From positions 1-64,000 of the IMG/VR virus record IMGVR_UViG_3300025098_000019: a stretch of 64,000 bases of DNA. One strand, given 5' to 3'. The notes under the pieces are model-generated. The model ran no database searches. It was not told the DNA's origin and saw only the letters and a list, made by a program, of their open reading frames with translations. This DNA comes from a virus. The position numbers were made by a program, and so were the translations under genes. This document shows positions 1-64,000 of the stretch, one piece after another. Positions within the stretch are counted from its first letter, which is position 1, and each line of letters opens with the position of its first letter.

Positions 1-2
1 TG

Positions 3-548
3 CATAAATTTTTTGAAGACTTGCGTGGAGAAGCAACCATAGGAACAGAATGGTTTAATAATTCTCCAAAGAAAATACAAAAATGTGTAGAGCGTTTTAA
101 TATTCTTATACATCAATTAGAAGCAGAATTACGAACAACAAATCATCCTACAGTAGTAGTTACTTTTAAAGATAGACCTATAATAAACCTAACACAAGAA
201 GATATGAAACACTTTACATTTCAATGGACTCACGGAACTGTATACATAAATTATTGTCAAGTTGGAAAAACAGTTTTAGATATTTTTAAAGACAACGATA
301 GTGTAGCCAAAGGAATAAGACCTCAAGAATTTTATAGTGCAGATTTCATGGTTAAGTTTGGACCTGCAATACCTTATCCAATGTACTTACTAAGAAAAAT
401 TTATATAAATTTATGGTTAAAGTTACAATCATTTAAATTTAAAAATCCTAATTTAGGAATGATTCCTGTAGCAGATCTAGTTGAAGATATTGATACAACA
501 GACTTAAAAAAATATAATGAAGTTAAAGGTGTACAATGCATAAAGTAA
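3..548 (+). CDS. Hypothetical protein, 5'-truncated by the window edge
   Basis: I do not recognise this protein. The reading frame is open to the first base of the window (residues HKFFEDLRG precede the first possible start, a TTG at 21), so the gene almost certainly begins upstream and this is its C-terminal part (about 182 codons). It is soluble-looking and mixed in charge, with no membrane segment or signal peptide. Its last 13 bases overlap the start of the downstream radical-SAM gene, so the two are probably translationally coupled and act together. A role as partner or substrate-recognition protein for that enzyme is inference only. Confidence 0.75.
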   Translation, partial: HKFFEDLRGEATIGTEWFNNSPKKIQKCVERFNILIHQLEAELRTTNHPTVVVTFKDRPIINLTQEDMKHFTFQWTHGTVYINYCQVGKTVLDIFKDNDSVAKGIRPQEFYSADFMVKFGPAIPYPMYLLRKIYINLWLKLQSFKFKNPNLGMIPVADLVEDIDTTDLKKYNEVKGVQCIK

Positions 549-1474
549 TAAGCAAATGGCCGCATCAAGATAGTATACGTGTTGAGTGGAATATGGGCAA
601 ACGCTGTAATTTAGATTGCGGATATTGCCCTGCTGAGATTCACGATAACTTTAGCCCGCATACACCTTTACAAACATTTAAAGATGCAATAGATAAGTTA
701 GTAGAAATAGGCAAACCTATAAGACTTAGTTTTACAGGAGGCGAACCGTGTGTGCATCCTAATATCAAAGAAATATTAGCATACGCTCGAGATAAAGTTG
801 AATGGATTAATGTAACAACAAATGGAACATTGCCTTATAGGTTTTATGAAAGTTTACCAGTAAATCATTATGTATTCAGCATACACTTCGATAACAAAAT
901 GGTTAATCAAGTAATTAATAATGTTTTGATTTGGGCGCAAGCAAACGAAGTTGATAACGTACCGTTTCAACTTAACATAATGGCACACCATGAATACATG
1001 GACAAGGTAAGACATGCTACTATTGTATTTGACGGTCACGAGATTCCGTATGTAATTAGACGCATACGCTGGACAGAAGCCGATAATAGAGATTGGTTTG
1101 ATGACATGCGTTATGATCCAAAAGATTTAGAGTGGATACTTAATCAAACATCAACAGCAAAGCCTAATGTTATCATTGACGATAAAGAAGAAATGCATGC
1201 CAATGATGTTATTAAACACAAACTAAATCAATTTGAAGGCTGGGAATGTAATGCCGGTATTGAAAGTTTAATGATCAACTGGGACGGTGACGTTCATCGT
1301 GCTACTTGTAGAGTAGGCGGAAGTCTAGGTAACATTTATAAAGGAACTTTTGAACATCCTAGTCAGGCTGTAATATGTACACGTAAATGGTGTACTTGTG
1401 CTGCAGATATTCCGTTAACTAAAGTAAATGAGCCAGCTCAGGAAATATTGCCGCTGCGTTTAATCCACGAATAG
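536..1474 (+). CDS. Radical SAM protein with SPASM-like C-terminal cysteines
   Basis: Radical S-adenosylmethionine enzyme of 312 residues. The 4Fe-4S/SAM motif CNLDCGYC (C24, C28, C31) is followed by the GGEP motif that contacts the SAM amino group. The C-terminal third carries further cysteines (GWECNAG, then ATC, then CTRKWCTC), as expected for a SPASM/twitch auxiliary cluster; such domains are typical of peptide-modifying rSAM enzymes. The C-terminal GW-x-CNAG pattern is shared with the rSAM protein at 5569-6555, so the two are paralogues. The start is an ATG with an AAAGGTG ribosome site and overlaps the preceding gene. The 3' end overlaps the convergent gene by 56 bases. The substrate is not evident; peptide or sugar modification is inferred from the neighbourhood. 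Confidence 0.9.
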   Translation: MHKVISKWPHQDSIRVEWNMGKRCNLDCGYCPAEIHDNFSPHTPLQTFKDAIDKLVEIGKPIRLSFTGGEPCVHPNIKEILAYARDKVEWINVTTNGTLPYRFYESLPVNHYVFSIHFDNKMVNQVINNVLIWAQANEVDNVPFQLNIMAHHEYMDKVRHATIVFDGHEIPYVIRRIRWTEADNRDWFDDMRYDPKDLEWILNQTSTAKPNVIIDDKEEMHANDVIKHKLNQFEGWECNAGIESLMINWDGDVHRATCRVGGSLGNIYKGTFEHPSQAVICTRKWCTCAADIPLTKVNEPAQEILPLRLIHE

Positions 1475-2804
1475 CATCAAGTTTGTTTACATACTCCTTA
1501 AAGCCTGGAAGTAAATGACTGTTATCTGCTGAATCCATATGTGCTAACAAGCCTTCCCATTTAGGCCAACCAGATGGATTATGTATCCAAAAATCATCGT
1601 CTTGTGTATAATTTTCCCATAGCCATGTTTTAAGTTCTGCAAAACGTTCACGCACTTCTTGTTTGTCTTGTTCTGGAAGTATTGTAATATTAAGAAACGT
1701 TGGTATGTGTACTAGGTGCATATTAACTAATCCGCCTCCCATTTGTACTCCGCCTACTAAGCCAGTATTCATCTTTTTAAAATTACTGTTTAATTTCCAC
1801 TTTATAAAATCAGGCATATGTTTAATATTGAATATTTGTACTGCTGTTGCCATACTAATATGTATGTTGTCAGGTGTATTATCTAACATATGCAATGTGC
1901 GTTCTACATCAGCAAATTTTGTAGGGAAGCGAATATAATCATCGCGTTCAAAACTTGCATCAACACTAACAGCAAATTTAACCTTATGAAACTTTGACCA
2001 TAGCTCAATTAATTCTTCATCTACAAGCAATCCGTTTGAGTTATAACGTAATAGTATTTTATCTTGATATCCTTGACGAATAATTTCTTTAATAAACATT
2101 TTGTGTTCTTTAATCATTAGAGGCTCGCCTCCAGCAAAGTACACTTGTCTTAGGTTAGGAATTTGTGCATTAATTTCCTCCCAGAATGAATCTTTCTCGT
2201 GCCACTTGTTATTAAAAGTTTTACGATCCCATTGCATTTGTCTTTTAACTTCAGGATCTTGTAATACAGGAATAAGTTTTTTATGGTCCGCAACCCACTT
2301 ACTTGAATCATGCGGGCTACACATTACACACTTAATGTTGCACGTATGTCCTAATCTTAGATCCAAGTATTTTAAATTTTCTGGCACAGTGCCGTCTTCT
2401 TTTGTTTGTCGAATAAGTTCAGGAATGTCTACGCCATTATCGTCTCGGTGCCAAGTGCCTGTTTCCCAAATACGTTTACTTACAATGCCTTGGCTTTCTT
2501 CTTTAAAACAACCTGTACAACTTGCAGGAATTTCACCATTAAGCATAGTTGTACGTACACTTTTCATATAATCGTTATTCCATGCCTCCAAAGGAGTGTG
2601 GGTACCAAAGTTTGCAGGTTTGCCGTCTTCCATTTTCACAAGACCTACTTCATGATTATCGCCTGCGCCACTTGCATTAGACGTGCAACATAATCGCATA
2701 TCACCATTTGGCCTAGTTGCCATATGTATCCAAGGTAACACACAAAATGTTTCTGTGCCACTTACTTGTGCAATTTCAGCTTGATACTTTTTTAGGTCAG
2801 ACAT
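1419..2804 (-). CDS. Radical SAM protein with N-terminal twitch-like cysteine domain
   Basis: 461 residues. The canonical radical-SAM cysteines CNIKCVMC (C155, C159, C162) lie unusually far from the N-terminus, followed by AGGEP. Residues 1-100 carry a separate cysteine set (FCVLPW at C21, LCC at C39/C40, CTGC at C96/C99), as in the 'twitch domain-containing radical SAM' proteins annotated in marine phages, where an auxiliary Fe-S domain precedes the core. The 461-residue protein at 11456-12841 has the same architecture and length. The ATG start has an AAGGA site. The gene lies 12 bases after the rSAM gene at 2817-3884, so they form a two-gene unit. Substrate unknown. Confidence 0.9.
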   Translation of the reverse strand: MSDLKKYQAEIAQVSGTETFCVLPWIHMATRPNGDMRLCCTSNASGAGDNHEVGLVKMEDGKPANFGTHTPLEAWNNDYMKSVRTTMLNGEIPASCTGCFKEESQGIVSKRIWETGTWHRDDNGVDIPELIRQTKEDGTVPENLKYLDLRLGHTCNIKCVMCSPHDSSKWVADHKKLIPVLQDPEVKRQMQWDRKTFNNKWHEKDSFWEEINAQIPNLRQVYFAGGEPLMIKEHKMFIKEIIRQGYQDKILLRYNSNGLLVDEELIELWSKFHKVKFAVSVDASFERDDYIRFPTKFADVERTLHMLDNTPDNIHISMATAVQIFNIKHMPDFIKWKLNSNFKKMNTGLVGGVQMGGGLVNMHLVHIPTFLNITILPEQDKQEVRERFAELKTWLWENYTQDDDFWIHNPSGWPKWEGLLAHMDSADNSHLLPGFKEYVNKLDAIRGLNAAAIFPELAHLL

Positions 2805-2816
2805 TGTTTTCCTTAA

Positions 2817-3884
2817 TCATAGTTCAATATATTCAATAAACTGATCTTTTGGTTTACTGAGTTTGTTAACTCCACACGTTCTTGCACATGTAATTAGTTT
2901 TTCTGAATTCCAGTACTTGTGCCATACTGTTTGCCAAGCATTAGAATCTATTACATCTTTTATAGAACGATCAAGACCATTTGTATTTCCTAAATCTGCA
3001 ATAAGACTAGAGTGCTGTGATCTCATCTTTTCTCTAATGTCTTTGGCTAAATCATTAGGGTGTATATAATTATACGGAGCACTTGCTAAAAAACAACAGG
3101 GCATAATATCTCTTTGTGCTGTTATATAAATTTCTTTCTGTTTTACAACAAAACAGTCTATTTCACTAGCGTCTACTACATCTTTATAATTGTCAAGTAC
3201 ATCTTGGGTTATAAGAGTTATGTTACTTCCTGTAGGTGGCTCTAGGTAATATTCAAGTTGACCTTTTTTATCTAAAACTTCAAACTTGTTAGTAGCAACA
3301 AATCTTGCACTATCTTTGTATGTAAATCTAGCAAAGCCGTGTTCTTTTGCTAATGCTTCACAAGCAAGTTGTTGATGTTCGTTATGTTTAAATTTTATAA
3401 ACGCCCATTCTGCTATACCGCCTGCATTAATAAACGCTTTTGCATTTTTTAATACAGTGTCAAAGTCAGTACCAATACGATATAGACTGTGCGTATCTGC
3501 TAATCCGTCAATTGCAAAAATAACACAATGTTTACTAGGCAATGCTTTTGCAAGTTTCTTCCACCAATCTGTACTTCTTGCTCCGCCGTTTGTGTGTATT
3601 CTAATCTCTATAGTAGGTTTAACATCAGTTGCATAGCTGCACATTTCTGCTAAATCGTTATTGATGATAGGATCACCAAAGTTTCCACAAAAGTAAAAAC
3701 TGTTTATTTGGTGTAGTACTTCGCTAGTTAAGATGTGCTTAAAATCATCAATTGTCCAATCTTGATTTTTAATCAATGGATTTTCCAACCCGCCGTGATA
3801 GTTTCTGCTACACATAGGACAACTTGCTTGACAGCGATTTGTAATCTCTAGGTGTATATTTTTTAGTTGATTAAATTTAAACAT
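2817..3884 (-). CDS. Radical SAM protein
   Basis: 355 residues. CQASCPMC (C18, C22, C25) sits immediately after a short beta-strand at the N-terminus, the usual position for the radical-SAM iron-sulfur motif. GNFGDP (around residue 67) is the equivalent of the GGEP motif. The C-terminal half has CC in DIMPCC and the pair CARTC near the end, which could ligate an auxiliary SPASM-type cluster. Most similar in layout to small SPASM proteins. It is the first gene of a minus-strand pair and is divergent from the propeller-like gene at 3937, with only about 50 bases between them. Function beyond SAM radical chemistry cannot be read from the sequence. Confidence 0.88.
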   Translation of the reverse strand: MFKFNQLKNIHLEITNRCQASCPMCSRNYHGGLENPLIKNQDWTIDDFKHILTSEVLHQINSFYFCGNFGDPIINNDLAEMCSYATDVKPTIEIRIHTNGGARSTDWWKKLAKALPSKHCVIFAIDGLADTHSLYRIGTDFDTVLKNAKAFINAGGIAEWAFIKFKHNEHQQLACEALAKEHGFARFTYKDSARFVATNKFEVLDKKGQLEYYLEPPTGSNITLITQDVLDNYKDVVDASEIDCFVVKQKEIYITAQRDIMPCCFLASAPYNYIHPNDLAKDIREKMRSQHSSLIADLGNTNGLDRSIKDVIDSNAWQTVWHKYWNSEKLITCARTCGVNKLSKPKDQFIEYIEL

Positions 3885-3907
3885 TTTTATATTTCATATC
3901 TCTTATT

Positions 3908-3935
3908 TTGAGTCAGAGTAATTGTTAAATATACT
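3908..3935 (+). promoter_or_regulatory. Possible weak sigma70-like promoter
   Basis: TTGAGT (3908-3913), a 16-base spacer and TATACT (3930-3935) lie just upstream of the plus-strand gene. The -10 box ends one base before the ATG at 3937, so transcription would begin inside the predicted coding region. Either the transcript is leaderless or nearly so, the true start is further in, or the match is chance. Confidence 0.25.
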
Positions 3936-3936
3936 T

Positions 3937-4983
3937 ATGCCGTATCTAGCACCAAAATACTTAGATCCGATTGTCTGTCAATACAAGAACGACTTAGTTT
4001 CGATATCAGATAGTTCTACATTTAAGATTTTAAATAAAAATAGAAACATCATATTAGATCCAATTAGCAAAATAAATGTATACAAAGTTGTTAAACATGA
4101 TATATGGTTAGTTACACAGGATTCTGTTGTACAAGTTAGAAACTACAAACCTAAATATTATAATATAGATACAGACAATAGTCAATATTACAGCCTAGCA
4201 ACTAATGGCGAAATAGCATTTAGCTTTGGTAGTAAGTTTGCAATGCGACTGGATAAGAATATTGATTTTATTGAAATGCCTGTACAAGGTTCTAAGTTAC
4301 ATATAGGAACCGTTTATTGCAACGGTAGTTATTGGAGTATGCCTAGCAGTGACAAATCTAACTATAATTTAATTGTAGAGTTTGATGGTGAAAAAATTAA
4401 CAGTTATCCAGTAACTGGAATTGATAACTCTATAGCAAGAAAATATAGTGATATTATAGTTATGGGTAATATATTGTATGCATTACCCTTTGGCGAAACA
4501 GCAGGCTTAAACGAAGTTATTGAATTTAATACCGAAACTAAAGAAATAAAAGTATACAAAACACAATGTAAGGACTTTGCTAAGAAATATAGTGGCGGTG
4601 TACTAATAGGAGATAAGATTATTGCTGTGCCGCATGGTGACGACAGTAATGATTGTAATTGGGGATTAATATTTGATACTAAAACAAAACAATCTATCAA
4701 TTTTAGTGTTAATTTTAAAGGATATCAATTTAGGTCAGGAATAAAATTTAACACTCACGCTGTGTTCTTTCCTTTAGAAACTTCAGATTGTCCAATATTA
4801 AAAGTTAATACTAGTGGCACTGTTGTAAAAGAAATACATTTAAAGGATTATTTACTAGGAAGACCTATTATGCATAATCATTCACTAAAAGTAATAGGGT
4901 ATCATACAGAAACTGAAACATATCATTTATTAGAATTTAATGAAGAACTAGATTACAAAATACATACTGTAATTACGAATTAA
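3937..4983 (+). CDS. Hypothetical beta-propeller-like protein
   Basis: 348 residues from the ATG at 3937; a TTG at 3922 would add five residues but no ribosome site supports either start clearly. The sequence is made of repeated short beta segments (patterns such as 'GNILYALPFGE', 'GDKIIAVPHGDD', 'NGEIAFSFG') spaced about 40-50 residues apart, as in kelch or YncE-type beta-propellers. No catalytic motif or signal peptide was seen. It is the only plus-strand gene inside a minus-strand accessory block and converges on the methyltransferase gene with an 11-base overlap. A sugar- or protein-binding role alongside the glycosyltransferases is possible but unproven. Confidence 0.8.
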   Translation: MPYLAPKYLDPIVCQYKNDLVSISDSSTFKILNKNRNIILDPISKINVYKVVKHDIWLVTQDSVVQVRNYKPKYYNIDTDNSQYYSLATNGEIAFSFGSKFAMRLDKNIDFIEMPVQGSKLHIGTVYCNGSYWSMPSSDKSNYNLIVEFDGEKINSYPVTGIDNSIARKYSDIIVMGNILYALPFGETAGLNEVIEFNTETKEIKVYKTQCKDFAKKYSGGVLIGDKIIAVPHGDDSNDCNWGLIFDTKTKQSINFSVNFKGYQFRSGIKFNTHAVFFPLETSDCPILKVNTSGTVVKEIHLKDYLLGRPIMHNHSLKVIGYHTETETYHLLEFNEELDYKIHTVITN

Positions 4984-5572
4984 ACTTGTGACCTATAATC
5001 ATATATCTAGTATATTTAGGTGTTTCAAACTCTCCTACATAGGCTACATACACATTTGACTGTCTAACAAATTCTTCCATATTACTTGCACATCGTATGT
5101 GTTCATCAAGATCAAAATAGTTGTTACTTTGTAATACTACTTTAGTGCCTGGTTGAATATTGCTCAACCATTTGTCATATTGTTCTTGTGTTAGATGCTC
5201 ACAACTAGTGTTTATAGCAACATCTGCATCTGTAGTGTATTCGCACATATCTGCTGTTGTAGCAAAAAATCTACCCTGCATATGATATCGCATATTAATA
5301 GTTTCTGCAATAGTTTTACATGTAGGATCAAGGTCTACACTTTCGATATCTGATATACAAAGGTCACTATTGAACAATAGGTTTGAAAGTACACCGTTCC
5401 ATCCGCCATACACAGCAATACTACCTTGTAATTTGTATTCTTGCATTTTTTCTATAAGCCATAATTTACTATGTACCTGGCCTTTCCAAAAACTTTCAAG
5501 TGTTCGGTATCGGTCGTCACTGTTGCGAATTGCGTCCATCCAAAATAATACGTCTTCTACATCAACTTTCAA
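4973..5572 (-). CDS. Class I SAM-dependent methyltransferase-like protein
   Basis: About 199 residues. The Rossmann-type motif I region YGGWNGVLSNLL is followed by an acidic strand end (VDLDP) and the motif INTSCEHL, which fit a class I methyltransferase fold. I prefer the TTG start at 5572: it overlaps the upstream TGA as TTGA and has a GGAG site six bases upstream. The GTG at 5584, four codons earlier, has no ribosome site. It is the last gene of the long minus-strand operon, so methylation may finish the modification made by the glycosyltransferases and rSAM enzymes. The substrate is unknown. Catalytic activity is inferred from the fold only. Confidence 0.8.
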   Translation of the reverse strand: MKVDVEDVLFWMDAIRNSDDRYRTLESFWKGQVHSKLWLIEKMQEYKLQGSIAVYGGWNGVLSNLLFNSDLCISDIESVDLDPTCKTIAETINMRYHMQGRFFATTADMCEYTTDADVAINTSCEHLTQEQYDKWLSNIQPGTKVVLQSNNYFDLDEHIRCASNMEEFVRQSNVYVAYVGEFETPKYTRYMIIGHKFNS

Positions 5573-6555
5573 GGGTTTCTCCACTTTGGTAGTTTACTAT
5601 CAGCACTACTCATACAACTAGGTGTTATACACGGAGTAGGCTTTTTAAATATTTCAAACCCATCTGTAATTGTTCCTAGTATATCGTCATGACAACTATG
5701 ACTTCTTCTAACTTCTGTATCCCTGATGATTATTCCTTGGTAACCTGCATTACAGGACCAACCTTTAAACTTATTAAAACCAAATGCATTAAATCTCTCT
5801 GCTTGGTCTAATTCGTATTCGTTTCCTTTGCTGTCGTAGAGGGCAACTTGTGCAAGTTGTTCTCCGTAGACTTGCTGTGGGAATCCTTTTTGCATTGTTC
5901 GGATTGCTTCTTCGGTGTATCCTGGAACGACAAAACTAGCGGATGGATCTGATTGTGGCTTGAGAGTAACATTAATGCCTCTGGCGGCAAATCGTTCAAG
6001 ACGTTCGTAAAGTTCGTCAAACATCTCCGGAACCATAACTTGGTTAATTGTAACAAATACTCCTCCTTCCATAAGTTGTAAACATTTATCGCCGAACTTT
6101 TGTTCATCTGCAAACTCAGAATGAAAACTTGCTGTTACACTTCGACGTTGTAAACTTTTTGTATTGTGTAAGTACTTATCCCACCATTTGGTTCCCGGTG
6201 ACAAGTTTGTAGTCATATGTATACTTTGATATTCAGCTTCTTTGTCATTACAGTAATGCTCAACCAATGGCATGAACTGTTTATTTGCTGTTGGCTCTCC
6301 GCCACTGAAGCTAAAATGGAAGTTTGTGAAGTTATTAGCACGAGCTTGTGCTTTGATACTATCCATGGTGTTTAAGTATAATTCTGTCGACTTCGTGTCA
6401 GGGACACTAGATCTTGCGTGTGGCCAGCAATAACTGCACGAATAATTACAATATCTAGTGGTGATCCAAGAGACCGTGAAAAGATGGCTCTCTAGGAGAG
6501 TTTTCTGTCCAAACTTCGTTATATCAGTCCAGGGTATTTTGTTGAAATCGTTCAT
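5569..6555 (-). CDS. Radical SAM protein with SPASM-like C-terminal cysteines
   Basis: 328 residues. CNYSCSYC (C36, C40, C43) is the SAM/4Fe-4S site; FSGGEP follows. The C-terminus has GWSCNAG, then SHSC, then CITPSC, the same spacing as in the rSAM protein at 536-1474, so these two are paralogues on opposite strands of the same block. The spacing suggests an auxiliary Fe-S cluster. It overlaps the upstream glycosyltransferase-like gene by 32 bases and its stop overlaps the methyltransferase start, consistent with translational coupling in one operon. The substrate is not known. Confidence 0.9.
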   Translation of the reverse strand: MNDFNKIPWTDITKFGQKTLLESHLFTVSWITTRYCNYSCSYCWPHARSSVPDTKSTELYLNTMDSIKAQARANNFTNFHFSFSGGEPTANKQFMPLVEHYCNDKEAEYQSIHMTTNLSPGTKWWDKYLHNTKSLQRRSVTASFHSEFADEQKFGDKCLQLMEGGVFVTINQVMVPEMFDELYERLERFAARGINVTLKPQSDPSASFVVPGYTEEAIRTMQKGFPQQVYGEQLAQVALYDSKGNEYELDQAERFNAFGFNKFKGWSCNAGYQGIIIRDTEVRRSHSCHDDILGTITDGFEIFKKPTPCITPSCMSSADSKLPKWRNP

Positions 6556-8191
6556 ATAACCACTCGAAATTGTTTATTAATTTTAAATTATCGTTGTTAT
6601 CGATATTATCATAACCGTACCTGCGGCCATCGCAAGCACCGCTAATGCAAGCTCTTCCAAAGCGAGCATCGTCTCCTCGTGTACACCAGACATCAAGTCT
6701 CTTTTCAGTTTCTTCATCTACTTGTCCTTTAATAGTTTTTGATGATAGTTTTACACATTCTCTAAAAGCACTTTTCCAAGTGCTAAATTCGTCTGTGTTA
6801 AATGCTGTAATATTTGATATACTAGGCATTGGTTTAAATTTATTGCTAATACTAGTAGTCATATCTGCACTATTTGTATCAACGTTAATTGTTAGCTCTC
6901 TAGGTAGCAATTTTACACCGCCATATCCGTAAACTAAATCATTAATAGGGTTTTGACTTTGCCACACATGCACTGTATCAGTTTCGTATGTATTAGCTTC
7001 ATGATCAAAATTAAAGTTATCTAGTATATGTGCATCACCATCTACAATCCAAACTAAATCAGTATCACATATTTTTGCTGCTTCAATATGTGCTTGGTGA
7101 ATTCCTTTTACTCCGTGTATACGCTTTGCTGCTGGAAATCTTTTTACTAACCTATTATAATTATCTTCTGCATCTGGTTCATTATAACTAATAAAGACTA
7201 TATCGTAAGGCTTCAATTTAGATAATACTGTGTCGTGTTCTTTACGTGTAATAATATACTTATGGTTAAATTCACGTTTGCCTATACTGTGTTTTGTTGA
7301 TGCTAGAAAAACTCCATTATGGTATGTTTCTTCATTTCTAAATATGTGTTTGTATACATGATGCATTTCTCTATCTGCATCATATCTACCATCTGTAGGA
7401 TTATAATAAAAATCCCATATACTGTCATCTAATATTTCTACATTATCCCATACACACCAAAATAAAGGACTTGTTTCTTTTTCTATTATATTTAGATAGT
7501 CATCATATGTTTTAACAATGTATCTAGGGTATCTATAACGACTTACTATCTGTTTATTTTCTTTGCGATTAATAATGTATCTATGTTCTATTTCTTTTTT
7601 TGATATAGGTTTGTTTCTCGAAGCAAGAACAACTCCGCCATGATAGCTTTCTTCGTCATTGCATAAATTTTTGTACACATGATTTTCGTTTCTATCATAA
7701 CTGTTGTGATGACTAAAATACGTTGAGTAAATTTTTGGGTCAATTACTTCAACATTTTTCCATATGCACCAAAACATTTCTGATGTAGACTTGTCTATTG
7801 CTTCTACATAATCTTCGTATGTATCTACGAAGTATGTAGGATACGGCCTAGGAGTACTTGCTAAAATATCAATTTCTTTTTTGTTTACAAAGAATCTATG
7901 TTTAATTTCTCTGTCACTAATATGTAAATCTTTGTGTAGTAAACAAATTCCGTCATAGCTATCATTGTTTTTAAATAAATGTATGTAATCTGTACTCCAT
8001 TCATCAGGAGTAAAATTAAAATCAAACTCATCATTTACATTAACATCATTCCAAACAATCCAGAGAAATTTTGTTAGTGAAGTACGTTGTGCAGTTTTAA
8101 AATTATCTGCAATCTTAGCATAGGGATATTTTGTCCTTAGCTCTGGCCAACCTTCGTCAGTTTCTGATCCTATAAAAAAGATATCATACAT
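6524..8191 (-). CDS. Glycosyltransferase-like protein with three degenerate N-terminal repeats
   Basis: 555 residues. The C-terminal 220 residues match the protein at 12838-13731: 'SYNEPDAEDNYNRL', 'KRIHGVKG', a DGD triad in WIVDGDAHILD (DxD-type metal/nucleotide-sugar site), and YGYGGVK. The N-terminal 330 residues contain three copies of a unit of about 110 residues with the pattern FWC-x-W-x-NVE-x-xD, then HxVYK, YHxGVxLAS and EHRYIIxRKE. These look like the same fold with the DxD lost (WNDV, WKNV, WDNV). So it appears to be one catalytic-type unit plus three degenerate ones. It is 17 bases downstream of the preceding gene and part of the long operon. Sugar donor and acceptor are unknown. 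Confidence 0.8.
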   Translation of the reverse strand: MYDIFFIGSETDEGWPELRTKYPYAKIADNFKTAQRTSLTKFLWIVWNDVNVNDEFDFNFTPDEWSTDYIHLFKNNDSYDGICLLHKDLHISDREIKHRFFVNKKEIDILASTPRPYPTYFVDTYEDYVEAIDKSTSEMFWCIWKNVEVIDPKIYSTYFSHHNSYDRNENHVYKNLCNDEESYHGGVVLASRNKPISKKEIEHRYIINRKENKQIVSRYRYPRYIVKTYDDYLNIIEKETSPLFWCVWDNVEILDDSIWDFYYNPTDGRYDADREMHHVYKHIFRNEETYHNGVFLASTKHSIGKREFNHKYIITRKEHDTVLSKLKPYDIVFISYNEPDAEDNYNRLVKRFPAAKRIHGVKGIHQAHIEAAKICDTDLVWIVDGDAHILDNFNFDHEANTYETDTVHVWQSQNPINDLVYGYGGVKLLPRELTINVDTNSADMTTSISNKFKPMPSISNITAFNTDEFSTWKSAFRECVKLSSKTIKGQVDEETEKRLDVWCTRGDDARFGRACISGACDGRRYGYDNIDNNDNLKLINNFEWLYERFQQNTLD

Positions 8192-8208
8192 GTTATTACT
8201 ATACAGCC

Positions 8209-9231
8209 TTATTGTAGATTTGTCAAGTAAAGTGACATAGAATAAAGATCAAAATCTAGTCCTGTGCGATTAGATTTATCAGCAGACTCTATCATTTGCC
8301 TTTTTATTAAGCCGGGCACTGTTTTTCCCTTTACATATTCTAATGCAATCTTTCTATTATATTCAAGTGGTTCTTTAATTTTTTGGTATAGCTCGTTAAC
8401 ATCGCTGTTAAGAACATATTCAATATTTTTAACAATTCCGTCTACTCGATCATCTATAAGTTCTTCATCGTCAAACCCATAATCAAAAATTTCATCGTAC
8501 AAAACAAATCCCATGTCTTTTAGGTTTTTATGAAAATGTTTGCAGCCTAGAGTTAAAAAAGGTAATCCAAATAATAATCGCATTGTAGTTTTTTCTGTTA
8601 GGAAAAATTCTTCGATCCAAGATTCAGTAGCAACATGTAAGAAACTTTCAAAATATTGTTTATTAAAAATATAAGGATGATCTTGATTAAAATTATCTCC
8701 TAGTGTTAATAGTTTACCATCATAATGTTTAAATTCTATACCATGCCCGCCTGCACCTAAAAAAGATACAAGACCTTTGTTTAGTATATTTTGCTTTGCT
8801 AGTTGATCAATCAATGCAACACGATGAGGTTTTGCTCTATGATTAAAACAAGAATATGGTATAGTAAACTTATAGTCGTATCCTTCTAAATATTTCTTAG
8901 TATTATTATAAAAATTAGGATGATGATGCATATTGTGATACGCAAACAGAATAAAGAAATCAAACCATTCGTAAAAATTACATAATTCTATATCTATGCC
9001 AAGTTCTTTTACAAGTTTTTTTTGATGATCAATCGACGATGCTAATACTATATTACAGGTAATATTACGTTTGTTAATCAGTCGAACAGCAGTGGGTTTT
9101 ATCTGAGTAAGTTCGCCTTCGTAGAAGTAAAAGAAATTAATTACATCTACATTAGTTTTTTCAATTGTGTTTTGTATTTCTGCTGCCGAATTATACCAAG
9201 GCGTAAAAGATGCTATATTAGGTAGATGCAT
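8209..9231 (-). CDS. Glycosyltransferase-like protein (fucosyltransferase-like C-terminus)
   Basis: 340 residues from the ATG at 9231, chosen because GGAG lies ten bases upstream and the overlap with the epimerase gene is then only 14 bases; ATG 9276 or TTG 9282 would extend it. The C-terminal half has the block ATESWIEEFFLTEKT followed by LLFGLPFLTLG and 'NLKDMGF'. This resembles the protein at 10185-11471 (NEKT, AFKQPF, HLKDVGF) and the xTEK donor-binding loop of GT10-type fucosyltransferases. A GT-B sugar transferase is the best guess. Its coupling to a GDP-mannose epimerase suggests a GDP-sugar donor, which is inference. Confidence 0.72.
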   Translation of the reverse strand: MHLPNIASFTPWYNSAAEIQNTIEKTNVDVINFFYFYEGELTQIKPTAVRLINKRNITCNIVLASSIDHQKKLVKELGIDIELCNFYEWFDFFILFAYHNMHHHPNFYNNTKKYLEGYDYKFTIPYSCFNHRAKPHRVALIDQLAKQNILNKGLVSFLGAGGHGIEFKHYDGKLLTLGDNFNQDHPYIFNKQYFESFLHVATESWIEEFFLTEKTTMRLLFGLPFLTLGCKHFHKNLKDMGFVLYDEIFDYGFDDEELIDDRVDGIVKNIEYVLNSDVNELYQKIKEPLEYNRKIALEYVKGKTVPGLIKRQMIESADKSNRTGLDFDLYSMSLYLTNLQ

Positions 9232-10195
9232 TCCGCACTTGCTCCAATATCCAATCATATGTTTTCTTAATACCATACTCAAGGTCTTCGTTAGGTGCCC
9301 ACCTTAGCTCTCTTTTTATTAACTTGTTATTACTTTTCCTGCCCATTACCCCTAACGGTCCGTCGACATTTGTAATTTTAATATTTTTTTGAGCAATGCT
9401 ACCTATCATGTATGCAAGATCGTTGATAGATATCATTCTTTCACTACCAAGGTTTATTGGCTGATCATAAGACCCGTTCATAATACGATCAATTCCTTTT
9501 ATACATTCATCAATATACAAAAATGTTCGTGTTTGCATTCCTGATCCCCAAACTTCAATACTATCGTTTTGTGTTTCAGCAACTTTTCTGCATAATGCAG
9601 CAGGTGATTTTTCTTTACCATTATTCCACGAACCTTCAGGACCATATATATTGTGTAGTCGGGCGATCCTTACATGCAAATTATGATTACGTGCATATGC
9701 TAGATATAATCTTTCACTAAACAACTTTTCCCAACCATAATCTGAATCAGGATCTGCTGGATATGCCAACGATTCCTCTAACGATGGATTTGCAATACCT
9801 GTTTGTAACTGTTGAGGGTACATACAAGCACTAGAAGAATAAAATATTCTAGAAACTTTATTCTTTACCATTTCATTAACAATATTTAAATTAATTGTTG
9901 CTGAGTTATGCATAATGTCTGCATCATTTTCACCTGTAAAAATATATCCTGCTCCGCCCATGTCAGCAGCTAATTGATATATTTCGTATAAGTCACTAGT
10001 TACTAGTTTGCTAACTTCGTATTGATCACGTAAGTCTGCTATATAAAACTCGTCAGCAGCAGTTTCTGCATATTCAGGATGCTTTAAGTCAGCACCAATA
10101 ACATAATAACCTTTTTCTTTAAGGTCTTTTACTAAATGTGCGCCAATGAATCCGCCGGCTCCGCATACAAGTATTTTTTTCATTTTAGTTTCCAT
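9218..10195 (-). CDS. NAD-dependent epimerase, GDP-mannose 3,5-epimerase-like
   Basis: 325-residue short-chain dehydrogenase/epimerase. The NAD-binding GAGGFIG (residues 12-18) and the catalytic tyrosine-lysine pair YGWEK (Y153, K157) are present. The motifs ADMGG, SSACMYP (C124) and the block NGKEKSPAALCRK closely match plant-type GDP-mannose 3,5-epimerase, including the catalytic cysteine of that family. That enzyme converts GDP-D-mannose to GDP-L-galactose/GDP-L-gulose. The start at 10195 has an AAGGAA site; an internal ATG at 10183 is possible. Flanked on both sides by fucosyltransferase-like genes that overlap it, so it probably supplies their activated sugar. Other GDP- or NDP-sugar epimerase activity cannot be excluded. 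Confidence 0.9.
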   Translation of the reverse strand: METKMKKILVCGAGGFIGAHLVKDLKEKGYYVIGADLKHPEYAETAADEFYIADLRDQYEVSKLVTSDLYEIYQLAADMGGAGYIFTGENDADIMHNSATINLNIVNEMVKNKVSRIFYSSSACMYPQQLQTGIANPSLEESLAYPADPDSDYGWEKLFSERLYLAYARNHNLHVRIARLHNIYGPEGSWNNGKEKSPAALCRKVAETQNDSIEVWGSGMQTRTFLYIDECIKGIDRIMNGSYDQPINLGSERMISINDLAYMIGSIAQKNIKITNVDGPLGVMGRKSNNKLIKRELRWAPNEDLEYGIKKTYDWILEQVRNAST

Positions 10196-11471
10196 ATTTT
10201 TCCTTAAAATATTTAACTTCAGGATGAGACATTGTTGCTAAATGTTTACAGTTATATTCAACAATGTCTTTTACTTCATGTGTAAATTGTACTTTCTTCT
10301 CGTCAGACCAATTTGCAATTTCTTCTACTATCCTATTTATTTCTTCCATACGATCATCATTGTTAACAATTTTATCGTACCCTTCGTTCCACCATTTATC
10401 AAATGTCTTAAACCCTACATCTTTAAGATGCTGTAAACTGTAAGGTGCTGACATCATTATAAATGGTTGTTTAAATGCTATTGGCTTATATGTTTTTTCA
10501 TTAAGATGTATTTCTGGAGTAAAGAAATTTGTCTCACTAATAATGTTAATCATCGAGTCTTTGTAATATTGTTCAACGTCATTAGCACTTGACTCCATTG
10601 GATACCTATCAAAATTAGTTGTGTCTAAAATAAGCGGAAGTACCTTTTCTGAGTCTACAACTTCATCGGCTGTGATTTCAAATTTTGGATGTTTGCGAGC
10701 AACTTGTTCTATATTACTTTTGAAACTTGCACCTGATTCAGGTTGTTTGTTAGACATGCTCATATAAAAATTATCTAGTAAGCCTTTACGCCACATGCTT
10801 AAAAAGAATACCAGTCGGTGATCGCTCCATCTTCGCTGAAAGCAAAGAAAATCTTTTTTTCTAGGTCCCGGAATATAAGGATTATTTGCTCTATCTCTTA
10901 AAGGTTCTTCAACACCTGTTTGATGTATTCTGCAAGTTGGAATATACTCTACATTTAATAAAGGGGACTTTCCTCTTGCTTCGCAGTAAGCATTATACAT
11001 TTCATTAGCATTAGAACAATTAGTAACATAAATTACTCTGTCTAATGGTATGTTATAATGAGTAAAAAAGTTTATCAGTTCATCAAATAATTGATTATGA
11101 ACCCAGCCTTCAAATAAAATTGTAATTAAAAAATAACCGTTGTTTGCAAGAAGGTAATCTATTTGTCCGGGTTCTCTTAACTGATCAGAAAAAGGTCCGT
11201 CATTGATGCTAAAAATTTTTCGCCAATTTCTATAATGATAGGTTGAAAAGTTTAATTCATATAAAACATTACCTTTAGGTATTTTATGGCAACTTACAAG
11301 ATTTGCATCATTGCCAAATATTTCATAAAAATGAGGGTCTTGTAATAAATCTCCAGGAGCACTTTTTCCAAATTGTGCTCGCAACAGATCTATCATTGTA
11401 GGTACTCTATTATTGGTTATAGGTCCTTTTGGGCCTATCCATTGAAATGCAAAATTTAACGACTTAGACAT
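10185..11471 (-). CDS. Glycosyltransferase-like protein
   Basis: 428 residues from the ATG at 11471, which has GAGGA at suitable spacing; the ATG at 11480 has it directly abutting. The C-terminal region contains ISETNFFTPEIHLNEKT, AFKQPFIM and LKDVGFKTFD, which parallels the protein at 8209-9231 and resembles the donor-binding region of GT-B fucosyltransferases. The N-terminal half is not recognisable but has many aromatic residues. No signal peptide or membrane helix, so it should act in the cytoplasm. It overlaps genes on both sides within the operon. The specific sugar is unknown. Confidence 0.7.
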   Translation of the reverse strand: MSKSLNFAFQWIGPKGPITNNRVPTMIDLLRAQFGKSAPGDLLQDPHFYEIFGNDANLVSCHKIPKGNVLYELNFSTYHYRNWRKIFSINDGPFSDQLREPGQIDYLLANNGYFLITILFEGWVHNQLFDELINFFTHYNIPLDRVIYVTNCSNANEMYNAYCEARGKSPLLNVEYIPTCRIHQTGVEEPLRDRANNPYIPGPRKKDFLCFQRRWSDHRLVFFLSMWRKGLLDNFYMSMSNKQPESGASFKSNIEQVARKHPKFEITADEVVDSEKVLPLILDTTNFDRYPMESSANDVEQYYKDSMINIISETNFFTPEIHLNEKTYKPIAFKQPFIMMSAPYSLQHLKDVGFKTFDKWWNEGYDKIVNNDDRMEEINRIVEEIANWSDEKKVQFTHEVKDIVEYNCKHLATMSHPEVKYFKEKYGN

Positions 11472-12841
11472 CGAAAACATTCCTCATAAAAATCTTCTAG
11501 TTCTGGAAATACTTCTATAATATTTGTGCCTCTGCGTTTATCATATTCTGTAAACCAAGTATAAAAATTCTTCCTTCCTTTTAGTAGTTTATCGTCATCG
11601 TATGTAGTGTTTTGCATATAGTCTACAACACGTCTAAGACGCTCATACTCCAACGAACTAAACTTAGTACGGTCTGAGTCATCCATATTGTTTTTAATAA
11701 ACTCTAAATGTTTGTGCATATAAGGCATAAATTGTTCTTTAGGAAGTATGTTCATATCAAACTGTAATGGTTCCTTTAAGTACGGAGTATCAAAGCGTAC
11801 TCGTTGCCACTGTGTTTCATTCTCATCTGTATTATACTTTGTGCGCCATTCTAGTATTTTTTCTAATAATAGATCAAAGCTAGTTACAGCAAACAAGTTA
11901 AATGTAATCATAAACGTAACTGGCCAACCGGTATTAGTTAGATAGTAATCTAAATTCTTTTCCCAAAGTTCTACATCTAGTCCAGTACGTGTATACTCTG
12001 CTTTTGGTCCCCACGTGTCAATACTTGTATATAATTTAAAGCTACGTATACAACCCGTTTCTTTAAGATGTTTGACCTGTTTTACTAGTTTAACTACTAA
12101 ACTATTTTTAACACCCATATTACTGTTTATTTCAAGATTAAGATGCGGCTTTGGGTTTGCTTCTAGTTCCTGAAATAGTCTCCAAGTGCTACGGTGCATT
12201 AAAGGTTCGCCACCTGTTACACGCAAGATGTTTAATGTCTTGCTAACTTCAGGCCACCATTCCCACCATGCTTTAACATAAGGGTTATCATCTTCTTCAT
12301 ATAGTTCAAACCAGTCAATGTCATTACGGTGCTCAGTTGAGTCTTTGTATGGACCATGTTGTTTTATTTCGTTGTAGTAACGACTACTAAATTTAGGATG
12401 ACAATAGCCGCACTTAAAGTTACATTCATTTGAGAAATTTACTTCGATATATTCAGGATTAACATCAAAGTTCCAAGGATTAGTTTGTATTTCTTTCATA
12501 CGTTCTTCAGTATGAATACTAGATGTCTTAATGTGCCTGTCGCTTACATAATCTTTGCCCATGCACTCAATATTCCAACAGTACTGACACCCACTTGGTT
12601 TTTCTCCTTGTAACATCTGCTTACGTTCATTTTTCTTTTGAGGAGTATTGTGCAATTGACTTGGGTTAGTGTCTAGTCCTTCTAAAGGAATCTTATGCGG
12701 TGCTGGATGATAACAACTGTGTGTTTCACCTGTTTGCAAGTATATTGTTGTATGGTGCCATTTAGCTAAACAGAAAGTAGGCGAAGTTTGTGCTTCTACC
12801 TTAGGCATAATTTCTTTTATACGTATTAGTTCGTTGTTCAT
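11456..12841 (-). CDS. Radical SAM protein with N-terminal twitch-like cysteine domain
   Basis: 461 residues. The core motif CNFKCGYC is at C140, C144, C147, preceded by an N-terminal cysteine-bearing domain (C24, C43, C85, C88, C93) and followed by TGGEP. Same length and order as the protein at 1419-2804, so they are paralogues, although the sequences have diverged. The start ATG overlaps the upstream stop as ATGA, a four-base coupling signal. It lies between two glycosyltransferase-like genes, which places radical chemistry within the same operon as sugar transfer. The substrate is not known. Confidence 0.9.
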   Translation of the reverse strand: MNNELIRIKEIMPKVEAQTSPTFCLAKWHHTTIYLQTGETHSCYHPAPHKIPLEGLDTNPSQLHNTPQKKNERKQMLQGEKPSGCQYCWNIECMGKDYVSDRHIKTSSIHTEERMKEIQTNPWNFDVNPEYIEVNFSNECNFKCGYCHPKFSSRYYNEIKQHGPYKDSTEHRNDIDWFELYEEDDNPYVKAWWEWWPEVSKTLNILRVTGGEPLMHRSTWRLFQELEANPKPHLNLEINSNMGVKNSLVVKLVKQVKHLKETGCIRSFKLYTSIDTWGPKAEYTRTGLDVELWEKNLDYYLTNTGWPVTFMITFNLFAVTSFDLLLEKILEWRTKYNTDENETQWQRVRFDTPYLKEPLQFDMNILPKEQFMPYMHKHLEFIKNNMDDSDRTKFSSLEYERLRRVVDYMQNTTYDDDKLLKGRKNFYTWFTEYDKRRGTNIIEVFPELEDFYEECFRCLSR

Positions 12842-13731
12842 TTTGCTCTTCTAATTATTCTAGGAGTATTGTTATATACGCTTTTAAAAAACTTAGATCC
12901 AGCTGCATCAAGTTCTGCAATATCAATATCAAGCTCTGACCTTATTTTGTCACCTAGCTCTTGAATTTCTTCAGATAAATTTTCTTCTGTTATCGTTAAC
13001 TGCTTCCAAAACGTATTAAGATATTCAAAGTCACGCACTTGTGCATAGTCCCAGTCGGTACACATAGTCATGTATAATCCTTGTCTGGCGCCTAATACAC
13101 TCCAGTCACCGTTTTCTACATCTGATCCTACTGAGCACCAAATTTTTAATCGATCAAAATTTTGCCACCATACCTTTTTTATATCCGTTGCACGAGCGCC
13201 TTGATCTAATGACATCTTAACACCTTCTCTAAAACCGGCTCTCCATGCCTGCCAAGGTGTCTCATTAGTGTAACTAATACTAAAGTTTTCGTTAAACTGA
13301 TAATATTTGTCGTCGAAGCAGAACTCAACTTTGCCTCGCTCGTCTCCGTCTTCACTATGCTCGTGTGTTTTCATGTTATGTACAAATTTACGTGTCCACA
13401 TCTTAAGACCGCCGTTACCGTACATAAGTCCGTTAACATGTACCTTGCCGCACCAACTAAACACATGATCAGGAGTTAGCCCTAACGTTTCGTAATCAAC
13501 TTCTTGTTGAAAAAACGCAGGATCAACAATATTATCAGCATCAACTGTAATAAAATATTCAGTTTCTGATATATCTGCACAGGCCTTGTGTGCTGCATCA
13601 CTTCCTTCAACACCGTGTACACGTTTAGCCCAAGGTAGTTTGCTACATAAGTCTGCATAATTCTTTTCTGCATTAGGTTCGTCATAACTCAGGAATACAA
13701 CATCCTGGTCAATAACTTTAATTTTAGCCAT
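12838..13731 (-). CDS. Glycosyltransferase-like protein
   Basis: 297 residues. The N-terminal VVFLSYDEPNAEKNY and KRVHGVEG, the FITVDADNIVDP strand with a D-x-D (VDADN) and NGLMYGNGGLKMW give a GT-A-like (GT2-type) layout in which the aspartates bind metal and nucleotide sugar. The C-terminal half of the 555-residue protein at 6524-8191 has the same motif order. Start and stop overlap neighbours by 8 and 4 bases, indicating coupling. No membrane segment. Donor and acceptor are unknown. Confidence 0.8.
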   Translation of the reverse strand: MAKIKVIDQDVVFLSYDEPNAEKNYADLCSKLPWAKRVHGVEGSDAAHKACADISETEYFITVDADNIVDPAFFQQEVDYETLGLTPDHVFSWCGKVHVNGLMYGNGGLKMWTRKFVHNMKTHEHSEDGDERGKVEFCFDDKYYQFNENFSISYTNETPWQAWRAGFREGVKMSLDQGARATDIKKVWWQNFDRLKIWCSVGSDVENGDWSVLGARQGLYMTMCTDWDYAQVRDFEYLNTFWKQLTITEENLSEEIQELGDKIRSELDIDIAELDAAGSKFFKSVYNNTPRIIRRAK

Positions 13732-14281
13732 TAATTACCCCGTATGTATACTTTTCAAACTTCTTATTAGTATATACACTAAATTTAGATAATTCTTCTT
13801 CTTCCTGGCTTATGTACTTAAAGTCTACTGATGCCTGATCAATTAAATCATCTAGCATACACACGCACAACCTATATAAAATATTAGGATTGTTATGCTG
13901 TGTTATACTAAAAGTTAATTTTTGGTTGGGTCTACTTTTTACTGTTGTTAATTGTTGTTTTGTTTCGTCTGATAGTTTAATTGTCCAACATTTTTTAATA
14001 TCATTTTTCCAAACACCTATTTGATAAATTTCTCTTGGGGTTATTTGAAATATTAAATCATTTACTAATAATTCAACTTTTTCTTCTTTTGATACTATGT
14101 TATATGCCGAAGTATTTACGTTGTAGACAACTTTACATAAAGACATTGATTTGCCATGTTCTATAAATTGTATCACATCTTCGTAATCAGTTTCAAAAAA
14201 ATTAGGAAAAGATTGCTCAACATTACTTATAGACTGTATTGCTCCGGTGCCTTCTTCAAAATAAACTTTATACTTTAACAT
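13724..14281 (-). CDS. Hypothetical protein
   Basis: 185 residues, not recognised. It begins MLKYKVYFEEGTG and looks like a beta-rich soluble protein with no cysteine cluster, DxD or membrane segment. It overlaps the preceding GT8-like gene by 14 bases and the following glycosyltransferase gene by 8 bases, so it is a real operon member. Possible roles are an accessory subunit, or an acceptor protein for the glycosyltransferases; neither is supported directly. Confidence 0.75.
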   Translation of the reverse strand: MLKYKVYFEEGTGAIQSISNVEQSFPNFFETDYEDVIQFIEHGKSMSLCKVVYNVNTSAYNIVSKEEKVELLVNDLIFQITPREIYQIGVWKNDIKKCWTIKLSDETKQQLTTVKSRPNQKLTFSITQHNNPNILYRLCVCMLDDLIDQASVDFKYISQEEEELSKFSVYTNKKFEKYTYGVING

Positions 14282-15122
14282 CTGATATACCTAATTTATT
14301 ATTATATGCTTCTACAATACTATCTGTAAGAAAGTCTTTTTCTGTATAGTGAAATATACCGTGTTGTTTAAAGTTTCCAATATATAAGTCTAAATCATCA
14401 GTCAAATATGCTCCAACCTTTGTTTGCCATTTTTCTACTATTCCGGACCAACCTTGTATATTTGGTTTCATGTGTACAAATGCTGGTGCATCTAGTTTCT
14501 TGTTTGTAATAGATGATTCACAGTCTAATATACTAACAGTCATTGCTGATGTTATGTCCATACTTGCAGTCTTTTGTATTAACTGGTTAGTGCCGAATTT
14601 ATAAAACTCTTTCCAATTATTAGTAATAACATCCATCCAAGTATAAAACTCAAGAGCAAACTCGCTTTTCTTAAAATAATGCAATCCAAAATAAGTATTT
14701 GGTAAATTGTATTTTGTAAAACGCTTCCTATAGTAGTCATTAGATATACTATTTCCTCTATAGTCTAACACGTTTGACGTTAGCCATATGTCATAATCGT
14801 TAAACACATCAAAATATGATGTTAAGTCATCTAGTACTAACATGTCTGTGTCTAATACAACTGCATGTTCATATGGAGATATAAAATAAATTTTCCACCT
14901 ATTGTGTATTTTCCATTCATATTTTTCTGCTAGATCGCCCCATGGGATTGGAATAATATGATCAAATAAATGTGTATATTCTGCAGGAACTTTGTCGTCG
15001 GTAATAATTGCTATACTAACATTAGTATTTGTTGCATGTATGCTCATAGCACAAACACATGCTTGTTTTACATAGTCATCAAACTTTGTATTTTGGGCAA
15101 CTAATATAAAGTTTTTATCCAT
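14268..15122 (-). CDS. GT8-like glycosyltransferase
   Basis: 284 residues. The N-terminal part (FILVAQN, then YVKQACVCAMSIHATN, then 'IAIITDD') and the strand VVLDTDMLVLDDL with a D-T-D metal-binding motif match GT-A enzymes of the family 8 / nucleotide-diphospho-sugar transferase type. A C-terminal histidine (HMKPNIQGW) is placed as in that family. I chose the ATG at 15122, which has GAGG six bases upstream, over the TTG one codon earlier. It is paralogous to the next gene upstream and overlaps it. Likely cytoplasmic. Sugar specificity is not evident. Confidence 0.82.
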   Translation of the reverse strand: MDKNFILVAQNTKFDDYVKQACVCAMSIHATNTNVSIAIITDDKVPAEYTHLFDHIIPIPWGDLAEKYEWKIHNRWKIYFISPYEHAVVLDTDMLVLDDLTSYFDVFNDYDIWLTSNVLDYRGNSISNDYYRKRFTKYNLPNTYFGLHYFKKSEFALEFYTWMDVITNNWKEFYKFGTNQLIQKTASMDITSAMTVSILDCESSITNKKLDAPAFVHMKPNIQGWSGIVEKWQTKVGAYLTDDLDLYIGNFKQHGIFHYTEKDFLTDSIVEAYNNKLGISDVKV

Positions 15123-15936
15123 CAATAACCTCTGCTAAACTAAACTTGTTCATTACATGTACGCTATTGCCGCTTATTTTTGCTGGAATATATTCATGTA
15201 AAACTTTTTCTTTTTCTAACAAAAACGTAAACTGGTCATCATCAATACTACAAACAATATCTCTGTCAGTAGTATAAAACATAGTACCTGGCATTTTATT
15301 TGCAAAACTACCATCTTCAAAACCATTCATAATATGTATTGCTATACTAAATGCATGATCATTTCTATATACAGGAGTTTGTATTTGGTACACTTGTCTA
15401 TAGTGCTGATAGTTTTCTTGTATATGTTGTAGTAATTCAAAAAATTGTTTATTCTTTTGTGTCTTTGTAAAGAATACACAAGTTGCCCAGTAAAAATCTA
15501 TGCCGGTTTCGCTTATTTTATCAAATTCCGAATAATCTCGATGTCCTGCTAGATCAAATGCATCTTTATAGATCATAAAATCGTATACAGAATCAAAACA
15601 GTTAGATAACACACTGTCTGCAATAATGTAATCAGTGTCAATTAGTAATGTTTTGTCATACGGTGAAAGATCATATGCATACACTCTTTTATCATTCTTA
15701 AAACTTAGAGAATGATTACTAGTTGTGCCATTGTTATAGGTCTTTAAAGTATATTTTTCAGGATCAACTCTTATAACTTTATCAAAACACGTTTCGTCAA
15801 GTTGTGTAACATTATCAGTTACAATACTTGTTGGAAGATTTAGATATTTTTTAATTCGAGCAGAAACATATACTGCTTGTGCAATATAATCAACTTTTTC
15901 ATTATTATATGCAAATAGAAGTACACCTGACGTCAT
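15115..15936 (-). CDS. GT8-like glycosyltransferase
   Basis: 273 residues. It opens with GVLLFAYNN and YIAQAVYVSARIKKYL, then has the DxD strand LLIDTDYIIADS, as in its neighbour at 14268-15122; the two probably arose by duplication. HVMNKF near the C-terminus may supply the histidine used by GT8-type enzymes for metal binding. Its ATG shares one base with the stop of the 114-residue gene (TAATG), so translation is coupled. It is the first enzyme gene of the operon. Confidence 0.8.
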   Translation of the reverse strand: MTSGVLLFAYNNEKVDYIAQAVYVSARIKKYLNLPTSIVTDNVTQLDETCFDKVIRVDPEKYTLKTYNNGTTSNHSLSFKNDKRVYAYDLSPYDKTLLIDTDYIIADSVLSNCFDSVYDFMIYKDAFDLAGHRDYSEFDKISETGIDFYWATCVFFTKTQKNKQFFELLQHIQENYQHYRQVYQIQTPVYRNDHAFSIAIHIMNGFEDGSFANKMPGTMFYTTDRDIVCSIDDDQFTFLLEKEKVLHEYIPAKISGNSVHVMNKFSLAEVIDG

Positions 15937-16280
15937 TATAAAATTATACCGTTAGTGTTTCTTTGCGTTTTTAGTCTTTCATATTTGTTAAAATATCCGT
16001 TAGTTGCACTTGCATATGTTTCAACTAGGTCAGATGCAAAATTTTCTAAATTTTCAACTAAGCAAGGAATACTATTGTCGTCTATAATGACAGATTGTGT
16101 TTGCCCAAGTTGAATCATACTTTGACAAAAACTAATTAATTCTTGATCTGCTGTAAACTGACAACCTTTTTGATAGTGTACAAGATCAGCTTGATACTGT
16201 TGTTTGATTATTCGTTTTTGTTGATTAATAACTACCATTAAGTTACTTTGCTCAAGTGCAGCCGAAAGTCTTTGATCCAT
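15936..16280 (-). CDS. Small conserved phage protein of unknown function
   Basis: 114 residues, mainly helical and probably coiled-coil at both ends (EQSNLMVVINQQKRIIKQQ, and a YASATNGYFNKYERLK helix). Its overall character resembles small helical proteins I associate with T4-like marine phages, but I cannot name it. It is the promoter-proximal gene of the 12-gene minus-strand operon, with a consensus sigma70 promoter (16302-16330) and a GGAG site six bases before the ATG. It follows the fibre gene block directly. A link to either the glycosylation cluster or the virion is possible. Confidence 0.78.
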   Translation of the reverse strand: MDQRLSAALEQSNLMVVINQQKRIIKQQYQADLVHYQKGCQFTADQELISFCQSMIQLGQTQSVIIDDNSIPCLVENLENFASDLVETYASATNGYFNKYERLKTQRNTNGIIL

Positions 16281-16301
16281 AAGGAACTCCTATTTTACTA
16301 T

Positions 16302-16330
16302 ATTATATAATAAAATAAGAGTTTTGTCAA
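16302..16330 (-). promoter_or_regulatory. Consensus sigma70 promoter of the glycosylation/rSAM operon
   Basis: On the minus strand, TTGACA (16330-16325), a 17-base AT-rich spacer and TATAAT (16307-16302), both hexamers exact. The predicted transcript starts about 15 bases before the GGAG site (16290-16287) of the ATG at 16280. It separates the late fibre genes from the accessory operon, which can therefore be transcribed by unmodified host polymerase early in infection. Confidence 0.88.
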
Positions 16331-16344
16331 GACATTTATGGATT

Positions 16345-19300
16345 TTAAAGTCCGTTTTCTACGTTGATGCCGTAATAAGCTGTTGCAACAATGTCTGCCG
16401 CACTTGTCGATGACGAAATTTCAATTTTAACAGATCCATTAAACCGATCATTTAATCCTACGTCCCAACGTACAAATCGTTGCTGGCCTTGTGGACCGCT
16501 TAATGGCACAAAAGTATCATCACCCCAACTCTCAACATTGTGAGGTACTTGACGCGGGCGTGGATCAGCTGGATTAGGATTAACTCTTATGAAATAAGTT
16601 CCTGGATTTTGTGACGTGGTCCAAGTATCGTGTAACCCGTTAGTTTGAGTTGCATTGCTGCCTATTCTTACTATGCCGCCATTAGTATCAAATCTCCAAC
16701 CAAGTGTAAGTGCATATTCATCACTTTGTGCAAAGTGGATATTTGGTTGAGAACCTGTTCCTGGTGCAGATATATTTACTGTACCTGTTGCTGAGCCACT
16801 TGCTGGATTAGTCCTGTATGCTACCACTATAACTCCGGTAGCGCCTCTACCAGCATTGTTTGTGCCGCCTTCAGCAGCACAGCCGCCTCCGCCTGCTCCG
16901 TATGGTTGCCCAATTTCAGCACTGCCTGCTTGGCCGCTACTATGTTGTCTTCCGCGGCCGCCATTAAAGTCAGCGGATACTTGACTAACACCACCTATGG
17001 ACCACTCGAAAGGATGATCAGGTTCAACTGTTGCAAGAGCTTCGTTGTATCCTGCACCTTCAACACCAAGGCCTATCAATCCAGCCTGCGCTTGTCCTCT
17101 AAGATTTGGTGCGCCGCCGGAACTTGCTCCTGATCGATCGCTACTAAGATTCCAACCTCTCGATCCGCCGCCTTGATAGTTATTATCGCCACCGCTTCCT
17201 ACACCGCCTTGTGATGCTGGAGCAATGCCCCAATTTGTACCTGAAGTGCTGCCGTCGCCGCCTGATGCGCTAGTGCCACTTGCGTATCCTCGCTCGCCAC
17301 CTGTTGCAGATATTTGAGATTGTCCTGCATTAGGGTTGAATATAGTTGTACCTCCGGTATAACCAGATTGTTTTGCGCCACCGCCTGACGCAGCACCGCG
17401 CCAGCCAAAGCCTCCGATAGTCGCTACAAAAGTAGATATCCCTGATGACTTTTCATATCGTTTTACTGCTGTTCCGCCGCCTCCGCCGCCTGAAGCTACT
17501 TTTTCTCTTCCTGCATCTGTACTTGCACAGCCGCCGCCTCCGCCGCCGCCTATTGCCCAAACCATCATGTAATCCCAGTCATTTTGACTTCTTACATTAT
17601 ATGTAGCACTGCTAGTAATAACTTCTACTGCTACAGTTGATCCACATGCTTGTCCCCAATCTGGAGTGTTAGCACTTTGTAGTGCTGATTCGCCACCGTT
17701 AAAGTTTTGTGCATCACTGTTTTGCTGTAATCCTGCTACACACCAAGTAGATATATCTTGATTGAATCCCTGATGGTGGAAAAACATCTTATTCATGCTT
17801 AACACACTTGTAACGTCCCATGACGAAATATCTTGATTAAACGTTCCTTGATCGTTTGGCGGTTGATTAGACATATTATGTACACACTCAAACATAGATG
17901 TCATGTCAGTAACATTTGACACGTTCCAGTAACTAATATTACTATTAAACAAATGAGCTTGACTAAATGTTCCTTTCATGTCAGTAACATTAGATGTATT
18001 CCAATTTCCAATTGGTCCTACAAATGCTGTTGCATTAAAAAATGTACTGTCAAGTGAAGTAATACTAGAAATATCCCAATCAGATAATCCAGAATTTGAA
18101 CCATCAAAAATGCTGCAATTGTAGAACGTTTCTTTCATGCTGGCGGGTGTATGATTATCAAACGGACTAGATGTATCACTAAAGTTTGTTATAGGACAAT
18201 TTTGGAACATCTGTGAAAAAGAAGTAAACTGAAATTGTCTTCCCCAGTTTGTTACATCTGTAACTTTGCAGCCATTCATATATACCGGCGATGCGGGGCT
18301 AAAGACATCAAAGATATTGAATATTTCTGAACCAAACGATAACTGGCCTCTTCCTTTAAAATCTAGGTAAAATTCGCATGACTGTGAAAACTCAAGCCCA
18401 ACAACATTAATATTAGTAGGGAGTGAGCTAACACTAAGACTATACCAAGTATTATTGTCTAATCCTAAGTTTGTCTCATTAACTGTACCACTTTTTGGAC
18501 GAATTCTTAATTGAAAATCTGAGTTATGTGAATTTACTGCAAAAACAAATTCTTTATCAGACCAATCAAGTCCGCCGAATGAACTTAATTTTGATGCATC
18601 TGGTCTAAAGAATAGGCTAGTGTCAACTACAACTGTAAATGGATCTTCAGATATATCGTACACATTTAATAATCTACTGCTTACTACTGGTTGAGCTGGA
18701 CCATTTCTTCTTAGGTTAACATTAAAAATCATATCGTCGTCAAGTACAGTATCAAGACTTGGAGTTACTGTCCAACAAGGATTTGCTGCCGAGTAAGTTG
18801 ACGCTGAATTATATACAAAGGTTCCAGCAGTTTCATCTACTTGTATTGCGCTTGCATCTGCGTCCCAATATAATGTTTCGCCGTTAAGCTCGCCTTGTCC
18901 AGATTCTAGCCAATATGACACTGATGTACCTTCGTCAACGTTCATACTTGAATAAAATATACTAAAGTTAATATTTGCGCTTGTATCTAAAATATCTACA
19001 CTAGCAGTTAATCCGCCCTGGGCTTGTAGAGTAAAAGTTAATGTTTCTGTACCTTCTGTAATTTCATCTTCTGTCATAGAAAACTGTACTTGAGCAGTTC
19101 CGGCTGCAGAAATTGTCACAGTACCGTTTAATTGTGATAAAGATATATCTTGTAACTGTACGCCAGTGATGTTATATCCAAATACTGTACCAGTAGCAAC
19201 ATTAGAAGTTGCTATATCAAACGTTAATGTGCTACCTTCGCCAACTGCACTAGTAGGTCCTGATATTGAAATTGACGCTTGGTTTGTTGCTGTTCCCGAT

Positions 19301-20337
19301 AAGTTACTGTTAGTTGTTACTGTTGGTACTGAAATTCCTACTGATGTTGCAGTTTTAAGATTAACATAACTTGACATTTCGCCAGTTACAAATTCATCAA
19401 CTGGCGTATCAGGTAGAGGACCGCCTTCACCTAAGTCTGCATCTTGAAAGATGATGTCAAACCTTAAACTATTTGCTGCGGTTTGCCATGCTTTAATAGT
19501 GTAATAGTTATCTGCATATACACCCGAGCCAGTTTTAGTATAAAGTGTTACAGGATTACTTGACGATGTATTAGCCCATTGTGAATAATAATTGCCGATG
19601 GCCGATCCGCTTCCTGGATTTGATCCATTAGCTGCTGTGGCACTTTTACCAAATATAATAGTACCCTGAGTAGACATCATTGATCGCCAGTTAAGTGTTT
19701 TTGCACCTTCGCTGCCGCCAAAAGTTAAACCTTGCTCGTTAAGAGCACTAAATTGTATTTCGCCGCCAGTGTTAAAAAAATATCTTCTTTCGTCAGCGTT
19801 CTGCCATGTTACTGTAATAGTATGGTTAATAGATGATCCAGGTAAACTGGCGTCATTTCCGCCCCAGTCTGTATCTCTTAAAGAACTACTTCCTGATGAT
19901 ATAGAAACTTGGGCTGCGCCAATTAAATCATGTCCAGTAACAATATCGTTAGAAGCATTATCAAAATCTAAAAATCCTTCATCAGTGTCGTTAGCTGAAA
20001 ACGCCGAACTTATATCGTTAGGGTCTAATGGATTAACTCCTACATCTGCGGCATATACACCAATAGTTTCTGCATCACTTGGAGCATTTAGACCATCGCC
20101 TGTCCATGCAAGGTTTGATGATCCTTTTTGATGTGTTCTTGCTTTAACTAAATCATTATATAAAGCAAGCATATCTTCGGATTCAATAACTTTTGCTGTT
20201 GCTATTTGTGAGCTTTCAGTTGCTCGGCCATATCCAAACTGATCGTCAACTCCGTTGTCGCCTAAAACCGACTCAATTTTTGATTGTATCGCATTATATT
20301 CTGCTCTACTTATTACGCTTCCTAAGGTTAACGCCAT
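16345..20337 (-). CDS. Large tail fibre/adhesin with LRR-like repeats and glycine-rich domain
   Basis: 1330 residues. Residues 1-100 form a module shared with the protein at 20382-21701 (RAEYNAIQSKIESVLG, EDMLALYNDL, RTHQKGSSNLAW), probably a virion-docking domain. About 340-460 looks like an Ig/Calx-beta-type domain. About 690-880 carries BspA-type (DUF285) leucine-rich-like repeats with the pattern NVTDM...MF and FNQDISSWDV. About 925-1180 is a glycine-rich domain (GGGGGGG, ASGGGGGGT) of the kind found in phage adhesins, and a beta domain closes the protein. It is expected to bind the host surface. A perfect late box (20369-20376) and AAGGAA site lie upstream. Fibre function is inferred from domains and position. 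Confidence 0.88.
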   Translation of the reverse strand: MALTLGSVISRAEYNAIQSKIESVLGDNGVDDQFGYGRATESSQIATAKVIESEDMLALYNDLVKARTHQKGSSNLAWTGDGLNAPSDAETIGVYAADVGVNPLDPNDISSAFSANDTDEGFLDFDNASNDIVTGHDLIGAAQVSISSGSSSLRDTDWGGNDASLPGSSINHTITVTWQNADERRYFFNTGGEIQFSALNEQGLTFGGSEGAKTLNWRSMMSTQGTIIFGKSATAANGSNPGSGSAIGNYYSQWANTSSSNPVTLYTKTGSGVYADNYYTIKAWQTAANSLRFDIIFQDADLGEGGPLPDTPVDEFVTGEMSSYVNLKTATSVGISVPTVTTNSNLSGTATNQASISISGPTSAVGEGSTLTFDIATSNVATGTVFGYNITGVQLQDISLSQLNGTVTISAAGTAQVQFSMTEDEITEGTETLTFTLQAQGGLTASVDILDTSANINFSIFYSSMNVDEGTSVSYWLESGQGELNGETLYWDADASAIQVDETAGTFVYNSASTYSAANPCWTVTPSLDTVLDDDMIFNVNLRRNGPAQPVVSSRLLNVYDISEDPFTVVVDTSLFFRPDASKLSSFGGLDWSDKEFVFAVNSHNSDFQLRIRPKSGTVNETNLGLDNNTWYSLSVSSLPTNINVVGLEFSQSCEFYLDFKGRGQLSFGSEIFNIFDVFSPASPVYMNGCKVTDVTNWGRQFQFTSFSQMFQNCPITNFSDTSSPFDNHTPASMKETFYNCSIFDGSNSGLSDWDISSITSLDSTFFNATAFVGPIGNWNTSNVTDMKGTFSQAHLFNSNISYWNVSNVTDMTSMFECVHNMSNQPPNDQGTFNQDISSWDVTSVLSMNKMFFHHQGFNQDISTWCVAGLQQNSDAQNFNGGESALQSANTPDWGQACGSTVAVEVITSSATYNVRSQNDWDYMMVWAIGGGGGGGCASTDAGREKVASGGGGGGTAVKRYEKSSGISTFVATIGGFGWRGAASGGGAKQSGYTGGTTIFNPNAGQSQISATGGERGYASGTSASGGDGSTSGTNWGIAPASQGGVGSGGDNNYQGGGSRGWNLSSDRSGASSGGAPNLRGQAQAGLIGLGVEGAGYNEALATVEPDHPFEWSIGGVSQVSADFNGGRGRQHSSGQAGSAEIGQPYGAGGGGCAAEGGTNNAGRGATGVIVVAYRTNPASGSATGTVNISAPGTGSQPNIHFAQSDEYALTLGWRFDTNGGIVRIGSNATQTNGLHDTWTTSQNPGTYFIRVNPNPADPRPRQVPHNVESWGDDTFVPLSGPQGQQRFVRWDVGLNDRFNGSVKIEISSSTSAADIVATAYYGINVENGL

Positions 20338-20368
20338 TGTTGCTTCCTTTAAATTTCTTTTATACGTA

Positions 20369-20376
20369 TATTTATA
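20369..20376 (-). promoter_or_regulatory. T4-type late promoter box TATAAATA
   Basis: Reading the minus strand from 20376 to 20369 gives TATAAATA, the exact T4 late promoter -10 box. It lies 31 bases ahead of the ATG of the 1330-residue fibre gene, leaving a short leader with AAGGAA. A gp55-type sigma factor is encoded in this window. Confidence 0.75.
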
Positions 20377-20381
20377 TTAAT

Positions 20382-21701
20382 TTATAATTCTGATCTTTCA
20401 AATACTGTAGGTTCTGGAACAGCAAGTGCTCCTGTTATTAACTTTAAACTAACTGAGCTATCAATTGTTCCAGTAACAAATTCATCCACTGACAGTGGAT
20501 TATTAACATCTCCAATGTCTCCGTCATAAAATACTACTCGAAAAGATAATATAGTTGGTGATCTTTCAAACACAGTTATATAGTATTCGTTATCGCTATA
20601 AATTCCAACACCGCTCTGAGTAAAGATTGTTAATCTATTTTCTGAGCTTGTTGTACTCCAATCTACATCTGCTGTTCCGCTAAAATTTCCGTATTCAACT
20701 CCAGTACCTTCTGAACCAGTTCCGTATACACGGTCCTTTACAAAAAATATAGTTCCTATGTTGTTTAACATAGATTGCCATATTTCATCTTTTACATTTG
20801 GAGGAGCCGATGCTCCCGTTCCGGGTGTTGACAATCCGCCTGTTAAACTAGCATTAATTCGTATTTCACCGCCGGTGTTAAAAAAGAATCTACGATTCTT
20901 TTCAGTATCCCATTCGATATCAAATCCATGATAAATTGCATCTGACCATTGCGATGTTCTTCTTGATGTTGCAACAACTTTTACTGACGACTGCCCAGGG
21001 CCAACTAAATCTTTATCGTTCTCAATATCTGTAATAGCAAGTTCGTAATCTTCAAATCCTTGATTAACATCTTCTACTGCTCCTAACGAACTTTGTTGTG
21101 ATTTAGCTTGTCCAGTTTGTAGTGCAGGATCTGCAAATGAAATCCCGCCGGCAGCATTAATGTTTGATACTGTTATAGTAGCATCGTTTGCTGGTGTTGT
21201 GCCGCCTACAAATATTCCAGGAATATTTATAATTTCTCCGACTACAAAGTTAAGTCCTCCGGCAACTATGTTAAATTCATAATTTGGTCCATTTGTAACT
21301 ACTCGTAATTCTAAATTAGACCCTGCTGACAACGGATTATAAAGTGATAAACTATTTTCCCACTGTAAGTTATATTGTGTTGTAGTTTGAATAGGATTGT
21401 CGTCAACATCTGCTGCATAATAGCCAATAATTTCGTTTATTGAGGGTGCTGCTAATCCGTCAGGATTAGTCCATGCTAAGTTTGGTGTCCCTTTTTGATG
21501 TATTCTAGCTGTAACTATATCATTATACAATGACAGCATATCTTCAGCTGTAATAGTTTCGCCGTCACCCTTGGCCTGACTTTGTAATTCTAAGCCATAT
21601 CCTTGAGTTGATCCATCTCCTGCTCCTAATACTCGGTTGACTCTTCCTCGCATTGCATTGAAAATAGATGACGTTATTACATCGCCTATACGATTAGCCA
21701 T
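20382..21701 (-). CDS. Virion fibre-like protein sharing the docking module of the large fibre
   Basis: 439 residues. Residues 1-100 match the N-terminus of the 1330-residue fibre (SSIFNAMRGRVNRVLG, EDMLSLYNDI, RIHQKGTPNLAW, YYAADVDDNP). The central region also parallels it (RFFFNTGGEIR, TIFFVKD, and a terminal VDEFVTGTI), so this looks like the shared trunk of that fibre without its distal LRR and glycine-rich parts. An inserted beta-rich segment (about 100-170) is specific to this protein. The start has a GGAG site. Probably a short fibre, or the conserved base to which a variable fibre attaches. Confidence 0.82.
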   Translation of the reverse strand: MANRIGDVITSSIFNAMRGRVNRVLGAGDGSTQGYGLELQSQAKGDGETITAEDMLSLYNDIVTARIHQKGTPNLAWTNPDGLAAPSINEIIGYYAADVDDNPIQTTTQYNLQWENSLSLYNPLSAGSNLELRVVTNGPNYEFNIVAGGLNFVVGEIINIPGIFVGGTTPANDATITVSNINAAGGISFADPALQTGQAKSQQSSLGAVEDVNQGFEDYELAITDIENDKDLVGPGQSSVKVVATSRRTSQWSDAIYHGFDIEWDTEKNRRFFFNTGGEIRINASLTGGLSTPGTGASAPPNVKDEIWQSMLNNIGTIFFVKDRVYGTGSEGTGVEYGNFSGTADVDWSTTSSENRLTIFTQSGVGIYSDNEYYITVFERSPTILSFRVVFYDGDIGDVNNPLSVDEFVTGTIDSSVSLKLITGALAVPEPTVFERSEL

Positions 21702-21716
21702 TTTTTCTCCACTATT

Positions 21717-23186
21717 TTACAGGCGCAATATACATTCGACTAATTTTTCAGACTCTTCAGGATTGGATTCTAAAGCTATTCCTACTAACGGATTTCCGTT
21801 AAAGTGTGTACTGCCACAACCTTCAGCATCTACATAAATTTTAGCGCCTTTAACAACTGCTCCTACAACTCTTACAGGTACTCTACCTTCAAGTGCAAGT
21901 GCTTGTCCTTTGATTGCTGAATTCATTAAGTATGCAGGATCTGCTGACACTACGCCAATTGGATACGAATCCAATAACGTTGGTGCTGCTTCAAATCCAG
22001 GGTCTTCACATATGTGCATTACTGTTCCAACAGGCCATGTTTTTTCTGTGGTATATTTTTCTGCCAAGTCAGCAAATCTTGCACTTGTTGCTATACCTTC
22101 AAAAATATCTGCTGCTATAGTATTATTACTATCACGCACTGCAATAGTAGATGCTTGTGCAGTTTCACTGGCATATGTATATGTGCTACCAGTTAATCCT
22201 ACTCTTAACTTGTTAGCATCGTCGGCTGTTCCTTTAAACTCATCAGCCCAAACTTGATCAAATCTTTTATCACTAGTACCTAAATGATAATCGCCTACTG
22301 TTGCACCCGGTAACAACCCATTTGAATTTATTGTTATTGAGTGTACTAAATTGCTTTGTGTATTTTGTGTTATAAAATGTATTTCATTATCAGCAGCACT
22401 TGAATTTTTAATTACGCCGCTAGTATTGTCTACAATAAATTCAAATGTGTCGTTAACAACTAGTCCTTGTGCTAATTCAATTTGATCAGCAAATGCTGCA
22501 TTTCCTGATTGTACAAAACTTGAAGCATCAACACCGCCTAATCGTTCTGCGTTTGCCGCTGTTCCCCAAAATTTAGAAACACTAACACCTGTAGTTGTTG
22601 CTGCGCCTTTAAGAGTAACACCAGATTTAACACTATTAAAGCCTGTTATACTATTTCCTTCAACTGGCTTAATAGTAAATTCTTCATTTGATATAATAAA
22701 TTGTGCAATATCGTTTATATATGCAACAATAACACTTTTAGATACATCTGCACTATCTAATACAGTTTGGCTAACCATTTGTGTTACGCCTTCGCCTGCG
22801 TCTTGAGGACCAATCAAGATAAACGTTGTACCATTGTAAACATATAGCTGCTCGTTTGCACTATCCCACCAAAAATCACCTTGTGCTAATCCTGCTGGCT
22901 GTGTGCCTGACACTTCAGCACCACCAATTGAACGCCACGAACTGTTTTCGTCACGGAATTTCATTCTATCTGTTCCTGTATCGTACCAAACTTGGCCGCT
23001 TACTGGTTTTGGAGGTTGATTTGCTCCTGCAAAATGTTCCATCATATGCAAGAAGTTTTCGTTATGTACTTCTCCGTATCCTGCATAATTTTTACCAACA
23101 AACTTAATGTCTGTTGTTTCGTTTAGCGTTCCATCTTCGACGGTTGTCAAAGGTGTTTTGCTGAATCTGTCTATAGTGTATGCCAT
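21717..23186 (-). CDS. Tail fibre-like structural protein
   Basis: 489 residues. Residues 1-145 form a module repeated in the next two genes: a short beta N-terminus, VGKNYAGYGE, ENFLHMMEHFA, QPPKPVSGQVWYDT, then FWWDSANEQLYVYNG. The C-terminal part from about residue 372 (DLAEKYTTEK, WPVGTVMHI, GRVPVRVVGAV) has a DLAEKY / GRVPV pattern seen in other phage fibres. It has a GAGGA ribosome site and an upstream AATAAATA late-like box. It is one of three tandem paralogues and likely forms a trimeric fibre or fibre base on the baseplate. Confidence 0.82.
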   Translation of the reverse strand: MAYTIDRFSKTPLTTVEDGTLNETTDIKFVGKNYAGYGEVHNENFLHMMEHFAGANQPPKPVSGQVWYDTGTDRMKFRDENSSWRSIGGAEVSGTQPAGLAQGDFWWDSANEQLYVYNGTTFILIGPQDAGEGVTQMVSQTVLDSADVSKSVIVAYINDIAQFIISNEEFTIKPVEGNSITGFNSVKSGVTLKGAATTTGVSVSKFWGTAANAERLGGVDASSFVQSGNAAFADQIELAQGLVVNDTFEFIVDNTSGVIKNSSAADNEIHFITQNTQSNLVHSITINSNGLLPGATVGDYHLGTSDKRFDQVWADEFKGTADDANKLRVGLTGSTYTYASETAQASTIAVRDSNNTIAADIFEGIATSARFADLAEKYTTEKTWPVGTVMHICEDPGFEAAPTLLDSYPIGVVSADPAYLMNSAIKGQALALEGRVPVRVVGAVVKGAKIYVDAEGCGSTHFNGNPLVGIALESNPEESEKLVECILRL

Positions 23187-23218
23187 TTAAGTGTCCTCAA
23201 TAATGTATCTTGTACTGT

Positions 23219-23226
23219 ATTTATTC
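23219..23226 (-). promoter_or_regulatory. Late-promoter-like box AATAAATA
   Basis: On the minus strand AATAAATAC, one mismatch from the T4 late consensus TATAAATA. It lies 32 bases upstream of the ATG at 23186, almost the same distance as for the perfect box ahead of the large fibre gene, and leaves a leader containing GAGGA. Confidence 0.5.
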
Positions 23227-23232
23227 TTTTCT

Positions 23233-25074
23233 TTAATAATTATTTACGTCAGTGTTAACGATCCAGTTTCCTAAATTGTTAATAATAAAGTATCTTGTTT
23301 CTCTAGTTATTTGTAGTGTAAATGTAGGTGTTAAGCTATTTGGTAAGTTAACACCCTGTAACACACTTACTGTTCCGCCAGCTGCTGCATTAACATCCAC
23401 AGTAGTAGTAGTTGAATTTGATGCAATATCAATCGGGTCAGTTGACTGGCTTCCGTAATAGTAGCAAGCAACTCTAGATTTTTTGCCTTCTGCAAATGTA
23501 GTTGCAGGATATAGTGTATTTAAATAGTCAATAAGTCTATCATTATATTCACCAGCAGCGTAGCCAGTTAAGTCCATACTAAACACAATGGGCTCAGTTG
23601 TTACAATTCTATCTGCATAAATTTTGTTAGCAGCGTCATAGTCAGCAGTTGGTTCAGCCATACCAGTAATTTTACTAGAAGTTAATGCAATATCTCCGCC
23701 TACATTAAATGTGAAGCCTGTTAATCCGCCAGTACGTGATATTGTATTATTAATTAATCTAGTTGTATTAACTGTAAGACCTGTTAGTGTTCCTACATTT
23801 GTTAAGCTACTGTTAACAACTCCAGATCCTAAAGTATCAGAACTTAAAACTAAATTATTATTAATTCTAAAGTTTTTAGTTTCTACTAAGTCAAAATGCT
23901 CTGACGATGTCCAAGCAGTAGTATTAGTATACCAATTAATTGTTTTGTCTGTTGTTCCTTTAAGTGTTATTCCGCCGCCGTCGGCTGTTAGATTAGTTGG
24001 AGGTGATGATGTTATTGCACCAAGTTCTATATTTTTATCTTCAACTTCAATTGTCGAAACTTGAGAAATTATTTGATCGCCTTCAACAGTCAAATCACCT
24101 GTAATTATTACACTACCGGTAACATCTAACGCTGCTCGAGGGCTTTCATTAAATATGCCAACACGTCGACTACCTGCTTTAACCTTAATGGCTGTTGTAC
24201 GACTTGTTGCTACTGCCGAACTGTTAACATCAATATTAAAGTCACTATCTTCTACTACACTTCTTACTGAAATACCGTTATCTACAAGAAAACGTCCTTG
24301 CCCCGATTCGCCTATAACTAAACCACTTGAGTTAGCAATAGTAAACAAGTCAGCAACAGTATTCTGTTGATTAGTTTTAACAAGTATCGACTCTGGAATA
24401 GGTGTTCCAGTTACTGACAATAAGTTTTGAGCGTTTTCTGCTGTGCCTCTGTAGATAAAACCTGTTTTATCTAATACATTCCAGCCTTTAAAGATTGTTC
24501 CTGTTGGATTTCCTTCATTTACTAATCCCTGAATGACGTTTGTTGGTAACTGATTTGGTATAAATTCTCTTGCTGATACTACTGCCATTAAACTATTGTT
24601 AATAACTAGTTTTAAAATTGTAACCTTATTAAGGTTTTGATCATCTATTGATTCTACAACAATACCACTTTCGCCTTGTGTTTCATTAAATGCAGGTCCA
24701 ATAAGTTGCCATTGTTCACCAGTGTATAAGTAAAACTGTTTATCAATAGTACTAAACCAAGTATCTCCCGGAATAGGACCTAATGGAAATGACTCACTTA
24801 AGAATGAGCCTGCTGCTGACTGAAAGGATTCACCGTCAAATACCTTTAACTTATTTTCTGACTTATCATACCAAAGTTGTCCAGTTAAAGGTGCAACTGG
24901 TTGGTTAGTATTAGCAAAATTTTCTAATAATTTAATAAAGTTTTCGTTTACTGCTTCGCCGAACCCTGTATAATTCCTACCTACTAGACTTATGTCAGTA
25001 GTATCAGTATCAAGTATCCCGTCAATTAGGTCTACTAGTAAGGTTCCGTCAGTTCTGTTAATTGTATATGCCAT
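23233..25074 (-). CDS. Tail fibre-like structural protein
   Basis: 613 residues. Residues 1-145 repeat the docking module of its neighbours (GRNYTGFGEA, ENFIKLLENFA, QPVAPLTGQLWYD, TWFSTIDKQFYLYTG). The remainder is beta-rich with many short Ser/Thr/Asn repeats, including a segment (EDKNIELGAIT, TADGGGITLKG, ITGDLTVEGD) of the kind common in long-shaft phage fibres. No enzymatic motif was seen. The ATG has an AGGAT site, 12 bases after the stop of the upstream collar gene. Assignment to tail fibre rests on module sharing and position. Confidence 0.82.
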   Translation of the reverse strand: MAYTINRTDGTLLVDLIDGILDTDTTDISLVGRNYTGFGEAVNENFIKLLENFANTNQPVAPLTGQLWYDKSENKLKVFDGESFQSAAGSFLSESFPLGPIPGDTWFSTIDKQFYLYTGEQWQLIGPAFNETQGESGIVVESIDDQNLNKVTILKLVINNSLMAVVSAREFIPNQLPTNVIQGLVNEGNPTGTIFKGWNVLDKTGFIYRGTAENAQNLLSVTGTPIPESILVKTNQQNTVADLFTIANSSGLVIGESGQGRFLVDNGISVRSVVEDSDFNIDVNSSAVATSRTTAIKVKAGSRRVGIFNESPRAALDVTGSVIITGDLTVEGDQIISQVSTIEVEDKNIELGAITSSPPTNLTADGGGITLKGTTDKTINWYTNTTAWTSSEHFDLVETKNFRINNNLVLSSDTLGSGVVNSSLTNVGTLTGLTVNTTRLINNTISRTGGLTGFTFNVGGDIALTSSKITGMAEPTADYDAANKIYADRIVTTEPIVFSMDLTGYAAGEYNDRLIDYLNTLYPATTFAEGKKSRVACYYYGSQSTDPIDIASNSTTTTVDVNAAAGGTVSVLQGVNLPNSLTPTFTLQITRETRYFIINNLGNWIVNTDVNNY

Positions 25075-25086
25075 TAGTTCTTATCC

Positions 25087-27186
25087 TTAGGTGTCCGCAA
25101 ATATTATATAATTTATTGTTAAGTAGGGAGGCATAATATCCAATGCTGCACCTAACGATTCTGTTCCTCTATACAGGCCGTTTCCTGTTGGTCCGCCGCC
25201 GTCTATGCCGCCGGAAGAAGAAAGTCCACTGGTAGTTGTAGTACCTGTTGCAATGTTTAGACGTTGTACGTTACCAGAAGCTTCGTCAACTGTTGCAACT
25301 TCGTCGTCACGTATTGCATAATGCCCAATGCCAGCTGGCGACTTCATATCATGTTCGTGTTCTGGTAAATTATTTAACTTAATATCTTTTGTTTCAGAAC
25401 CACCTGACAAACCAACAACATCTGCTGCGGTGTTAGTTACAACATCTGCTGAAAGATCTCCCATATTATCAGCACCTAGTGGCATCCTTCCTCGTAAGTC
25501 TGGAATTCCAAAAAACGCTGTTGACTGGTATCCTTCAGCTTCAAGATCTGATTGAGATTTAAATTTATACTTAATAACATTATATAAATTTACAGCATCT
25601 GCTTGACGCAACACTGTTCCGTCACATATATACCACCCTGGAGGAGCAATGTCTCCTGCAAAAGGAACAATCATTCCTACTGGATTTTTTGGAACATCTT
25701 TTAAGAAGTTAGTTTTAGTAATTTTAAAAATACCTGTATCACCAGTAGTTCTGTTGATAAGTATTTCGTCACCATTTTGTAATTCTACTACGTCATCTTT
25801 TGTTGTAATAAAATCGTTGTTAATAGCAATATCAAATGTTTTTGTAAGCTCTCCTGAACCATCAAAAATAACATCGTCTGATGTAACATCGCCAGTGACT
25901 TTAAACGTAGTTCTATTTGTTAATTTTGCAGCACTTGATGCTGCGCCTGTAATTGTGCCTTCAACTGCTCCTTTGAAAAATCCATGGAATGTTTCAGCAT
26001 ATACATCGTTAAATTTAGCATCTTCGCTACCAATAGACGGTATTGTAACTGCATCTGAGTCAACTAAAATTGAATTTCCAATCTTAGTTTGTCCTTTTAC
26101 TAAAAGATCTGTACCTACTTTTAAGTTTTTAGCAATACTTGTGCCGCCAGCAACAACTAATGCACCTAAACTAAGATCGTCTCCAAATGTATCGTCTGCT
26201 TCTGTAGTGCTTCCTACTTCAAGGCTTTCACTTATTTTTGAATCACCTATTACATCTAAAGAAACTTGCGGACTGGTATTGTTAATTCCTACAAACTTGT
26301 CGCTAGTTGCTCGAATAATTGTATTATAACCAGTTTCGGATTTTGTCTTTACATCAATACCGTTACCAGTAATATTACTTTGAATAATTGCTTGATTGCC
26401 TATTGCTTTTGCAGTAAACTGACTGTTAGTTCCAACTTCAATACCACTATCATTTTTAATTCTTAGTACACCGTAGGAGTTATAATCTATATCTCCTCGC
26501 ATAAAGTTAGATGAGCTAACATTGTCTGATCCAACTTTTAATGTTTCCGCTGTTTCAGCAACACCATTATACTTTAGAGGACCGTTAGCAATATTTCTTG
26601 TTGTTAAATTAATACCCGGTTTAAGTGTTGTATAACCTCTAATAGTTGACTTAGGAGTAAACATGTTGCTTGTAATTATTGCAACTGGAATATTTGAAAC
26701 TTCTACTTTTAATACAACATAATATTGGTCATCTGTTCCTAAAATTTGTTCAGCTTGTATACCCGATCCTAGTCCACCACTAAATTCAGGTCCAACTAGT
26801 AACCAACTTGCACCATTATTTAAATATAGTTGCTGGTTAGCTGTGTCAACCCAAAGATCTCCAGTTAAACTTAAACCTAAGTCAGGTTCAACTGGTCCTT
26901 TCTTAATGCCGCCAGCAGCTACCCAATTTGTTCCGTCATAAACTTTTAACTGTTCTGAACCAGGATTAGTATCATACCAAGTTTGTCCTTCTACAGGATT
27001 TAATGGTGGCTGGTTACTTGCAAAGTTTTCCAACATATGTAGGAAATTTTCACCAATTGACTGTCCGTAACCTGTTGCTTGTCTTCCAAGAAAGCTAATA
27101 CTTGTAGCTGAGTCATTAATTTCGCGATCTTCAACAACAATTGTACCCTTGTTAATTCGATCAGTAAATGGAATTTCGTATGGCAT
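25087..27186 (-). CDS. Short tail fibre-like protein with phage tail collar domain
   Basis: 699 residues. It has the shared docking module at residues 1-150 (GRQATGYGQ, ENFLHMLENFA, QPPLNPVEGQTWYDT, LWVDTANQQLYLNNG), a beta-rich shaft, and from about residue 500 a tail collar domain: GMIVPFAGDIAPPGWYICDG, IPDLRGRMPLG, GGSETKDI, LPEHEHD. This is the domain of T4 gp12 and other collar/short-fibre proteins, in which the histidines of HEHD can bind metal. The stop of the preceding gene and this ATG overlap as TAATG, and GGGGG serves as ribosome site. Probably the receptor-binding short fibre. Confidence 0.9.
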   Translation of the reverse strand: MPYEIPFTDRINKGTIVVEDREINDSATSISFLGRQATGYGQSIGENFLHMLENFASNQPPLNPVEGQTWYDTNPGSEQLKVYDGTNWVAAGGIKKGPVEPDLGLSLTGDLWVDTANQQLYLNNGASWLLVGPEFSGGLGSGIQAEQILGTDDQYYVVLKVEVSNIPVAIITSNMFTPKSTIRGYTTLKPGINLTTRNIANGPLKYNGVAETAETLKVGSDNVSSSNFMRGDIDYNSYGVLRIKNDSGIEVGTNSQFTAKAIGNQAIIQSNITGNGIDVKTKSETGYNTIIRATSDKFVGINNTSPQVSLDVIGDSKISESLEVGSTTEADDTFGDDLSLGALVVAGGTSIAKNLKVGTDLLVKGQTKIGNSILVDSDAVTIPSIGSEDAKFNDVYAETFHGFFKGAVEGTITGAASSAAKLTNRTTFKVTGDVTSDDVIFDGSGELTKTFDIAINNDFITTKDDVVELQNGDEILINRTTGDTGIFKITKTNFLKDVPKNPVGMIVPFAGDIAPPGWYICDGTVLRQADAVNLYNVIKYKFKSQSDLEAEGYQSTAFFGIPDLRGRMPLGADNMGDLSADVVTNTAADVVGLSGGSETKDIKLNNLPEHEHDMKSPAGIGHYAIRDDEVATVDEASGNVQRLNIATGTTTTSGLSSSGGIDGGGPTGNGLYRGTESLGAALDIMPPYLTINYIIFADT

Positions 27187-27806
27187 TATGAATTACCCCC
27201 GCTTAAACTCTGCACTCTTACAGTGTAGTCTACTTGAATAAGTCTATTCAAACTCTTTTGTACAGGATGGAAGATAACATGTGTTAGTAGCTGGCCGTCG
27301 CCTAAAACGCCTGACAAATTTGCGCTTCTTAAACCAAGTTCATCAAATACATATAATGCATTTTCGTCTGATGCTGTATCAAATGCATCCTGACCGTTTG
27401 GTTCGCCGTAATCTAATAAACACGTAACTAGTATATCTGTATAATTAGTACCACTAATATGTCTAGTTTCTATCTTATTTCTTGTAGGATCAGTATTATC
27501 AGCATTTCTATCATCTACAACCTTCGTAAATGTTTGATTGTATAACCCAGCGTTTGTTCCTGTTGTGTTTGGTGTCAAGTATGTAATAATACCTGTTGGA
27601 TCAACATTTGTTCCTCCGTTACCAAAGCTCATTTCTGCAATTGGCCCTTGGCCTGCATTACCTAAACTTTCTGCTAGTGCAATACTCATATTTTCATAGT
27701 GTATTGCGTTCTTTTTATCTACAAGGACTTCCCCCGTTTCCGGGTTATGAATTTTTATGTGTCCTTGGACAAATACTCCGTTGTTTTCATTTATCATGTT
27801 TGTCAT
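27186..27806 (-). CDS. Small virion structural protein of the fibre/baseplate region
   Basis: 206 residues, not recognised by name. It starts with an HIKIHNPETGEVLVDKKNAIHYENM segment, beta-rich with a helix (ALAESLGNAG), resembling small phage proteins that join fibres to the baseplate. Between the giant protein and the fibre array, it occupies the position of a wedge-tip or fibre-connector gene. AGGA lies seven bases before the ATG, and an AATAAATA box is 19 bases upstream. Confidence 0.78.
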   Translation of the reverse strand: MTNMINENNGVFVQGHIKIHNPETGEVLVDKKNAIHYENMSIALAESLGNAGQGPIAEMSFGNGGTNVDPTGIITYLTPNTTGTNAGLYNQTFTKVVDDRNADNTDPTRNKIETRHISGTNYTDILVTCLLDYGEPNGQDAFDTASDENALYVFDELGLRSANLSGVLGDGQLLTHVIFHPVQKSLNRLIQVDYTVRVQSLSGGNS

Positions 27807-27824
27807 ATTCCATTCCTACAAGTA

Positions 27825-27832
27825 TATTTATT
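27825..27832 (-). promoter_or_regulatory. Late-promoter-like box AATAAATA
   Basis: Minus-strand AATAAATAT, one mismatch from TATAAATA, overlapping the last codon and stop of the giant gene. The expected transcript start leaves a leader of about 12 bases with AGGA before the ATG at 27806. It could drive separate late expression of the fibre genes. Confidence 0.45.
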
Positions 27833-30800
27833 TCGGTAGTTCACTTATGCTCTTACGCAAGAACCTGCCAATGTCATTTTCTGCATCTTTTAGTGGAGTA
27901 CCTGTTTCGCTCCACAATTTACCAATTTTTCTAACTACTGCTATCTTCTGCCCTTCATCTAACGGCGTTGTTAATACTAGTACACTATTAACTACTGTAA
28001 ACTCAGGCGGTATTGTTATGTCTCCAGCTGGACTATCTAATGCTACAGTAGGATCAAAAGATTTAATTTCTGTTTTACGCAATCTTTTGCCTGCTGCAAA
28101 TACTTCAAATTCGTCAACCCCTCTGGTTGGAGTAAAGTCTAATACAAACTGTTTTTGCTGATCAGCAGCAACATAGTTAGTAGTTACAATTTCATCCCTA
28201 TACGGCATATTTTTGTTAATACCCATGGCATATACTGGCGTTCCTACATCGTATATATCTCCTGCGCCGGTACCGTGGGTCGATCTTCGAAGCTGTCGCA
28301 ATGTGTTTCCACTTATTGCAAAATATTCAATACGTTCCTTGTTAATCCAAAGTACTCCTGGCTGGTTTAACTTCTTGTTTGGATTCTGTAAACCAACTGT
28401 ACTATTTACATATACTCGTAAATCGTTACTTTGTAAAGGCTCTGTTAAATAAATTCCTTCTGCTGTATCAAAACGTTTATAATGTGTTCTATTAAGAATA
28501 TCTTTAAACTGTTTCCATGCAATAGTTGGAGTTGATGCCGGTGCTGCAAAATGTATTATGTCAATATCTTGTCCTTTCTCCAGCGTATTATTTAACTGAA
28601 TTAGTAATGGAGTAACTAGTTTATAGTCAACATTTGGTGTTAATAATTGTCCAGATACAGCTATCCATACATATTGTGCATCAATTGCTGGAGCATTTAA
28701 TAAAACTTTACCAGCAGTTAAATTGTTGTATCTATCTGTTTCGTCACCTGGTACTAGTGTTAATGGAATCTCAATATCATACGAAGTTCTGTGTATTTCT
28801 ATAATATCATGATTGCTAAATTGCATTACTTGAACTTTTGTACCAGCATATAAGTCTTGCTCAACAACTAATTGGTTGCCTTCAATAGTATAAGATCCAT
28901 TCTCTAAGAATATTTCAATTTTGTCGCCTTCATTTAATAGTCCTGCTAGGAAATTAATACTACTGCTACCTGTTGCAACTGTAAATGATTCATTTCTTGT
29001 AAGTTTATTACCGTTTAGATAAACAAAAACATCAGTAATGTCTATACTAGAATACGGAACTTGGAATGTTTCTAAGGAGTAATTTAACAATGTATCATCT
29101 TCTACAATATATACTTTTTGGTATCCTGGACGCTGTACTACATTATCTATTATGACTACTGTAAAGAAGGACTGTGGATCTTTATATATCGGTGTCTGCG
29201 ATAATGTAAATTCCTTTTGCAAAGTAGAAGCAACATACGAGTCTCTAACTACTCTGCTGTAGTTTTGTTCTTCTCTGTTTGAATATATTTCATAATCTAA
29301 TACGTTACCTGCTGACGGAATATTAGGATTGAATAAAAACTCAACAAATCCGTTGTCGCTTTCTCTAGAAATAACTTCTAATTCTTTAGTTACTGCGCCA
29401 TTATACCTAGTATAAATTTGTAAAATATCTGTCCATGGTATTGCAGTTTCGTATACTATACTAGTGCCATCTGTAATAAGTTGGTCTATACTGATAATAT
29501 CTTTTCCGCTTACTCCAACTGTAATAATGTTTAATCTGTTATTTGCTACAAATGCTTCATTAAATGTAATAGTTAGATTGATATAATCTAATGTATATTC
29601 TGAAGAATTAATAATTTCGTCATTAACTTTAACAATAACTGCATCATCGCTACTAGGAGTAACTCCTATATTAAATGTGCTGTCGCCTTCATTTGTTATA
29701 AATGTTTGATTATATATTTGTCCGTTACCTGAGCCAATTCTTTCGTATACTGTTAAATCAACCGTATCTAATACTTGTCCCGGAACTAACTCTTCCGGTC
29801 CTCCTGAATTATTCGAAGTAACAAATAAGTCACCATCGATAACAATATCTTCTGCTTTTACACCAGATGCATTTCCTATGAAATCACCACCTATTAATTG
29901 TGTATCGTAACTAGCAGCATCAGGTAAGAAAGAACCATCTGATGAAACTTTTCTTACAATAAATCTATCTCCAGGCATACCGTCAACTTCGTAGTCAGCT
30001 AAGTTAATTAAAACTTGCGAACCGTTACCAGTAAGACTTGGCATTACAGCATTTGGGTTTGATGGATTTGCCGGATAATCAGCATCATCAATTCTAATGC
30101 CATTTTTATAAATGTTATAAACTATGCCGTTTTCTAATGGAGTGTCTAGTTCAATAACAGTAGTCGATCCATCAGCAACAAATAACTGGTCTTCATAAGT
30201 GTTGTCATAGGTATCCCAAGTTGATGTATACCACTCGTCTGTATCCCAGCCTGCTGGACCATCAAAGTCAAAGCTACGAACTTCAACTCCGCCGTAGTCA
30301 ACACCTGACATTAATTGTCCTAAATCAACACCTGGCATACCTTCAGTTGGGAAGTATCTATGCTTAATTCTATCTTGTGCAGAAAGCATCGCTGGATCTT
30401 TAAAGTATTCAACTCTTATTACTGCATCTAATGCTGGAGGTTTTGCAAATACTATTTGTCCTAGTTGTCTAGTATAAGAGATATCAGTATTATCTACATT
30501 TAGATATGTATAATCATTACGTAAAGATTTTTCATCATCAACAAAAACTTGTATCTTATTATTTCTAAGATCCATTGGCCATTTTAGATCAAACTTTGTT
30601 TTTGCGCCTGTACCAGTAAATTGTTGTGTTTCTGGTAAGTCGACTACAAAGTAATCACCTGACACTCTATCAAATTTTACATCAACATGCATTGATCTTA
30701 CTACAGTATCGCCTATTACTGCATTTAATGATCCTTCTCTGCCGCCATTAGCAATTGATCCTGCTACAATTATACGTGGCGCACTTAGATATCCGGTGCC

Positions 30801-33800
30801 TGGATCAACTACTTCTACTGATCTAATTTTGCCAGCACCTATATACGCTCTTGCTTTTGCGCCTGTGCCGCCACCGCCAACGAATGTAATTGTTGGTGTT
30901 GAAGTATACCCTTCGCCAGCATCAAATATGTTAACTGCTGTTAGCTTAAAGCCAACATTGTCTTTCCAATTTTTATCAGGATATTCATCAAACCTGTCAT
31001 CATAAACTGTTAGTTCGTCGTCAATAACAGTAACTCTTGCAGGAACAATTGATTTGCTATCTTCATTATAATATGGAGGAACATCAAAATCTGATACTAA
31101 AGTATTTGTATTATCGACCTTTTGATAAGCACTTAAATATTCTCTAACACTAGTTGAATAAGGCTTTACCTCATTAATATAATCATTATAGCTAGGTAAA
31201 CTGTCATTCTGATAAGTTATCTTTTGCTCTAACTCACCTACATTATGTTTTGCTTTTACAAAACTAGTTTTAAATACCCAGTCTACATTTAGCTGTTCGC
31301 TTAATACATATCGTACACTTGCAAAGAATAGTTTGTTATAATGAACTGCTAAGTTATCAACAAATATATTATCTTTAAGAGCAGTTAAAATATCTCTAGT
31401 TTCTTGAACTGGCTCAGTGTCATAAAAGTTTCCATCAAACGGATAATTATCATATCCAACAAAGTTAGTATTTTTACTGTACAGCTTCTTACTAAATTGT
31501 ATAGTACCATTTTCTCTACCAATAGTTTCATAATCAAAAGTATAATCTCTGTTTCCACTATTGCCAATCTTTTTAAGTAATAACCAACCTGCTGAACCGA
31601 TATTTTTTATTTTGATGATATCATTAATATCATCATCTAGTCCATATAATTGATAGCTTTCTTCTACTAAGAAATCTATTTGTGTAAATTGATTATATCC
31701 TTCTGCATACCAATTAGCATAATCCCAATATGCAGACGTATCGTAACTTTGTACTTGCTTACGTTTCCACGGTACAACAGTGTCAGTATTATCGTAATTA
31801 TAAATTGCCCATCTACCATCTATAGTAGAGTCTGACTGTACTAATACACTCAACGGTCTAACTATAATTAATGTATCTGCATCATAATTTTTACCATGAT
31901 TAATAATATTAACTTTAGTAATTTGACCCAGGTTATTAATAATAATATCTAATTCAAGGCCGGTACCTGATCCAATTACTTCGTAATCTGGGCCTGCTCT
32001 ATTAGCACTAGTTAATGGATCAAATGTCAAGTCGTTGTATCCACGTCCTGAGTTTTGTATTGCTACCCTTCTAACAGTACCGTTTTCTGCAATAACTGGT
32101 GTAAGTATTGCTGTTTCAACTTTTGCAGTGCCTAAAAATTGTAAGTCTAATTCAGTATCTACAATTCTGTCATATAAGCGTGATGTTACTAATGGTACGT
32201 CTTCTTTTCTAGAAAGTATGCTGAGATCAAAATCATCTACAACAATGTTTTCTTGAAGTACAATATTAGCACGTTCAATTACTTCTTTTAATGCTTCTGC
32301 TCTGTTAACAAACCATGACTGGCGCGGTTTAAATAATGTTCCGTACTTTTGTTTCTGAGGAAGTGTCATATCAGGAACTTCTCTGCCCCTGTCGTCATAT
32401 CCTACAAGACTGTGTATCCACTTACGTTCAAGGTCTGCTTTTGGTACACTTGTTTCAAGTCCTTCGGATAATATTTGGTATTCAAAATGTATATTTTTTA
32501 ATTCGCTGTCTGATGTATAATACCCTATATTAAGAGCAATGTCTTTGTCTGATATAAGAGATTCGCAATTAAATAGTGCAAATTTATTGTTACTTAATAA
32601 TGTCACGTAACGATAACCCTGACCACGTGGATCAGCAATTAGTCTTGAAACATCTAATGCTGTCTTTGATCTATTTTCTCTTGTTGGAAGAGTAAATTTA
32701 TCTTTAACCCAGAAGTAATACTTTTCGTTAAATGCACTTGTTTCCTTATCATATACTAATTTAACAGAGTATGCATCGTCACCATATTTACTTAGACCAC
32801 TTATACCTCGTTCTAAACCAGTTGCCGATGATGATATACTGTCCCATTCGCTTGGAATAAGATCGCTTTCAACCCACTCGTAAATATCAATACTATAGTC
32901 TTGAACTAGTGTGTTCCAATTATTAGCCTGTGTTATAGAATCTCCGTGATATGCATCTTTAAATCTTGCTGTGCTTAAATCCCACCATAACTGACCAACA
33001 TACTTGTTTTCCCAATTATTTGTTTCACTAAAGAATTCAGGTAAGTTAGTAGCATTATATCTTGCTAAATCAATATATGACTTCCACGATATTTCTTGAT
33101 CTACTTCACCGAGTATTTTACCTTGTACAGGATCAACAAAATCTAAGTATGTTACTAATTGATTAGTTTTTACATTATACAAAAATGCATGTTTTATCTT
33201 TTTAACATCAACAACATCTACAGGATTCCTAAGAACTGTCCATGCATGTGTGCCTTTTTCCATTACATAATCTAAGAATGATCCAGGATTAGTTGCTTCT
33301 GGTCCAACTGTTGGGTTTGTAGGCAATCCAATATAAACATTGTTTTGATTTAGTAGAAGAGATCTTGCAAATCTAGATCCGCCATCAACATTACTGTTAC
33401 CAACATATTCTAATTGTTCTGCTTGTAACCAATGTCCGTCAATATCTTGATATAATGTAACGCTGCCGCTATTAACGTGATCTGATAAGAAAGATGTAAA
33501 TCCGTCGTCAAACGTTGTTGGAGTTCTTTCATTACTATCTTCATCTAATACATACGAATTTAACGATATTGGATCTTGGTATCTGTCGAAGCGTGTTTCA
33601 ACTTTAATGTTACCGTTGAAACTTGATACACCAATATACTCGTCTGTTATAGACACTGCATATCCAAACTGATCAGCAAGCTCAGTGCCTGGTCCTGATA
33701 TTGTTTGTTTCAACGTAAAGTGAGGTGCAGTGTCAAGTGTATAAATGTATGCTTTACCTGTGTCAAATCCATCTTCATCATTTCCAGGTTCACCAACAAC

Positions 33801-36800
33801 TAAAACGTGTCCAGTTGTACTTAAATCAATTGAACTTCCCCAATTAGTATTTGAAGTGGGTGCAACAATTTCTTGATGGAACACATATCTAGTGTCTTGT
33901 AGTCTGTAAATTAAAATCTTATTATCTTCATCAACCGAAGTATCAGTTTCAGCACTAACTGCTATTACTTCACCGTTTTTACTTACTGCTAAGTCTTTAG
34001 TAAAGTCAATAACTGTTTCGCCTAAGTCATCAAATAGTGCGTCTGGGTCACTACCATTACTATACAAAGGATGATCATTTGGAACATGGCTTAGATAATT
34101 TATTCTGTTGTTTAATGGTTGCCACTTGTTACTAGTAGTTGGCGAGCCTGTTGAAAATGTTCTTGCTTGATATAACTGATAGTTGTCAACTACAATTTCA
34201 TTTATTAAGTAACTGGCTGTTACTGACCATGCACCTCTATATCTTTTATCTTTATCAAGTGCATATTCGTATGTTACGCCGTCATCGTCAGTACCATGTT
34301 TTAATAGATATACTTTATCTTTTGAACCTACAAATATTCTATATAATTCATTTGTTTGTGCTATTGCTACTTTTTGTCCAACACGCTGACCAACGCCGCC
34401 TGTTGCACTACCAGGTATTGAATAAGTGTCAACATAAGACCATTGAGAGTCGAATCTTTTATATATTGTGTATACACCTTGATTAGCAATAGAATTAATT
34501 GTTCCAGTATTATTAACTGGTGCGTTGTAAACAATTACCCAATCATTGTTAAGTATTGACGGAATACTAGCTGGTAAATCTCTGCCTTCCTCGGTCAATG
34601 TTTCTTGGTAAATCCAATATTCTTTATTTGCATAAGCAAAAACATCTAAACTTGAAAATTGAGTTAACCCGCCATAACTATTTGGATTAATTGGGAAGTT
34701 TGATCCGCTTGGATGATTAAGTACTACTAGTTTTCCTGTAATAGAGTTAAACGTTGATACATTTTGTATTTCACCCATTCTACGCTGATTTGGTGAACCA
34801 TTTTCTAAAGTATTAAGTACAATAGAATTTCCTGAACTAAAAATTTTGTTTGCGCTTTTATTTTTAATATATACACGAGCTTTGTTTACATCTCTGTTTA
34901 GATAATAAGCAACTTCAGCCGTTGCTCCAGTAAATGCATCTTCAATAATATCACCTGGAATAGGTTCAAAGAAATCTTGGAACTGACCGTCACCGTCTGT
35001 ATCAACACCAACTGGTTGTCTGTCAATTTGAATAAAATCAATCCAGCCATCCCACATATCTTGTACTTCGTGTGTTTGACTATTAATTTGCTCAATTAAT
35101 CCAGGGTCTTGTAAGCCAACTAAACTAAAATCATATGACGGATTTTGCTTGTCTATATAAAGTCTAACATTAGTACCTACAGTTGTTTGCGCTTCTATTT
35201 CTTTTGGAAGTCTAACAATCCAACGAGTGTCAAAGAAATTTGTAGCACTAGTATTATATTCTATACCAGTATGTGACAATACAGAAATATATGCAAGATA
35301 CTTGTCTGTATTTGTAGGATAAACAGTATCTAAACTATTAATATAATAGTTAGGCTCTCTAGGATCTTCACTAGTAATTAAATCTTGATATACTAGACCA
35401 TATGCTGGTGTTCCAAAATCAGTTAATGCACTAAATTCGTTTGCATTAATATACTCTGCTGTTTGTACTTTCCAAAAACCACCTAAGTGTGATAAAGGTT
35501 TAAAACTAGGTTGTGTATATTGTCCAATTACGTCTTCTCTACCGTTTCTAAGTTCGTCAGTTTCTATTAATACACCATTAGTATCTTTAATGTAAAGTAG
35601 AAGTTTATCTTGTTCGATGAATACTGACGCAACTGTTCCAGCGCCTTCGTTAGTTATAACAGTATCACCTACAGACGGTGGATTATTAAATGCTGTTAGA
35701 TATAACACATAATCAATTTTTTCTAAAATTTCATGTTTGCCGTTGTTTGAAAATCCATTGTCAATAAAGTCTGAATTAGGAATTACATTAACGCCATCGT
35801 TTAAATCATTTAACCCATTTGGCCAAACTTCAATAGCTTCGCCTTCTGCTATTTGTCTATTTAAGTTAGTGTACTTGTTCCATTTTAAAACAATATTATC
35901 TGTAACTTTAGAAGCACGATATTGATCAAACGGTGCTCTAATTAATATATGGTCAACTGTTTTATTTGCAAAATACGGCTGTCCTTGCAATAGTAGCGTA
36001 ATGTCATTAATGTATGATAATCCTGCATTAGTTGCTGCTATTTCAGTAAATGCATAACTGTCAAATGTGCTATACTCTAGTGTTACTTCAGCAGCAGGTA
36101 CATTTCTTACTGCTCTCCAAAAGTTTTCTTGATAAGAAACCATGTCAAGTTGAGAATAGTTAGTATTAGCGTTCCATTCACCTTGGAAAGTTTCGCTTAT
36201 GTTACTTGCGCTTGGTGATCCTACTACTAATAGTTTACCGTCTGGTGATAAAGCAATACTTTCGCCAAATGCTTGACGATCATTCATTGGTGCTACATCA
36301 GTATCAGGCTTTAATATATCTAATAGTTTAAATTCACTTTTATAAGTTGGACGTTGCCAAACTTCAACTACACCATTATTAGATTTTGAATTTGCTATTG
36401 CAACATTTAAGTTTTCGTTAGATGCAGCAATATCGTTACCATAAGAATTATCTATTGACGATTCAGTATCTTGAGTGTAGTATTCGTTAAAGTCTAAGAA
36501 ACTTTCTTTCTTTTGTAAAACAGACCACTGATTGTCAGTACCGTCAATCCATAATTTTTGATTGTGTGATAAATCTTTTTCAATGATTGAATTTGCAGTT
36601 TGTATATTACTAGAACGAACACTTCTTAAACGGGTTAAGTAACCATTGCCTTCTCCAGTTTCAATATCTTGTACAGTTTGTGTTATACCTGTACGTACAT
36701 CGAGCTGGTTGTTACGTACTGCTTTAATTTCATAAAATCCGTCATTACCTCTGCCCAAGTTTCTAACACCAATAATGTCTCCTGGTAAGAAATGTGCAGC

Positions 36801-39800
36801 TTTTTTAATTGTTATAGTTGCTAATGGTGTTGCATTTATAAATTCACCATCTGCTTCTTCAGCAAAGCCTTGTATACCAATTACTTTATCACCTGAAACT
36901 ACATGTTGTAATATATCCCAATCTTCGTTTTTGCCAGTTACCCAAATATATTCATCAGAACTAATTCTATTAACATCTGCTGTGAGCATATCTTTAACAT
37001 CTGCTACAGTATATGTAATATCATCTTCGTTAACATATCCAGAATCTATAATTTCCTTATAATAGTCTTTTACTGTTGGAAACGGTTTGTGATTATAGTC
37101 TAATGGTTTTGAATTTACCTGATACGGTAAAATTTTAATTGATAAATCTACATCATTAATCGCTTTTGAATTTACTAGCTCTACAGTTTGTGGTTGAACT
37201 CTAAATTCATTTTCATCAATAATGTATTCAACTTCTTCGTAACTATCAACAGCACCATATTGCCCTACTCTAAGAGCCCATTCTTCGTAAAATTCTAAAC
37301 TATCAGTATCGTCACTACCTAGTGCATCAAACAGTTTTGTTAATGCATTTGGTGTTCCTTTGTCTTGTATAAATCCTTGATAAAATTTGTACTGACTAAC
37401 ATCATCATTAATGATGTTTGAAAGGTATTGTCTTTTTTGGTAACCAATTAAATGTTGTGCATGTTTTTGTTGTTCAACATCAAAGTTGTCGCTATCTAAA
37501 TCATAAAAATCAGCAAACTGTATTGATCTATAATCAAAGTTAGGAAGTAGTCTTGGCGTTGGTCTTTTATCTAGTCTTTCCCAATCTTGTGGTACAAAGT
37601 TTTCAACACCTTTTAGATCTATTTTTGCAACATAATAAAATTCTTTATATTTGACCAAAGCACCTACATCATAATCTTGCCATTGTTCCCACTCAGTTAC
37701 TATTGCTTCGTCGTAAATAAATCCTGGAATATTTAATCCGCCAGTCCATTCGTCACTTCTATATCCAATAACTTTTATTCGCTCTTGTCTATACCCTGCT
37801 GGACGATCAAAAATTACATCATTAAACACAGTTTCGTTGTCTAACAAAATAACATGTTCTATTTGCACTAATGGCAAACGAACTCCGTAAATTCCGTCCT
37901 CTGAGTTTTTAACTTCAAGACCAAATTGGTTTTCAGAATCTCTAGCAATAGAAGTAAAGTTGCGTTCTAATAGTTTTCCATCAGCTTTTACTAAACTATA
38001 ATTATAAAACTTATCAAAAATATCATCAACAACTGCATATTCTTTATAGAACTTAAATTGTTGTGCGCCAGGTGATAAAGTAAGTACACTACCAGCTGAC
38101 CAGTTTTGTGTAGTCCAGAACATAAGCTCTTTTACACTATATGTCCAATCTTCAATTACACCAGTTTCTTTATTAAAGTAATCAAATACAAACCCTTGGT
38201 CCATTAAATATCTTTCATACCCTAATATAAAGTCTACAAGTTCTTGTACAGTTCTTAAGGTTGTGCCATAAGGGTAGTTTTTTACTACGTTAGTAAAATT
38301 ACGTCTTAATATTGCATCTCTGCCGCCCACTGTTGGCAATGATGATAATTTAGCAAATTTATCTTGGTCAAAGGTTGAGCCACTAACATGACTGCTTATA
38401 CATCTATAATAAAATCCGTCATAACGTACATTAGCTGATTTTACATATTGCTTACTTTCGTTCCAAATAACAAATTCTTCGCTGATGCCGCCAATATTAA
38501 TAACAGGGTCAGTTGACTTAGCACTTGCTTCATAAAAATCAAATGACGCTTTCTGCTTGTCGTAACCTGCTATTGACCAGCCGTTGGGTCTTTTTTCAAC
38601 AATTATACCACTAAGTACAGCAGTATCAATTGGAGCACTTTTATTTAAAATTATCTGATAGTTTTCTTCTGGTACAAAAACATTGCCTTCATTTAAAGGA
38701 GTTCTTGAATCTAATATAAGTTTAAACTTTTCTTTTTCTGTGAAGCCGCCTACTTTAATAGCAAGTTTATTGTCAATCGACGCTATACTCTGTGTATATT
38801 TTTTCCATGTAACATCAATATTTGTTGCTAAGAAGTTGTAAATGTAATTTACTAATCCACTACTTAACACACGGGTGTTATCATTATATGTGTTTGGAAA
38901 TACTAAGTCAGTAGTTCTAATTGGAGTATTACTTTCGGTGTATACCAAATGTCCTACTAAGTTACGCTTAATTCTTGATATGTCATAACCAAGGCCCATT
39001 AGTTTTGCAGGCTGATTTAACATCCATGATGTAATTAATGCAAACGGATATTCTGAACTTTGTCTCCATGCTGTTTCTATTGGGCTGTGATCGCCGAATG
39101 TAAACTGGCTTCTAGTTTTTATTTGTACATAATTTTTAGCATAGTCGCTAGTTAATGGATCAACTAAGTTTCCTTCAGCGTCAACAGGTAAGTGATTTAA
39201 CAACCCAGGACGTACATACTTTGAGTTAACAATAGTTTGTGCATTAGGATCTCTAATTATTCCTTGCTGTAAATCTTCCCACATTACAAAGTTTGAATTA
39301 GTATATGGTGCTGGACCATACACTTCGCTCCACCACTGTGGTTCAATTGTAAGTCCTAACATTTCCCACGGATGTGTATGTGGGCGGTCAGTATCAAATG
39401 CTTCTTTATAAACTCCTCTCCAAAAACCCGGTAATGACTGGTCTTGTGGTGAACTCATTGCTGAGAAGTTAAATGTAAATTTATTTGTTTGTGACCAAAA
39501 ATCTATATTGGAATAATCAAGGCCGCCTGCAATGTCATTCCATTCTACAAAATCAGCTGACATTGCACTATTAATTTGTTGTCTTGTAAATCCTGTATCT
39601 CTATTAGTACCACTAACAAATTCGTTAATATCTAAAATATCTGTATTATACTTTTGTTTAATATTATTAAATATTCTTTTTTCAAAATCTAATATTAAGT
39701 CATCTCTATAATCGCCATATGCAACTACAATGCTGCCGTCGTGTCCTTGAATAACTTCTCTATTAATTGCTGTTGTAGTATCTGTATATTTTTTAGGATG

Positions 39801-42800
39801 GTATGCAGGATATAATCCTAACTTAGTTGGCGTAGCAGGAATAAAACATCCGTCAGTAGTTTCGTACTCGTAAAGATCAATTTCGTCACCGTTGTTCAAT
39901 TCAACTTTAATATTAACAAAACCTTCATCAGTAAACACATATTCTTTTTCATGTGTTAATTGTATTCCGTTAACGTACACTAGTACTGCCTTTGCACTCA
40001 ATGCATCTAAATTAAAATATTCTGATAATGCAAAAAACTTACTAGAGCTAGGTAATACTTTATATGATATTCTATTGTCTGCTTTATATGCAAGCATGTC
40101 AGAGAAGTAAAACGGCATACCTTCTGATTTTTCAGAATTTATTTTTTGTAGTACTTTGTCTACATGTACTTTAACAGGACCGTCAAAACCCAAAGTTGAT
40201 GCAGTTTGTATAAACTGTCTTTTAAATTTAGCATATTCATTTTTAGAATATCTAAGAGCTTTAACAATATTTGCATCTTTATCAACGATATGGAATAATG
40301 GTAAGTTAATTGGACCACTGTGCTTTAAAAATCTTCTGCCATATTGATCAATATCTCCGTAGTCTCTTAACGGATGCTGTTCTAAGTCAATTAAATTTTC
40401 TTGTATTGTGTTAACGTGATCAAGAACTTCACCTAACGTAAATTCTTTTGGATTTTCGTTTAACGGATTTCGTTCAAAGTTACTTGCCATTTCATAGTAG
40501 GCATTACCATTTATAATTGCTTCGCTGCTATAGAGTTTAATAACAATATTATCGTCTACATTTAATGTTTTTTCAAATGTTAACTCTCTGTCTTTGTTAA
40601 TGCTATAGTCTGTAGTAATATCATTATTAACAAATACTGCAATGCTTTCATGTATATTTTTAAAAACACTTACATTAAATGATTCATTATCTACGCCTTC
40701 GGCAATATATTGTAATATTGCTGCTTGCTCACTATTTTTATTAGCTTTAGTCCAACCATTTTGGTATGTAAACTCTGTAGGTGAATTAAACTTCTTTAAG
40801 AATCCAGCTTCTAAATTATATGTTAAAATTTCATTATCTAAATTATACTGAACAGTTTCTGTAATTAACGGAAACTCAAAAAGTATATCACCTAAATTTT
40901 CTATATTTTTGTAAGATAACCCAAAGCCTAACTCTTTGTCATTTGCTTCTACTTCGCTAACTTTATAAGAGAATATTTTAGTTCCTCTAAATGTAGAATC
41001 TGGATATTGAATAACATCTGAAAAACTTGATCCGTCATGGTCAAACAAATCAAATAATGGTTGTTGATTTGTCTGCGTTTTGTCCTGTGCTAAGTGCCAG
41101 TTAGTGCCGTTAAAATAATATATCAACCCAGAATTACTACCGTTTTTAATTAAAACAGTTTCGTCTAACATTGGATTAGTATCTTTTGCTTCAACTAAAC
41201 TAATAATATTATTATTGTCAAACTTAATAAAGTTAACTTCATATATTTTATTATTTGCTCGAACATCAGTATCTGTTGTAACTAGAATACGCATTCCGTT
41301 TGATAACGGTACACCATCAATGCTATAACCTGTGGCGCCTTCAATAGTGCTGAATATATCTGTTGTTACAGTGTCAATTAAATCAACATCATGTTTTGAA
41401 TTAATTCCGTAGCCGAATAACTTTAGTCCTGCTTCAAATTCAATAATAGGTCTAGAAGCTCGCTCGCTCAGGTCAACTACAGGTTGCTGATTATTGTAAA
41501 ACGCACTTTTCTCAATTACGTCTTTGTGAAACCATCTATTATATCTAGTCCAAGCATTTCTATCTAAACTTGCTCTATTAATAATAATATAATCTTTAGT
41601 TCCGGCGTATGCACTTGCATTACCAAAAGGTCTTCTATCAAAAGGTTCAGAATCAAAAGGTACAAATACATCGCCTGTGTATGCTGCTGGTATAACTAAG
41701 TTTCTTTCATCAATAAGTTTAATTGAATCTCCAACACCTTCAACATAATATTCGCTGTTTGCATATTCACTTGGTGTTACATTTCCAAGGAAACTAACTT
41801 TGAGTCCATTAGTAAGCTCTACGCCATTAGCACTTTTATAATAACGCTTTTCAAGTATATCGTTAATATCAATACTTGTATTTTCAACAATATCAAATAC
41901 TTTGATATAACCACTTGTGTTAATATTAGTGCTACTAACATAATATAAATTTTCTGGCGAATTAAACGGAACTGTAAATTCTATAGTTCCTTCTTCGACG
42001 TTTATAGGTAAAATTTCATTGTTATTAACATCGTATGCTTTTATTCCATCAACATATCGATTACTAACATTAGTTGCATTATTATATGTACTTGTTACTT
42101 CAACTCTTACATTTGGTGCACCACCGTCGCCTAGGTCTGCATCAAAGAATGTAATTACTTCTCCTGAAGTAAAGTTTTCGCCACCTTCAATAACGCTTAC
42201 ACTACTAACAACTCCGTCTGCAGAAATAATAACTTCAAACTTTGCAAATTTACCGTTTTCAGTTGAAACATAATCAGTAATTTCGTATGTACCAGGAACT
42301 CTTAAACTATTCTTTGATGTTCTAATATTAGTAGATTTAATTTCACCATTCGAAGGTGTTACTACTACATAATTACCGTCTGAATCTTGAGATAATTTAA
42401 AGTCAGCATCGTTAAATTTTCTATTTGTTGTAAAAGATATTGGATGGCCTTTGCAACGAATTTTAAATCTATATGTCTGTCCTTTATAAAGTGTTAATGT
42501 TGGGTTAGCATCAAACGCAGGAGGATCAAATTTGTATACTGTATTATCATCTTGTACTTCAGTAGTAACAGTATATTCACTTTGTTCAGTGTCATTTCTT
42601 CCAAATACATTTACAGTCTGCGGACCGTTTGGCATCCAGTAGTAATCTCTAAAGTTTACAAACTTATCCCAATCAATATTTGGATTCCAAGCATAAAACT
42701 CTTGTCCTGACAGCAAACTTTGATTTGAAATGTCACCGTTTAAATTTTTAATTTGATTAACATAATCGGAATAGTCACCGTAAAAGTTAACATTATTTAA

Positions 42801-43076
42801 ATTGTCGGTAATAACTGTAGATGATTCAAATTGTCTGTTTTGTCGCTGGGTGCTTACATCTTCAATATAAGTATCGCTGGCCCTATAAGCCTTTGCAGTT
42901 GTTCTTCCAACATACCCCGAAACCTTTTCTGCTGTTCCTGGTTGAAATAATTGATCAATTGTACTTGATAATATTTTTTCGTTAGTGTCAGTTCTAAAAT
43001 ACTTAGGTAAAAGGTCTACGCTTTTTCTTTTTGAATTGTCACCTGTTGGTAGAGCTGCGTCTTCTTTATTTGCCAT
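27828..43076 (-). CDS. Giant 5082-residue virion protein (gp7/gp8 position, putative baseplate or fibre)
   Basis: 5082 residues, roughly 560 kDa, uninterrupted. It follows gp6 and precedes the fibres, the place of T4 gp7-gp8. Residues 1-120 contain LPKYFRTDTNEK and FYAWNPNIDWDKF segments and may anchor it. Four copies of a carbohydrate-binding CBM5/12-like pattern (W...Y..G..V.Y....Y.A) lie near residues 1536, 1795, 2296 and 2948. FG-GAP-type propeller repeats (LLVVGSPSAS, HVLVVGEPGNDEDG, FGYAVSITDEYIGV) lie at about 2215-2290 and 3020-3210. Glycine-rich turns such as IFDAGEGYTS and VVDPGTGYLS recur around 3980-4120. An AAGGA site precedes the ATG. It probably combines wedge and adhesin roles; no direct proof. 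Confidence 0.9.
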   Translation of the reverse strand: MANKEDAALPTGDNSKRKSVDLLPKYFRTDTNEKILSSTIDQLFQPGTAEKVSGYVGRTTAKAYRASDTYIEDVSTQRQNRQFESSTVITDNLNNVNFYGDYSDYVNQIKNLNGDISNQSLLSGQEFYAWNPNIDWDKFVNFRDYYWMPNGPQTVNVFGRNDTEQSEYTVTTEVQDDNTVYKFDPPAFDANPTLTLYKGQTYRFKIRCKGHPISFTTNRKFNDADFKLSQDSDGNYVVVTPSNGEIKSTNIRTSKNSLRVPGTYEITDYVSTENGKFAKFEVIISADGVVSSVSVIEGGENFTSGEVITFFDADLGDGGAPNVRVEVTSTYNNATNVSNRYVDGIKAYDVNNNEILPINVEEGTIEFTVPFNSPENLYYVSSTNINTSGYIKVFDIVENTSIDINDILEKRYYKSANGVELTNGLKVSFLGNVTPSEYANSEYYVEGVGDSIKLIDERNLVIPAAYTGDVFVPFDSEPFDRRPFGNASAYAGTKDYIIINRASLDRNAWTRYNRWFHKDVIEKSAFYNNQQPVVDLSERASRPIIEFEAGLKLFGYGINSKHDVDLIDTVTTDIFSTIEGATGYSIDGVPLSNGMRILVTTDTDVRANNKIYEVNFIKFDNNNIISLVEAKDTNPMLDETVLIKNGSNSGLIYYFNGTNWHLAQDKTQTNQQPLFDLFDHDGSSFSDVIQYPDSTFRGTKIFSYKVSEVEANDKELGFGLSYKNIENLGDILFEFPLITETVQYNLDNEILTYNLEAGFLKKFNSPTEFTYQNGWTKANKNSEQAAILQYIAEGVDNESFNVSVFKNIHESIAVFVNNDITTDYSINKDRELTFEKTLNVDDNIVIKLYSSEAIINGNAYYEMASNFERNPLNENPKEFTLGEVLDHVNTIQENLIDLEQHPLRDYGDIDQYGRRFLKHSGPINLPLFHIVDKDANIVKALRYSKNEYAKFKRQFIQTASTLGFDGPVKVHVDKVLQKINSEKSEGMPFYFSDMLAYKADNRISYKVLPSSSKFFALSEYFNLDALSAKAVLVYVNGIQLTHEKEYVFTDEGFVNIKVELNNGDEIDLYEYETTDGCFIPATPTKLGLYPAYHPKKYTDTTTAINREVIQGHDGSIVVAYGDYRDDLILDFEKRIFNNIKQKYNTDILDINEFVSGTNRDTGFTRQQINSAMSADFVEWNDIAGGLDYSNIDFWSQTNKFTFNFSAMSSPQDQSLPGFWRGVYKEAFDTDRPHTHPWEMLGLTIEPQWWSEVYGPAPYTNSNFVMWEDLQQGIIRDPNAQTIVNSKYVRPGLLNHLPVDAEGNLVDPLTSDYAKNYVQIKTRSQFTFGDHSPIETAWRQSSEYPFALITSWMLNQPAKLMGLGYDISRIKRNLVGHLVYTESNTPIRTTDLVFPNTYNDNTRVLSSGLVNYIYNFLATNIDVTWKKYTQSIASIDNKLAIKVGGFTEKEKFKLILDSRTPLNEGNVFVPEENYQIILNKSAPIDTAVLSGIIVEKRPNGWSIAGYDKQKASFDFYEASAKSTDPVINIGGISEEFVIWNESKQYVKSANVRYDGFYYRCISSHVSGSTFDQDKFAKLSSLPTVGGRDAILRRNFTNVVKNYPYGTTLRTVQELVDFILGYERYLMDQGFVFDYFNKETGVIEDWTYSVKELMFWTTQNWSAGSVLTLSPGAQQFKFYKEYAVVDDIFDKFYNYSLVKADGKLLERNFTSIARDSENQFGLEVKNSEDGIYGVRLPLVQIEHVILLDNETVFNDVIFDRPAGYRQERIKVIGYRSDEWTGGLNIPGFIYDEAIVTEWEQWQDYDVGALVKYKEFYYVAKIDLKGVENFVPQDWERLDKRPTPRLLPNFDYRSIQFADFYDLDSDNFDVEQQKHAQHLIGYQKRQYLSNIINDDVSQYKFYQGFIQDKGTPNALTKLFDALGSDDTDSLEFYEEWALRVGQYGAVDSYEEVEYIIDENEFRVQPQTVELVNSKAINDVDLSIKILPYQVNSKPLDYNHKPFPTVKDYYKEIIDSGYVNEDDITYTVADVKDMLTADVNRISSDEYIWVTGKNEDWDILQHVVSGDKVIGIQGFAEEADGEFINATPLATITIKKAAHFLPGDIIGVRNLGRGNDGFYEIKAVRNNQLDVRTGITQTVQDIETGEGNGYLTRLRSVRSSNIQTANSIIEKDLSHNQKLWIDGTDNQWSVLQKKESFLDFNEYYTQDTESSIDNSYGNDIAASNENLNVAIANSKSNNGVVEVWQRPTYKSEFKLLDILKPDTDVAPMNDRQAFGESIALSPDGKLLVVGSPSASNISETFQGEWNANTNYSQLDMVSYQENFWRAVRNVPAAEVTLEYSTFDSYAFTEIAATNAGLSYINDITLLLQGQPYFANKTVDHILIRAPFDQYRASKVTDNIVLKWNKYTNLNRQIAEGEAIEVWPNGLNDLNDGVNVIPNSDFIDNGFSNNGKHEILEKIDYVLYLTAFNNPPSVGDTVITNEGAGTVASVFIEQDKLLLYIKDTNGVLIETDELRNGREDVIGQYTQPSFKPLSHLGGFWKVQTAEYINANEFSALTDFGTPAYGLVYQDLITSEDPREPNYYINSLDTVYPTNTDKYLAYISVLSHTGIEYNTSATNFFDTRWIVRLPKEIEAQTTVGTNVRLYIDKQNPSYDFSLVGLQDPGLIEQINSQTHEVQDMWDGWIDFIQIDRQPVGVDTDGDGQFQDFFEPIPGDIIEDAFTGATAEVAYYLNRDVNKARVYIKNKSANKIFSSGNSIVLNTLENGSPNQRRMGEIQNVSTFNSITGKLVVLNHPSGSNFPINPNSYGGLTQFSSLDVFAYANKEYWIYQETLTEEGRDLPASIPSILNNDWVIVYNAPVNNTGTINSIANQGVYTIYKRFDSQWSYVDTYSIPGSATGGVGQRVGQKVAIAQTNELYRIFVGSKDKVYLLKHGTDDDGVTYEYALDKDKRYRGAWSVTASYLINEIVVDNYQLYQARTFSTGSPTTSNKWQPLNNRINYLSHVPNDHPLYSNGSDPDALFDDLGETVIDFTKDLAVSKNGEVIAVSAETDTSVDEDNKILIYRLQDTRYVFHQEIVAPTSNTNWGSSIDLSTTGHVLVVGEPGNDEDGFDTGKAYIYTLDTAPHFTLKQTISGPGTELADQFGYAVSITDEYIGVSSFNGNIKVETRFDRYQDPISLNSYVLDEDSNERTPTTFDDGFTSFLSDHVNSGSVTLYQDIDGHWLQAEQLEYVGNSNVDGGSRFARSLLLNQNNVYIGLPTNPTVGPEATNPGSFLDYVMEKGTHAWTVLRNPVDVVDVKKIKHAFLYNVKTNQLVTYLDFVDPVQGKILGEVDQEISWKSYIDLARYNATNLPEFFSETNNWENKYVGQLWWDLSTARFKDAYHGDSITQANNWNTLVQDYSIDIYEWVESDLIPSEWDSISSSATGLERGISGLSKYGDDAYSVKLVYDKETSAFNEKYYFWVKDKFTLPTRENRSKTALDVSRLIADPRGQGYRYVTLLSNNKFALFNCESLISDKDIALNIGYYTSDSELKNIHFEYQILSEGLETSVPKADLERKWIHSLVGYDDRGREVPDMTLPQKQKYGTLFKPRQSWFVNRAEALKEVIERANIVLQENIVVDDFDLSILSRKEDVPLVTSRLYDRIVDTELDLQFLGTAKVETAILTPVIAENGTVRRVAIQNSGRGYNDLTFDPLTSANRAGPDYEVIGSGTGLELDIIINNLGQITKVNIINHGKNYDADTLIIVRPLSVLVQSDSTIDGRWAIYNYDNTDTVVPWKRKQVQSYDTSAYWDYANWYAEGYNQFTQIDFLVEESYQLYGLDDDINDIIKIKNIGSAGWLLLKKIGNSGNRDYTFDYETIGRENGTIQFSKKLYSKNTNFVGYDNYPFDGNFYDTEPVQETRDILTALKDNIFVDNLAVHYNKLFFASVRYVLSEQLNVDWVFKTSFVKAKHNVGELEQKITYQNDSLPSYNDYINEVKPYSTSVREYLSAYQKVDNTNTLVSDFDVPPYYNEDSKSIVPARVTVIDDELTVYDDRFDEYPDKNWKDNVGFKLTAVNIFDAGEGYTSTPTITFVGGGGTGAKARAYIGAGKIRSVEVVDPGTGYLSAPRIIVAGSIANGGREGSLNAVIGDTVVRSMHVDVKFDRVSGDYFVVDLPETQQFTGTGAKTKFDLKWPMDLRNNKIQVFVDDEKSLRNDYTYLNVDNTDISYTRQLGQIVFAKPPALDAVIRVEYFKDPAMLSAQDRIKHRYFPTEGMPGVDLGQLMSGVDYGGVEVRSFDFDGPAGWDTDEWYTSTWDTYDNTYEDQLFVADGSTTVIELDTPLENGIVYNIYKNGIRIDDADYPANPSNPNAVMPSLTGNGSQVLINLADYEVDGMPGDRFIVRKVSSDGSFLPDAASYDTQLIGGDFIGNASGVKAEDIVIDGDLFVTSNNSGGPEELVPGQVLDTVDLTVYERIGSGNGQIYNQTFITNEGDSTFNIGVTPSSDDAVIVKVNDEIINSSEYTLDYINLTITFNEAFVANNRLNIITVGVSGKDIISIDQLITDGTSIVYETAIPWTDILQIYTRYNGAVTKELEVISRESDNGFVEFLFNPNIPSAGNVLDYEIYSNREEQNYSRVVRDSYVASTLQKEFTLSQTPIYKDPQSFFTVVIIDNVVQRPGYQKVYIVEDDTLLNYSLETFQVPYSSIDITDVFVYLNGNKLTRNESFTVATGSSSINFLAGLLNEGDKIEIFLENGSYTIEGNQLVVEQDLYAGTKVQVMQFSNHDIIEIHRTSYDIEIPLTLVPGDETDRYNNLTAGKVLLNAPAIDAQYVWIAVSGQLLTPNVDYKLVTPLLIQLNNTLEKGQDIDIIHFAAPASTPTIAWKQFKDILNRTHYKRFDTAEGIYLTEPLQSNDLRVYVNSTVGLQNPNKKLNQPGVLWINKERIEYFAISGNTLRQLRRSTHGTGAGDIYDVGTPVYAMGINKNMPYRDEIVTTNYVAADQQKQFVLDFTPTRGVDEFEVFAAGKRLRKTEIKSFDPTVALDSPAGDITIPPEFTVVNSVLVLTTPLDEGQKIAVVRKIGKLWSETGTPLKDAENDIGRFLRKSISELPK

Positions 43077-43090
43077 TACTAAATAATTCC

Positions 43091-46000
43091 TTAACTACTC
43101 TGCAAACCAATGTTTTGCGTGTTTGTTGCTGTAACTACAGTGCCGGTTGACGACAAACGACTTGCTGTAACTTCAGTTATAATATCAATCTCTGCAACTG
43201 ATGCAGAATTAATGAAAATTTCATCTGATTCTGAACGTATCTCAAACAAGCTACCAAATGATTGTGTTACTTGTTTTGGAACAATAACAAAAGTTACTAG
43301 GTCCGGTGACAGTCTGTTCATTACATATGTTGCTAGTTCTTGGAAATAAAACGTATCTCCAAAGTCCCAATTTTCTAGCGAAAAGTATTGATTTATTGCT
43401 TCAATAGTACGAGTTTTAAGATCACTGTCATTAATAACTTGATCAGGATTTTTAACTATTTTAAATACTGCTTGTAAATCACTTGTTGCTTCTGAGCCAA
43501 ATAATGGCTTGTATTTTACAGGATGATAAATTACTTCATCACTGATAGATTTTATTTTATTAAGTGACGATCCGTAACTTCTAAATAACTCATCAGGTGA
43601 CGGCGGAAGCGGTGCTGTTGGAAGCTGGCCGTCTAAGTACAATCTATAACTTCTATCATAATTTTTAGTTAACATAAACACATCAATTAAGTTACTAGCA
43701 CTAGGATCAATCCTAGCATTATAGTCTGCAACATGTACATAATGGAATTTTAAATTTGCACGACCATTAAATGCTCTATATCCTGCAACAGGTTCTTTTT
43801 TTGGAATACTAGCATTAACTACTCTAAAAAAGTCGCCTTCTTTAAAATACAATATTGTTCCGTCAGTATAAGAACTTATTGGCTGTTCTAAGTTATTGCT
43901 GTCTATTACTTCAATGTTGTTTGCAGCATAATCGATATATCTATAATCTTCTGTTCCTGCTTCTGTTCTGTATTTTTCTAAAATTACAGTTTGGTCAGTG
44001 CTAACTAATTCTGTAAATATCTGTGGATCGTCAATTACTCCATCTTCGTCTGCATCTTTAAATGTAACTTCAATTTTAGTACTGTCAACGTATCCTTCAG
44101 CATCTCTATATTCTTGCATTACTTCCCATGAATAATCTTGGGTGTATGCTTGTGTTGAATTGGGCTGTGTGTTAATGCTTAAAACTGATATTTTATCTTT
44201 AAGTACTTGTCCAGTTTTTGAATCATAAATTTTATCGCTGCTGTCATAATAGAATCTAATTTCTTCATCGCTTTCAAAAACGTAGCGCAATCCTCTATAA
44301 GTTATAGTATATGTTTCACCGTTAGTTTCAAACAAAATTAACCAACTAGAATCAATATTTGAATTTGTCTTATCACCAGCAAATGAGTTACTAAAGTTAT
44401 TAATTTTATTTAAATTAGTTGCCTTAATAACACGCCATGTTTGTGTGTTAATATCATATCGTAAACCAAAATCATTATACGCAAAAATTTGATCAATCAT
44501 TTCAATCTTAACGTCATCTAATAAACTATTAGCAAGACGTGGTTTAATTTCTACTAAGTTAGATCCTTCTGGAATTTTATCAGCAAGTGCAATTGGTCCT
44601 GTTGTAGTTGACAAATTAGTTGTTAAACCGTTTCCTGCAACTGCAAGAACCTTTGTCCATATGTATTGTTTAACTCCATAATTGCTAGAGTTGTTTACAT
44701 CAATTAATTCATTGTTAGAAGTAAATGCATAGCCTGCTGGCGGTTGGAATTTTACAGAAGTGCCTGCTTCAACATATCGCAATGTATTAGATGTAAACGT
44801 GCCTACATTAAATCCTTGCTGATCAGAATCTTCAAAAAATCCTGTATATGTATTAGTATGATTGCTAACTGACTTCCATTTAACCCCTAAATCTAAAGTT
44901 AAAATCTTAGAAAACTTATCTAAGTAAAAATGCTTTATACGTCTATTATCTAAAATAGGCTCTAGGTTATTAATTATAACGCCTTCGATATCAGTTTGTG
45001 TTTGGAATGTAAAACTTGTTTTGTCTGTTGTATATTCTTTATATATTATGCCATCATTGCCGTATAAATTAGTACTAGAATACTTTCCTGTTGAGTCAAT
45101 CAAATCAAAGTATCTTGATATACCGCTTGATATTCTGTTTACACTCTTAACTTTAATAATGTCTTGACTAACTCCTAATGGAGCAACATTATAATCTTCT
45201 CCAGTAATCATTCTATTCTGTGTATAGTATGTTGCAGGAGCATTTTGCTTAATGCTTAGATTTGATTCACTTGCTGCACTATTAGATACAGAATATTGTA
45301 AAGACATTGTTAATGTAAGTTCTTGTACTTTACCTGTTTTACTCAAATACGGTATGTTTATAGAGATATTTGTTAATGCAGCTGGAGAAATAACCATTCC
45401 TCTATTTTCACTTACTCTATAATAAGTACGGAATGTACCTTTTGGTAAACTTCCAAAAACACCATCTGAAAATATAAGATTAATTCTATCATCAATTCTT
45501 GTTAAAACACTGTAAATGTCTCTGATCTTCTTATTAAGACTGTTGTATATAACGTTGTTGCCTTCAACTGCGTCTACCTTTGTCCAAGAATCCACTTCAT
45601 TATTATTAGAATCTAATTTGTAAAGCCAAACATCTGAGTCGTTAATGTTAGTAGCATCAATTGCTACAGTTTGATTAGGAACAGGTTGTGTAATTGAGAA
45701 CTGACCGTTTTCTAAACGCCCTTGTCTAAAGTGTGCAAAGAAACCGGAGTTAGAACTGCCAGCACCTTGTGCATCATCTCTATATAAAAACGCAAAGTTG
45801 TTTCCAGGAATTGGTGGTTCTTCTTGTATGTTGCCATCGTCTATATCTGTTGACACAATTTCAAAACCAGTACTTTTACCTTCAACTGGCTTTTCAAAAC
45901 TAAACACAGGAACATCTGTGTTAACACCGTTAACTCTATATTGTTCTGTTGCTACTCCGCCTACCATTTCTTTTTTGTTTGGTCGACCAAACACACCGTT

Positions 46001-46498
46001 AACTGGAAGTGCTGTGTTTAATACCTTAACAAACTGTTCATACCAATTAGTATTAGTGCTGTCGTTCCATAATATAGTTTGACCTTGCAAGTTTCTACCA
46101 TTTGAATCAATAACGTCTTCAGTTGTACTAACACTAGTGATTTTTAGTAAGCCGTTTGCTGCTTGATTTCTACGAGGATTATAATTAAGTAAACGTGCTA
46201 AACGGAGAACACTTTCTCTACGCTCTGCAAGTTCTAAAAAGTTTTCTCTAGCATTTAGGTCAATACGGAAAGCAAGGTTTTGACCTAAGAAAGCAATCAA
46301 GTCAATTAGTGCTAGATATTCGCTTGATTCTATATAGTCGTTAAAATCCTCAGGATAATTAGTCCTAAGGTAGTTGATCATTGTTCGACGTAAATTGTCA
46401 AAGTCGTATGATTGAAAATCTGCGTTGCGGAAGGTTTGGTATACACGCTTCCAATCTTCTGCAACTAGTAATCTATTCTGTCTATCTGTCGCTGACAT
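43091..46498 (-). CDS. gp6: Baseplate wedge subunit gp6-like
   Basis: 1135 residues, longer than T4 gp6 (about 660). The N-terminus has the family signature: FDNLRRTMINYLRTNYPE, YIESSEYLALIDLIAFLGQN, FRIDLNARENFL and a RRESVLRLARLLNY helix. The C-terminus has a wedge-type end (TIEAINQYF, DTFYFQELATYVMNRL). gp6 dimerises to form the inner baseplate ring. Most of the extra length is beta-rich central insertion (about 250-900). GAGGA precedes the ATG, and an AATAAATAC box is at 46519-46526. The gene follows gp25 as in T4-like phages. Confidence 0.93.
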   Translation of the reverse strand: MSATDRQNRLLVAEDWKRVYQTFRNADFQSYDFDNLRRTMINYLRTNYPEDFNDYIESSEYLALIDLIAFLGQNLAFRIDLNARENFLELAERRESVLRLARLLNYNPRRNQAANGLLKITSVSTTEDVIDSNGRNLQGQTILWNDSTNTNWYEQFVKVLNTALPVNGVFGRPNKKEMVGGVATEQYRVNGVNTDVPVFSFEKPVEGKSTGFEIVSTDIDDGNIQEEPPIPGNNFAFLYRDDAQGAGSSNSGFFAHFRQGRLENGQFSITQPVPNQTVAIDATNINDSDVWLYKLDSNNNEVDSWTKVDAVEGNNVIYNSLNKKIRDIYSVLTRIDDRINLIFSDGVFGSLPKGTFRTYYRVSENRGMVISPAALTNISINIPYLSKTGKVQELTLTMSLQYSVSNSAASESNLSIKQNAPATYYTQNRMITGEDYNVAPLGVSQDIIKVKSVNRISSGISRYFDLIDSTGKYSSTNLYGNDGIIYKEYTTDKTSFTFQTQTDIEGVIINNLEPILDNRRIKHFYLDKFSKILTLDLGVKWKSVSNHTNTYTGFFEDSDQQGFNVGTFTSNTLRYVEAGTSVKFQPPAGYAFTSNNELIDVNNSSNYGVKQYIWTKVLAVAGNGLTTNLSTTTGPIALADKIPEGSNLVEIKPRLANSLLDDVKIEMIDQIFAYNDFGLRYDINTQTWRVIKATNLNKINNFSNSFAGDKTNSNIDSSWLILFETNGETYTITYRGLRYVFESDEEIRFYYDSSDKIYDSKTGQVLKDKISVLSINTQPNSTQAYTQDYSWEVMQEYRDAEGYVDSTKIEVTFKDADEDGVIDDPQIFTELVSTDQTVILEKYRTEAGTEDYRYIDYAANNIEVIDSNNLEQPISSYTDGTILYFKEGDFFRVVNASIPKKEPVAGYRAFNGRANLKFHYVHVADYNARIDPSASNLIDVFMLTKNYDRSYRLYLDGQLPTAPLPPSPDELFRSYGSSLNKIKSISDEVIYHPVKYKPLFGSEATSDLQAVFKIVKNPDQVINDSDLKTRTIEAINQYFSLENWDFGDTFYFQELATYVMNRLSPDLVTFVIVPKQVTQSFGSLFEIRSESDEIFINSASVAEIDIITEVTASRLSSTGTVVTATNTQNIGLQSS

Positions 46499-46518
46499 GT
46501 GCTTTCCTCGTTATAATG

Positions 46519-46526
46519 TATTTATT
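46519..46526 (-). promoter_or_regulatory. Late-promoter-like box AATAAATA
   Basis: Minus-strand AATAAATAC, one mismatch from the T4 late box, in the 52-base gap between gp25 and gp6. A transcript starting about six bases downstream would have a 15-base leader with GAGGA before the gp6 ATG. Confidence 0.5.
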
Positions 46527-46550
46527 CAATTTAAAATATGCGTATATAAC

Positions 46551-46997
46551 TTAGGAAAGTAATCCGTTGTCTTGATCAAACTGTAACCGCATAGTTTCAG
46601 CTATACTGTAATTTAAGTAAACTAACACACATTCTATTTGTAAACCGCTTTCGTATTCTTCTACTATTACTTGATCAGCTTGTACTCTTGGATCGTAATT
46701 AATAATATCTTCTACATTTTCAACAATAGCAGCTTTAAGATTCTCAGTTAACGGATCAAATAAAACGTCCCAAATAATTGTTCCAAATTCAGGTTGTTCT
46801 AATTTTTCACCTTGCCGTATGTGAAAATGATTTATTATGTCTTGTTTGATAACTGCAAGATCATATAATTTGTTACCAATATTTTCGTTGCTAACTGAAC
46901 TAATCGATCTGTACGTAGCAGACGATGATGGTTTTTGCTGACTTTGTGGTACATCAACAATTACCCGTTTATATAAGTTTTTTTCTAAAGTGCTCAT
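46551..46997 (-). CDS. gp25: Baseplate wedge subunit gp25-like (gpW/gp25 family)
   Basis: 148 residues. The helix HFHIRQGEKLEQPEFGT and IWDVLFDPLTENLKAAIVE, then NYDPRV, is the gpW/gp25 lysozyme-like fold used in the inner baseplate wedge and in type VI secretion (TssE). Position between the gp5-like hub gene and gp6 supports it. Unusually, no Shine-Dalgarno sequence precedes the ATG; a CATAAATAC box sits only five bases upstream (47002-47009), so the transcript could be leaderless. Otherwise typical in length. Confidence 0.92.
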   Translation of the reverse strand: MSTLEKNLYKRVIVDVPQSQQKPSSSATYRSISSVSNENIGNKLYDLAVIKQDIINHFHIRQGEKLEQPEFGTIIWDVLFDPLTENLKAAIVENVEDIINYDPRVQADQVIVEEYESGLQIECVLVYLNYSIAETMRLQFDQDNGLLS

Positions 46998-47001
46998 AAC
47001 G

Positions 47002-47009
47002 TATTTATG
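47002..47009 (-). promoter_or_regulatory. Possible late-promoter-like box directly before gp25
   Basis: Minus-strand CATAAATA followed by C, one mismatch from TATAAATA. By T4 geometry transcription would start within a base or so of the gp25 ATG. It overlaps the tail end of the upstream gene's stop region. Could be chance in an AT-rich gap. Confidence 0.3.
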
Positions 47010-49397
47010 TTAAACAATTTGTCCAGTTTGTTTAGCATTCCTTAATGCTGCTACTAATTCTTCAGTAGATATTAATGACTTATTCAGCCCATCGCCTGAG
47101 TAATAACTTTCTCCAGGATTTACAATTCGCTGTGATCCTTGTGTTTTATTAATTACAGGCATACTTGCCCATTCTTGAGCAATACTTTTTGCCATTGCTG
47201 CTTCTGACTTTGTACCTTTAATAAAATCGTTAATTTTTCTTCTACTTAATAATTCCTTGGCTGCTCTATCTTGGGCATCTTGATTAAATAATTCATCTTC
47301 GGATATTGCTACTCCAATAAGGCTTTTAAGTGTCTTTCTAATAAACTGATATCTTCCAACAGCAGAGCTTGCTGAGCCAGCTGCAACACTGTCATCTTGC
47401 CACTGTTGAACTTCTGCTACTGTCATCTGTATAAGCGGCTTAGGTGTTGATATTTTAGATCCACTGTAAATAGTATTATACCCAGAACTTTCTGCATTTC
47501 CGATAACATCTAGTAAGTTTCCAAACGCTCCAACAGCAGAATAGTTTGCTGGAGGGAAGTTGTTTGGACTAGATGTTACTTGTGATGTTCCGCTTCTAGC
47601 TGTAGTTGTTGCAGTACCTGTCGCAGATCCGCCTGTTCCGCTAAAGTTAGCTGTGTTTAGACTTTTTCTAAAAGTATCAACTGCATTTATAAGGGAACCT
47701 GATTGTGTTGAATTGGTATTTAATACATCAGTTTGGATTGGCTTAAATGCCATTGGATTTAAGTTTTCATGATGTGGCCAAGGTTCGTGGCTTGGCATAC
47801 GTTTTACTATTGACGAAACATCAGATGCTACAGTTGTTCCAGGAGTTACTTTTGGAACAGCATGTGTGTTTAACGGTACAACTGGTGTTGCATCCTCTGC
47901 GTCTGTTGATGCTGTAGCAGGAGTAACGTCTCCGCTATTCATATTAATGTTTACACCTTGCTGTTCTATATTCGCCGAGGCTTTAATATTAACGGCGCCT
48001 TCTGATGCAGAAAGATACGTATTTTTACCACTAGCATGTAGATTGGCATCTGTGTTTACATGTAAATCATCCACTGCTTTAATATGTCCTTGTACATCTG
48101 CTAATATGTATAAATTTGCATTTGTATGATGATGAATATCGCCTTCAACTAAAGTTTTTTGGTATCCAGTAACTTTAGTTTCTTGATATCCTGCAACTTC
48201 AGTTTTCATATTTTGTTCAACAAGTATATTAGTATCGTATTTGCTTTCTATTTGTACATTGCCGCTTGTTCCGCCTTCGGCAGATCCGTTAGTTGCTCTT
48301 GCACTTGCACGAATATTAACATTTCGGCCGCCTTCAATATTAACATCTCTATCAGCACTTAAATTAATATCTGCATCGCTATGTATACTAATACTATCTG
48401 ATCCGTAAATATCTATTTTACCATCACTGGTTAATTCTACCCATGCTGTGCCACGAGAATTACCAATATAAACAAAGTCTTCTGTGTTGTGCATTACAAT
48501 TTGATGGCCTGTTCGTGTTCTAAAACGTACTAGCTCATTGTGAAGTAATGTTCTATCGCCGTTTTTTTCGCCGGCTTCAACATTTACATAATCTGGAGGT
48601 CCTTCACTAGCATGTGTTTTTCGTATTAGTGTATTATCTCCGTCATCCATTACAAAACTTGAACCTCCAAGTCTGTTAACAAATACACTTTGCGACCCAG
48701 GTCCAGCTGCTAAACCTCTTAGTGAAAAATCACGTTTATCTACTGGTCCAGGAGTGCTTATTCCAAAAACACTGCTAGGTACTTCTCGCCTAGCACTTGT
48801 CGAAGTTGTTCCTCTATTATCGTCGTTTAAAAGACCTTGGACTTCTAATACTTGTGTAAAATCTTTATTGTATGGTTTTGGAAATTTAGTTGGATCTCTT
48901 GCTTCGCCTTTTTCGATGTACTTGTTATATTCACCAACAGGAAGTTTTTGTCCTTTTATATTATTCGGTGTTCCGTCGGTTGTAATTGTTGTACTGGCTT
49001 TACCGTCAGGCACCATAAAATTCATATGTTTATCTTGTATACAACCTATCCAATAACCTTGTGATACATCGCCTTCAGCAAAAATTACTAATACTCTTGC
49101 GCCTGGATCTGGCGGAACTGCCCAAAACCCATAGCTTTTTTGAGAACTTGCATAACCGTCATTTGGTGTTGTATGGTTAGGATTTGTTACTCCATAAAAT
49201 GGGCTGAGGTATTTTACTATAACACTAGTACCTATTTTATTAGGTATTGAACCTGAGCTGCCTCCTTTGAGTATATCTACTTTTAAACTTCCCATATAAT
49301 GAGGGTCAAGGTTACTAACCACAACTGCTTCATATGGTCCAGGTCCTATTGATTTTTCTAATTTTTCTCTATTAGTTCTTTTACTTTCGCCGGACAT
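47010..49397 (-). CDS. gp5: gp5-like baseplate hub/spike protein with C-terminal muramidase
   Basis: 795 residues. Residues 20-140 form the OB-fold of the gp5/VgrG family (GPYEAVVVSNLDP, GFWAVPPDPGARVLVIFAEGD, GYWIGCIQD). At about 290-500 is a beta-helix-like spike (HQIVMHNTED, DINLSADRDVNIEGGRNVNI, repeated VEGD/VTGY turns). At about 630-770 is a lysozyme-like domain: GNAESSGYN with a candidate catalytic Glu near 635, SAVGRYQFI, DAQDRAAKELL, AQEWASMP, resembling lambda R-type (GH104) muramidase rather than the T4 gp5 lysozyme. It punctures the outer membrane and digests peptidoglycan at infection. Start overlaps the upstream stop as TAATG. Confidence 0.9.
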   Translation of the reverse strand: MSGESKRTNREKLEKSIGPGPYEAVVVSNLDPHYMGSLKVDILKGGSSGSIPNKIGTSVIVKYLSPFYGVTNPNHTTPNDGYASSQKSYGFWAVPPDPGARVLVIFAEGDVSQGYWIGCIQDKHMNFMVPDGKASTTITTDGTPNNIKGQKLPVGEYNKYIEKGEARDPTKFPKPYNKDFTQVLEVQGLLNDDNRGTTSTSARREVPSSVFGISTPGPVDKRDFSLRGLAAGPGSQSVFVNRLGGSSFVMDDGDNTLIRKTHASEGPPDYVNVEAGEKNGDRTLLHNELVRFRTRTGHQIVMHNTEDFVYIGNSRGTAWVELTSDGKIDIYGSDSISIHSDADINLSADRDVNIEGGRNVNIRASARATNGSAEGGTSGNVQIESKYDTNILVEQNMKTEVAGYQETKVTGYQKTLVEGDIHHHTNANLYILADVQGHIKAVDDLHVNTDANLHASGKNTYLSASEGAVNIKASANIEQQGVNINMNSGDVTPATASTDAEDATPVVPLNTHAVPKVTPGTTVASDVSSIVKRMPSHEPWPHHENLNPMAFKPIQTDVLNTNSTQSGSLINAVDTFRKSLNTANFSGTGGSATGTATTTARSGTSQVTSSPNNFPPANYSAVGAFGNLLDVIGNAESSGYNTIYSGSKISTPKPLIQMTVAEVQQWQDDSVAAGSASSAVGRYQFIRKTLKSLIGVAISEDELFNQDAQDRAAKELLSRRKINDFIKGTKSEAAMAKSIAQEWASMPVINKTQGSQRIVNPGESYYSGDGLNKSLISTEELVAALRNAKQTGQIV

Positions 49398-52300
49398 TAC
49401 TGCGGGCCTCCTGTATTTGGATCTGATTCTTCAGGTGTTGTTGGTAGTGTAGTAGTAGGTTGATATGTTGCATTATAATTTTGATATGCTGCTAATACCT
49501 TGCTTCCAGTGTTATAACTATATAAGTTATCATTCACGTCTGTAGGCAAGTACTGGCGCAATACATCTCCAAATCCGCCTTGTATTTGATTGCTTACTTG
49601 TAGTCGTTGTGTTACTGGCTGTGTCCCTGACACAGTTGGTTGACTTTCAACTGTTTGTTGTGCAGCAGTTTTTACTGTGCCATCTGCATTGTGTGTTTGG
49701 CCATATTTTGCGTTCCATGCTGCCAGTGCTTTACCTTCCAAACCCAAACTAATTCTAGGTGCAACAGGTTGTAATGTTGGAACTTTAGCACTTGTTGATC
49801 CAATCTGTTCACGTCCTCTTGGGTCGTTATCATCTAATTGGGTACTTGCATTATCACTTGTTTGTGCTTGTGGTGGACTTCCATCCTCTGGTAAAGGCGG
49901 TTCTTGATCAGGTGCTTTAGGTATTAATCCGTTGCGCGGCCAGTCTAGCGTTCCTCCTTCAAAAGATGCTGCTGAGAAGTGCATAGCATCAACAGAACTT
50001 TTCCAGTTGCCTCCCCATCCAAGTCCGTGTTTCTTAGCAAGTGCTAACATTTCATTTCCGGTTCCGTCTTCAGGCATGTCTGTAGGTTCGCCGCTCGGAA
50101 GTGGTTGCGGCCTTGGTCTTTTATAAGCATTTTCTGCGGAATTAATATCTATTGCTAGACCACTAGCATGATAACTTGGTTTACTTGACCCGATTGACGT
50201 GCGGTTTACATAGCCGCCTAATGTTCTAATTTCATAACCGTAAAAATCTTCAAGTTCGTCTATAAGAGCTTGAAACTGTTCTCCTACAATTTTTGCAACT
50301 TGTGTTGTTTTTCCAGACTTAGTTGTAATAGTAACAAGTTCTCCATTTTTCTCCGACTGTAAAGGTCTAGCAATTCTTCTTGATGAATTAGGCGCAACTC
50401 TTTCTGTTGGATCTTGACCAATCCTTTCTGCTAAAGGTCTTTCATTAGGGTTTAATGATTTAGATTGTGGATTTTCTACTAATGTCTTAGCTGTACTGAT
50501 ACCTTCGGTACTTTGATTCTTTCTACGAAGTAAGTTTAACTTTTGTGTAAATTTATTACCTGATATACTTGTAGTTAATGTTAAAATTTTATACAATCCG
50601 CTAAAACTATCTACCGGTATAGTGTCTCCTGGAAATTCCATTATTCCTGAATTCATACTATAGTCTATTGGGGTCCTAAAGTTAACTAAAATATCTACTT
50701 CGCTTCTTTGATGATCAATACTACCGTCTGCTGTAATATTAATACTAGGTCCTTGTGCTGCTGTGTAGTTTCCTACACCGCTATCAGGTATATAAAAAGG
50801 GTCTCCCCAAATTTCCAGTTCAGCAGTAATTAAATCTGCGTCACTATTTAAAAGTGTATTATGTAGTTGTCTAGCTAAGTTAGTTGCTGCTGTGGCATTA
50901 AAGTTATTGCTTGTAAATCCAACTTGGTTTACAGCTTGTGTTGTTCCTTCAGGTAACGATCCGCCTGAAGTATCAGGTGTTAACGTAGGTTCAGGTCCTT
51001 CAGCAGTTGATTTGTCTCTACTACCATTTATTTGCGCACTGCTTAGTTGTCCTAAGTCTGCTCTCATAGCTTCAAAGAACGCTGCATTAAATTTAATTTC
51101 AAAACCTAATACGTCAGTGTTCATTCCGCTATAGATATAATTGTATGACTTAGGTGCTTGTTTTGCTAATGCAACATTGCCTTTTGTTGTTTTGTTAGGT
51201 GAACTAAATTGTGATACATTAACATCATACCTAACTACATCATATACAAAGATTCTTGCACTCTTACCTGTAATATTCTCAAAATCCGGATCGTCGATCA
51301 TATACACTTTTGGTTCAACCTTAAACCAAGGTATATTTCCTTCTTCGTTTACTAAATCTAATGCTGATTTTCCGTATGTACTAACTAACACAATTTCTTC
51401 AATAATCTTAGTTATCGGAGTGCCTTGACTAAATTTAAAAGTTCTATTACTGTCACTGATTGTTAATTCAATACCATCTCTTTCATAAAGTTTTTTATCT
51501 TCATTCCAAGTGTATAAGCCTAAACCAAATGGCGAATCGCCGCTTGAATTTGTTCTATCTAACATTGGAGCTGCGCCAATTGGGTTAAGATCACTAACAG
51601 CACTACCTCGTAACACTCCTAATAAACTACTTGAATTTGTATCTAGTCCAATATTTGCAAAATAGTCTGTAATATTTCGTGCTGCGGCATCACTAATATC
51701 TGTACCAAGACGTGAAGCAACAGATTCACGATCAGTAACTGTTGCTGAATTATCGGCTGCTGTTTTTGAATCACCTAACGTAGGATTTCCTGCATCTCTA
51801 GAAGTTGGAAATCTAATAAGATAAAAGTCGCTTGTCGGCATGCCTGCACTTTGTGCAACTTCTTGTAATTTAGCATTCATTGATGTTGTAAGACTTTGCT
51901 CGCCCGCACACAAACATTCAAAAACATTTGAACCTGTAATTTCAATAGTATCCTGTATGTTCATTATTTCGTTCATTAATGCAGATTCGTTCCAAGGTAT
52001 ACAATTAACAGTATATGTTGAGCCGCCTTTTTCAACATCAAACTCTACTGACATTAATTTAAAAGGAATTTTTCTATTTGAATACTTAATAGGTTCTGCT
52101 ATACCGTTATCGTTCCATCCTACGAAATCTAGTTCGAGCAAATAAGGTGCTTGCAGGTAATTTTGAAACCCTCCACTAAATGCTGCTGCTTGTAACGACT
52201 GTAGAAATAATCCCATTGAATACGGTTCTTGCACTTGAAAAGAAAATTGCATAGACTGTGCTACACCTGCTTGTTTAGATGGAGCAATAACTGATTCAAG

Positions 52301-53068
52301 TTCAAAGTTATCAATAAAGTATTCTAAATTTCCAGGTTCAAGTCCTAAAGCATCATACGCTGTTTGTATTCTCTTATCATCAATTCCGCCACCGCCTGAT
52401 CTAAGTATAGTAAAATCGGCTCCGTTTTGTCTATACGAGTCTTGTGGGTTATTAATACTATTTGTCGAAAGTACACCTAGTGTAAAAATACAATTATAAG
52501 AGTGGTATGCTTCTAGCTGATTTTTTAAAACTGCACCAGGTCCTGGAGGATATGTTTCTGCTGTAGATGTTGATCCAATTTGAGAAGTTGATTGTAATGC
52601 AGTCTCGAGTATTGTTTCAAGATCTATTATTGGTGTTGTTAATGATCCTATTTGTCCATAAACATCTTCTAGTGCTGCGGTTGCTGAATTTGCAAGTCCG
52701 GTCAACGATGAAACAGATCCAGGAAGAATATTAGTAACATAATCTTGTATTGCTGATCCAGTAGATGCTCCAAATCCGTTAGCAAACTTGTTTAATGACG
52801 GAGGAAATATATCTTTAAATTCGCCTGTTGGTGCAGCAAATTTAGACATTAATCCTTGAGGACCTTTAGCTATTAATTTTCCTACAGTGTCAACATTAGC
52901 AAATTGATTATCTAGTACCTTTACCTGACTTGAAAAACTAGATGCTGTTGCACTTAACCCATTTTTCAAAGGACTAAAATCAGGAGTCTGAATATTTCCA
53001 AACGATCCATCTGCTGCTTTGGCTAGAGCGGCTGTCTTGTTTTGTATTATCTTACTAGGATCTATCAT
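49397..53068 (-). CDS. Baseplate hub protein with C-terminal M15 peptidase domain
   Basis: 1223 residues. The N-terminal 850 residues are hub-like: beta-barrel segments such as IDNFELESVIAPSK, FSFQVQEPYSMGLF, YLLELDFVGW, FKLMSVEFDVEKGGSTY and AELEIWGDPFYIPD, of the gp27/gpD type. At about 920-1035 is a peptidase M15-like domain: GYEIRTLGGYVNRTS, SYHASGLAIDIN (H and D zinc ligands near 966 and 973) and DAMHFSA (third ligand near 1032). The last 190 residues are low-complexity Pro/Ser/Gln-rich. It should cut peptide cross-links while the gp5-like muramidase cuts glycan. No clear ribosome site; three bases separate it from gp53. Confidence 0.88.
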   Translation of the reverse strand: MIDPSKIIQNKTAALAKAADGSFGNIQTPDFSPLKNGLSATASSFSSQVKVLDNQFANVDTVGKLIAKGPQGLMSKFAAPTGEFKDIFPPSLNKFANGFGASTGSAIQDYVTNILPGSVSSLTGLANSATAALEDVYGQIGSLTTPIIDLETILETALQSTSQIGSTSTAETYPPGPGAVLKNQLEAYHSYNCIFTLGVLSTNSINNPQDSYRQNGADFTILRSGGGGIDDKRIQTAYDALGLEPGNLEYFIDNFELESVIAPSKQAGVAQSMQFSFQVQEPYSMGLFLQSLQAAAFSGGFQNYLQAPYLLELDFVGWNDNGIAEPIKYSNRKIPFKLMSVEFDVEKGGSTYTVNCIPWNESALMNEIMNIQDTIEITGSNVFECLCAGEQSLTTSMNAKLQEVAQSAGMPTSDFYLIRFPTSRDAGNPTLGDSKTAADNSATVTDRESVASRLGTDISDAAARNITDYFANIGLDTNSSSLLGVLRGSAVSDLNPIGAAPMLDRTNSSGDSPFGLGLYTWNEDKKLYERDGIELTISDSNRTFKFSQGTPITKIIEEIVLVSTYGKSALDLVNEEGNIPWFKVEPKVYMIDDPDFENITGKSARIFVYDVVRYDVNVSQFSSPNKTTKGNVALAKQAPKSYNYIYSGMNTDVLGFEIKFNAAFFEAMRADLGQLSSAQINGSRDKSTAEGPEPTLTPDTSGGSLPEGTTQAVNQVGFTSNNFNATAATNLARQLHNTLLNSDADLITAELEIWGDPFYIPDSGVGNYTAAQGPSINITADGSIDHQRSEVDILVNFRTPIDYSMNSGIMEFPGDTIPVDSFSGLYKILTLTTSISGNKFTQKLNLLRRKNQSTEGISTAKTLVENPQSKSLNPNERPLAERIGQDPTERVAPNSSRRIARPLQSEKNGELVTITTKSGKTTQVAKIVGEQFQALIDELEDFYGYEIRTLGGYVNRTSIGSSKPSYHASGLAIDINSAENAYKRPRPQPLPSGEPTDMPEDGTGNEMLALAKKHGLGWGGNWKSSVDAMHFSAASFEGGTLDWPRNGLIPKAPDQEPPLPEDGSPPQAQTSDNASTQLDDNDPRGREQIGSTSAKVPTLQPVAPRISLGLEGKALAAWNAKYGQTHNADGTVKTAAQQTVESQPTVSGTQPVTQRLQVSNQIQGGFGDVLRQYLPTDVNDNLYSYNTGSKVLAAYQNYNATYQPTTTLPTTPEESDPNTGGPQ

Positions 53069-53071
53069 ATA

Positions 53072-53374
53072 TTAAACGCCTAAAACTTTTTTTAATTTAT
53101 CTGGTGAAGGTAGATATATTTCTGTTCCTGCTATAAAATCAAAAACAGGATCTTTTATAGTATTCATATTTCGTTGTGCAAATACCCACCATAATTTAGG
53201 AGTACCATAATAATCGTAAGATAGTAAATCAGGACGATATGTATATTGAGGTTCAATAGTATAAACGCTATCGTCAGCACTTTCTGGAACAGGACGTATT
53301 CTCAAAATATCAAGTGCGCCTTGAGCAGTGTATCCTGTATTATTCCAAGGACTTGTTGTAGTATATGATGCCAT
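53072..53374 (-). CDS. gp53: Baseplate wedge subunit gp53-like
   Basis: 100 residues, short for T4 gp53 (about 196) but matching the form found in marine T4-like phages. YTYRPDLLSYDYYGTPKLWWVFAQRN, then IKDPVFDFIAG, then IYLPSPDKL is the gp53 signature. gp53 links wedges around the hub in the baseplate. The ATG overlaps the preceding stop by one base (TAATG), and it lies three bases before the hub gene. Confidence 0.92.
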   Translation of the reverse strand: MASYTTTSPWNNTGYTAQGALDILRIRPVPESADDSVYTIEPQYTYRPDLLSYDYYGTPKLWWVFAQRNMNTIKDPVFDFIAGTEIYLPSPDKLKKVLGV

Positions 53375-54267
53375 TAAATAAACCCTTGTCCGCTATTAAT
53401 ATAATTTCCATTTACAAAACTGTTTAAATTAAATTCTGATACTCGTCTTCGTGAATAAGTAGGTTTCAGCGTTACTGAAATTTGACTCGACGTAGGCACC
53501 CATGTTGTACCAGCATTACTATTTTCGTCTCCTTGAACAACAGGAGTAAGTAAAGGAGTTGCAATGTAATCTACGTCAGCTGGTAAATCAACTGTAAAGT
53601 TTGCTACTACGCAAGGTACTTTGTTAAACACATAATCACCGTATCCGCTTAATTTTACTAGTGGAGGCGGAGCACCTGAGTTATCACCTTGTCCATAAAA
53701 CATTTTAGTAACACTTCTTAAGTAATGTACACATGCAACCCAATACTGGCCTTCTTCAGCAGTTTCAATATTAAATTCGCCTGTAATTACTATATCATCC
53801 GATACACTGTTATCATATATTTGGAATGGATAATTTGTATGTACTGGTTGTAAACTATTATAATTAGCACTATGGCTAACAATAATTGTTGGTGTGTAAG
53901 GAAAACAAAATCCGCCTGTTTTTGTCAAAGGTGCAATAAGTCCTGCACCTGATAGTGATGGCGGAATACTAAGTTTTACCCTCCAATCAGTATCTTTAGT
54001 TGCTTTACTAAATGATGCTGATGCTTCGCTTTTAACTTGGCCAGTATCTGGCTTAGGTAAATTTGCTCCTCTTGACTCTTTTGCAAAACCAAAGGAACTA
54101 AACAATTCGTTTGCAACGTCATTGATTGCAGAGTCAATAGCACCTATGCCCGTTTTTAAGTTATTACCTACAAAATTCTTCACAGATGCTTCTGCTTCAT
54201 TTGCAAAGTTACCAGCTGTATTTTTTATAATATTTCTACCGATGGATTTTGGGTCAAAAAGTGCCAT
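53374..54267 (-). CDS. Tail-tube/baseplate structural protein (gp48/gp54-like candidate)
   Basis: 297 residues from the ATG at 54267, which has AGGAG at good spacing; the ATG at 54273 is too close to it. Residues 90-299 contain FPYTPTIIVSHSANY, THTNYPF-type pattern (HTNYPFQIYDNS), YWVACVHYLRSVTKMFYGQ, GAPPPLVKLSGYGDYVF and DLPADVDYI. I associate this pattern with virion structural proteins of marine T4-like phages, and its place before gp53 suggests a tube cap or tube initiator (gp48 or gp54). The N-terminal 90 residues are helical. The exact T4 equivalent is unsure. Confidence 0.82.
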   Translation of the reverse strand: MALFDPKSIGRNIIKNTAGNFANEAEASVKNFVGNNLKTGIGAIDSAINDVANELFSSFGFAKESRGANLPKPDTGQVKSEASASFSKATKDTDWRVKLSIPPSLSGAGLIAPLTKTGGFCFPYTPTIIVSHSANYNSLQPVHTNYPFQIYDNSVSDDIVITGEFNIETAEEGQYWVACVHYLRSVTKMFYGQGDNSGAPPPLVKLSGYGDYVFNKVPCVVANFTVDLPADVDYIATPLLTPVVQGDENSNAGTTWVPTSSQISVTLKPTYSRRRVSEFNLNSFVNGNYINSGQGFI

Positions 54268-54295
54268 AATCATATCTCCTATTATACTTATTTAG

Positions 54296-54324
54296 TTGAC
54301 ATAATTAAGTATGTAGTTTATAAT
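54296..54324 (+). promoter_or_regulatory. Consensus sigma70 promoter of the gp55 gene
   Basis: TTGACA (54296-54301), a 17-base spacer and TATAAT (54319-54324), both exact. The transcript would start around 54331. This shows that the ATG at 54325, directly after TATAAT, cannot be the start of gp55 from this promoter, and it supports the downstream TTG at 54352. Confidence 0.9.
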
Positions 54325-54351
54325 ATGTTTATACTAACTGGAGATATTCAA

Positions 54352-55203
54352 TTGAGAAAACGAAATTACCTAAATAACAAAGATATTCTATCTGAAATAC
54401 ACAAATCAAAGAGCACATACTGTAGCTTTATTGAACCTGAACATGCACAGTTTGACATCATTTTACTAGATGTTGACAAAATAAACATAAGAACTATAGC
54501 CGAAGCAAAGCGAAACAAAGCAAAACGTCTTAGTACTGCGGATTACGAAGCAAGAAGAATGGCTGGAGAAAAAGTTAAGCAAGCAGAATGCGAAGTTGAC
54601 TATAGAAAAATTACTAAAGAAGAGCTAATTTTCCGTGTTATGACGTTTGATCATATCCCAGAAGAGCCAGGAAGAAAAAAGAACCCAAAGACCATTGCTG
54701 ACACAAAAGTAAAGCTAAACTTTCCACCATTCCACCATTACAAGTTTGACGAAGACGGAGTCTTGCAATTAGTAGGAAAAAGTCACTGGGAAGGCGGCAT
54801 GCAAAACGGTGCTTTCAATCATAAACACGGAAAAGCAACAAATACACTTGCTACTATGTGGTTAAAGTTAGTTGACAGATATGCTACCCGAGGCAATGTA
54901 CGTGGTTACACATACAATGACGAAATGAAAGGTCAAGCAATACTCCAGTTAGCACAGATTGGCTTACAGTTTGACGAATCAAAGTCAAACAATCCATTTG
55001 CATATTACACAGCAGCCGTTACTAACAGTTTTGTACGTGTTATTAACATTGAAAAACGTAATCAAAACATTAGAGACGACATTCTTGAGATGAACGATCT
55101 TAATCCTAGTTACACTCGACAACACCAAGGTGAATGGGAAGCTTCTGTTAAAAGAAACGAAGAAGCAGGATTTTCTATACACAAAGACACAAAAACCGGT
55201 TGA
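54352..55203 (+). CDS. gp55: Late-transcription sigma factor gp55-like
   Basis: 283 residues from the TTG at 54352 (start sequence RKRNYLNNKDILSEIHKSK). GGAG at 54340-54343 lies eight bases upstream, whereas the nearer ATG at 54325 overlaps the promoter's -10 region. The region YATRGNVRGYTYNDEMKGQA, IGLQFDESKSNNPFAYYTAAVTNSF and RVINIEKRNQ is the conserved core of the T4 gp55 family, which with the sliding clamp and gp33 directs host RNA polymerase to TATAAATA promoters. Such boxes occur elsewhere in this window. It is larger than T4 gp55 (185 residues), as in marine relatives. Confidence 0.93.
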   Translation: MRKRNYLNNKDILSEIHKSKSTYCSFIEPEHAQFDIILLDVDKINIRTIAEAKRNKAKRLSTADYEARRMAGEKVKQAECEVDYRKITKEELIFRVMTFDHIPEEPGRKKNPKTIADTKVKLNFPPFHHYKFDEDGVLQLVGKSHWEGGMQNGAFNHKHGKATNTLATMWLKLVDRYATRGNVRGYTYNDEMKGQAILQLAQIGLQFDESKSNNPFAYYTAAVTNSFVRVINIEKRNQNIRDDILEMNDLNPSYTRQHQGEWEASVKRNEEAGFSIHKDTKTG

Positions 55204-55228
55204 CTTTTATAGTATTTGACCTTATAAT
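55200..55228 (+). promoter_or_regulatory. Sigma70 promoter of the gp47-gp46-hemE-hemC operon
   Basis: TTGACT (55200-55205), a 17-base spacer and TATAAT (55223-55228). The -35 box overlaps the gp55 stop codon. The transcript should start near 55235, giving a short leader with GAGGA before the gp47 TTG. It makes the six-gene operon independent of late sigma factor. Confidence 0.88.
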
Positions 55229-55256
55229 TAATAAGAGTGAATAGAGGAATCTAAAT

Positions 55257-56276
55257 TTGTTTAAGAAAGCAGCAGTTTTTACTGACATACATTTTGGCCT
55301 AAAAGGCAACAGTCGCATACATAATGATGATTGCGAAGAATTTGTAGATTGGTATATCGAAAAAGCCAAAGAACACGGATGCGAAACAGGAATATTCTGT
55401 GGCGACTGGCACCATAACAGAAACAGCCTTAACCTTACAACTATGGATGCAACTATTCGTAGTTTAGAAAAACTTGGTAAGGCATTTGATAAATTTTATA
55501 TGTTTGTGGGTAATCACGACTTGTACTATAAAGACAAGCGCAATGTTAGTTCAACTATATTTGGAAAACACATTGAAGGTATTACATTTATAGATGAAAT
55601 TTATCAAGAAGATGATGTGGCTCTTGTACCGTGGCTAGTAGGCGACGAGTGGAAGAAGATTGAAAAAATTAAGTCCAAGTATATGTTTGGGCATTTTGAA
55701 TTACCAAGTTTTTATATGAATGCTTTGGTTAGAATGCCTGATCACGGTGACTTACGCCCTCAACACTTTAAACATCAAGAGTACGTGTTTAGTGGACATT
55801 TCCACAAACGTCAAGTACAAGGTAAAATACATTATATCGGAAATGCTTTTCCTCACAACTATGCAGATGTAGGTGATGACGAACGTGGCATGATGATCCT
55901 CGATCGTGAGAATAATAAAGAGCCTGAATACATTAATTGGTGGAACTGTCCTAAGTATAGAACAATTAAACTTTCAAAATTAATTGACGATGCAGATGCT
56001 TTTATTAAACCTAAAATGTATCTAAGAGTTGAACTAGACTTACCTATTAGTTATGAAGAATCTAGTTTCATTAAAGAGACATTTATTAAACAATATAACT
56101 GTCGTGAAATTACACTAATTCCACAAAAACAAATTGAAGAAATTACTACTGATTTAGATATTAGTACGTTTGAATCAGTTGACCAAATTGTAGCAAGTGA
56201 AATAACAGAACTTGATACAGAAAATTACGATAAATCGATGTTACTAGACATCTATCATGGATTAGAGAGTTATTAA
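55257..56276 (+). CDS. gp47: Recombination endonuclease subunit gp47-like (Mre11/SbcD)
   Basis: 339 residues. The metallophosphoesterase motifs are complete: FTDIH (D10, H12), CGDWHH (D50, H52), GNHD (N86, H87, D88), GHFE and GHFHK. With gp46 it forms a Mre11-Rad50-type nuclease that resects DNA ends in recombination-dependent replication and host DNA breakdown. The start is TTG at 55257, with GAGGA eight bases upstream; the length matches T4 gp47 (339). It directly abuts gp46. Confidence 0.96.
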   Translation: MFKKAAVFTDIHFGLKGNSRIHNDDCEEFVDWYIEKAKEHGCETGIFCGDWHHNRNSLNLTTMDATIRSLEKLGKAFDKFYMFVGNHDLYYKDKRNVSSTIFGKHIEGITFIDEIYQEDDVALVPWLVGDEWKKIEKIKSKYMFGHFELPSFYMNALVRMPDHGDLRPQHFKHQEYVFSGHFHKRQVQGKIHYIGNAFPHNYADVGDDERGMMILDRENNKEPEYINWWNCPKYRTIKLSKLIDDADAFIKPKMYLRVELDLPISYEESSFIKETFIKQYNCREITLIPQKQIEEITTDLDISTFESVDQIVASEITELDTENYDKSMLLDIYHGLESY

Positions 56277-58049
56277 ATGATTCGCATTAAAGACCTAACT
56301 GTTAAAAACTTTATGAGTGTGGGTAATCAAACACAGGCTGTAGATTTTAACAAAGACAACTTAACGTTAGTACTTGGTGAAAATTTAGATCAAGGTGGGG
56401 ACGACAGTGGCTCACGTAATGGTACTGGTAAAACTACAATCATTAATGCACTAAGTTATGCATTATACGGTACTGCACTTACTAATATCAAACGAAACAA
56501 CTTGATTAATAAAACTAACAGCAAAGGAATGTTAGTTACACTACACTTTGAAAAGAACAACGTAGACTACAGGATTGAGCGAGGACGCTCTCCTAATATT
56601 TTAAAGTTTTATGTGAACAATCAAGAGCAAGAACAAATTGACGAAAGTCAAGGTGATAGCCGTAAGACACAAGAAGAAATTGATTCCTTGTTAGGAATGT
56701 CGCACACAATGTTTAAAAATATTGTTGCACTAAACACATATTCAGAACCGTTTCTTGCAATGCGTACAAATGATCAACGTGCTATTATTGAACAACTATT
56801 AGGTATTACATTATTGTCTGAAAAGGCAGAAGTACTAAAAGAAGGTACACGTAGAACTAAAGATGCAATTACCGAAGAAACTCTTAAGATTGAAGCAATA
56901 CAAACTGCTAACAGTAAGATCGAAGGCACTATTGACAATCTAAAGAAGAATCAACGTGCATGGGTCGCAAAACAACGATCTGATGTTGAAAAACTTAACA
57001 AAGCTATTGGTGAGTTAGAACAATTAGACATCGATACAGAACTTGAATTGCACGAAAAACTATCAAATTGGACTGAACATAATAATTCTATTTTGGCTCT
57101 TAAAAAGGAATTAAGCACATTAGAGCCGGCACTATTACGTGCTGACAGATCTGTTGAAAAAGCAAAAAAAGATGCCGCTGATTTAGATCAAGGCACATGT
57201 CATTCGTGTGGACAAGATCTTCCTGCTGATAAAAAAGCAGAGATAGAAAAACGCAAACAGTCGGAATTAGAAGATGCTATTTCGTATCAAACAGAGATAC
57301 AAGAAAAGGTTTCTTCTGTTGCTGAAGCACTAACAGAAATTGGTGACATTAACGGCAAACCTACAACATTTTACGATACTGCAAAAGAAGCATATGAACA
57401 TCGAAGCAACGTTGAAAATTTACGCAATGCTTTGATAAGTAAACATGAGGATACAGATCCTTATCAGAGTCAAATTGACGAATTAAACGATAGTGCAATT
57501 CAAGAAGTTAATTGGGAAAGTGTAAATCAATTAACGTCTTACAAAGAGCACCAAGATTTCTTATTGAAACTGCTTACTAACAAGGACAGTTTTATTCGTA
57601 AAAAGATTATTGATCAAAATCTTGCATATCTAAACAACAGGCTTACATACTATCTTGACAAATTAGGCTTACCACATCAAGTACTATTTCAAAATGATCT
57701 AGCTGTTGAAATTACACAGTTAGGACAGGATTTAGATTTTGATAATTTAAGTAGAGGCGAACGTAACAGATTGATTTTAGGACTATCATTTGCATTTAGA
57801 GATGTTTGGGAAAGTTTATATCAAGGTGTTAATTTACTGTTTATTGACGAATTAATTGACAGTGGTATGGATACAGCAGGTGTTGAGAATTCACTAAGTG
57901 TCCTTAAGAAGATGGCTAGGGAACGTGAAAAGAATATCTACTTAATTAGTCACAAAGACGAACTAGTTGGTAGAGTTAATAACGTATTAAAAGTAATAAA
58001 AGAAAACGGTTTCACTAGTTACGAGAACGATGTAGAAGTTGTAGAATGA
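56277..58049 (+). CDS. gp46: Recombination endonuclease subunit gp46-like (Rad50/SbcC)
   Basis: 590 residues. Walker A GSRNGTGKT at 45-53, a coiled-coil from about 170 to 450 with a zinc hook CHSCGQ at its tip (C308, C311), ABC signature LSRGERNRL near 490, and Walker B NLLFIDEL near 521. These are the SMC-type ATPase features of the gp46 partner of gp47. It starts immediately after gp47 and ends in an ATGA overlap with hemE, so the heme genes are translationally coupled to it. Confidence 0.96.
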   Translation: MIRIKDLTVKNFMSVGNQTQAVDFNKDNLTLVLGENLDQGGDDSGSRNGTGKTTIINALSYALYGTALTNIKRNNLINKTNSKGMLVTLHFEKNNVDYRIERGRSPNILKFYVNNQEQEQIDESQGDSRKTQEEIDSLLGMSHTMFKNIVALNTYSEPFLAMRTNDQRAIIEQLLGITLLSEKAEVLKEGTRRTKDAITEETLKIEAIQTANSKIEGTIDNLKKNQRAWVAKQRSDVEKLNKAIGELEQLDIDTELELHEKLSNWTEHNNSILALKKELSTLEPALLRADRSVEKAKKDAADLDQGTCHSCGQDLPADKKAEIEKRKQSELEDAISYQTEIQEKVSSVAEALTEIGDINGKPTTFYDTAKEAYEHRSNVENLRNALISKHEDTDPYQSQIDELNDSAIQEVNWESVNQLTSYKEHQDFLLKLLTNKDSFIRKKIIDQNLAYLNNRLTYYLDKLGLPHQVLFQNDLAVEITQLGQDLDFDNLSRGERNRLILGLSFAFRDVWESLYQGVNLLFIDELIDSGMDTAGVENSLSVLKKMAREREKNIYLISHKDELVGRVNNVLKVIKENGFTSYENDVEVVE

Positions 58050-59029
58050 GTAACGAAAAATTTAATAATGCATGTAATAGAATAGCACAGCCATGTCCGC
58101 CTATATGGATGATGAGACAAGCTGGACGGTATCAAAAAAGTTACATGGAACTAAAAGAAAAATACACGTTTGAACAAATGTGTAAATTGCCGCAACTTGC
58201 TATGCAAACGGCAATGCTACCGATTAACGAGTTTGACTTTGATGCCGCAATATTGTTTAGCGACATACTTTGGCATTTAGAAGGATTAGGATTTCCTGTT
58301 GAATTTGCTCCAGGTCCTAAGTTTACAGAACACTTAACTGAAGAAAACTATTCTAAGTTTACTGATGTTGACTCAGCAATGTTACACCTTGAATTTCAGA
58401 AAAAAGCAATTATTGCTACAAAAGAAAATTTGTCGCAAAAGAAAAGTTTGATTGGCTTTGTAGGTGGTCCTTGGAGTTTACTTAACTATGCGTTAGGAAC
58501 TAATAAAGTTAGTAAAGAGTTTAAAACAATGTATCTTAAAACTGTACTTGTTCCTCTAATAAAAGAAAGTATTAGAGAGCAAAAAAGAGCAGGTGCTGAT
58601 GTTGTAATGATACTCGATAGTGGACTAGACAATGTTAGTAAAAGTTATTACGACACTACATATATAGAATTTCTTAAAGAAATTGCGTTAATTGGTGATG
58701 TAGGTTATTATGTTAGAGGCATACCAGAAGGAAGTCTTTCTAAAATAAAAAAATTAGACTTCGCTGGCATTGGTATTGACAGTTCTCAAGATTTACCTAA
58801 AACATTAAAAACATATTCAAAAGGATTTGTTCAAGGAAACTTTAACGAACAATTTTTATTACTTGAAACAAGATTATTCAAATACGAATTAGATAAGTGG
58901 TTAGACACACTATCAGGTGTAGACACTACAGGATGGATATGCGGATTAGGACACGGTATTACAAAAACTACTCCAACAGATCATATTCATCATTTTGTAA
59001 AAACAGTTAGGAGTCATTTTAGTTCATGA
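58046..59029 (+). CDS. hemE: Uroporphyrinogen decarboxylase
   Basis: 327 residues, slightly shorter than bacterial HemE (about 345-355). The substrate-binding motif RQAGRY is at 24-29 and the catalytic aspartate in FSDI at D73. GGPWSLLNYALG and the C-terminal CGLGHGITKTTPTDHIHHF match the family. HemE removes four carboxyl groups from uroporphyrinogen III to give coproporphyrinogen III, on the way to heme and chlorophylls. The start overlaps gp46 as ATGA. Immediately followed by hemC (ATGA overlap). All key residues appear intact, so activity is expected. hemD is not in the window. Confidence 0.95.
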   Translation: MSNEKFNNACNRIAQPCPPIWMMRQAGRYQKSYMELKEKYTFEQMCKLPQLAMQTAMLPINEFDFDAAILFSDILWHLEGLGFPVEFAPGPKFTEHLTEENYSKFTDVDSAMLHLEFQKKAIIATKENLSQKKSLIGFVGGPWSLLNYALGTNKVSKEFKTMYLKTVLVPLIKESIREQKRAGADVVMILDSGLDNVSKSYYDTTYIEFLKEIALIGDVGYYVRGIPEGSLSKIKKLDFAGIGIDSSQDLPKTLKTYSKGFVQGNFNEQFLLLETRLFKYELDKWLDTLSGVDTTGWICGLGHGITKTTPTDHIHHFVKTVRSHFSS

Positions 59030-59766
59030 TTAGAGTCGGTGCAAGAGGAAGTAAATTAGCTCTAGCATATGCTAGGAAAGCATGTGAGCAATTAGATTGC
59101 GAAACTGAAATTATTGAAATTACAACTCCAGGTGACATCGACACCGAAACTCCTATATACGAAATGGGAGGTAAAGGTGTATTTTGTAGTACAATTGAGC
59201 AAGAACTATTAAACGGTAATATTGACGTTGCTGTTCATAGTTTAAAAGATGTTCCTGGCCAAGAAACAGACGGATTAATAATTGCTGCAATGTTGCAACG
59301 AAACAGTCCTCATGATGTTCTTATTGGAAAAGTTAGTTATAATTGCACTATTGGAACTAGCAGTCCTAGACGTACTGCACAATTATTAGATCTTTACAAA
59401 GACTTGAGAATTAATATCAAACCTATTAGAGGAAATATAGATACTAGGTTAGAAAAACTTGACAATGGCGAGTATGATGCTATAATACTAGCAGAAGCTG
59501 GGCTTCAAGCACTTAATATATCAAGACCAACAGTTAAGGTACCAACTATTCCTGCTGTAGGACAAGGTATTATTGCTTTGCAGACTAGACAGGACGACGA
59601 AGAAACAATAAAAATAGTTAAACAGGCAAATCACGATAAAACATTTAAACAGGCAACAATTGAAAGAGCATTTTTAAAAGGCATAGACGGAGACTGTCAT
59701 ACAAAAATAGCAGCTCACGCAACTGGATCAAATCCAATTACACTTAAAGCAATGTATTATGAATGA
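59026..59766 (+). CDS. hemC: Porphobilinogen deaminase (hydroxymethylbilane synthase), short form
   Basis: 246 residues against about 310 for bacterial HemC. R7 in GARGSK, HSLKD with catalytic D75, SSPRRTAQL (R115, R116), IRGNIDTR (R135, R141) and the dipyrromethane-cofactor cysteine in GIDGDCHTK (C224) are all present. Only about 22 residues follow C224, where bacterial enzymes have about 70, so domain 3 is shortened. It polymerises four porphobilinogens to hydroxymethylbilane, the substrate of HemD. It overlaps hemE (ATGA) and the next gene by 8 bases. Probably functional, but the cut domain should be tested. Confidence 0.94.
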   Translation: MIRVGARGSKLALAYARKACEQLDCETEIIEITTPGDIDTETPIYEMGGKGVFCSTIEQELLNGNIDVAVHSLKDVPGQETDGLIIAAMLQRNSPHDVLIGKVSYNCTIGTSSPRRTAQLLDLYKDLRINIKPIRGNIDTRLEKLDNGEYDAIILAEAGLQALNISRPTVKVPTIPAVGQGIIALQTRQDDEETIKIVKQANHDKTFKQATIERAFLKGIDGDCHTKIAAHATGSNPITLKAMYYE

Positions 59767-59971
59767 TGACATACACGACGAATTAGTACAAACGTACTTA
59801 AAATACTTTCGGGCAAATGAAAAATTTGCTAGACGTAATTCTGTTAGACTACATGCCGAGGTGCGAAGACATCTTAGAAATCTAAGAAAATTAGCCAAAA
59901 TAAGAATGGAAGAGATACACATATACCAGGCAGAAAACAAAGTAACCAGAAAAGACATAGATAAAAAATAG
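59759..59971 (+). CDS. Small basic hypothetical protein
   Basis: 70 residues, strongly basic and helical (NSVRLHAEVRRHLRNLRKLAKIR), similar in character to small phage proteins of T4-like marine viruses. It overlaps the hemC stop by 8 bases, which supports translation. Function unknown; a nucleic-acid-binding role is only suggested by charge. Confidence 0.72.
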   Translation: MNDDIHDELVQTYLKYFRANEKFARRNSVRLHAEVRRHLRNLRKLAKIRMEEIHIYQAENKVTRKDIDKK

Positions 59972-59988
59972 GCACGGTAAGTAAGTTC

Positions 59989-60438
59989 ATGCAGTGGACT
60001 TATGAAGGCAAAATTATAGACAATATACCAGACGAATACGAAGGTTTTGTTTATATCATTACAAACACCACTACAGATCAAAAATACATAGGCAAAAAAC
60101 TAGCAAAGTTTAAAACTACTAAGCCACCACTTAAAGGCAAGAAAAATAAAAGACGCGGTTACAAAGAAAGCGACTGGAGAACATACTACGGTAGTTCTGA
60201 TAGATTAAACGCAGATGTAGCCGAGCTAGGCGAAGACAAGTTTACAAGAGAAATATTATACCTATGTAAAGGTAGGGGCGAAATGTCCTATATAGAGGCA
60301 CGAGAGCAGTTTGACAGGCGAGTACTTGAAACTGATGATTACTATAATGGTATCATTAATGTTAGAGTAGGCGGATCAGACAAACTTAAACAGGCATTGC
60401 TAGAACATCACATCAAGGCAAAACATTCCAACACCTAA
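59989..60438 (+). CDS. GIY-YIG-type protein resembling T4 SegE
   Basis: 149 residues. GFVYIITNTTTDQKYIGKK places the VY-I and KYIG halves of a GIY-YIG nuclease core, and SDWRTYYGSS follows as in SegE-type proteins. An EAREQFDRRV helix could provide the catalytic glutamate. SegE in T4 is a free-standing homing endonuclease. Here the gene is last in the sigma70-driven operon and lies directly against a 535-base gene-free stretch with RNA-like folding, a pattern that would suit a homing element. An unrelated DNA-repair or virion role is possible. Confidence 0.8.
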   Translation: MQWTYEGKIIDNIPDEYEGFVYIITNTTTDQKYIGKKLAKFKTTKPPLKGKKNKRRGYKESDWRTYYGSSDRLNADVAELGEDKFTREILYLCKGRGEMSYIEAREQFDRRVLETDDYYNGIINVRVGGSDKLKQALLEHHIKAKHSNT

Positions 60439-60439
60439 G

Positions 60440-60810
60440 GTTGGCGGGCCAGATTAGAAATACCGCTGTGGAAAAAGCTCTCGTATAGAAGCACACGTAC
60501 ATATTGATTGACACACCAGAGTGTGGAAGCCACCAAACAAATTGGGCTCACTAGTTGATATAGATTGCATGTTGGCAGTCGAAAAACACAAACACAGTAC
60601 ATAAAAACTCTTTAGCAATAGGAACGAAGCGAGAGGTAGCTGGAAACAGCGATGTCGACGTAGGTTGGGAAAGGTCAGAGCCCATTGTACTTTGTGTATA
60701 AACAATTACCTACTTCCAATGTCTCGGCTGGTGCGACTCACATGAAGCGTATTTTGAGATTAGATGGGACCGTAACAGGTTCCGTCTGACTGAAACAATC
60801 TACATGAAAC
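60440..60810 (+). ncRNA. Candidate structured non-coding RNA
   Basis: A gene-free stretch that looks more GC-rich than its neighbours. It contains a 10-bp hairpin with two G-U wobbles (60762-60771 with 60778-60787, loop GTAACA) and an outer 5-bp stem (60757-60761 with 60797-60801). It also has a GNRA-type hairpin GCTG-GAAA-CAGC (60639-60650) and a 7-bp long-range pairing TGGGCTC/GAGCCCA (60543-60549, 60678-60684). The wobble pairs suggest RNA rather than DNA palindromes. No plus-strand ORF of 60 codons. Family not recognised (no tRNA, tmRNA or RNase P signature). Alternative: a degenerate intron or regulatory leader. Confidence 0.35.
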
Positions 60811-60935
60811 TTAAACATTATTACTTCGTAATAATGCATTCATCTTTATATTCATTTGTATCTATCTGATGTAATTACTTTAAACGAAGTGTTTAGTTTG
60901 AGCGTTAGCGATAACTTGTTTCGTGTAGCGAAACA
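60811..60935. repeat. Cluster of short interrupted palindromes
   Basis: Between the RNA-like region and the late promoter: CATTATTAC-TTC-GTAATAATG (60816-60836, 9-bp stem), TAAAC-GAAGT-GTTTA (60881-60895), and TGTTTCG-TGTAG-CGAAACA (60917-60935, 7-bp stem). None has the T-run of an intrinsic terminator. They may be protein-binding sites, RNA processing hairpins or small mobile palindromes; the first is palindromic in DNA as well. Confidence 0.5.
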
Positions 60936-60943
60936 TATAAATA
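60936..60943 (+). promoter_or_regulatory. T4-type late promoter box TATAAATA
   Basis: Exact TATAAATA followed by CAAG, 30 bases upstream of the ATG at 60974, with AAAGG nearby as ribosome site. It directly follows the 7-bp palindrome. It should be recognised by the gp55-directed polymerase, so the two downstream genes are late. Confidence 0.78.
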
Positions 60944-60973
60944 CAAGTAATAATTTTAAAGGTATACTCACAA

Positions 60974-61741
60974 ATGAAAATAAATGATATATTAAATGAA
61001 TCTGATGTTAAAGCTGATCCAAAGATAGTGGATAAATTTGCTGGCGTAAGTGATAGTCAAAGATCATACTACATATACCAATGGGCAAAAGAAAAAGGCA
61101 TTGACAGCGATGACGCAATGCAACTAGCTGGATATAAGCGTGGTAGTTATATGGGTGCAGGATCTTACATGTGGAACTATGCTCCAAACGAAAGCATTGA
61201 GGAAGCACCTGCAGGTATGTTAAAACAAGTAGGACGTAGACTTGGTGCTAAGGCCGCAGGCGCTATAGGCATGAAAGGCACCGCAGCAAAATTAGGCGGG
61301 GCTGCTGACGCAGGCAAAGCAGCAAATCAGTTAAAAGTTAAACTTCAAGGATACCTTGGTAAAACTGGCGGTAATATAAAGCAATTAGATGCTCAAGAAC
61401 TTTCTGCATTTTTAAAACAACAACAACTTCCAACTAACGCTGTACCTGCAAGTGGTATAATTGCACCAAAAGACGTTGATAAAGTTTTAATGAAAACTAT
61501 TCAAACAAGTAATAAAGCCGCAGGCGCACCTGCTGGCGATGCACCACAACAAGATGCACCACAACAAGCAGCAGGTGGCGGACAGCAACAAGCAGCAGCA
61601 CCACAAGCAAGTGCTCCACAAAAACAAGCAAGTGCTCCGCAACAACAGGCAGCAAGTGCAACAGGAATACCTGCAAATATACAAGCGCAGTTAGATTCGC
61701 TAACACCAACAGAGAAAAAAGTATTGGCAGGAGTTATATAA
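60974..61741 (+). CDS. Late Ala/Gln-rich protein with possible capsid-targeting N-terminus
   Basis: 255 residues, not recognised. It begins MKINDILNE followed by SDVK: the I-L-N-E ending matches the [LI]-x-E cleavage rule of T4 prohead protease gp21, and the length resembles the capsid-targeting tag of T4 internal proteins. Residues 75-115 are Gly/Ala/Lys-rich (GRRLGAKAAGAIGMKG), and 180-230 is Ala/Gln/Pro low complexity (ASAPQKQASAPQQQ). A perfect late box precedes it, so a virion role is likely. The stop overlaps the next ATG by one base. An internal capsid protein is the favoured guess. Confidence 0.8.
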   Translation: MKINDILNESDVKADPKIVDKFAGVSDSQRSYYIYQWAKEKGIDSDDAMQLAGYKRGSYMGAGSYMWNYAPNESIEEAPAGMLKQVGRRLGAKAAGAIGMKGTAAKLGGAADAGKAANQLKVKLQGYLGKTGGNIKQLDAQELSAFLKQQQLPTNAVPASGIIAPKDVDKVLMKTIQTSNKAAGAPAGDAPQQDAPQQAAGGGQQQAAAPQASAPQKQASAPQQQAASATGIPANIQAQLDSLTPTEKKVLAGVI

Positions 61742-64000
61742 TGAAATTAACCGAAGTTACATTATACGAAAATAAATCACACAGAATTTTAAAAGAAGGC
61801 TGGCAGGATCTTACTGAATCACAAAAACTTTATCAAGGAAGATTTGAAAAAGAACTTTGGCCATTAGTTGAACAATACACAAAACTAGCAGAAGCAGAAC
61901 TTTCTAGACAACAAGTATTAGATATCTTTAGTGGTGCTGAACAAGTTGCAATGGACAGTGGCGATAATAAAACAATCGCTGGTAAAGTAGGCGCAGGCGC
62001 AGCAGCAGCCGCAAAACTTCCTGTAGATATTGCTAAAAAAGTTGATGCAAAAATTAACGAACTAGGTAAACTAGCACAAAATGCAGGTCCTGTAAAAAAT
62101 GCAGATGCTAAGTTTGCACAACTTAAGAAAGATATTACTGCAAATAACAGTGACAGTAAAATTGTACAAGGTGTACAAAAGATAAGTGATTGGGCAAAAG
62201 CAAATCCTGGTAAAGCAAGTGTAGCTGTTGGTATTTTAACTACTATGGCAGCATTTGCAGGCGGTCCTGCGGGCGGCGCAGCAGCAGGTTTGGTACTACG
62301 TGCATCAAAAGATTTATTACAAGGCGAGGAGCTTTCAGCAGCAGTTGGCAAGTCAATCAAGACTGGTGTTTATGGTGCTCTTGCTGGCATGGCATTTAGT
62401 GAACTTACAGATAATATTGTTGATAACATTTCATCTGCACAAGGCGCAGAGCTTGAAGCAATGGAAGCAAGTTTGAAAGCTGAAAATCTTGCAACAGCAA
62501 AAGCTGACTTATTTGCAGACCTAGGAATGGAAGTTGATGTTCTAGACGGTGCAACTAGAATTGATATGAGTGGAAACTTAAATGGATTCTACTATTCATA
62601 TGACACAGTTATTCCACCAGACATGATGGGTCAATACGAAGCATTAAGTAATGCAGTAAGTAGTGCAGATACATTTAGTCCTGAACACTATGCAGCAGCA
62701 GCCAAGTTCCATGATTTTATGGGCGGATTAGTTGACGCTCCTGAAGCAAAGAATTTAACAGCAGCCTGGGACGCACTAAAAGAAATACCAAAAGAACAGT
62801 TAACTACTGCAAACCTTGATACACTTCTTGCTCAAGCAGAATCTAGTGGTGCAGTATTAACCGCATTAAATGATGCAGGCGGAGCAATAGCTGCGGCTGC
62901 TCAAGGTGCATTACAAACAGTTGACGATACTGCCAAAGATGCACATAAAGCAAAGCCAGTTGATCCAGAAATTAAGCAACAACTTGAACTAGATTTAAAA
63001 GGCGGAAGCAATGCAAAAGCAGAATCAATGTCAATGGAAGAACGCTTTGAATTGTATCTAGCAGAAGCAGATCCTGCACAAGGAGAATTGCCTTTAGATA
63101 ATCCTAATACAATGGGTGCAAAACTAAAGCGTGGAGCAGGAAAACTTGCAGGTAAAGCCGCAGGTGCAGTAAAAGGCGCAGCAAGTTCAGCAGCAGGTGC
63201 AGTAAAACAAGGTGCAAAAGATGTTGGTAATAAAGTTACTGCTAATAAACTTACAAAAACTTGGAAGTCAATGGGAGAACCAACTGACGCAGGAAGTATT
63301 GCTAATATTTTAGCAGATGCAGGTGTAAGTAATGACCAAATTGCACAAATAAGTAAAACTGCTAACGTAAAATTACAACCTACGCCAAAATCAACAGCAG
63401 CAGATCCTAAAGCAGCAGCAAAAGCAACTGCAACTGCAAAAGCAACTGCAAAAGATCCTAAAGCAGCAGCAGCAGAGCCTAAATCAGCAATTTCTAAAGG
63501 TGCTAATAAAGCAACTGCAACAAAGCCAATGAAAAAAGGTACTACAAAAGAAGTAGGCGGCAAAACTTATCGTTGGGAAGGCGCACTTTGGGTAGACACT
63601 GCAACAAATAAACCAGTGAGTGTTGCAAATGCAATGAAAATGGGATTAGGTAATCCTAAATTAGACCCAATTATATCAGCAGCGAAAAAAGATCCTGCAC
63701 TTGCTAAGTTAATTAAACAACAAATTACTTCTAAAGGTGTTAAAGCAGGTACTGCGCAAGCAGCAAAAGCAGCACAACCAGATGCTAAAAATAAAGTAGC
63801 TCCAAAAGCAGCTCCGGCAGCTAGTGTAGCACCAAAAGCAGCACCGACAGCTAATGTAGCACCAAAAGCAGCAGCAACTAAGAAGACAGCCGCAAAAGCA
63901 GCACCAGCAGCTAATGTAGCAACTGCAAAATCAGGTGGTAAACTTAAGAAAGCAGCAGGCGCAGTAAAAAGTGGTTATAAAAATTATAATAAAATGAGTG
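61741..64000 (+). CDS. Large Lys/Ala-rich late protein, 3'-truncated by window end
   Basis: Open from the ATG at 61741 to the last base (over 750 codons), so the gene continues beyond the window. It starts MKLTEVTLYE, with L-Y-E at residues 8-10 as a possible prohead-protease site. A hydrophobic stretch (about 160-190, GILTTMAAFAGGPAGGAAAG) could span a membrane. SMEERFELYLAEADP near 430 has another possible L-A-E site. After about 460 the protein is Ala/Lys/Pro-rich like histone H1, with 10-residue repeats near the end. Coupled (TAATG) to the preceding late gene. Likely an internal virion or DNA-associated protein; unproven. Confidence 0.82.
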   Translation, partial: MKLTEVTLYENKSHRILKEGWQDLTESQKLYQGRFEKELWPLVEQYTKLAEAELSRQQVLDIFSGAEQVAMDSGDNKTIAGKVGAGAAAAAKLPVDIAKKVDAKINELGKLAQNAGPVKNADAKFAQLKKDITANNSDSKIVQGVQKISDWAKANPGKASVAVGILTTMAAFAGGPAGGAAAGLVLRASKDLLQGEELSAAVGKSIKTGVYGALAGMAFSELTDNIVDNISSAQGAELEAMEASLKAENLATAKADLFADLGMEVDVLDGATRIDMSGNLNGFYYSYDTVIPPDMMGQYEALSNAVSSADTFSPEHYAAAAKFHDFMGGLVDAPEAKNLTAAWDALKEIPKEQLTTANLDTLLAQAESSGAVLTALNDAGGAIAAAAQGALQTVDDTAKDAHKAKPVDPEIKQQLELDLKGGSNAKAESMSMEERFELYLAEADPAQGELPLDNPNTMGAKLKRGAGKLAGKAAGAVKGAASSAAGAVKQGAKDVGNKVTANKLTKTWKSMGEPTDAGSIANILADAGVSNDQIAQISKTANVKLQPTPKSTAADPKAAAKATATAKATAKDPKAAAAEPKSAISKGANKATATKPMKKGTTKEVGGKTYRWEGALWVDTATNKPVSVANAMKMGLGNPKLDPIISAAKKDPALAKLIKQQITSKGVKAGTAQAAKAAQPDAKNKVAPKAAPAASVAPKAAPTANVAPKAAATKKTAAKAAPAANVATAKSGGKLKKAAGAVKSGYKNYNKMS
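63796..63920 (+). repeat. Tandem 30-bp repeats in a Lys/Ala-rich coding region
   Basis: A 30-bp unit beginning GTAGCNCCAAAAGCAGC occurs at 63796-63825 and 63826-63855, with partial copies to about 63920. It encodes the 10-residue unit VAPKAAPxA[S/N]. The copies are similar but not identical. They lie in the Lys/Ala-rich tail of the truncated late gene and may vary in number between relatives by slippage. Confidence 0.65.

Follow-up and report, generated by a model that had tools for sequence, protein, structure and literature searches.

In phage T4, gp7 (phrog_964), a protein of 1032 aa, is encoded directly after gp6. According to PMC3004832, T4 gp7 is present in six copies and binds gp6, gp8 and gp10. 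Cyanophage S-CAM8 carries a 6167-aa 'baseplate wedge initiator' (AOV60019), likewise directly after gp6. In the Rak2-type jumbo phages RaK2 (ORF070w), PA5oct (gp355), CBB (CBB_236) and Atu_ph07 (gp180), proteins of 3.3–4.6 kaa with a three-block core are encoded directly 3' of gp6. Here we describe a giant of 5082 aa encoded in a stretch of viral DNA of 64,000 nucleotides (hereafter, the window). We consider it rather likely that this protein is a peripheral baseplate-wedge scaffold of a Rak2/PA5oct-type jumbo myophage, standing in the place of gp7 and bearing exposed putative binding modules.

The giant gene, its neighbours and its relatives

The giant ORF is located at positions 27828-43076 on the minus strand, where an ATG frame of 5082 codons is intact, and the plus strand across this interval is interrupted by stops. 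The predicted protein has a mass of 574 kDa and a pI of 4.6. The gp6-type gene ends 14 bases upstream of the start of the ORF, and the gene order in the window is gp53 - hub - gp5 - gp25 - gp6 - giant. The features of the locus are as follows:

53072-53374, minus: gp53-type wedge protein (PF11246 above its cut-off; phrog_7145)
47010-49397, minus: gp5-type hub/spike protein (phrog_13211)
46551-46997, minus: gp25-type wedge protein (PF04965, E 1.6e-8)
43091-46498, minus: gp6-type baseplate wedge protein, 1135 aa (phrog_10646 and phrog_219; T4 gp6 matches phrog_219)
27828-43076, minus: giant ORF, 5082 aa, ATG start (phrog_10938)
42477-43076, minus: aa 1-200, conserved N-terminal core, among the loci searched present only in this giant family (alignment)
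41787-42476, minus: aa 201-430, insert, in part of the marine relatives and almost absent from the nine isolates (alignment)
36897-41786, minus: aa 431-2060, core B, common to all nine jumbo-phage isolates (alignment)
39843-40082, minus: aa 999-1078, beta domain resembling those of tail fibres and adaptors (fold comparison)
38337-38477, minus: aa 1534-1580, CBM5/12-type module 1 (Pfam, fold, chitinase A1 alignment)
37563-37706, minus: aa 1791-1838, CBM5/12-type module 2 (pattern, fold)
37302-37559, minus: aa 1840-1925, helical stretch with FYxGxIxxKGT (by-eye likeness to the KG(T) of T4 gp7, not above background)
33297-36506, minus: aa 2191-3260, predicted integrin-alpha/FG-GAP-type seven-bladed propeller with long insertions (model, fold, Pfam)
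36057-36191, minus: aa 2296-2340, CBM5/12-type module 3 (pattern, Pfam)
34467-36029, minus: aa 2350-2870, block nested within the propeller, mostly missing in one relative, L087 (alignment)
34107-34244, minus: aa 2945-2990, CBM5/12-type module 4 (pattern)
31047-33209, minus: aa 3290-4010, core C, common to jumbo-phage isolates (alignment)
31857-32279, minus: aa 3600-3740, GYxxxP-type repeat also in cyanophage baseplate giants (E 1e-59 to the S-CAM8 6167-aa protein)
30627-31079, minus: aa 4000-4150, GYxxxP-type repeat also in cyanophage baseplate giants (E 2e-58)
27831-30629, minus: aa 4150-5082, C-terminal region of varying length (alignment)
27186-27806, minus: 206-aa protein, next gene 3' of the giant (phrog_11259)

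Orthologs of the giant were found as 38 full-length proteins in IMG/VR (4625-5609 aa) and in nine phage isolates (3326-4555 aa). Since these align over the conserved parts, sequence comparison confirms the 5082-residue ORF, already reported in the first-pass annotation, as a real gene, far beyond chance. The conserved scaffold comprises aa 1-200, 430-2060 and 3290-4010, and in these three blocks the identity to the Rak2-type giants is 23-31% per slice. The window giant is longer than the Rak2-type isolate proteins by about 530-1760 aa. Synteny, with the giant gene after gp6, extends to RaK2, PA5oct, CBB, Munch, PBECO4, Vibrio 2.275.O, Atu_ph07, Phosso and SCTP-2. Judged by sequence homology over the core and by the slot 3' of gp6, the giant is a member of the Rak2-type jumbo-phage virion-protein family. 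It matches phrog_10938, 'virion structural protein', with E-values of 4e-250 and 9e-78. CBB_236 is listed in a virion mass-spectrometry table (PMC5259590), and PA5oct gp355 carries an ESI-MS/MS mark in its annotation. The family and the detection of these relatives in virions thus bear out the structural role proposed at first pass. The giant is a predicted tail-tip protein akin to known but unexplained jumbo-phage proteins; titles and abstract openings in the literature searched describe neither a propeller nor a CBM in it. Five isolates have a gene of 198-201 aa at or near the place of the 206-aa protein, likened to it by size and place.

The propeller and the CBM5/12-type modules

The region of ~1.2 kaa between core B and core C is predicted to fold as one seven-bladed propeller of the integrin-alpha type. 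The model of aa 2191-3260 has a mean pLDDT of 80.4 and aligns with integrin alphaM at Z 29.8 (346 residues, 12% identity) and with integrin alpha heads at Z 27-30 (about 330-357 residues). The FG-GAP seven-bladed fold is common to both, whereas identity is low and the window propeller has large inserts; the likeness seen is that of the propeller, with no I-domain or beta partner in evidence. FG-GAP_2 (PF14312) was found in 25 of 27 family members and scores 25.6 bits on the C-terminal half of the giant (cut-off 23). The 'FG-GAP-type repeats' of the first-pass annotation are thus correct as to fold, but they form the blades of a single propeller and are not dispersed along the chain. By description, the propeller can be likened to that of phi11 Gp45, a baseplate receptor-binding protein according to PMC4901313; however, this trimeric siphophage protein has five blades, versus seven in the giant.

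Divergence is faster in the propeller region than in the core, with pairwise identities averaging 0.35 and 0.55, respectively, which fits an exposed region. In RaK2, Munch, CBB and PBECO4 the propeller region measures no more than ~95 aa, and the inserts of 1425-1432 aa in Atu_ph07 and Phosso gave no FG-GAP Pfam match. Module swapping was rejected: none of the 31 marine pairs with core identity above 0.8 has a replaced propeller region (identity below 0.5), and there is thus no sign of recent host-range swapping.

The four CBM5/12-like W...Y..G..V.Y patterns noticed at first pass correspond to W..Y..V.Y-type modules at aa ~1534, 1791, 2296 and 2945. Pfam CBM_5_12 (PF02839) matches two stretches in the N-terminal half of the giant with 28.1 bits (cut-off 26.2), and single modules remain below the cut-off. 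Module 1 resembles the deacetylase COD module (Z 7.0, rmsd 1.3 over 45 residues) and module 2 the tail fibre of Agrobacterium phage 7-7-1 (9rkv_M; Z 7.2, rmsd 2.7, 48 aligned). Module 1 also aligns with the chitin-binding domain of chitinase A1, with an aromatic residue (F) near the Trp of that domain, which we take to be the chitin-binding residue. In both sequence pattern and fold, the window modules are like CBM5/12 (chitinase A1 ChBD 1ed7; deacetylase COD/DA1 modules). Slices of the giant thus match a carbohydrate-binding fold, as suggested at first pass, and the CBM5/12-type, carbohydrate-binding reading of the four modules holds at the level of the predicted fold, with fold matches for modules 1 and 2. 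Sugar binding and an adhesin role of the giant are putative.

The window giant and its 38 full-length marine relatives have 3-5 modules each, in nearly the same four positions. L087 lacks most of the block at aa 2350-2870, yet retains modules 3 and 4. Among the nine isolates, by contrast, module 1 is found in only three, and no CBM-type module was detected in five. At fixed positions across the marine clade, the four modules resemble fixed architecture no less than host-range cassettes. They and the propeller may even be purely architectural, small beta modules that space tail proteins apart or let them dock, and that bind no sugar. This explanation is possible, although we lean against it: the constant positions, the weak Pfam scores of single modules and the CBM-type module in gp6 of Vibrio phage 2.275.O are in its favour, whereas the aromatic residue of module 1 and the fast evolution of the propeller region argue against it.

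The gp7/gp8 position

The first-pass annotation placed the giant at the gp7/gp8 position. This is accurate for the slot directly 3' of gp6, the same as that of T4 gp7, and in no other sense; the likeness to gp7/gp8 is one of position. Proteins of the gp7 or gp8 family were recognised in none of ten records (the window's own and those of the nine isolates), in which PF09215 and gp8 profiles also found nothing, and in none of nine additional records that contain marine or MAG relatives. The T4 control was found in every search and the S-CAM8 control in the ten-record searches. Separate gp7 and gp8 genes, a possibility raised at first pass, are thus not recognised elsewhere in the genome record.

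As a sequence-level claim, the gp7/gp8 assignment fails, since the giant has no profile similarity to T4 gp7 or gp8 while the controls work. Five slices of the giant were compared by hhalign with the T4 gp7 family (25 members added) and the cyanophage 'gp7' family (6 members added). There was no relationship with T4 gp7, gp8, gp9, gp10 or gp11, and none with cyanophage 'gp7' except for repeats. Apart from the GYxxxP repeats, the comparison yielded a single weak match (61%), between the C-terminal slice and the cyanophage family. The positive control, T4 gp7 against the cyanophage giant, reached 95%. The S-CAM8 protein resembles the window giant in its place and GYxxxP-type repeats, but the two have no core homology, and the T4 gp7 motif of the former is absent from the latter at a detectable level.

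Candidate links were also rejected. The match to the PHROG gp8 family, phrog_438, falls on the common GYxxxP-type repeat and not on the gp8 body. The KG(T) motif at aa 1906 is a by-eye likeness to T4 gp7; profiles of this zone score 0.2-0.6%, and the motif was discarded because in a sliding-window control its windows are not above background, ranking 12-14 and 15-20 of 83 against two gp7-type profiles. The P2 gpI family could not serve as a bridge, because the 80 relatives retrieved from viral_contigs are all 99-100% identical and give no profile. The model of aa 885-2075 has no PDB match below E 0.001 and no T4 gp7 among the matches listed, the model being poor in the relevant zone; the putative wedge-contact zone has a predicted fold with pLDDT below 50.

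The giant could still descend from T4 gp7 and gp8 joined into one giant chain that has since diverged past sequence recognition. The slot after gp6, the lack of recognised separate gp7 and gp8 and the KG(T) motif within a helical stretch would fit such an origin. We consider it unlikely, given the missing profile similarity and a motif that does not exceed background.

Role on the baseplate

In the scaffold reading that we prefer, about six copies of the giant per virion would occupy the place of gp7, and perhaps also that of gp8. They would hold gp6, the presumed partner of the giant, and link it to peripheral fibre proteins. The propeller and the CBM-type modules would face outward, where on baseplate opening they may either touch the host surface or hold adjacent tail proteins in a clamp. 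We count for this reading the synteny with the nine isolates, the detection of relatives in virions, the presence of gp6, gp25 and gp53 in the window without recognised gp7/gp8, the S-CAM8 giant with its T4 gp7 motif after gp6, the propeller and module folds and the faster evolution of the propeller region. Against it we count the null hhalign results for wedge proteins, the ranks of the KGT windows, the zone of low pLDDT and the absence of swaps in 31 pairs. The beta domain at aa 999-1078 aligns with 9k09_U (Z 8.5, rmsd 3.0, 76 aligned), CBA120 TSP4 (Z 7.9) and T4 gp6 (5iv5_B, Z 5.7).

Alternatively, the giant might be mainly a receptor-binding adhesin, fibre-like on the baseplate and not part of the wedge core, with propeller and modules binding host glycans. 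Both folds are consistent with this, as are the CBM5/12-type modules in solved tail proteins (9rkv, 8fqc, 7b5h) and their repeated occurrence in further large ORFs of the relatives. However, RaK2, Munch, CBB and PBECO4 retain the core and the place after gp6 with little of the propeller region, and five of the nine isolates have no detected CBM-type module, suggesting that the adhesin part is not the constant part of the family; we regard this alternative as quite improbable. The possibility that several genes were joined artificially, by misassembly or fusion, has nothing but the extreme length in its favour and is already refuted by 38 full-length copies on other contigs and by nine isolate orthologs, annotated in sequenced phages as one single protein.

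Rak2-type jumbo myophages have gp6, gp25 and gp53 but no recognisable gp7/gp8, and the giant family, very large among phage structural proteins, is the obvious candidate for the gap. In a bolder version of the scaffold reading, which we hold to be doubtful, one chain of ~574 kDa would replace both T4 gp7 and gp8, and with its integrin-head-like propeller and four CBM-type modules each wedge would have its own glycan sensor in covalent connection with the trigger of contraction. With one giant per wedge, a virion would bear about 6 propellers and 24 such modules. The window clade has propeller and modules at one fixed place, whereas the cultured RaK2, CBB and PBECO4 have the core with almost nothing there. 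Relatives with and without the propeller region thus offer a natural comparison for asking whether the wedge itself can incorporate receptor sensing.

Gene neighbourhood and family of the giant protein

An intact ORF of 5082 aa encodes the giant protein and begins 14 bases past the end of a gp6-type gene. The window covers 64 kb from the start of a virus record of 110,010 bases. In transcription order, its neighbourhood reads:

gp55-type sigma factor, opposite strand
299-aa virion-type protein
gp53 (PF11246 above its cut-off)
49397-53068, protein of 1223 aa containing an M15 peptidase domain (PF13539, E 2.2e-15)
gp5-type hub protein
gp25
gp6
27828-43076, minus strand, the giant
206-aa protein
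fibre-type proteins

The same order, with insertions, is found in PA5oct, RaK2, CBB, Munch and PBECO4, and is partly kept in Atu_ph07, Phosso, SCTP-2 and Vibrio phage 2.275.O. The 1223-aa protein is possibly a virion cell-wall peptidase. Three adjacent fibre-type proteins (21717-27186) all contain the N-terminal families phrog_14394/phrog_15511, as though each were built around a common docking domain, and a tail collar domain (PF07484) is present in the first of them too. The window further encodes a protein of 1330 aa (16345-20337), in which two stretches match DUF285 (E 2.4e-34) and another part is a glycine-rich domain, and a Radical SAM-type protein (11456-12841, phrog_14086) with a weak QueE-like match.

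With tblastn, matches to the N-terminal half were found in 60 phage records and matches to the C-terminal half in 89, of which 30 are cyanophages by name; identity was below 60% in every case. Among the matches listed, those of cyanophages to the C-terminal half cover a 60-aa repeat only. Relatives are encoded by at least 599 stretches in IMG/VR, from which 80 loci were taken and 38 full-length ORFs (4625-5609 aa) used. Twelve further loci came from a genome collection, mostly from MAGs, one being on a 335-kb contig. Two contigs with matching giant copies (L366 and L377, 335 kb and 153 kb) are both in the Neomarinimicrobiota MAG RS350, and probably derive from a single jumbo phage that was assembled in duplicate and placed in this bin.

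Relatives of the giant are virion proteins. CBB_236 is present in a virion mass-spectrometry table, where it is named only 'Structural protein' and has the figures 21 and 7.72, read here as peptides and percent coverage (PMC5259590). PA5oct gp355 carries an ESI-MS/MS mark. For AP-J-162, a 4455-aa 'Structural protein' adjoining a 1198-aa wedge protein is listed (PMC11242549). The family is already known as a structural protein without an assigned role.

A propeller between two conserved cores

Alignment of the giant with the nine isolates (RaK2, PA5oct, CBB, Munch, PBECO4, 2.275.O, Atu_ph07, Phosso and SCTP-2) and with 38 IMG/VR ORFs of marine or other origin contains three common core blocks, at about aa 1-200, 430-2060 (core B) and 3290-4010 (core C). 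A large block separates core B from core C in the giant. In a comparison of 37 non-redundant proteins, this block (aa 2061-3250) spans 1190 aa in the giant and between 702 and 1415 aa in the remaining IMG/VR proteins. Among the isolates, its equivalent is shortest in RaK2, Munch, CBB and PBECO4 (95-97 aa), intermediate in 2.275.O (156), PA5oct (305) and SCTP-2 (441), and longest in Phosso and Atu_ph07 (1425-1432).

The AlphaFold model of the block (mean pLDDT 80.4) firmly predicts a seven-bladed propeller. Its best structural matches in VIA-align are integrin alpha heads (Z 29.8, rmsd 3.2, 346 aligned). Because WD-type propellers score only slightly lower (Z 27-28), the label 'integrin type' rests on the FG-GAP sequence signal, FG-GAP_2 being found by Pfam in 25 of 27 members of the block. 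The FG-GAP-type repeats of the first-pass annotation are recovered as a signal, but as one seven-bladed propeller instead of separate repeats. None of the inserts of Atu_ph07, Phosso, PA5oct, SCTP-2 and 2.275.O gave an FG-GAP match in Pfam (0/5). About 520 aa are nested within the giant's propeller. Most of this stretch is gone in one relative (L087), in which the starts of modules 3 and 4 are 145 aa apart versus 649 in the giant; the FG-GAP signal persists there, as do the modules on either side.

Across 39 proteins (the window's and 38 from IMG/VR), mean pairwise identity is 0.55 in core B versus 0.35 in the propeller block, and none of 31 pairs combined a core identity above 0.8 with a block identity below 0.5. 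Compared with the core, the block evolves more quickly, and swapping among close relatives was not seen.

CBM5/12-type modules

Four modules are located at aa 1534, 1791, 2296 and 2945. The four CBM5/12-like patterns proposed from the sequence are supported independently by Pfam (CBM_5_12 in the giant itself, in 24 of 27 sequences for the propeller block and in 20 of 31 for core B), by sequence matches to the modules of chitinase A1 and chitin deacetylase, and by the fold of modules 1 (Z 7.0, rmsd 1.3 over 45) and 2 (Z 7.2). Scores are modest for modules taken singly. With an HMM built from the four modules and iterated within the family, each of the 38 IMG/VR proteins has 3 to 5 modules, nearly always in the same four places; the nine isolates have 0 to 2, with none in five. 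In the alignment, module 1 has an F near the chitin-binding Trp of chitinase A1.

This phage group commonly has CBM5/12 modules: each of the ten records searched gave matches, and in several records many of them fall in other ORFs (435-2257 aa). Apparent arrays of several modules occur in a 462-aa ORF of the giant's own record, outside the window (92673-92939), and in relatives' ORFs of up to 2257 aa, an apparent phage-wide use of the module. Gp6 of 2.275.O (L007:7986-11855) also has such a module (E 4e-17 to the module-1 profile).

The slot after gp6 and a proposed role

The gene order in T4 is 6-7-8, and the giant had been assigned to the gp7/gp8 position. It does occupy the slot after gp6, but hhalign detected no relation to gp7 or gp8, with working controls (T4 gp7 to the S-CAM8 giant, 95%; T4 gp8 to cyanophage gp8, 92%). 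This negative is weak, because kinship to P2 and Mu is described as undetectable by sequence for most T4 baseplate proteins except gp6 and gp25 (PMC3004832). Profiles of gp8 (PF09215) and gp7 (phrog_964), which found T4 and S-CAM8 as controls, each matched 0 of 10 records (the nine isolates and the window's, possibly a fragment) and none of nine further records with relatives, of which those from IMG/VR are possibly fragments. In the records searched, then, neither profile picked out another candidate for the slot. The giant likely works in gp7's place; identity as gp7 was not found by sequence. At aa 1906, a motif resembling KG(T) was considered as a gp7 sign; it was not above background, and the model of this zone has pLDDT <50.

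By contrast, the 6167-aa giant directly after gp6 in cyanophage S-CAM8 (L200:8685-27188) has the T4 gp7 motif. A separate 990-aa 'gp7' of S-CAM8 (L092:7627-10599) has no detectable similarity to T4 gp7, and its annotation looks questionable on these comparisons.

The family, the place, the propeller fold, the fold of two modules and the virion presence in relatives are established. The giant would be located in the baseplate wedge, in about six copies, exposed outward, and may act in surface binding or inter-protein docking. No description of the propeller region or the four modules in this family was found in the literature, searched by titles and abstract starts. What is new in the giant's clade is the propeller region with four fixed modules, on a known structural-protein family.

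Follow-up and report, generated by a model that had tools for sequence, protein, structure and literature searches.

A phage that carries genes for two enzymes of heme synthesis, but none for the enzyme that acts between them, raises the question of what the virus gains from the pair and who performs the missing step. Single heme steps are already known in phages (AlaS, ferrochelatase and one mention of HemC with HemF). Here we analysed the first 64 kb (the window) of IMG/VR record IMGVR_UViG_3300025098_000019, in which hemE and hemC follow the recombination genes gp47 and gp46. The full record, a fragment, is linear, has 110,010 bases and lacks end repeats; the GC content is 35%. With a probability of roughly 0.66, we read the two genes as a phage-borne heme-flux module, in which working HemC and HemE would raise the flux from porphobilinogen to heme while the host supplies HemD.

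The genes of a late sigma factor (gp55-like), gp47 and gp46 span positions 54325–58049. From gp47 onwards, all features given here lie on the plus strand. The SbcD-like nuclease subunit gp47 (55257–56276; phrog_100, E 4.9e-67) is the upstream gene of the operon and is abutted by gp46, the SbcC-like ATPase subunit (56277–58049; phrog_77, E 5.6e-103), with the gp47 stop ending at 56276 and gp46 starting at 56277. Directly behind gp46 lies hemE (58046–59029), encoding a predicted uroporphyrinogen decarboxylase (UROD) of 327 aa, and behind it hemC (59026–59766), encoding a predicted hydroxymethylbilane synthase of 246 aa with a shortened third domain. Both junctions read as ATGA stop/start overlaps in the sequence (58046–58049 and 59026–59029), an arrangement that usually means translational coupling, which we infer for gp46, hemE and hemC. 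A conserved 70-aa open reading frame (59759–59971), overlapping hemC by 8 bases from 59759, forms the downstream border of the cargo slot and has 44–71% identical copies 3′ of gp46 or of hem genes in relatives. The next gene encodes a SegE-type GIY-YIG endonuclease (59989–60438; PF19835, E 2.3e-35), and its position is the same in relatives. The preliminary description had placed hemE and hemC in the gp47/gp46 operon with ATGA overlaps, and this arrangement is confirmed. This order is seen again in many independent IMG/VR contigs at protein identities of 61–84%, so it is far beyond chance, and this recurrence rules out chance reading frames and assembly error.

By gp46, the nearest named phages are Pseudomonas phage PA5oct and the jumbo phages Phosso and Atu_ph07 (45–49% identity), and the nearest jumbo-phage relatives have genomes of ~286–490 kb. 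Hence the complete genome probably far exceeds 110 kb, and the carrier is a T4-like marine phage, probably a jumbo one.

HemE belongs to the UROD family (PF01208, E 8e-63). It scores 197 bits against the NCBIfam equivalog TIGR01464, below the cut-off of 303, which is a naming threshold and corresponds to no biochemical feature. HemE proteins from the heme operons of an alphaproteobacterial lineage described below, the HIMB59-like lineage, also fall short (188–195 bits), so the threshold is uninformative for the phage protein and the shortfall is a trait of the lineage. An AlphaFold model built on an alignment of viral rows has a pLDDT of 92.4, and its best 24 PDB matches are all UROD (E 7e-21 to 9e-18), followed by the methyltransferase 4ay7 (4e-12); the predicted fold is thus that of UROD and not of the related methyltransferase. 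R24, R28, D73, Y148, S192 and H303 are invariant in 24 of 24 viral rows, which keeps the substrate-binding arginine pair (in the motif MRQAGRY) and the catalytic aspartate, tyrosine, serine and histidine. The roles given to invariant residues, here and for HemC, are those known for these enzymes, with positions matched through alignments.

HemC is likewise a clear family member (PF01379, E 4.6e-64, plus the first half of PF03900) and scores 261 bits against the equivalog TIGR00212, where the cut-off is 164. Its model, from an alignment of viral and cellular rows, has a pLDDT of 92.9 and finds porphobilinogen deaminase 1pda as its best PDB match (TMq 0.90), with about half of domain 3 left. Across 23 phage rows the active-site arginines R7, R115, R116, R135 and R141, the catalytic aspartate D75 and Cys224, which carries the dipyrromethane cofactor, are invariant, as are S9, K50, F53 and K74. 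The position of E. coli Arg176 holds an alanine in the window HemC, and it is also non-arginine in the SAR11 HemC rows. The earlier claim that all key catalytic residues are kept therefore holds for the HemE and HemC sets just listed and fails at this one position of HemC.

A point that the preliminary description missed is that the window HemC lacks ~50 C-terminal residues compared with cellular HemC. The loss comprises the end part of the third domain (~50 residues) and short internal stretches. Complete HemC proteins are 245–256 aa long in the core phage clade and 273–287 aa in outer phage lineages. Cellular HemC in the same sample has at least 297 aa, save for two rows of 270 and 272 aa, of which one is truncated by the end of its contig. 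The shortening recurs in 70 of 71 newly sampled loci, and the remaining row is even shorter (179 aa). Such a loss need not abolish function, because NCBIfam holds a model for a short cellular HemC, PRK01066, with 241 positions. Pairwise dN/dS is 0.09–0.18 for hemE and 0.11–0.15 for hemC, with 0.08 for gp46 as a comparison. Taken together, residues, predicted folds and selection support the identities given earlier to both genes, and they suggest that HemE works as uroporphyrinogen decarboxylase and that HemC makes hydroxymethylbilane from porphobilinogen.

The pair had been described as a two-step supplement, but it is not a fixed unit. In IMG/VR relatives the slot 3′ of gp46 holds hemC alone, hemE alone, hemE-hemC or hemE-hemF-hemC. 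Among 79 close gp46 relatives it contains heme genes in 15, is empty in 62 and is cut off in 2, a pattern as expected of optional cargo. In most related phages whose slot is filled, hemC stands alone, so HemE is dispensable for whatever benefit selects the cargo. Other contigs have, in other contexts, hemE-hemF-hemC or, in T4-like contigs, hemF-hemC-hemE(-hemB), and a profile scan found HemC relatives encoded in 208 stretches of viral contigs. The window thus holds one combination of a modular set that also includes hemC alone, hemE-hemF-hemC and hemF-hemC-hemE-hemB. Two candidates for hemD within these cassettes were rejected: the one that separates hemE from hemC in relatives proved to be hemF, and a 283-aa open reading frame 3′ of hemE in other contigs is hemB.

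HemD itself had been reported as absent, and a wider search agrees. No match to PF02602 was found in the 110,010-base record or in 65 other viral records (66 distinct records in total, all of them fragments), and a SAR11 HemD profile found no relative in the 2.9 million viral contigs of IMG/VR. Control genomes gave PF02602 matches as expected, and hemD is present in all 16 SAR11 genomes tested. In SAR11 loci an open reading frame of 230–246 aa lies directly 3′ of hemC, at the position of the PF02602 match. Since hemD adjoins hemC in SAR11 and the viral records are without it, the phages seem to have acquired hemC and left its neighbour behind. The proposal that the host must supply HemD is supported by the same observations.

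The ancestry of the two genes, for which tree placement against host genes had been suggested, differs between them. The best 18 cellular matches of HemC are all from Pelagibacteraceae or Pelagibacterales (43–47% identity), and 30 phage rows form one clade (support 100/99) beside 20 SAR11 rows (100/98 for both together). A HIMB59-like origin of HemC is not rejected (p 0.43; long branch). For HemE, a scan of 398 Pseudomonadota genomes singled out one 1.21-Mb genome (209 bits vs 124 for the next). This genome and two others carry the operon hemCD fusion-hemB-hemE-(hemH)-hemF-hemJ with a divergent alaS; the gene names come from reading the translations, with hemC and hemE also identified by profile matches. 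We use ‘HIMB59-like’ as a working label for this lineage with the hemCD-fusion operon. Phage HemE rows group with it at 100/100 and are 36–40% identical to its HemE, as against 30% to that of SAR11, and the two share small deletions and a C-terminal motif. A SAR11 origin of phage HemE is rejected by the AU test (p 7.5e-5). In a first tree, which lacked the HIMB59-like rows, the phages had joined SAR11 through a branch of 3.9 changes per column, and the fuller tree moved them. One viral record (L055) has a separate alphaproteobacterial hemE. HemF is nested in SAR11 at 96/91, but with an AU p of 0.07 this placement is not firm, and the best match of phage HemB among those compared is HIMB59-like (38%). 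With a SAR11 origin rejected for HemE and a HIMB59-like origin not rejected for HemC, two donors are favoured, though unproven; the cassette is thus probably, not certainly, of mixed origin. Judged solely from gene ancestry, the host would be alphaproteobacterial. Both genes look like auxiliary metabolic genes: they are flanked by gp46/gp47 and the SegE gene in a viral genome, their trees place them as host-derived, and they are selected (dN/dS 0.09–0.18 across the pair) yet optional in the slot.

From these data a route for the module can be proposed. From a variable cargo slot behind gp46, hemE and hemC would be co-translated with the recombination genes, as their ATGA overlaps suggest. Phage HemC would raise the supply of hydroxymethylbilane made from porphobilinogen, host HemD would close it to uroporphyrinogen III, and phage HemE would convert this to coproporphyrinogen III, committing flux to heme as against siroheme or B12. 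The host of this phage would perform the remaining pathway; related phages contribute HemF as well and sometimes HemB. In known systems HemC is slow and HemD fast, which offers a straightforward account of the consistent lack of HemD: the phage would bring the slow steps and omit an enzyme that probably is not limiting. A likely benefit is that the respiratory hemoproteins of the host would be kept supplied during infection. The repeated linkage of hemC and hemE to hemF and hemB, genes of the same pathway, supports this heme-flux reading, as do the 208 viral stretches with HemC relatives, the optional use of the slot and the hemD retained by host-type genomes. Counting against it are the missing C-terminal residues and Arg176 equivalent of HemC, the HemE score of 197 vs 303 bits, and the fact that slots with hemC only are commonest.

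Could the phage instead encode HemD elsewhere, and so own an unbroken pathway segment independent of host HemD? A search of the rest of the genome had been suggested, and it covers the 110,010-base record, a fragment without end repeats from a virus whose gp46 is nearest to those of 286–490 kb jumbo phages. Moreover, HemD is poorly conserved and its sequences are strongly diverged (PMC7242693), and PF02602 could therefore miss a viral HemD. We nevertheless consider this unlikely, given that neither the 66 distinct records nor the profile search of 2.9 million contigs yielded a HemD and that in relatives hemC and hemE are separated or flanked by hemF and hemB. The gap might also be deliberate, with excess hydroxymethylbilane outrunning host HemD and passing by way of uroporphyrinogen I and HemE to coproporphyrin I, a course of events that we regard as very improbable. 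Hydroxymethylbilane closes spontaneously to the type I isomer and UROD accepts type I, and HemC is carried most often, in many cases by itself, with HemD never found, all of which favours such a gap. However, many relatives add hemF, whose product is on the heme route, the type I isomer is not a substrate of HemF, and the hosts retain hemD. It is equally hard to credit that coproporphyrin I would serve as a dead-end tetrapyrrole acting as a photosensitiser, a metal ligand or a poison of the pathway, and we place very little weight on the broader idea that skipping HemD is itself a device by which HemC and HemE drive flux past host HemD into type I porphyrins of use to the phage, and do not simply add heme.

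The features that weaken the heme-flux reading could also mean that the proteins have lost heme-pathway catalysis and that a shortened HemC without the Arg176 equivalent and a HemE far from typical UROD now act in another role. This is improbable in our view: all other key residues, including the cofactor cysteine, are invariant in the phages, the genes are linked to hemF and hemB, SAR11 HemC also lacks Arg176, and cellular HemE of the HIMB59-like lineage is equally divergent. That the genes are recently captured neutral passengers would fit a slot that is empty in most relatives, but purifying selection is strong, the viral HemC clade is deep (100/99) and the genes recur in many contigs, and we disfavour this explanation to the point of giving it almost no credence. 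The heme-flux module thus remains our preferred reading.

How does such a module compare with what is already described? In the ‘deep ecotype’ of pelagimyophages, one phage is mentioned as encoding coproporphyrinogen oxidase and porphobilinogen deaminase (PMC7029224). These are HemF and HemC and, like the cassette genes described here, belong to uncultured T4-like phages, which that study assigns to SAR11; they probably come from the same gene stock. Unlike here, the mention is one sentence, has no HemE or HemB, and contains no analysis of cassette, structure, ancestry or HemD. The viral 5-aminolevulinate synthase valaS, which complements E. coli, is also an auxiliary metabolic gene for tetrapyrrole synthesis in aquatic phages that is thought to raise flux, but it catalyses the first pathway step and is associated with genes of heme breakdown and of bilins (hemO, pcyA/pcyX) and not with the middle steps HemC, HemE or HemF (PMC11480375). 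Pelagiphage ferrochelatase is another heme-related gene of SAR11 phages, but it acts at the last step and occurs in podoviruses (PMC9599517). Among cellular systems, the HIMB59-like operon holds the nearest relatives of phage HemE but has HemC and HemD fused, and phage HemC lies much nearer to its SAR11 counterpart than to this fusion. The SAR11 hemC-hemD pair has the nearest cellular HemC, at a full length of ~300 aa and with hemD directly 3′, whereas the phages have a short hemC and no hemD. A full-text search of the openly licensed literature found no report of phage HemE, of phage HemB or of these cassettes, and none of those texts names UROD together with viral auxiliary metabolism, or hydroxymethylbilane synthase together with phage auxiliary metabolism. 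Deposited phage genomes contain no near relative, the best HemE and HemC matches being below 60% identity. Some deposited ‘phage’ matches to HemE or HemC are apparently stretches of bacterial chromosome filed under a phage name.

To the single heme steps known so far, the present locus adds a recurring mid-pathway cassette, probably of mixed origin, in which HemC is miniaturised and HemD is always missing. The naturally shortened hydroxymethylbilane synthase offers a means to ask how much of the third domain the enzyme needs. For the viruses of abundant ocean bacteria, the cassette opens a testable question: which of the host's heme-synthesis steps are limiting for them.

The 70-aa open reading frame (ORF) 3' of hemC (window 59759-59971) is kept behind gp46, the SbcC-like ATPase subunit gene, in relatives both with and without heme genes, at 44-71% identity. 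The heme genes themselves vary among viral relatives. Two hemC ORFs lie in tandem behind gp46 in L289 / L364 (stretches of IMGVR_UViG_3300032085_001050), possibly reflecting a duplication or a broken gene. Another viral stretch (L055:4731-8910) carries a second, typical alphaproteobacterial hemE of 343 aa, which scores 404 bits against TIGR01464 and is separated from the nearby hemF-hemC by a UvsW helicase gene; this copy was captured independently. In L049 an ORF (7655-8008) lies between hemE and hemF, as it also does in L048, L051 and L075. At 114-117 aa it is below the normal length of HemD, and a Pfam search with it gave no match.

Several records in the 'phages' collection, including AGRM01000005.1 and AGRM01000003.1, resemble bacterial chromosome despite being filed as phage, so metabolic-gene matches in that collection are inflated.

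Elsewhere in the window, at least four and probably five radical SAM ORFs (536-1474, 1419-2804, 2817-3884, 5569-6555 and 11456-12841) cluster with an NAD-dependent epimerase (9218-10195) at 536-12841, adjoining tail genes, and may form an island for modifying a surface sugar or peptide. Four very large ORFs, of 5082 aa (window 27828-43076), 2234 aa (record 77485-84189), 2509 aa (record 84335-91864) and 3563 aa (record 94092-104783), probably encode large-phage proteins with a structural or fibre role.

Near-complete heme operons occur in three genomes that we call HIMB59-like, the alphaproteobacteria with the nearest cellular relatives of phage HemE (L259:6342-13315, L260:1344-9410 and L261:5253-11403). 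Their hemC is fused to an extra domain, which we read as HemD. These operons are of use for outgroup comparison, and native HemC-HemD fusions could be drawn from them.
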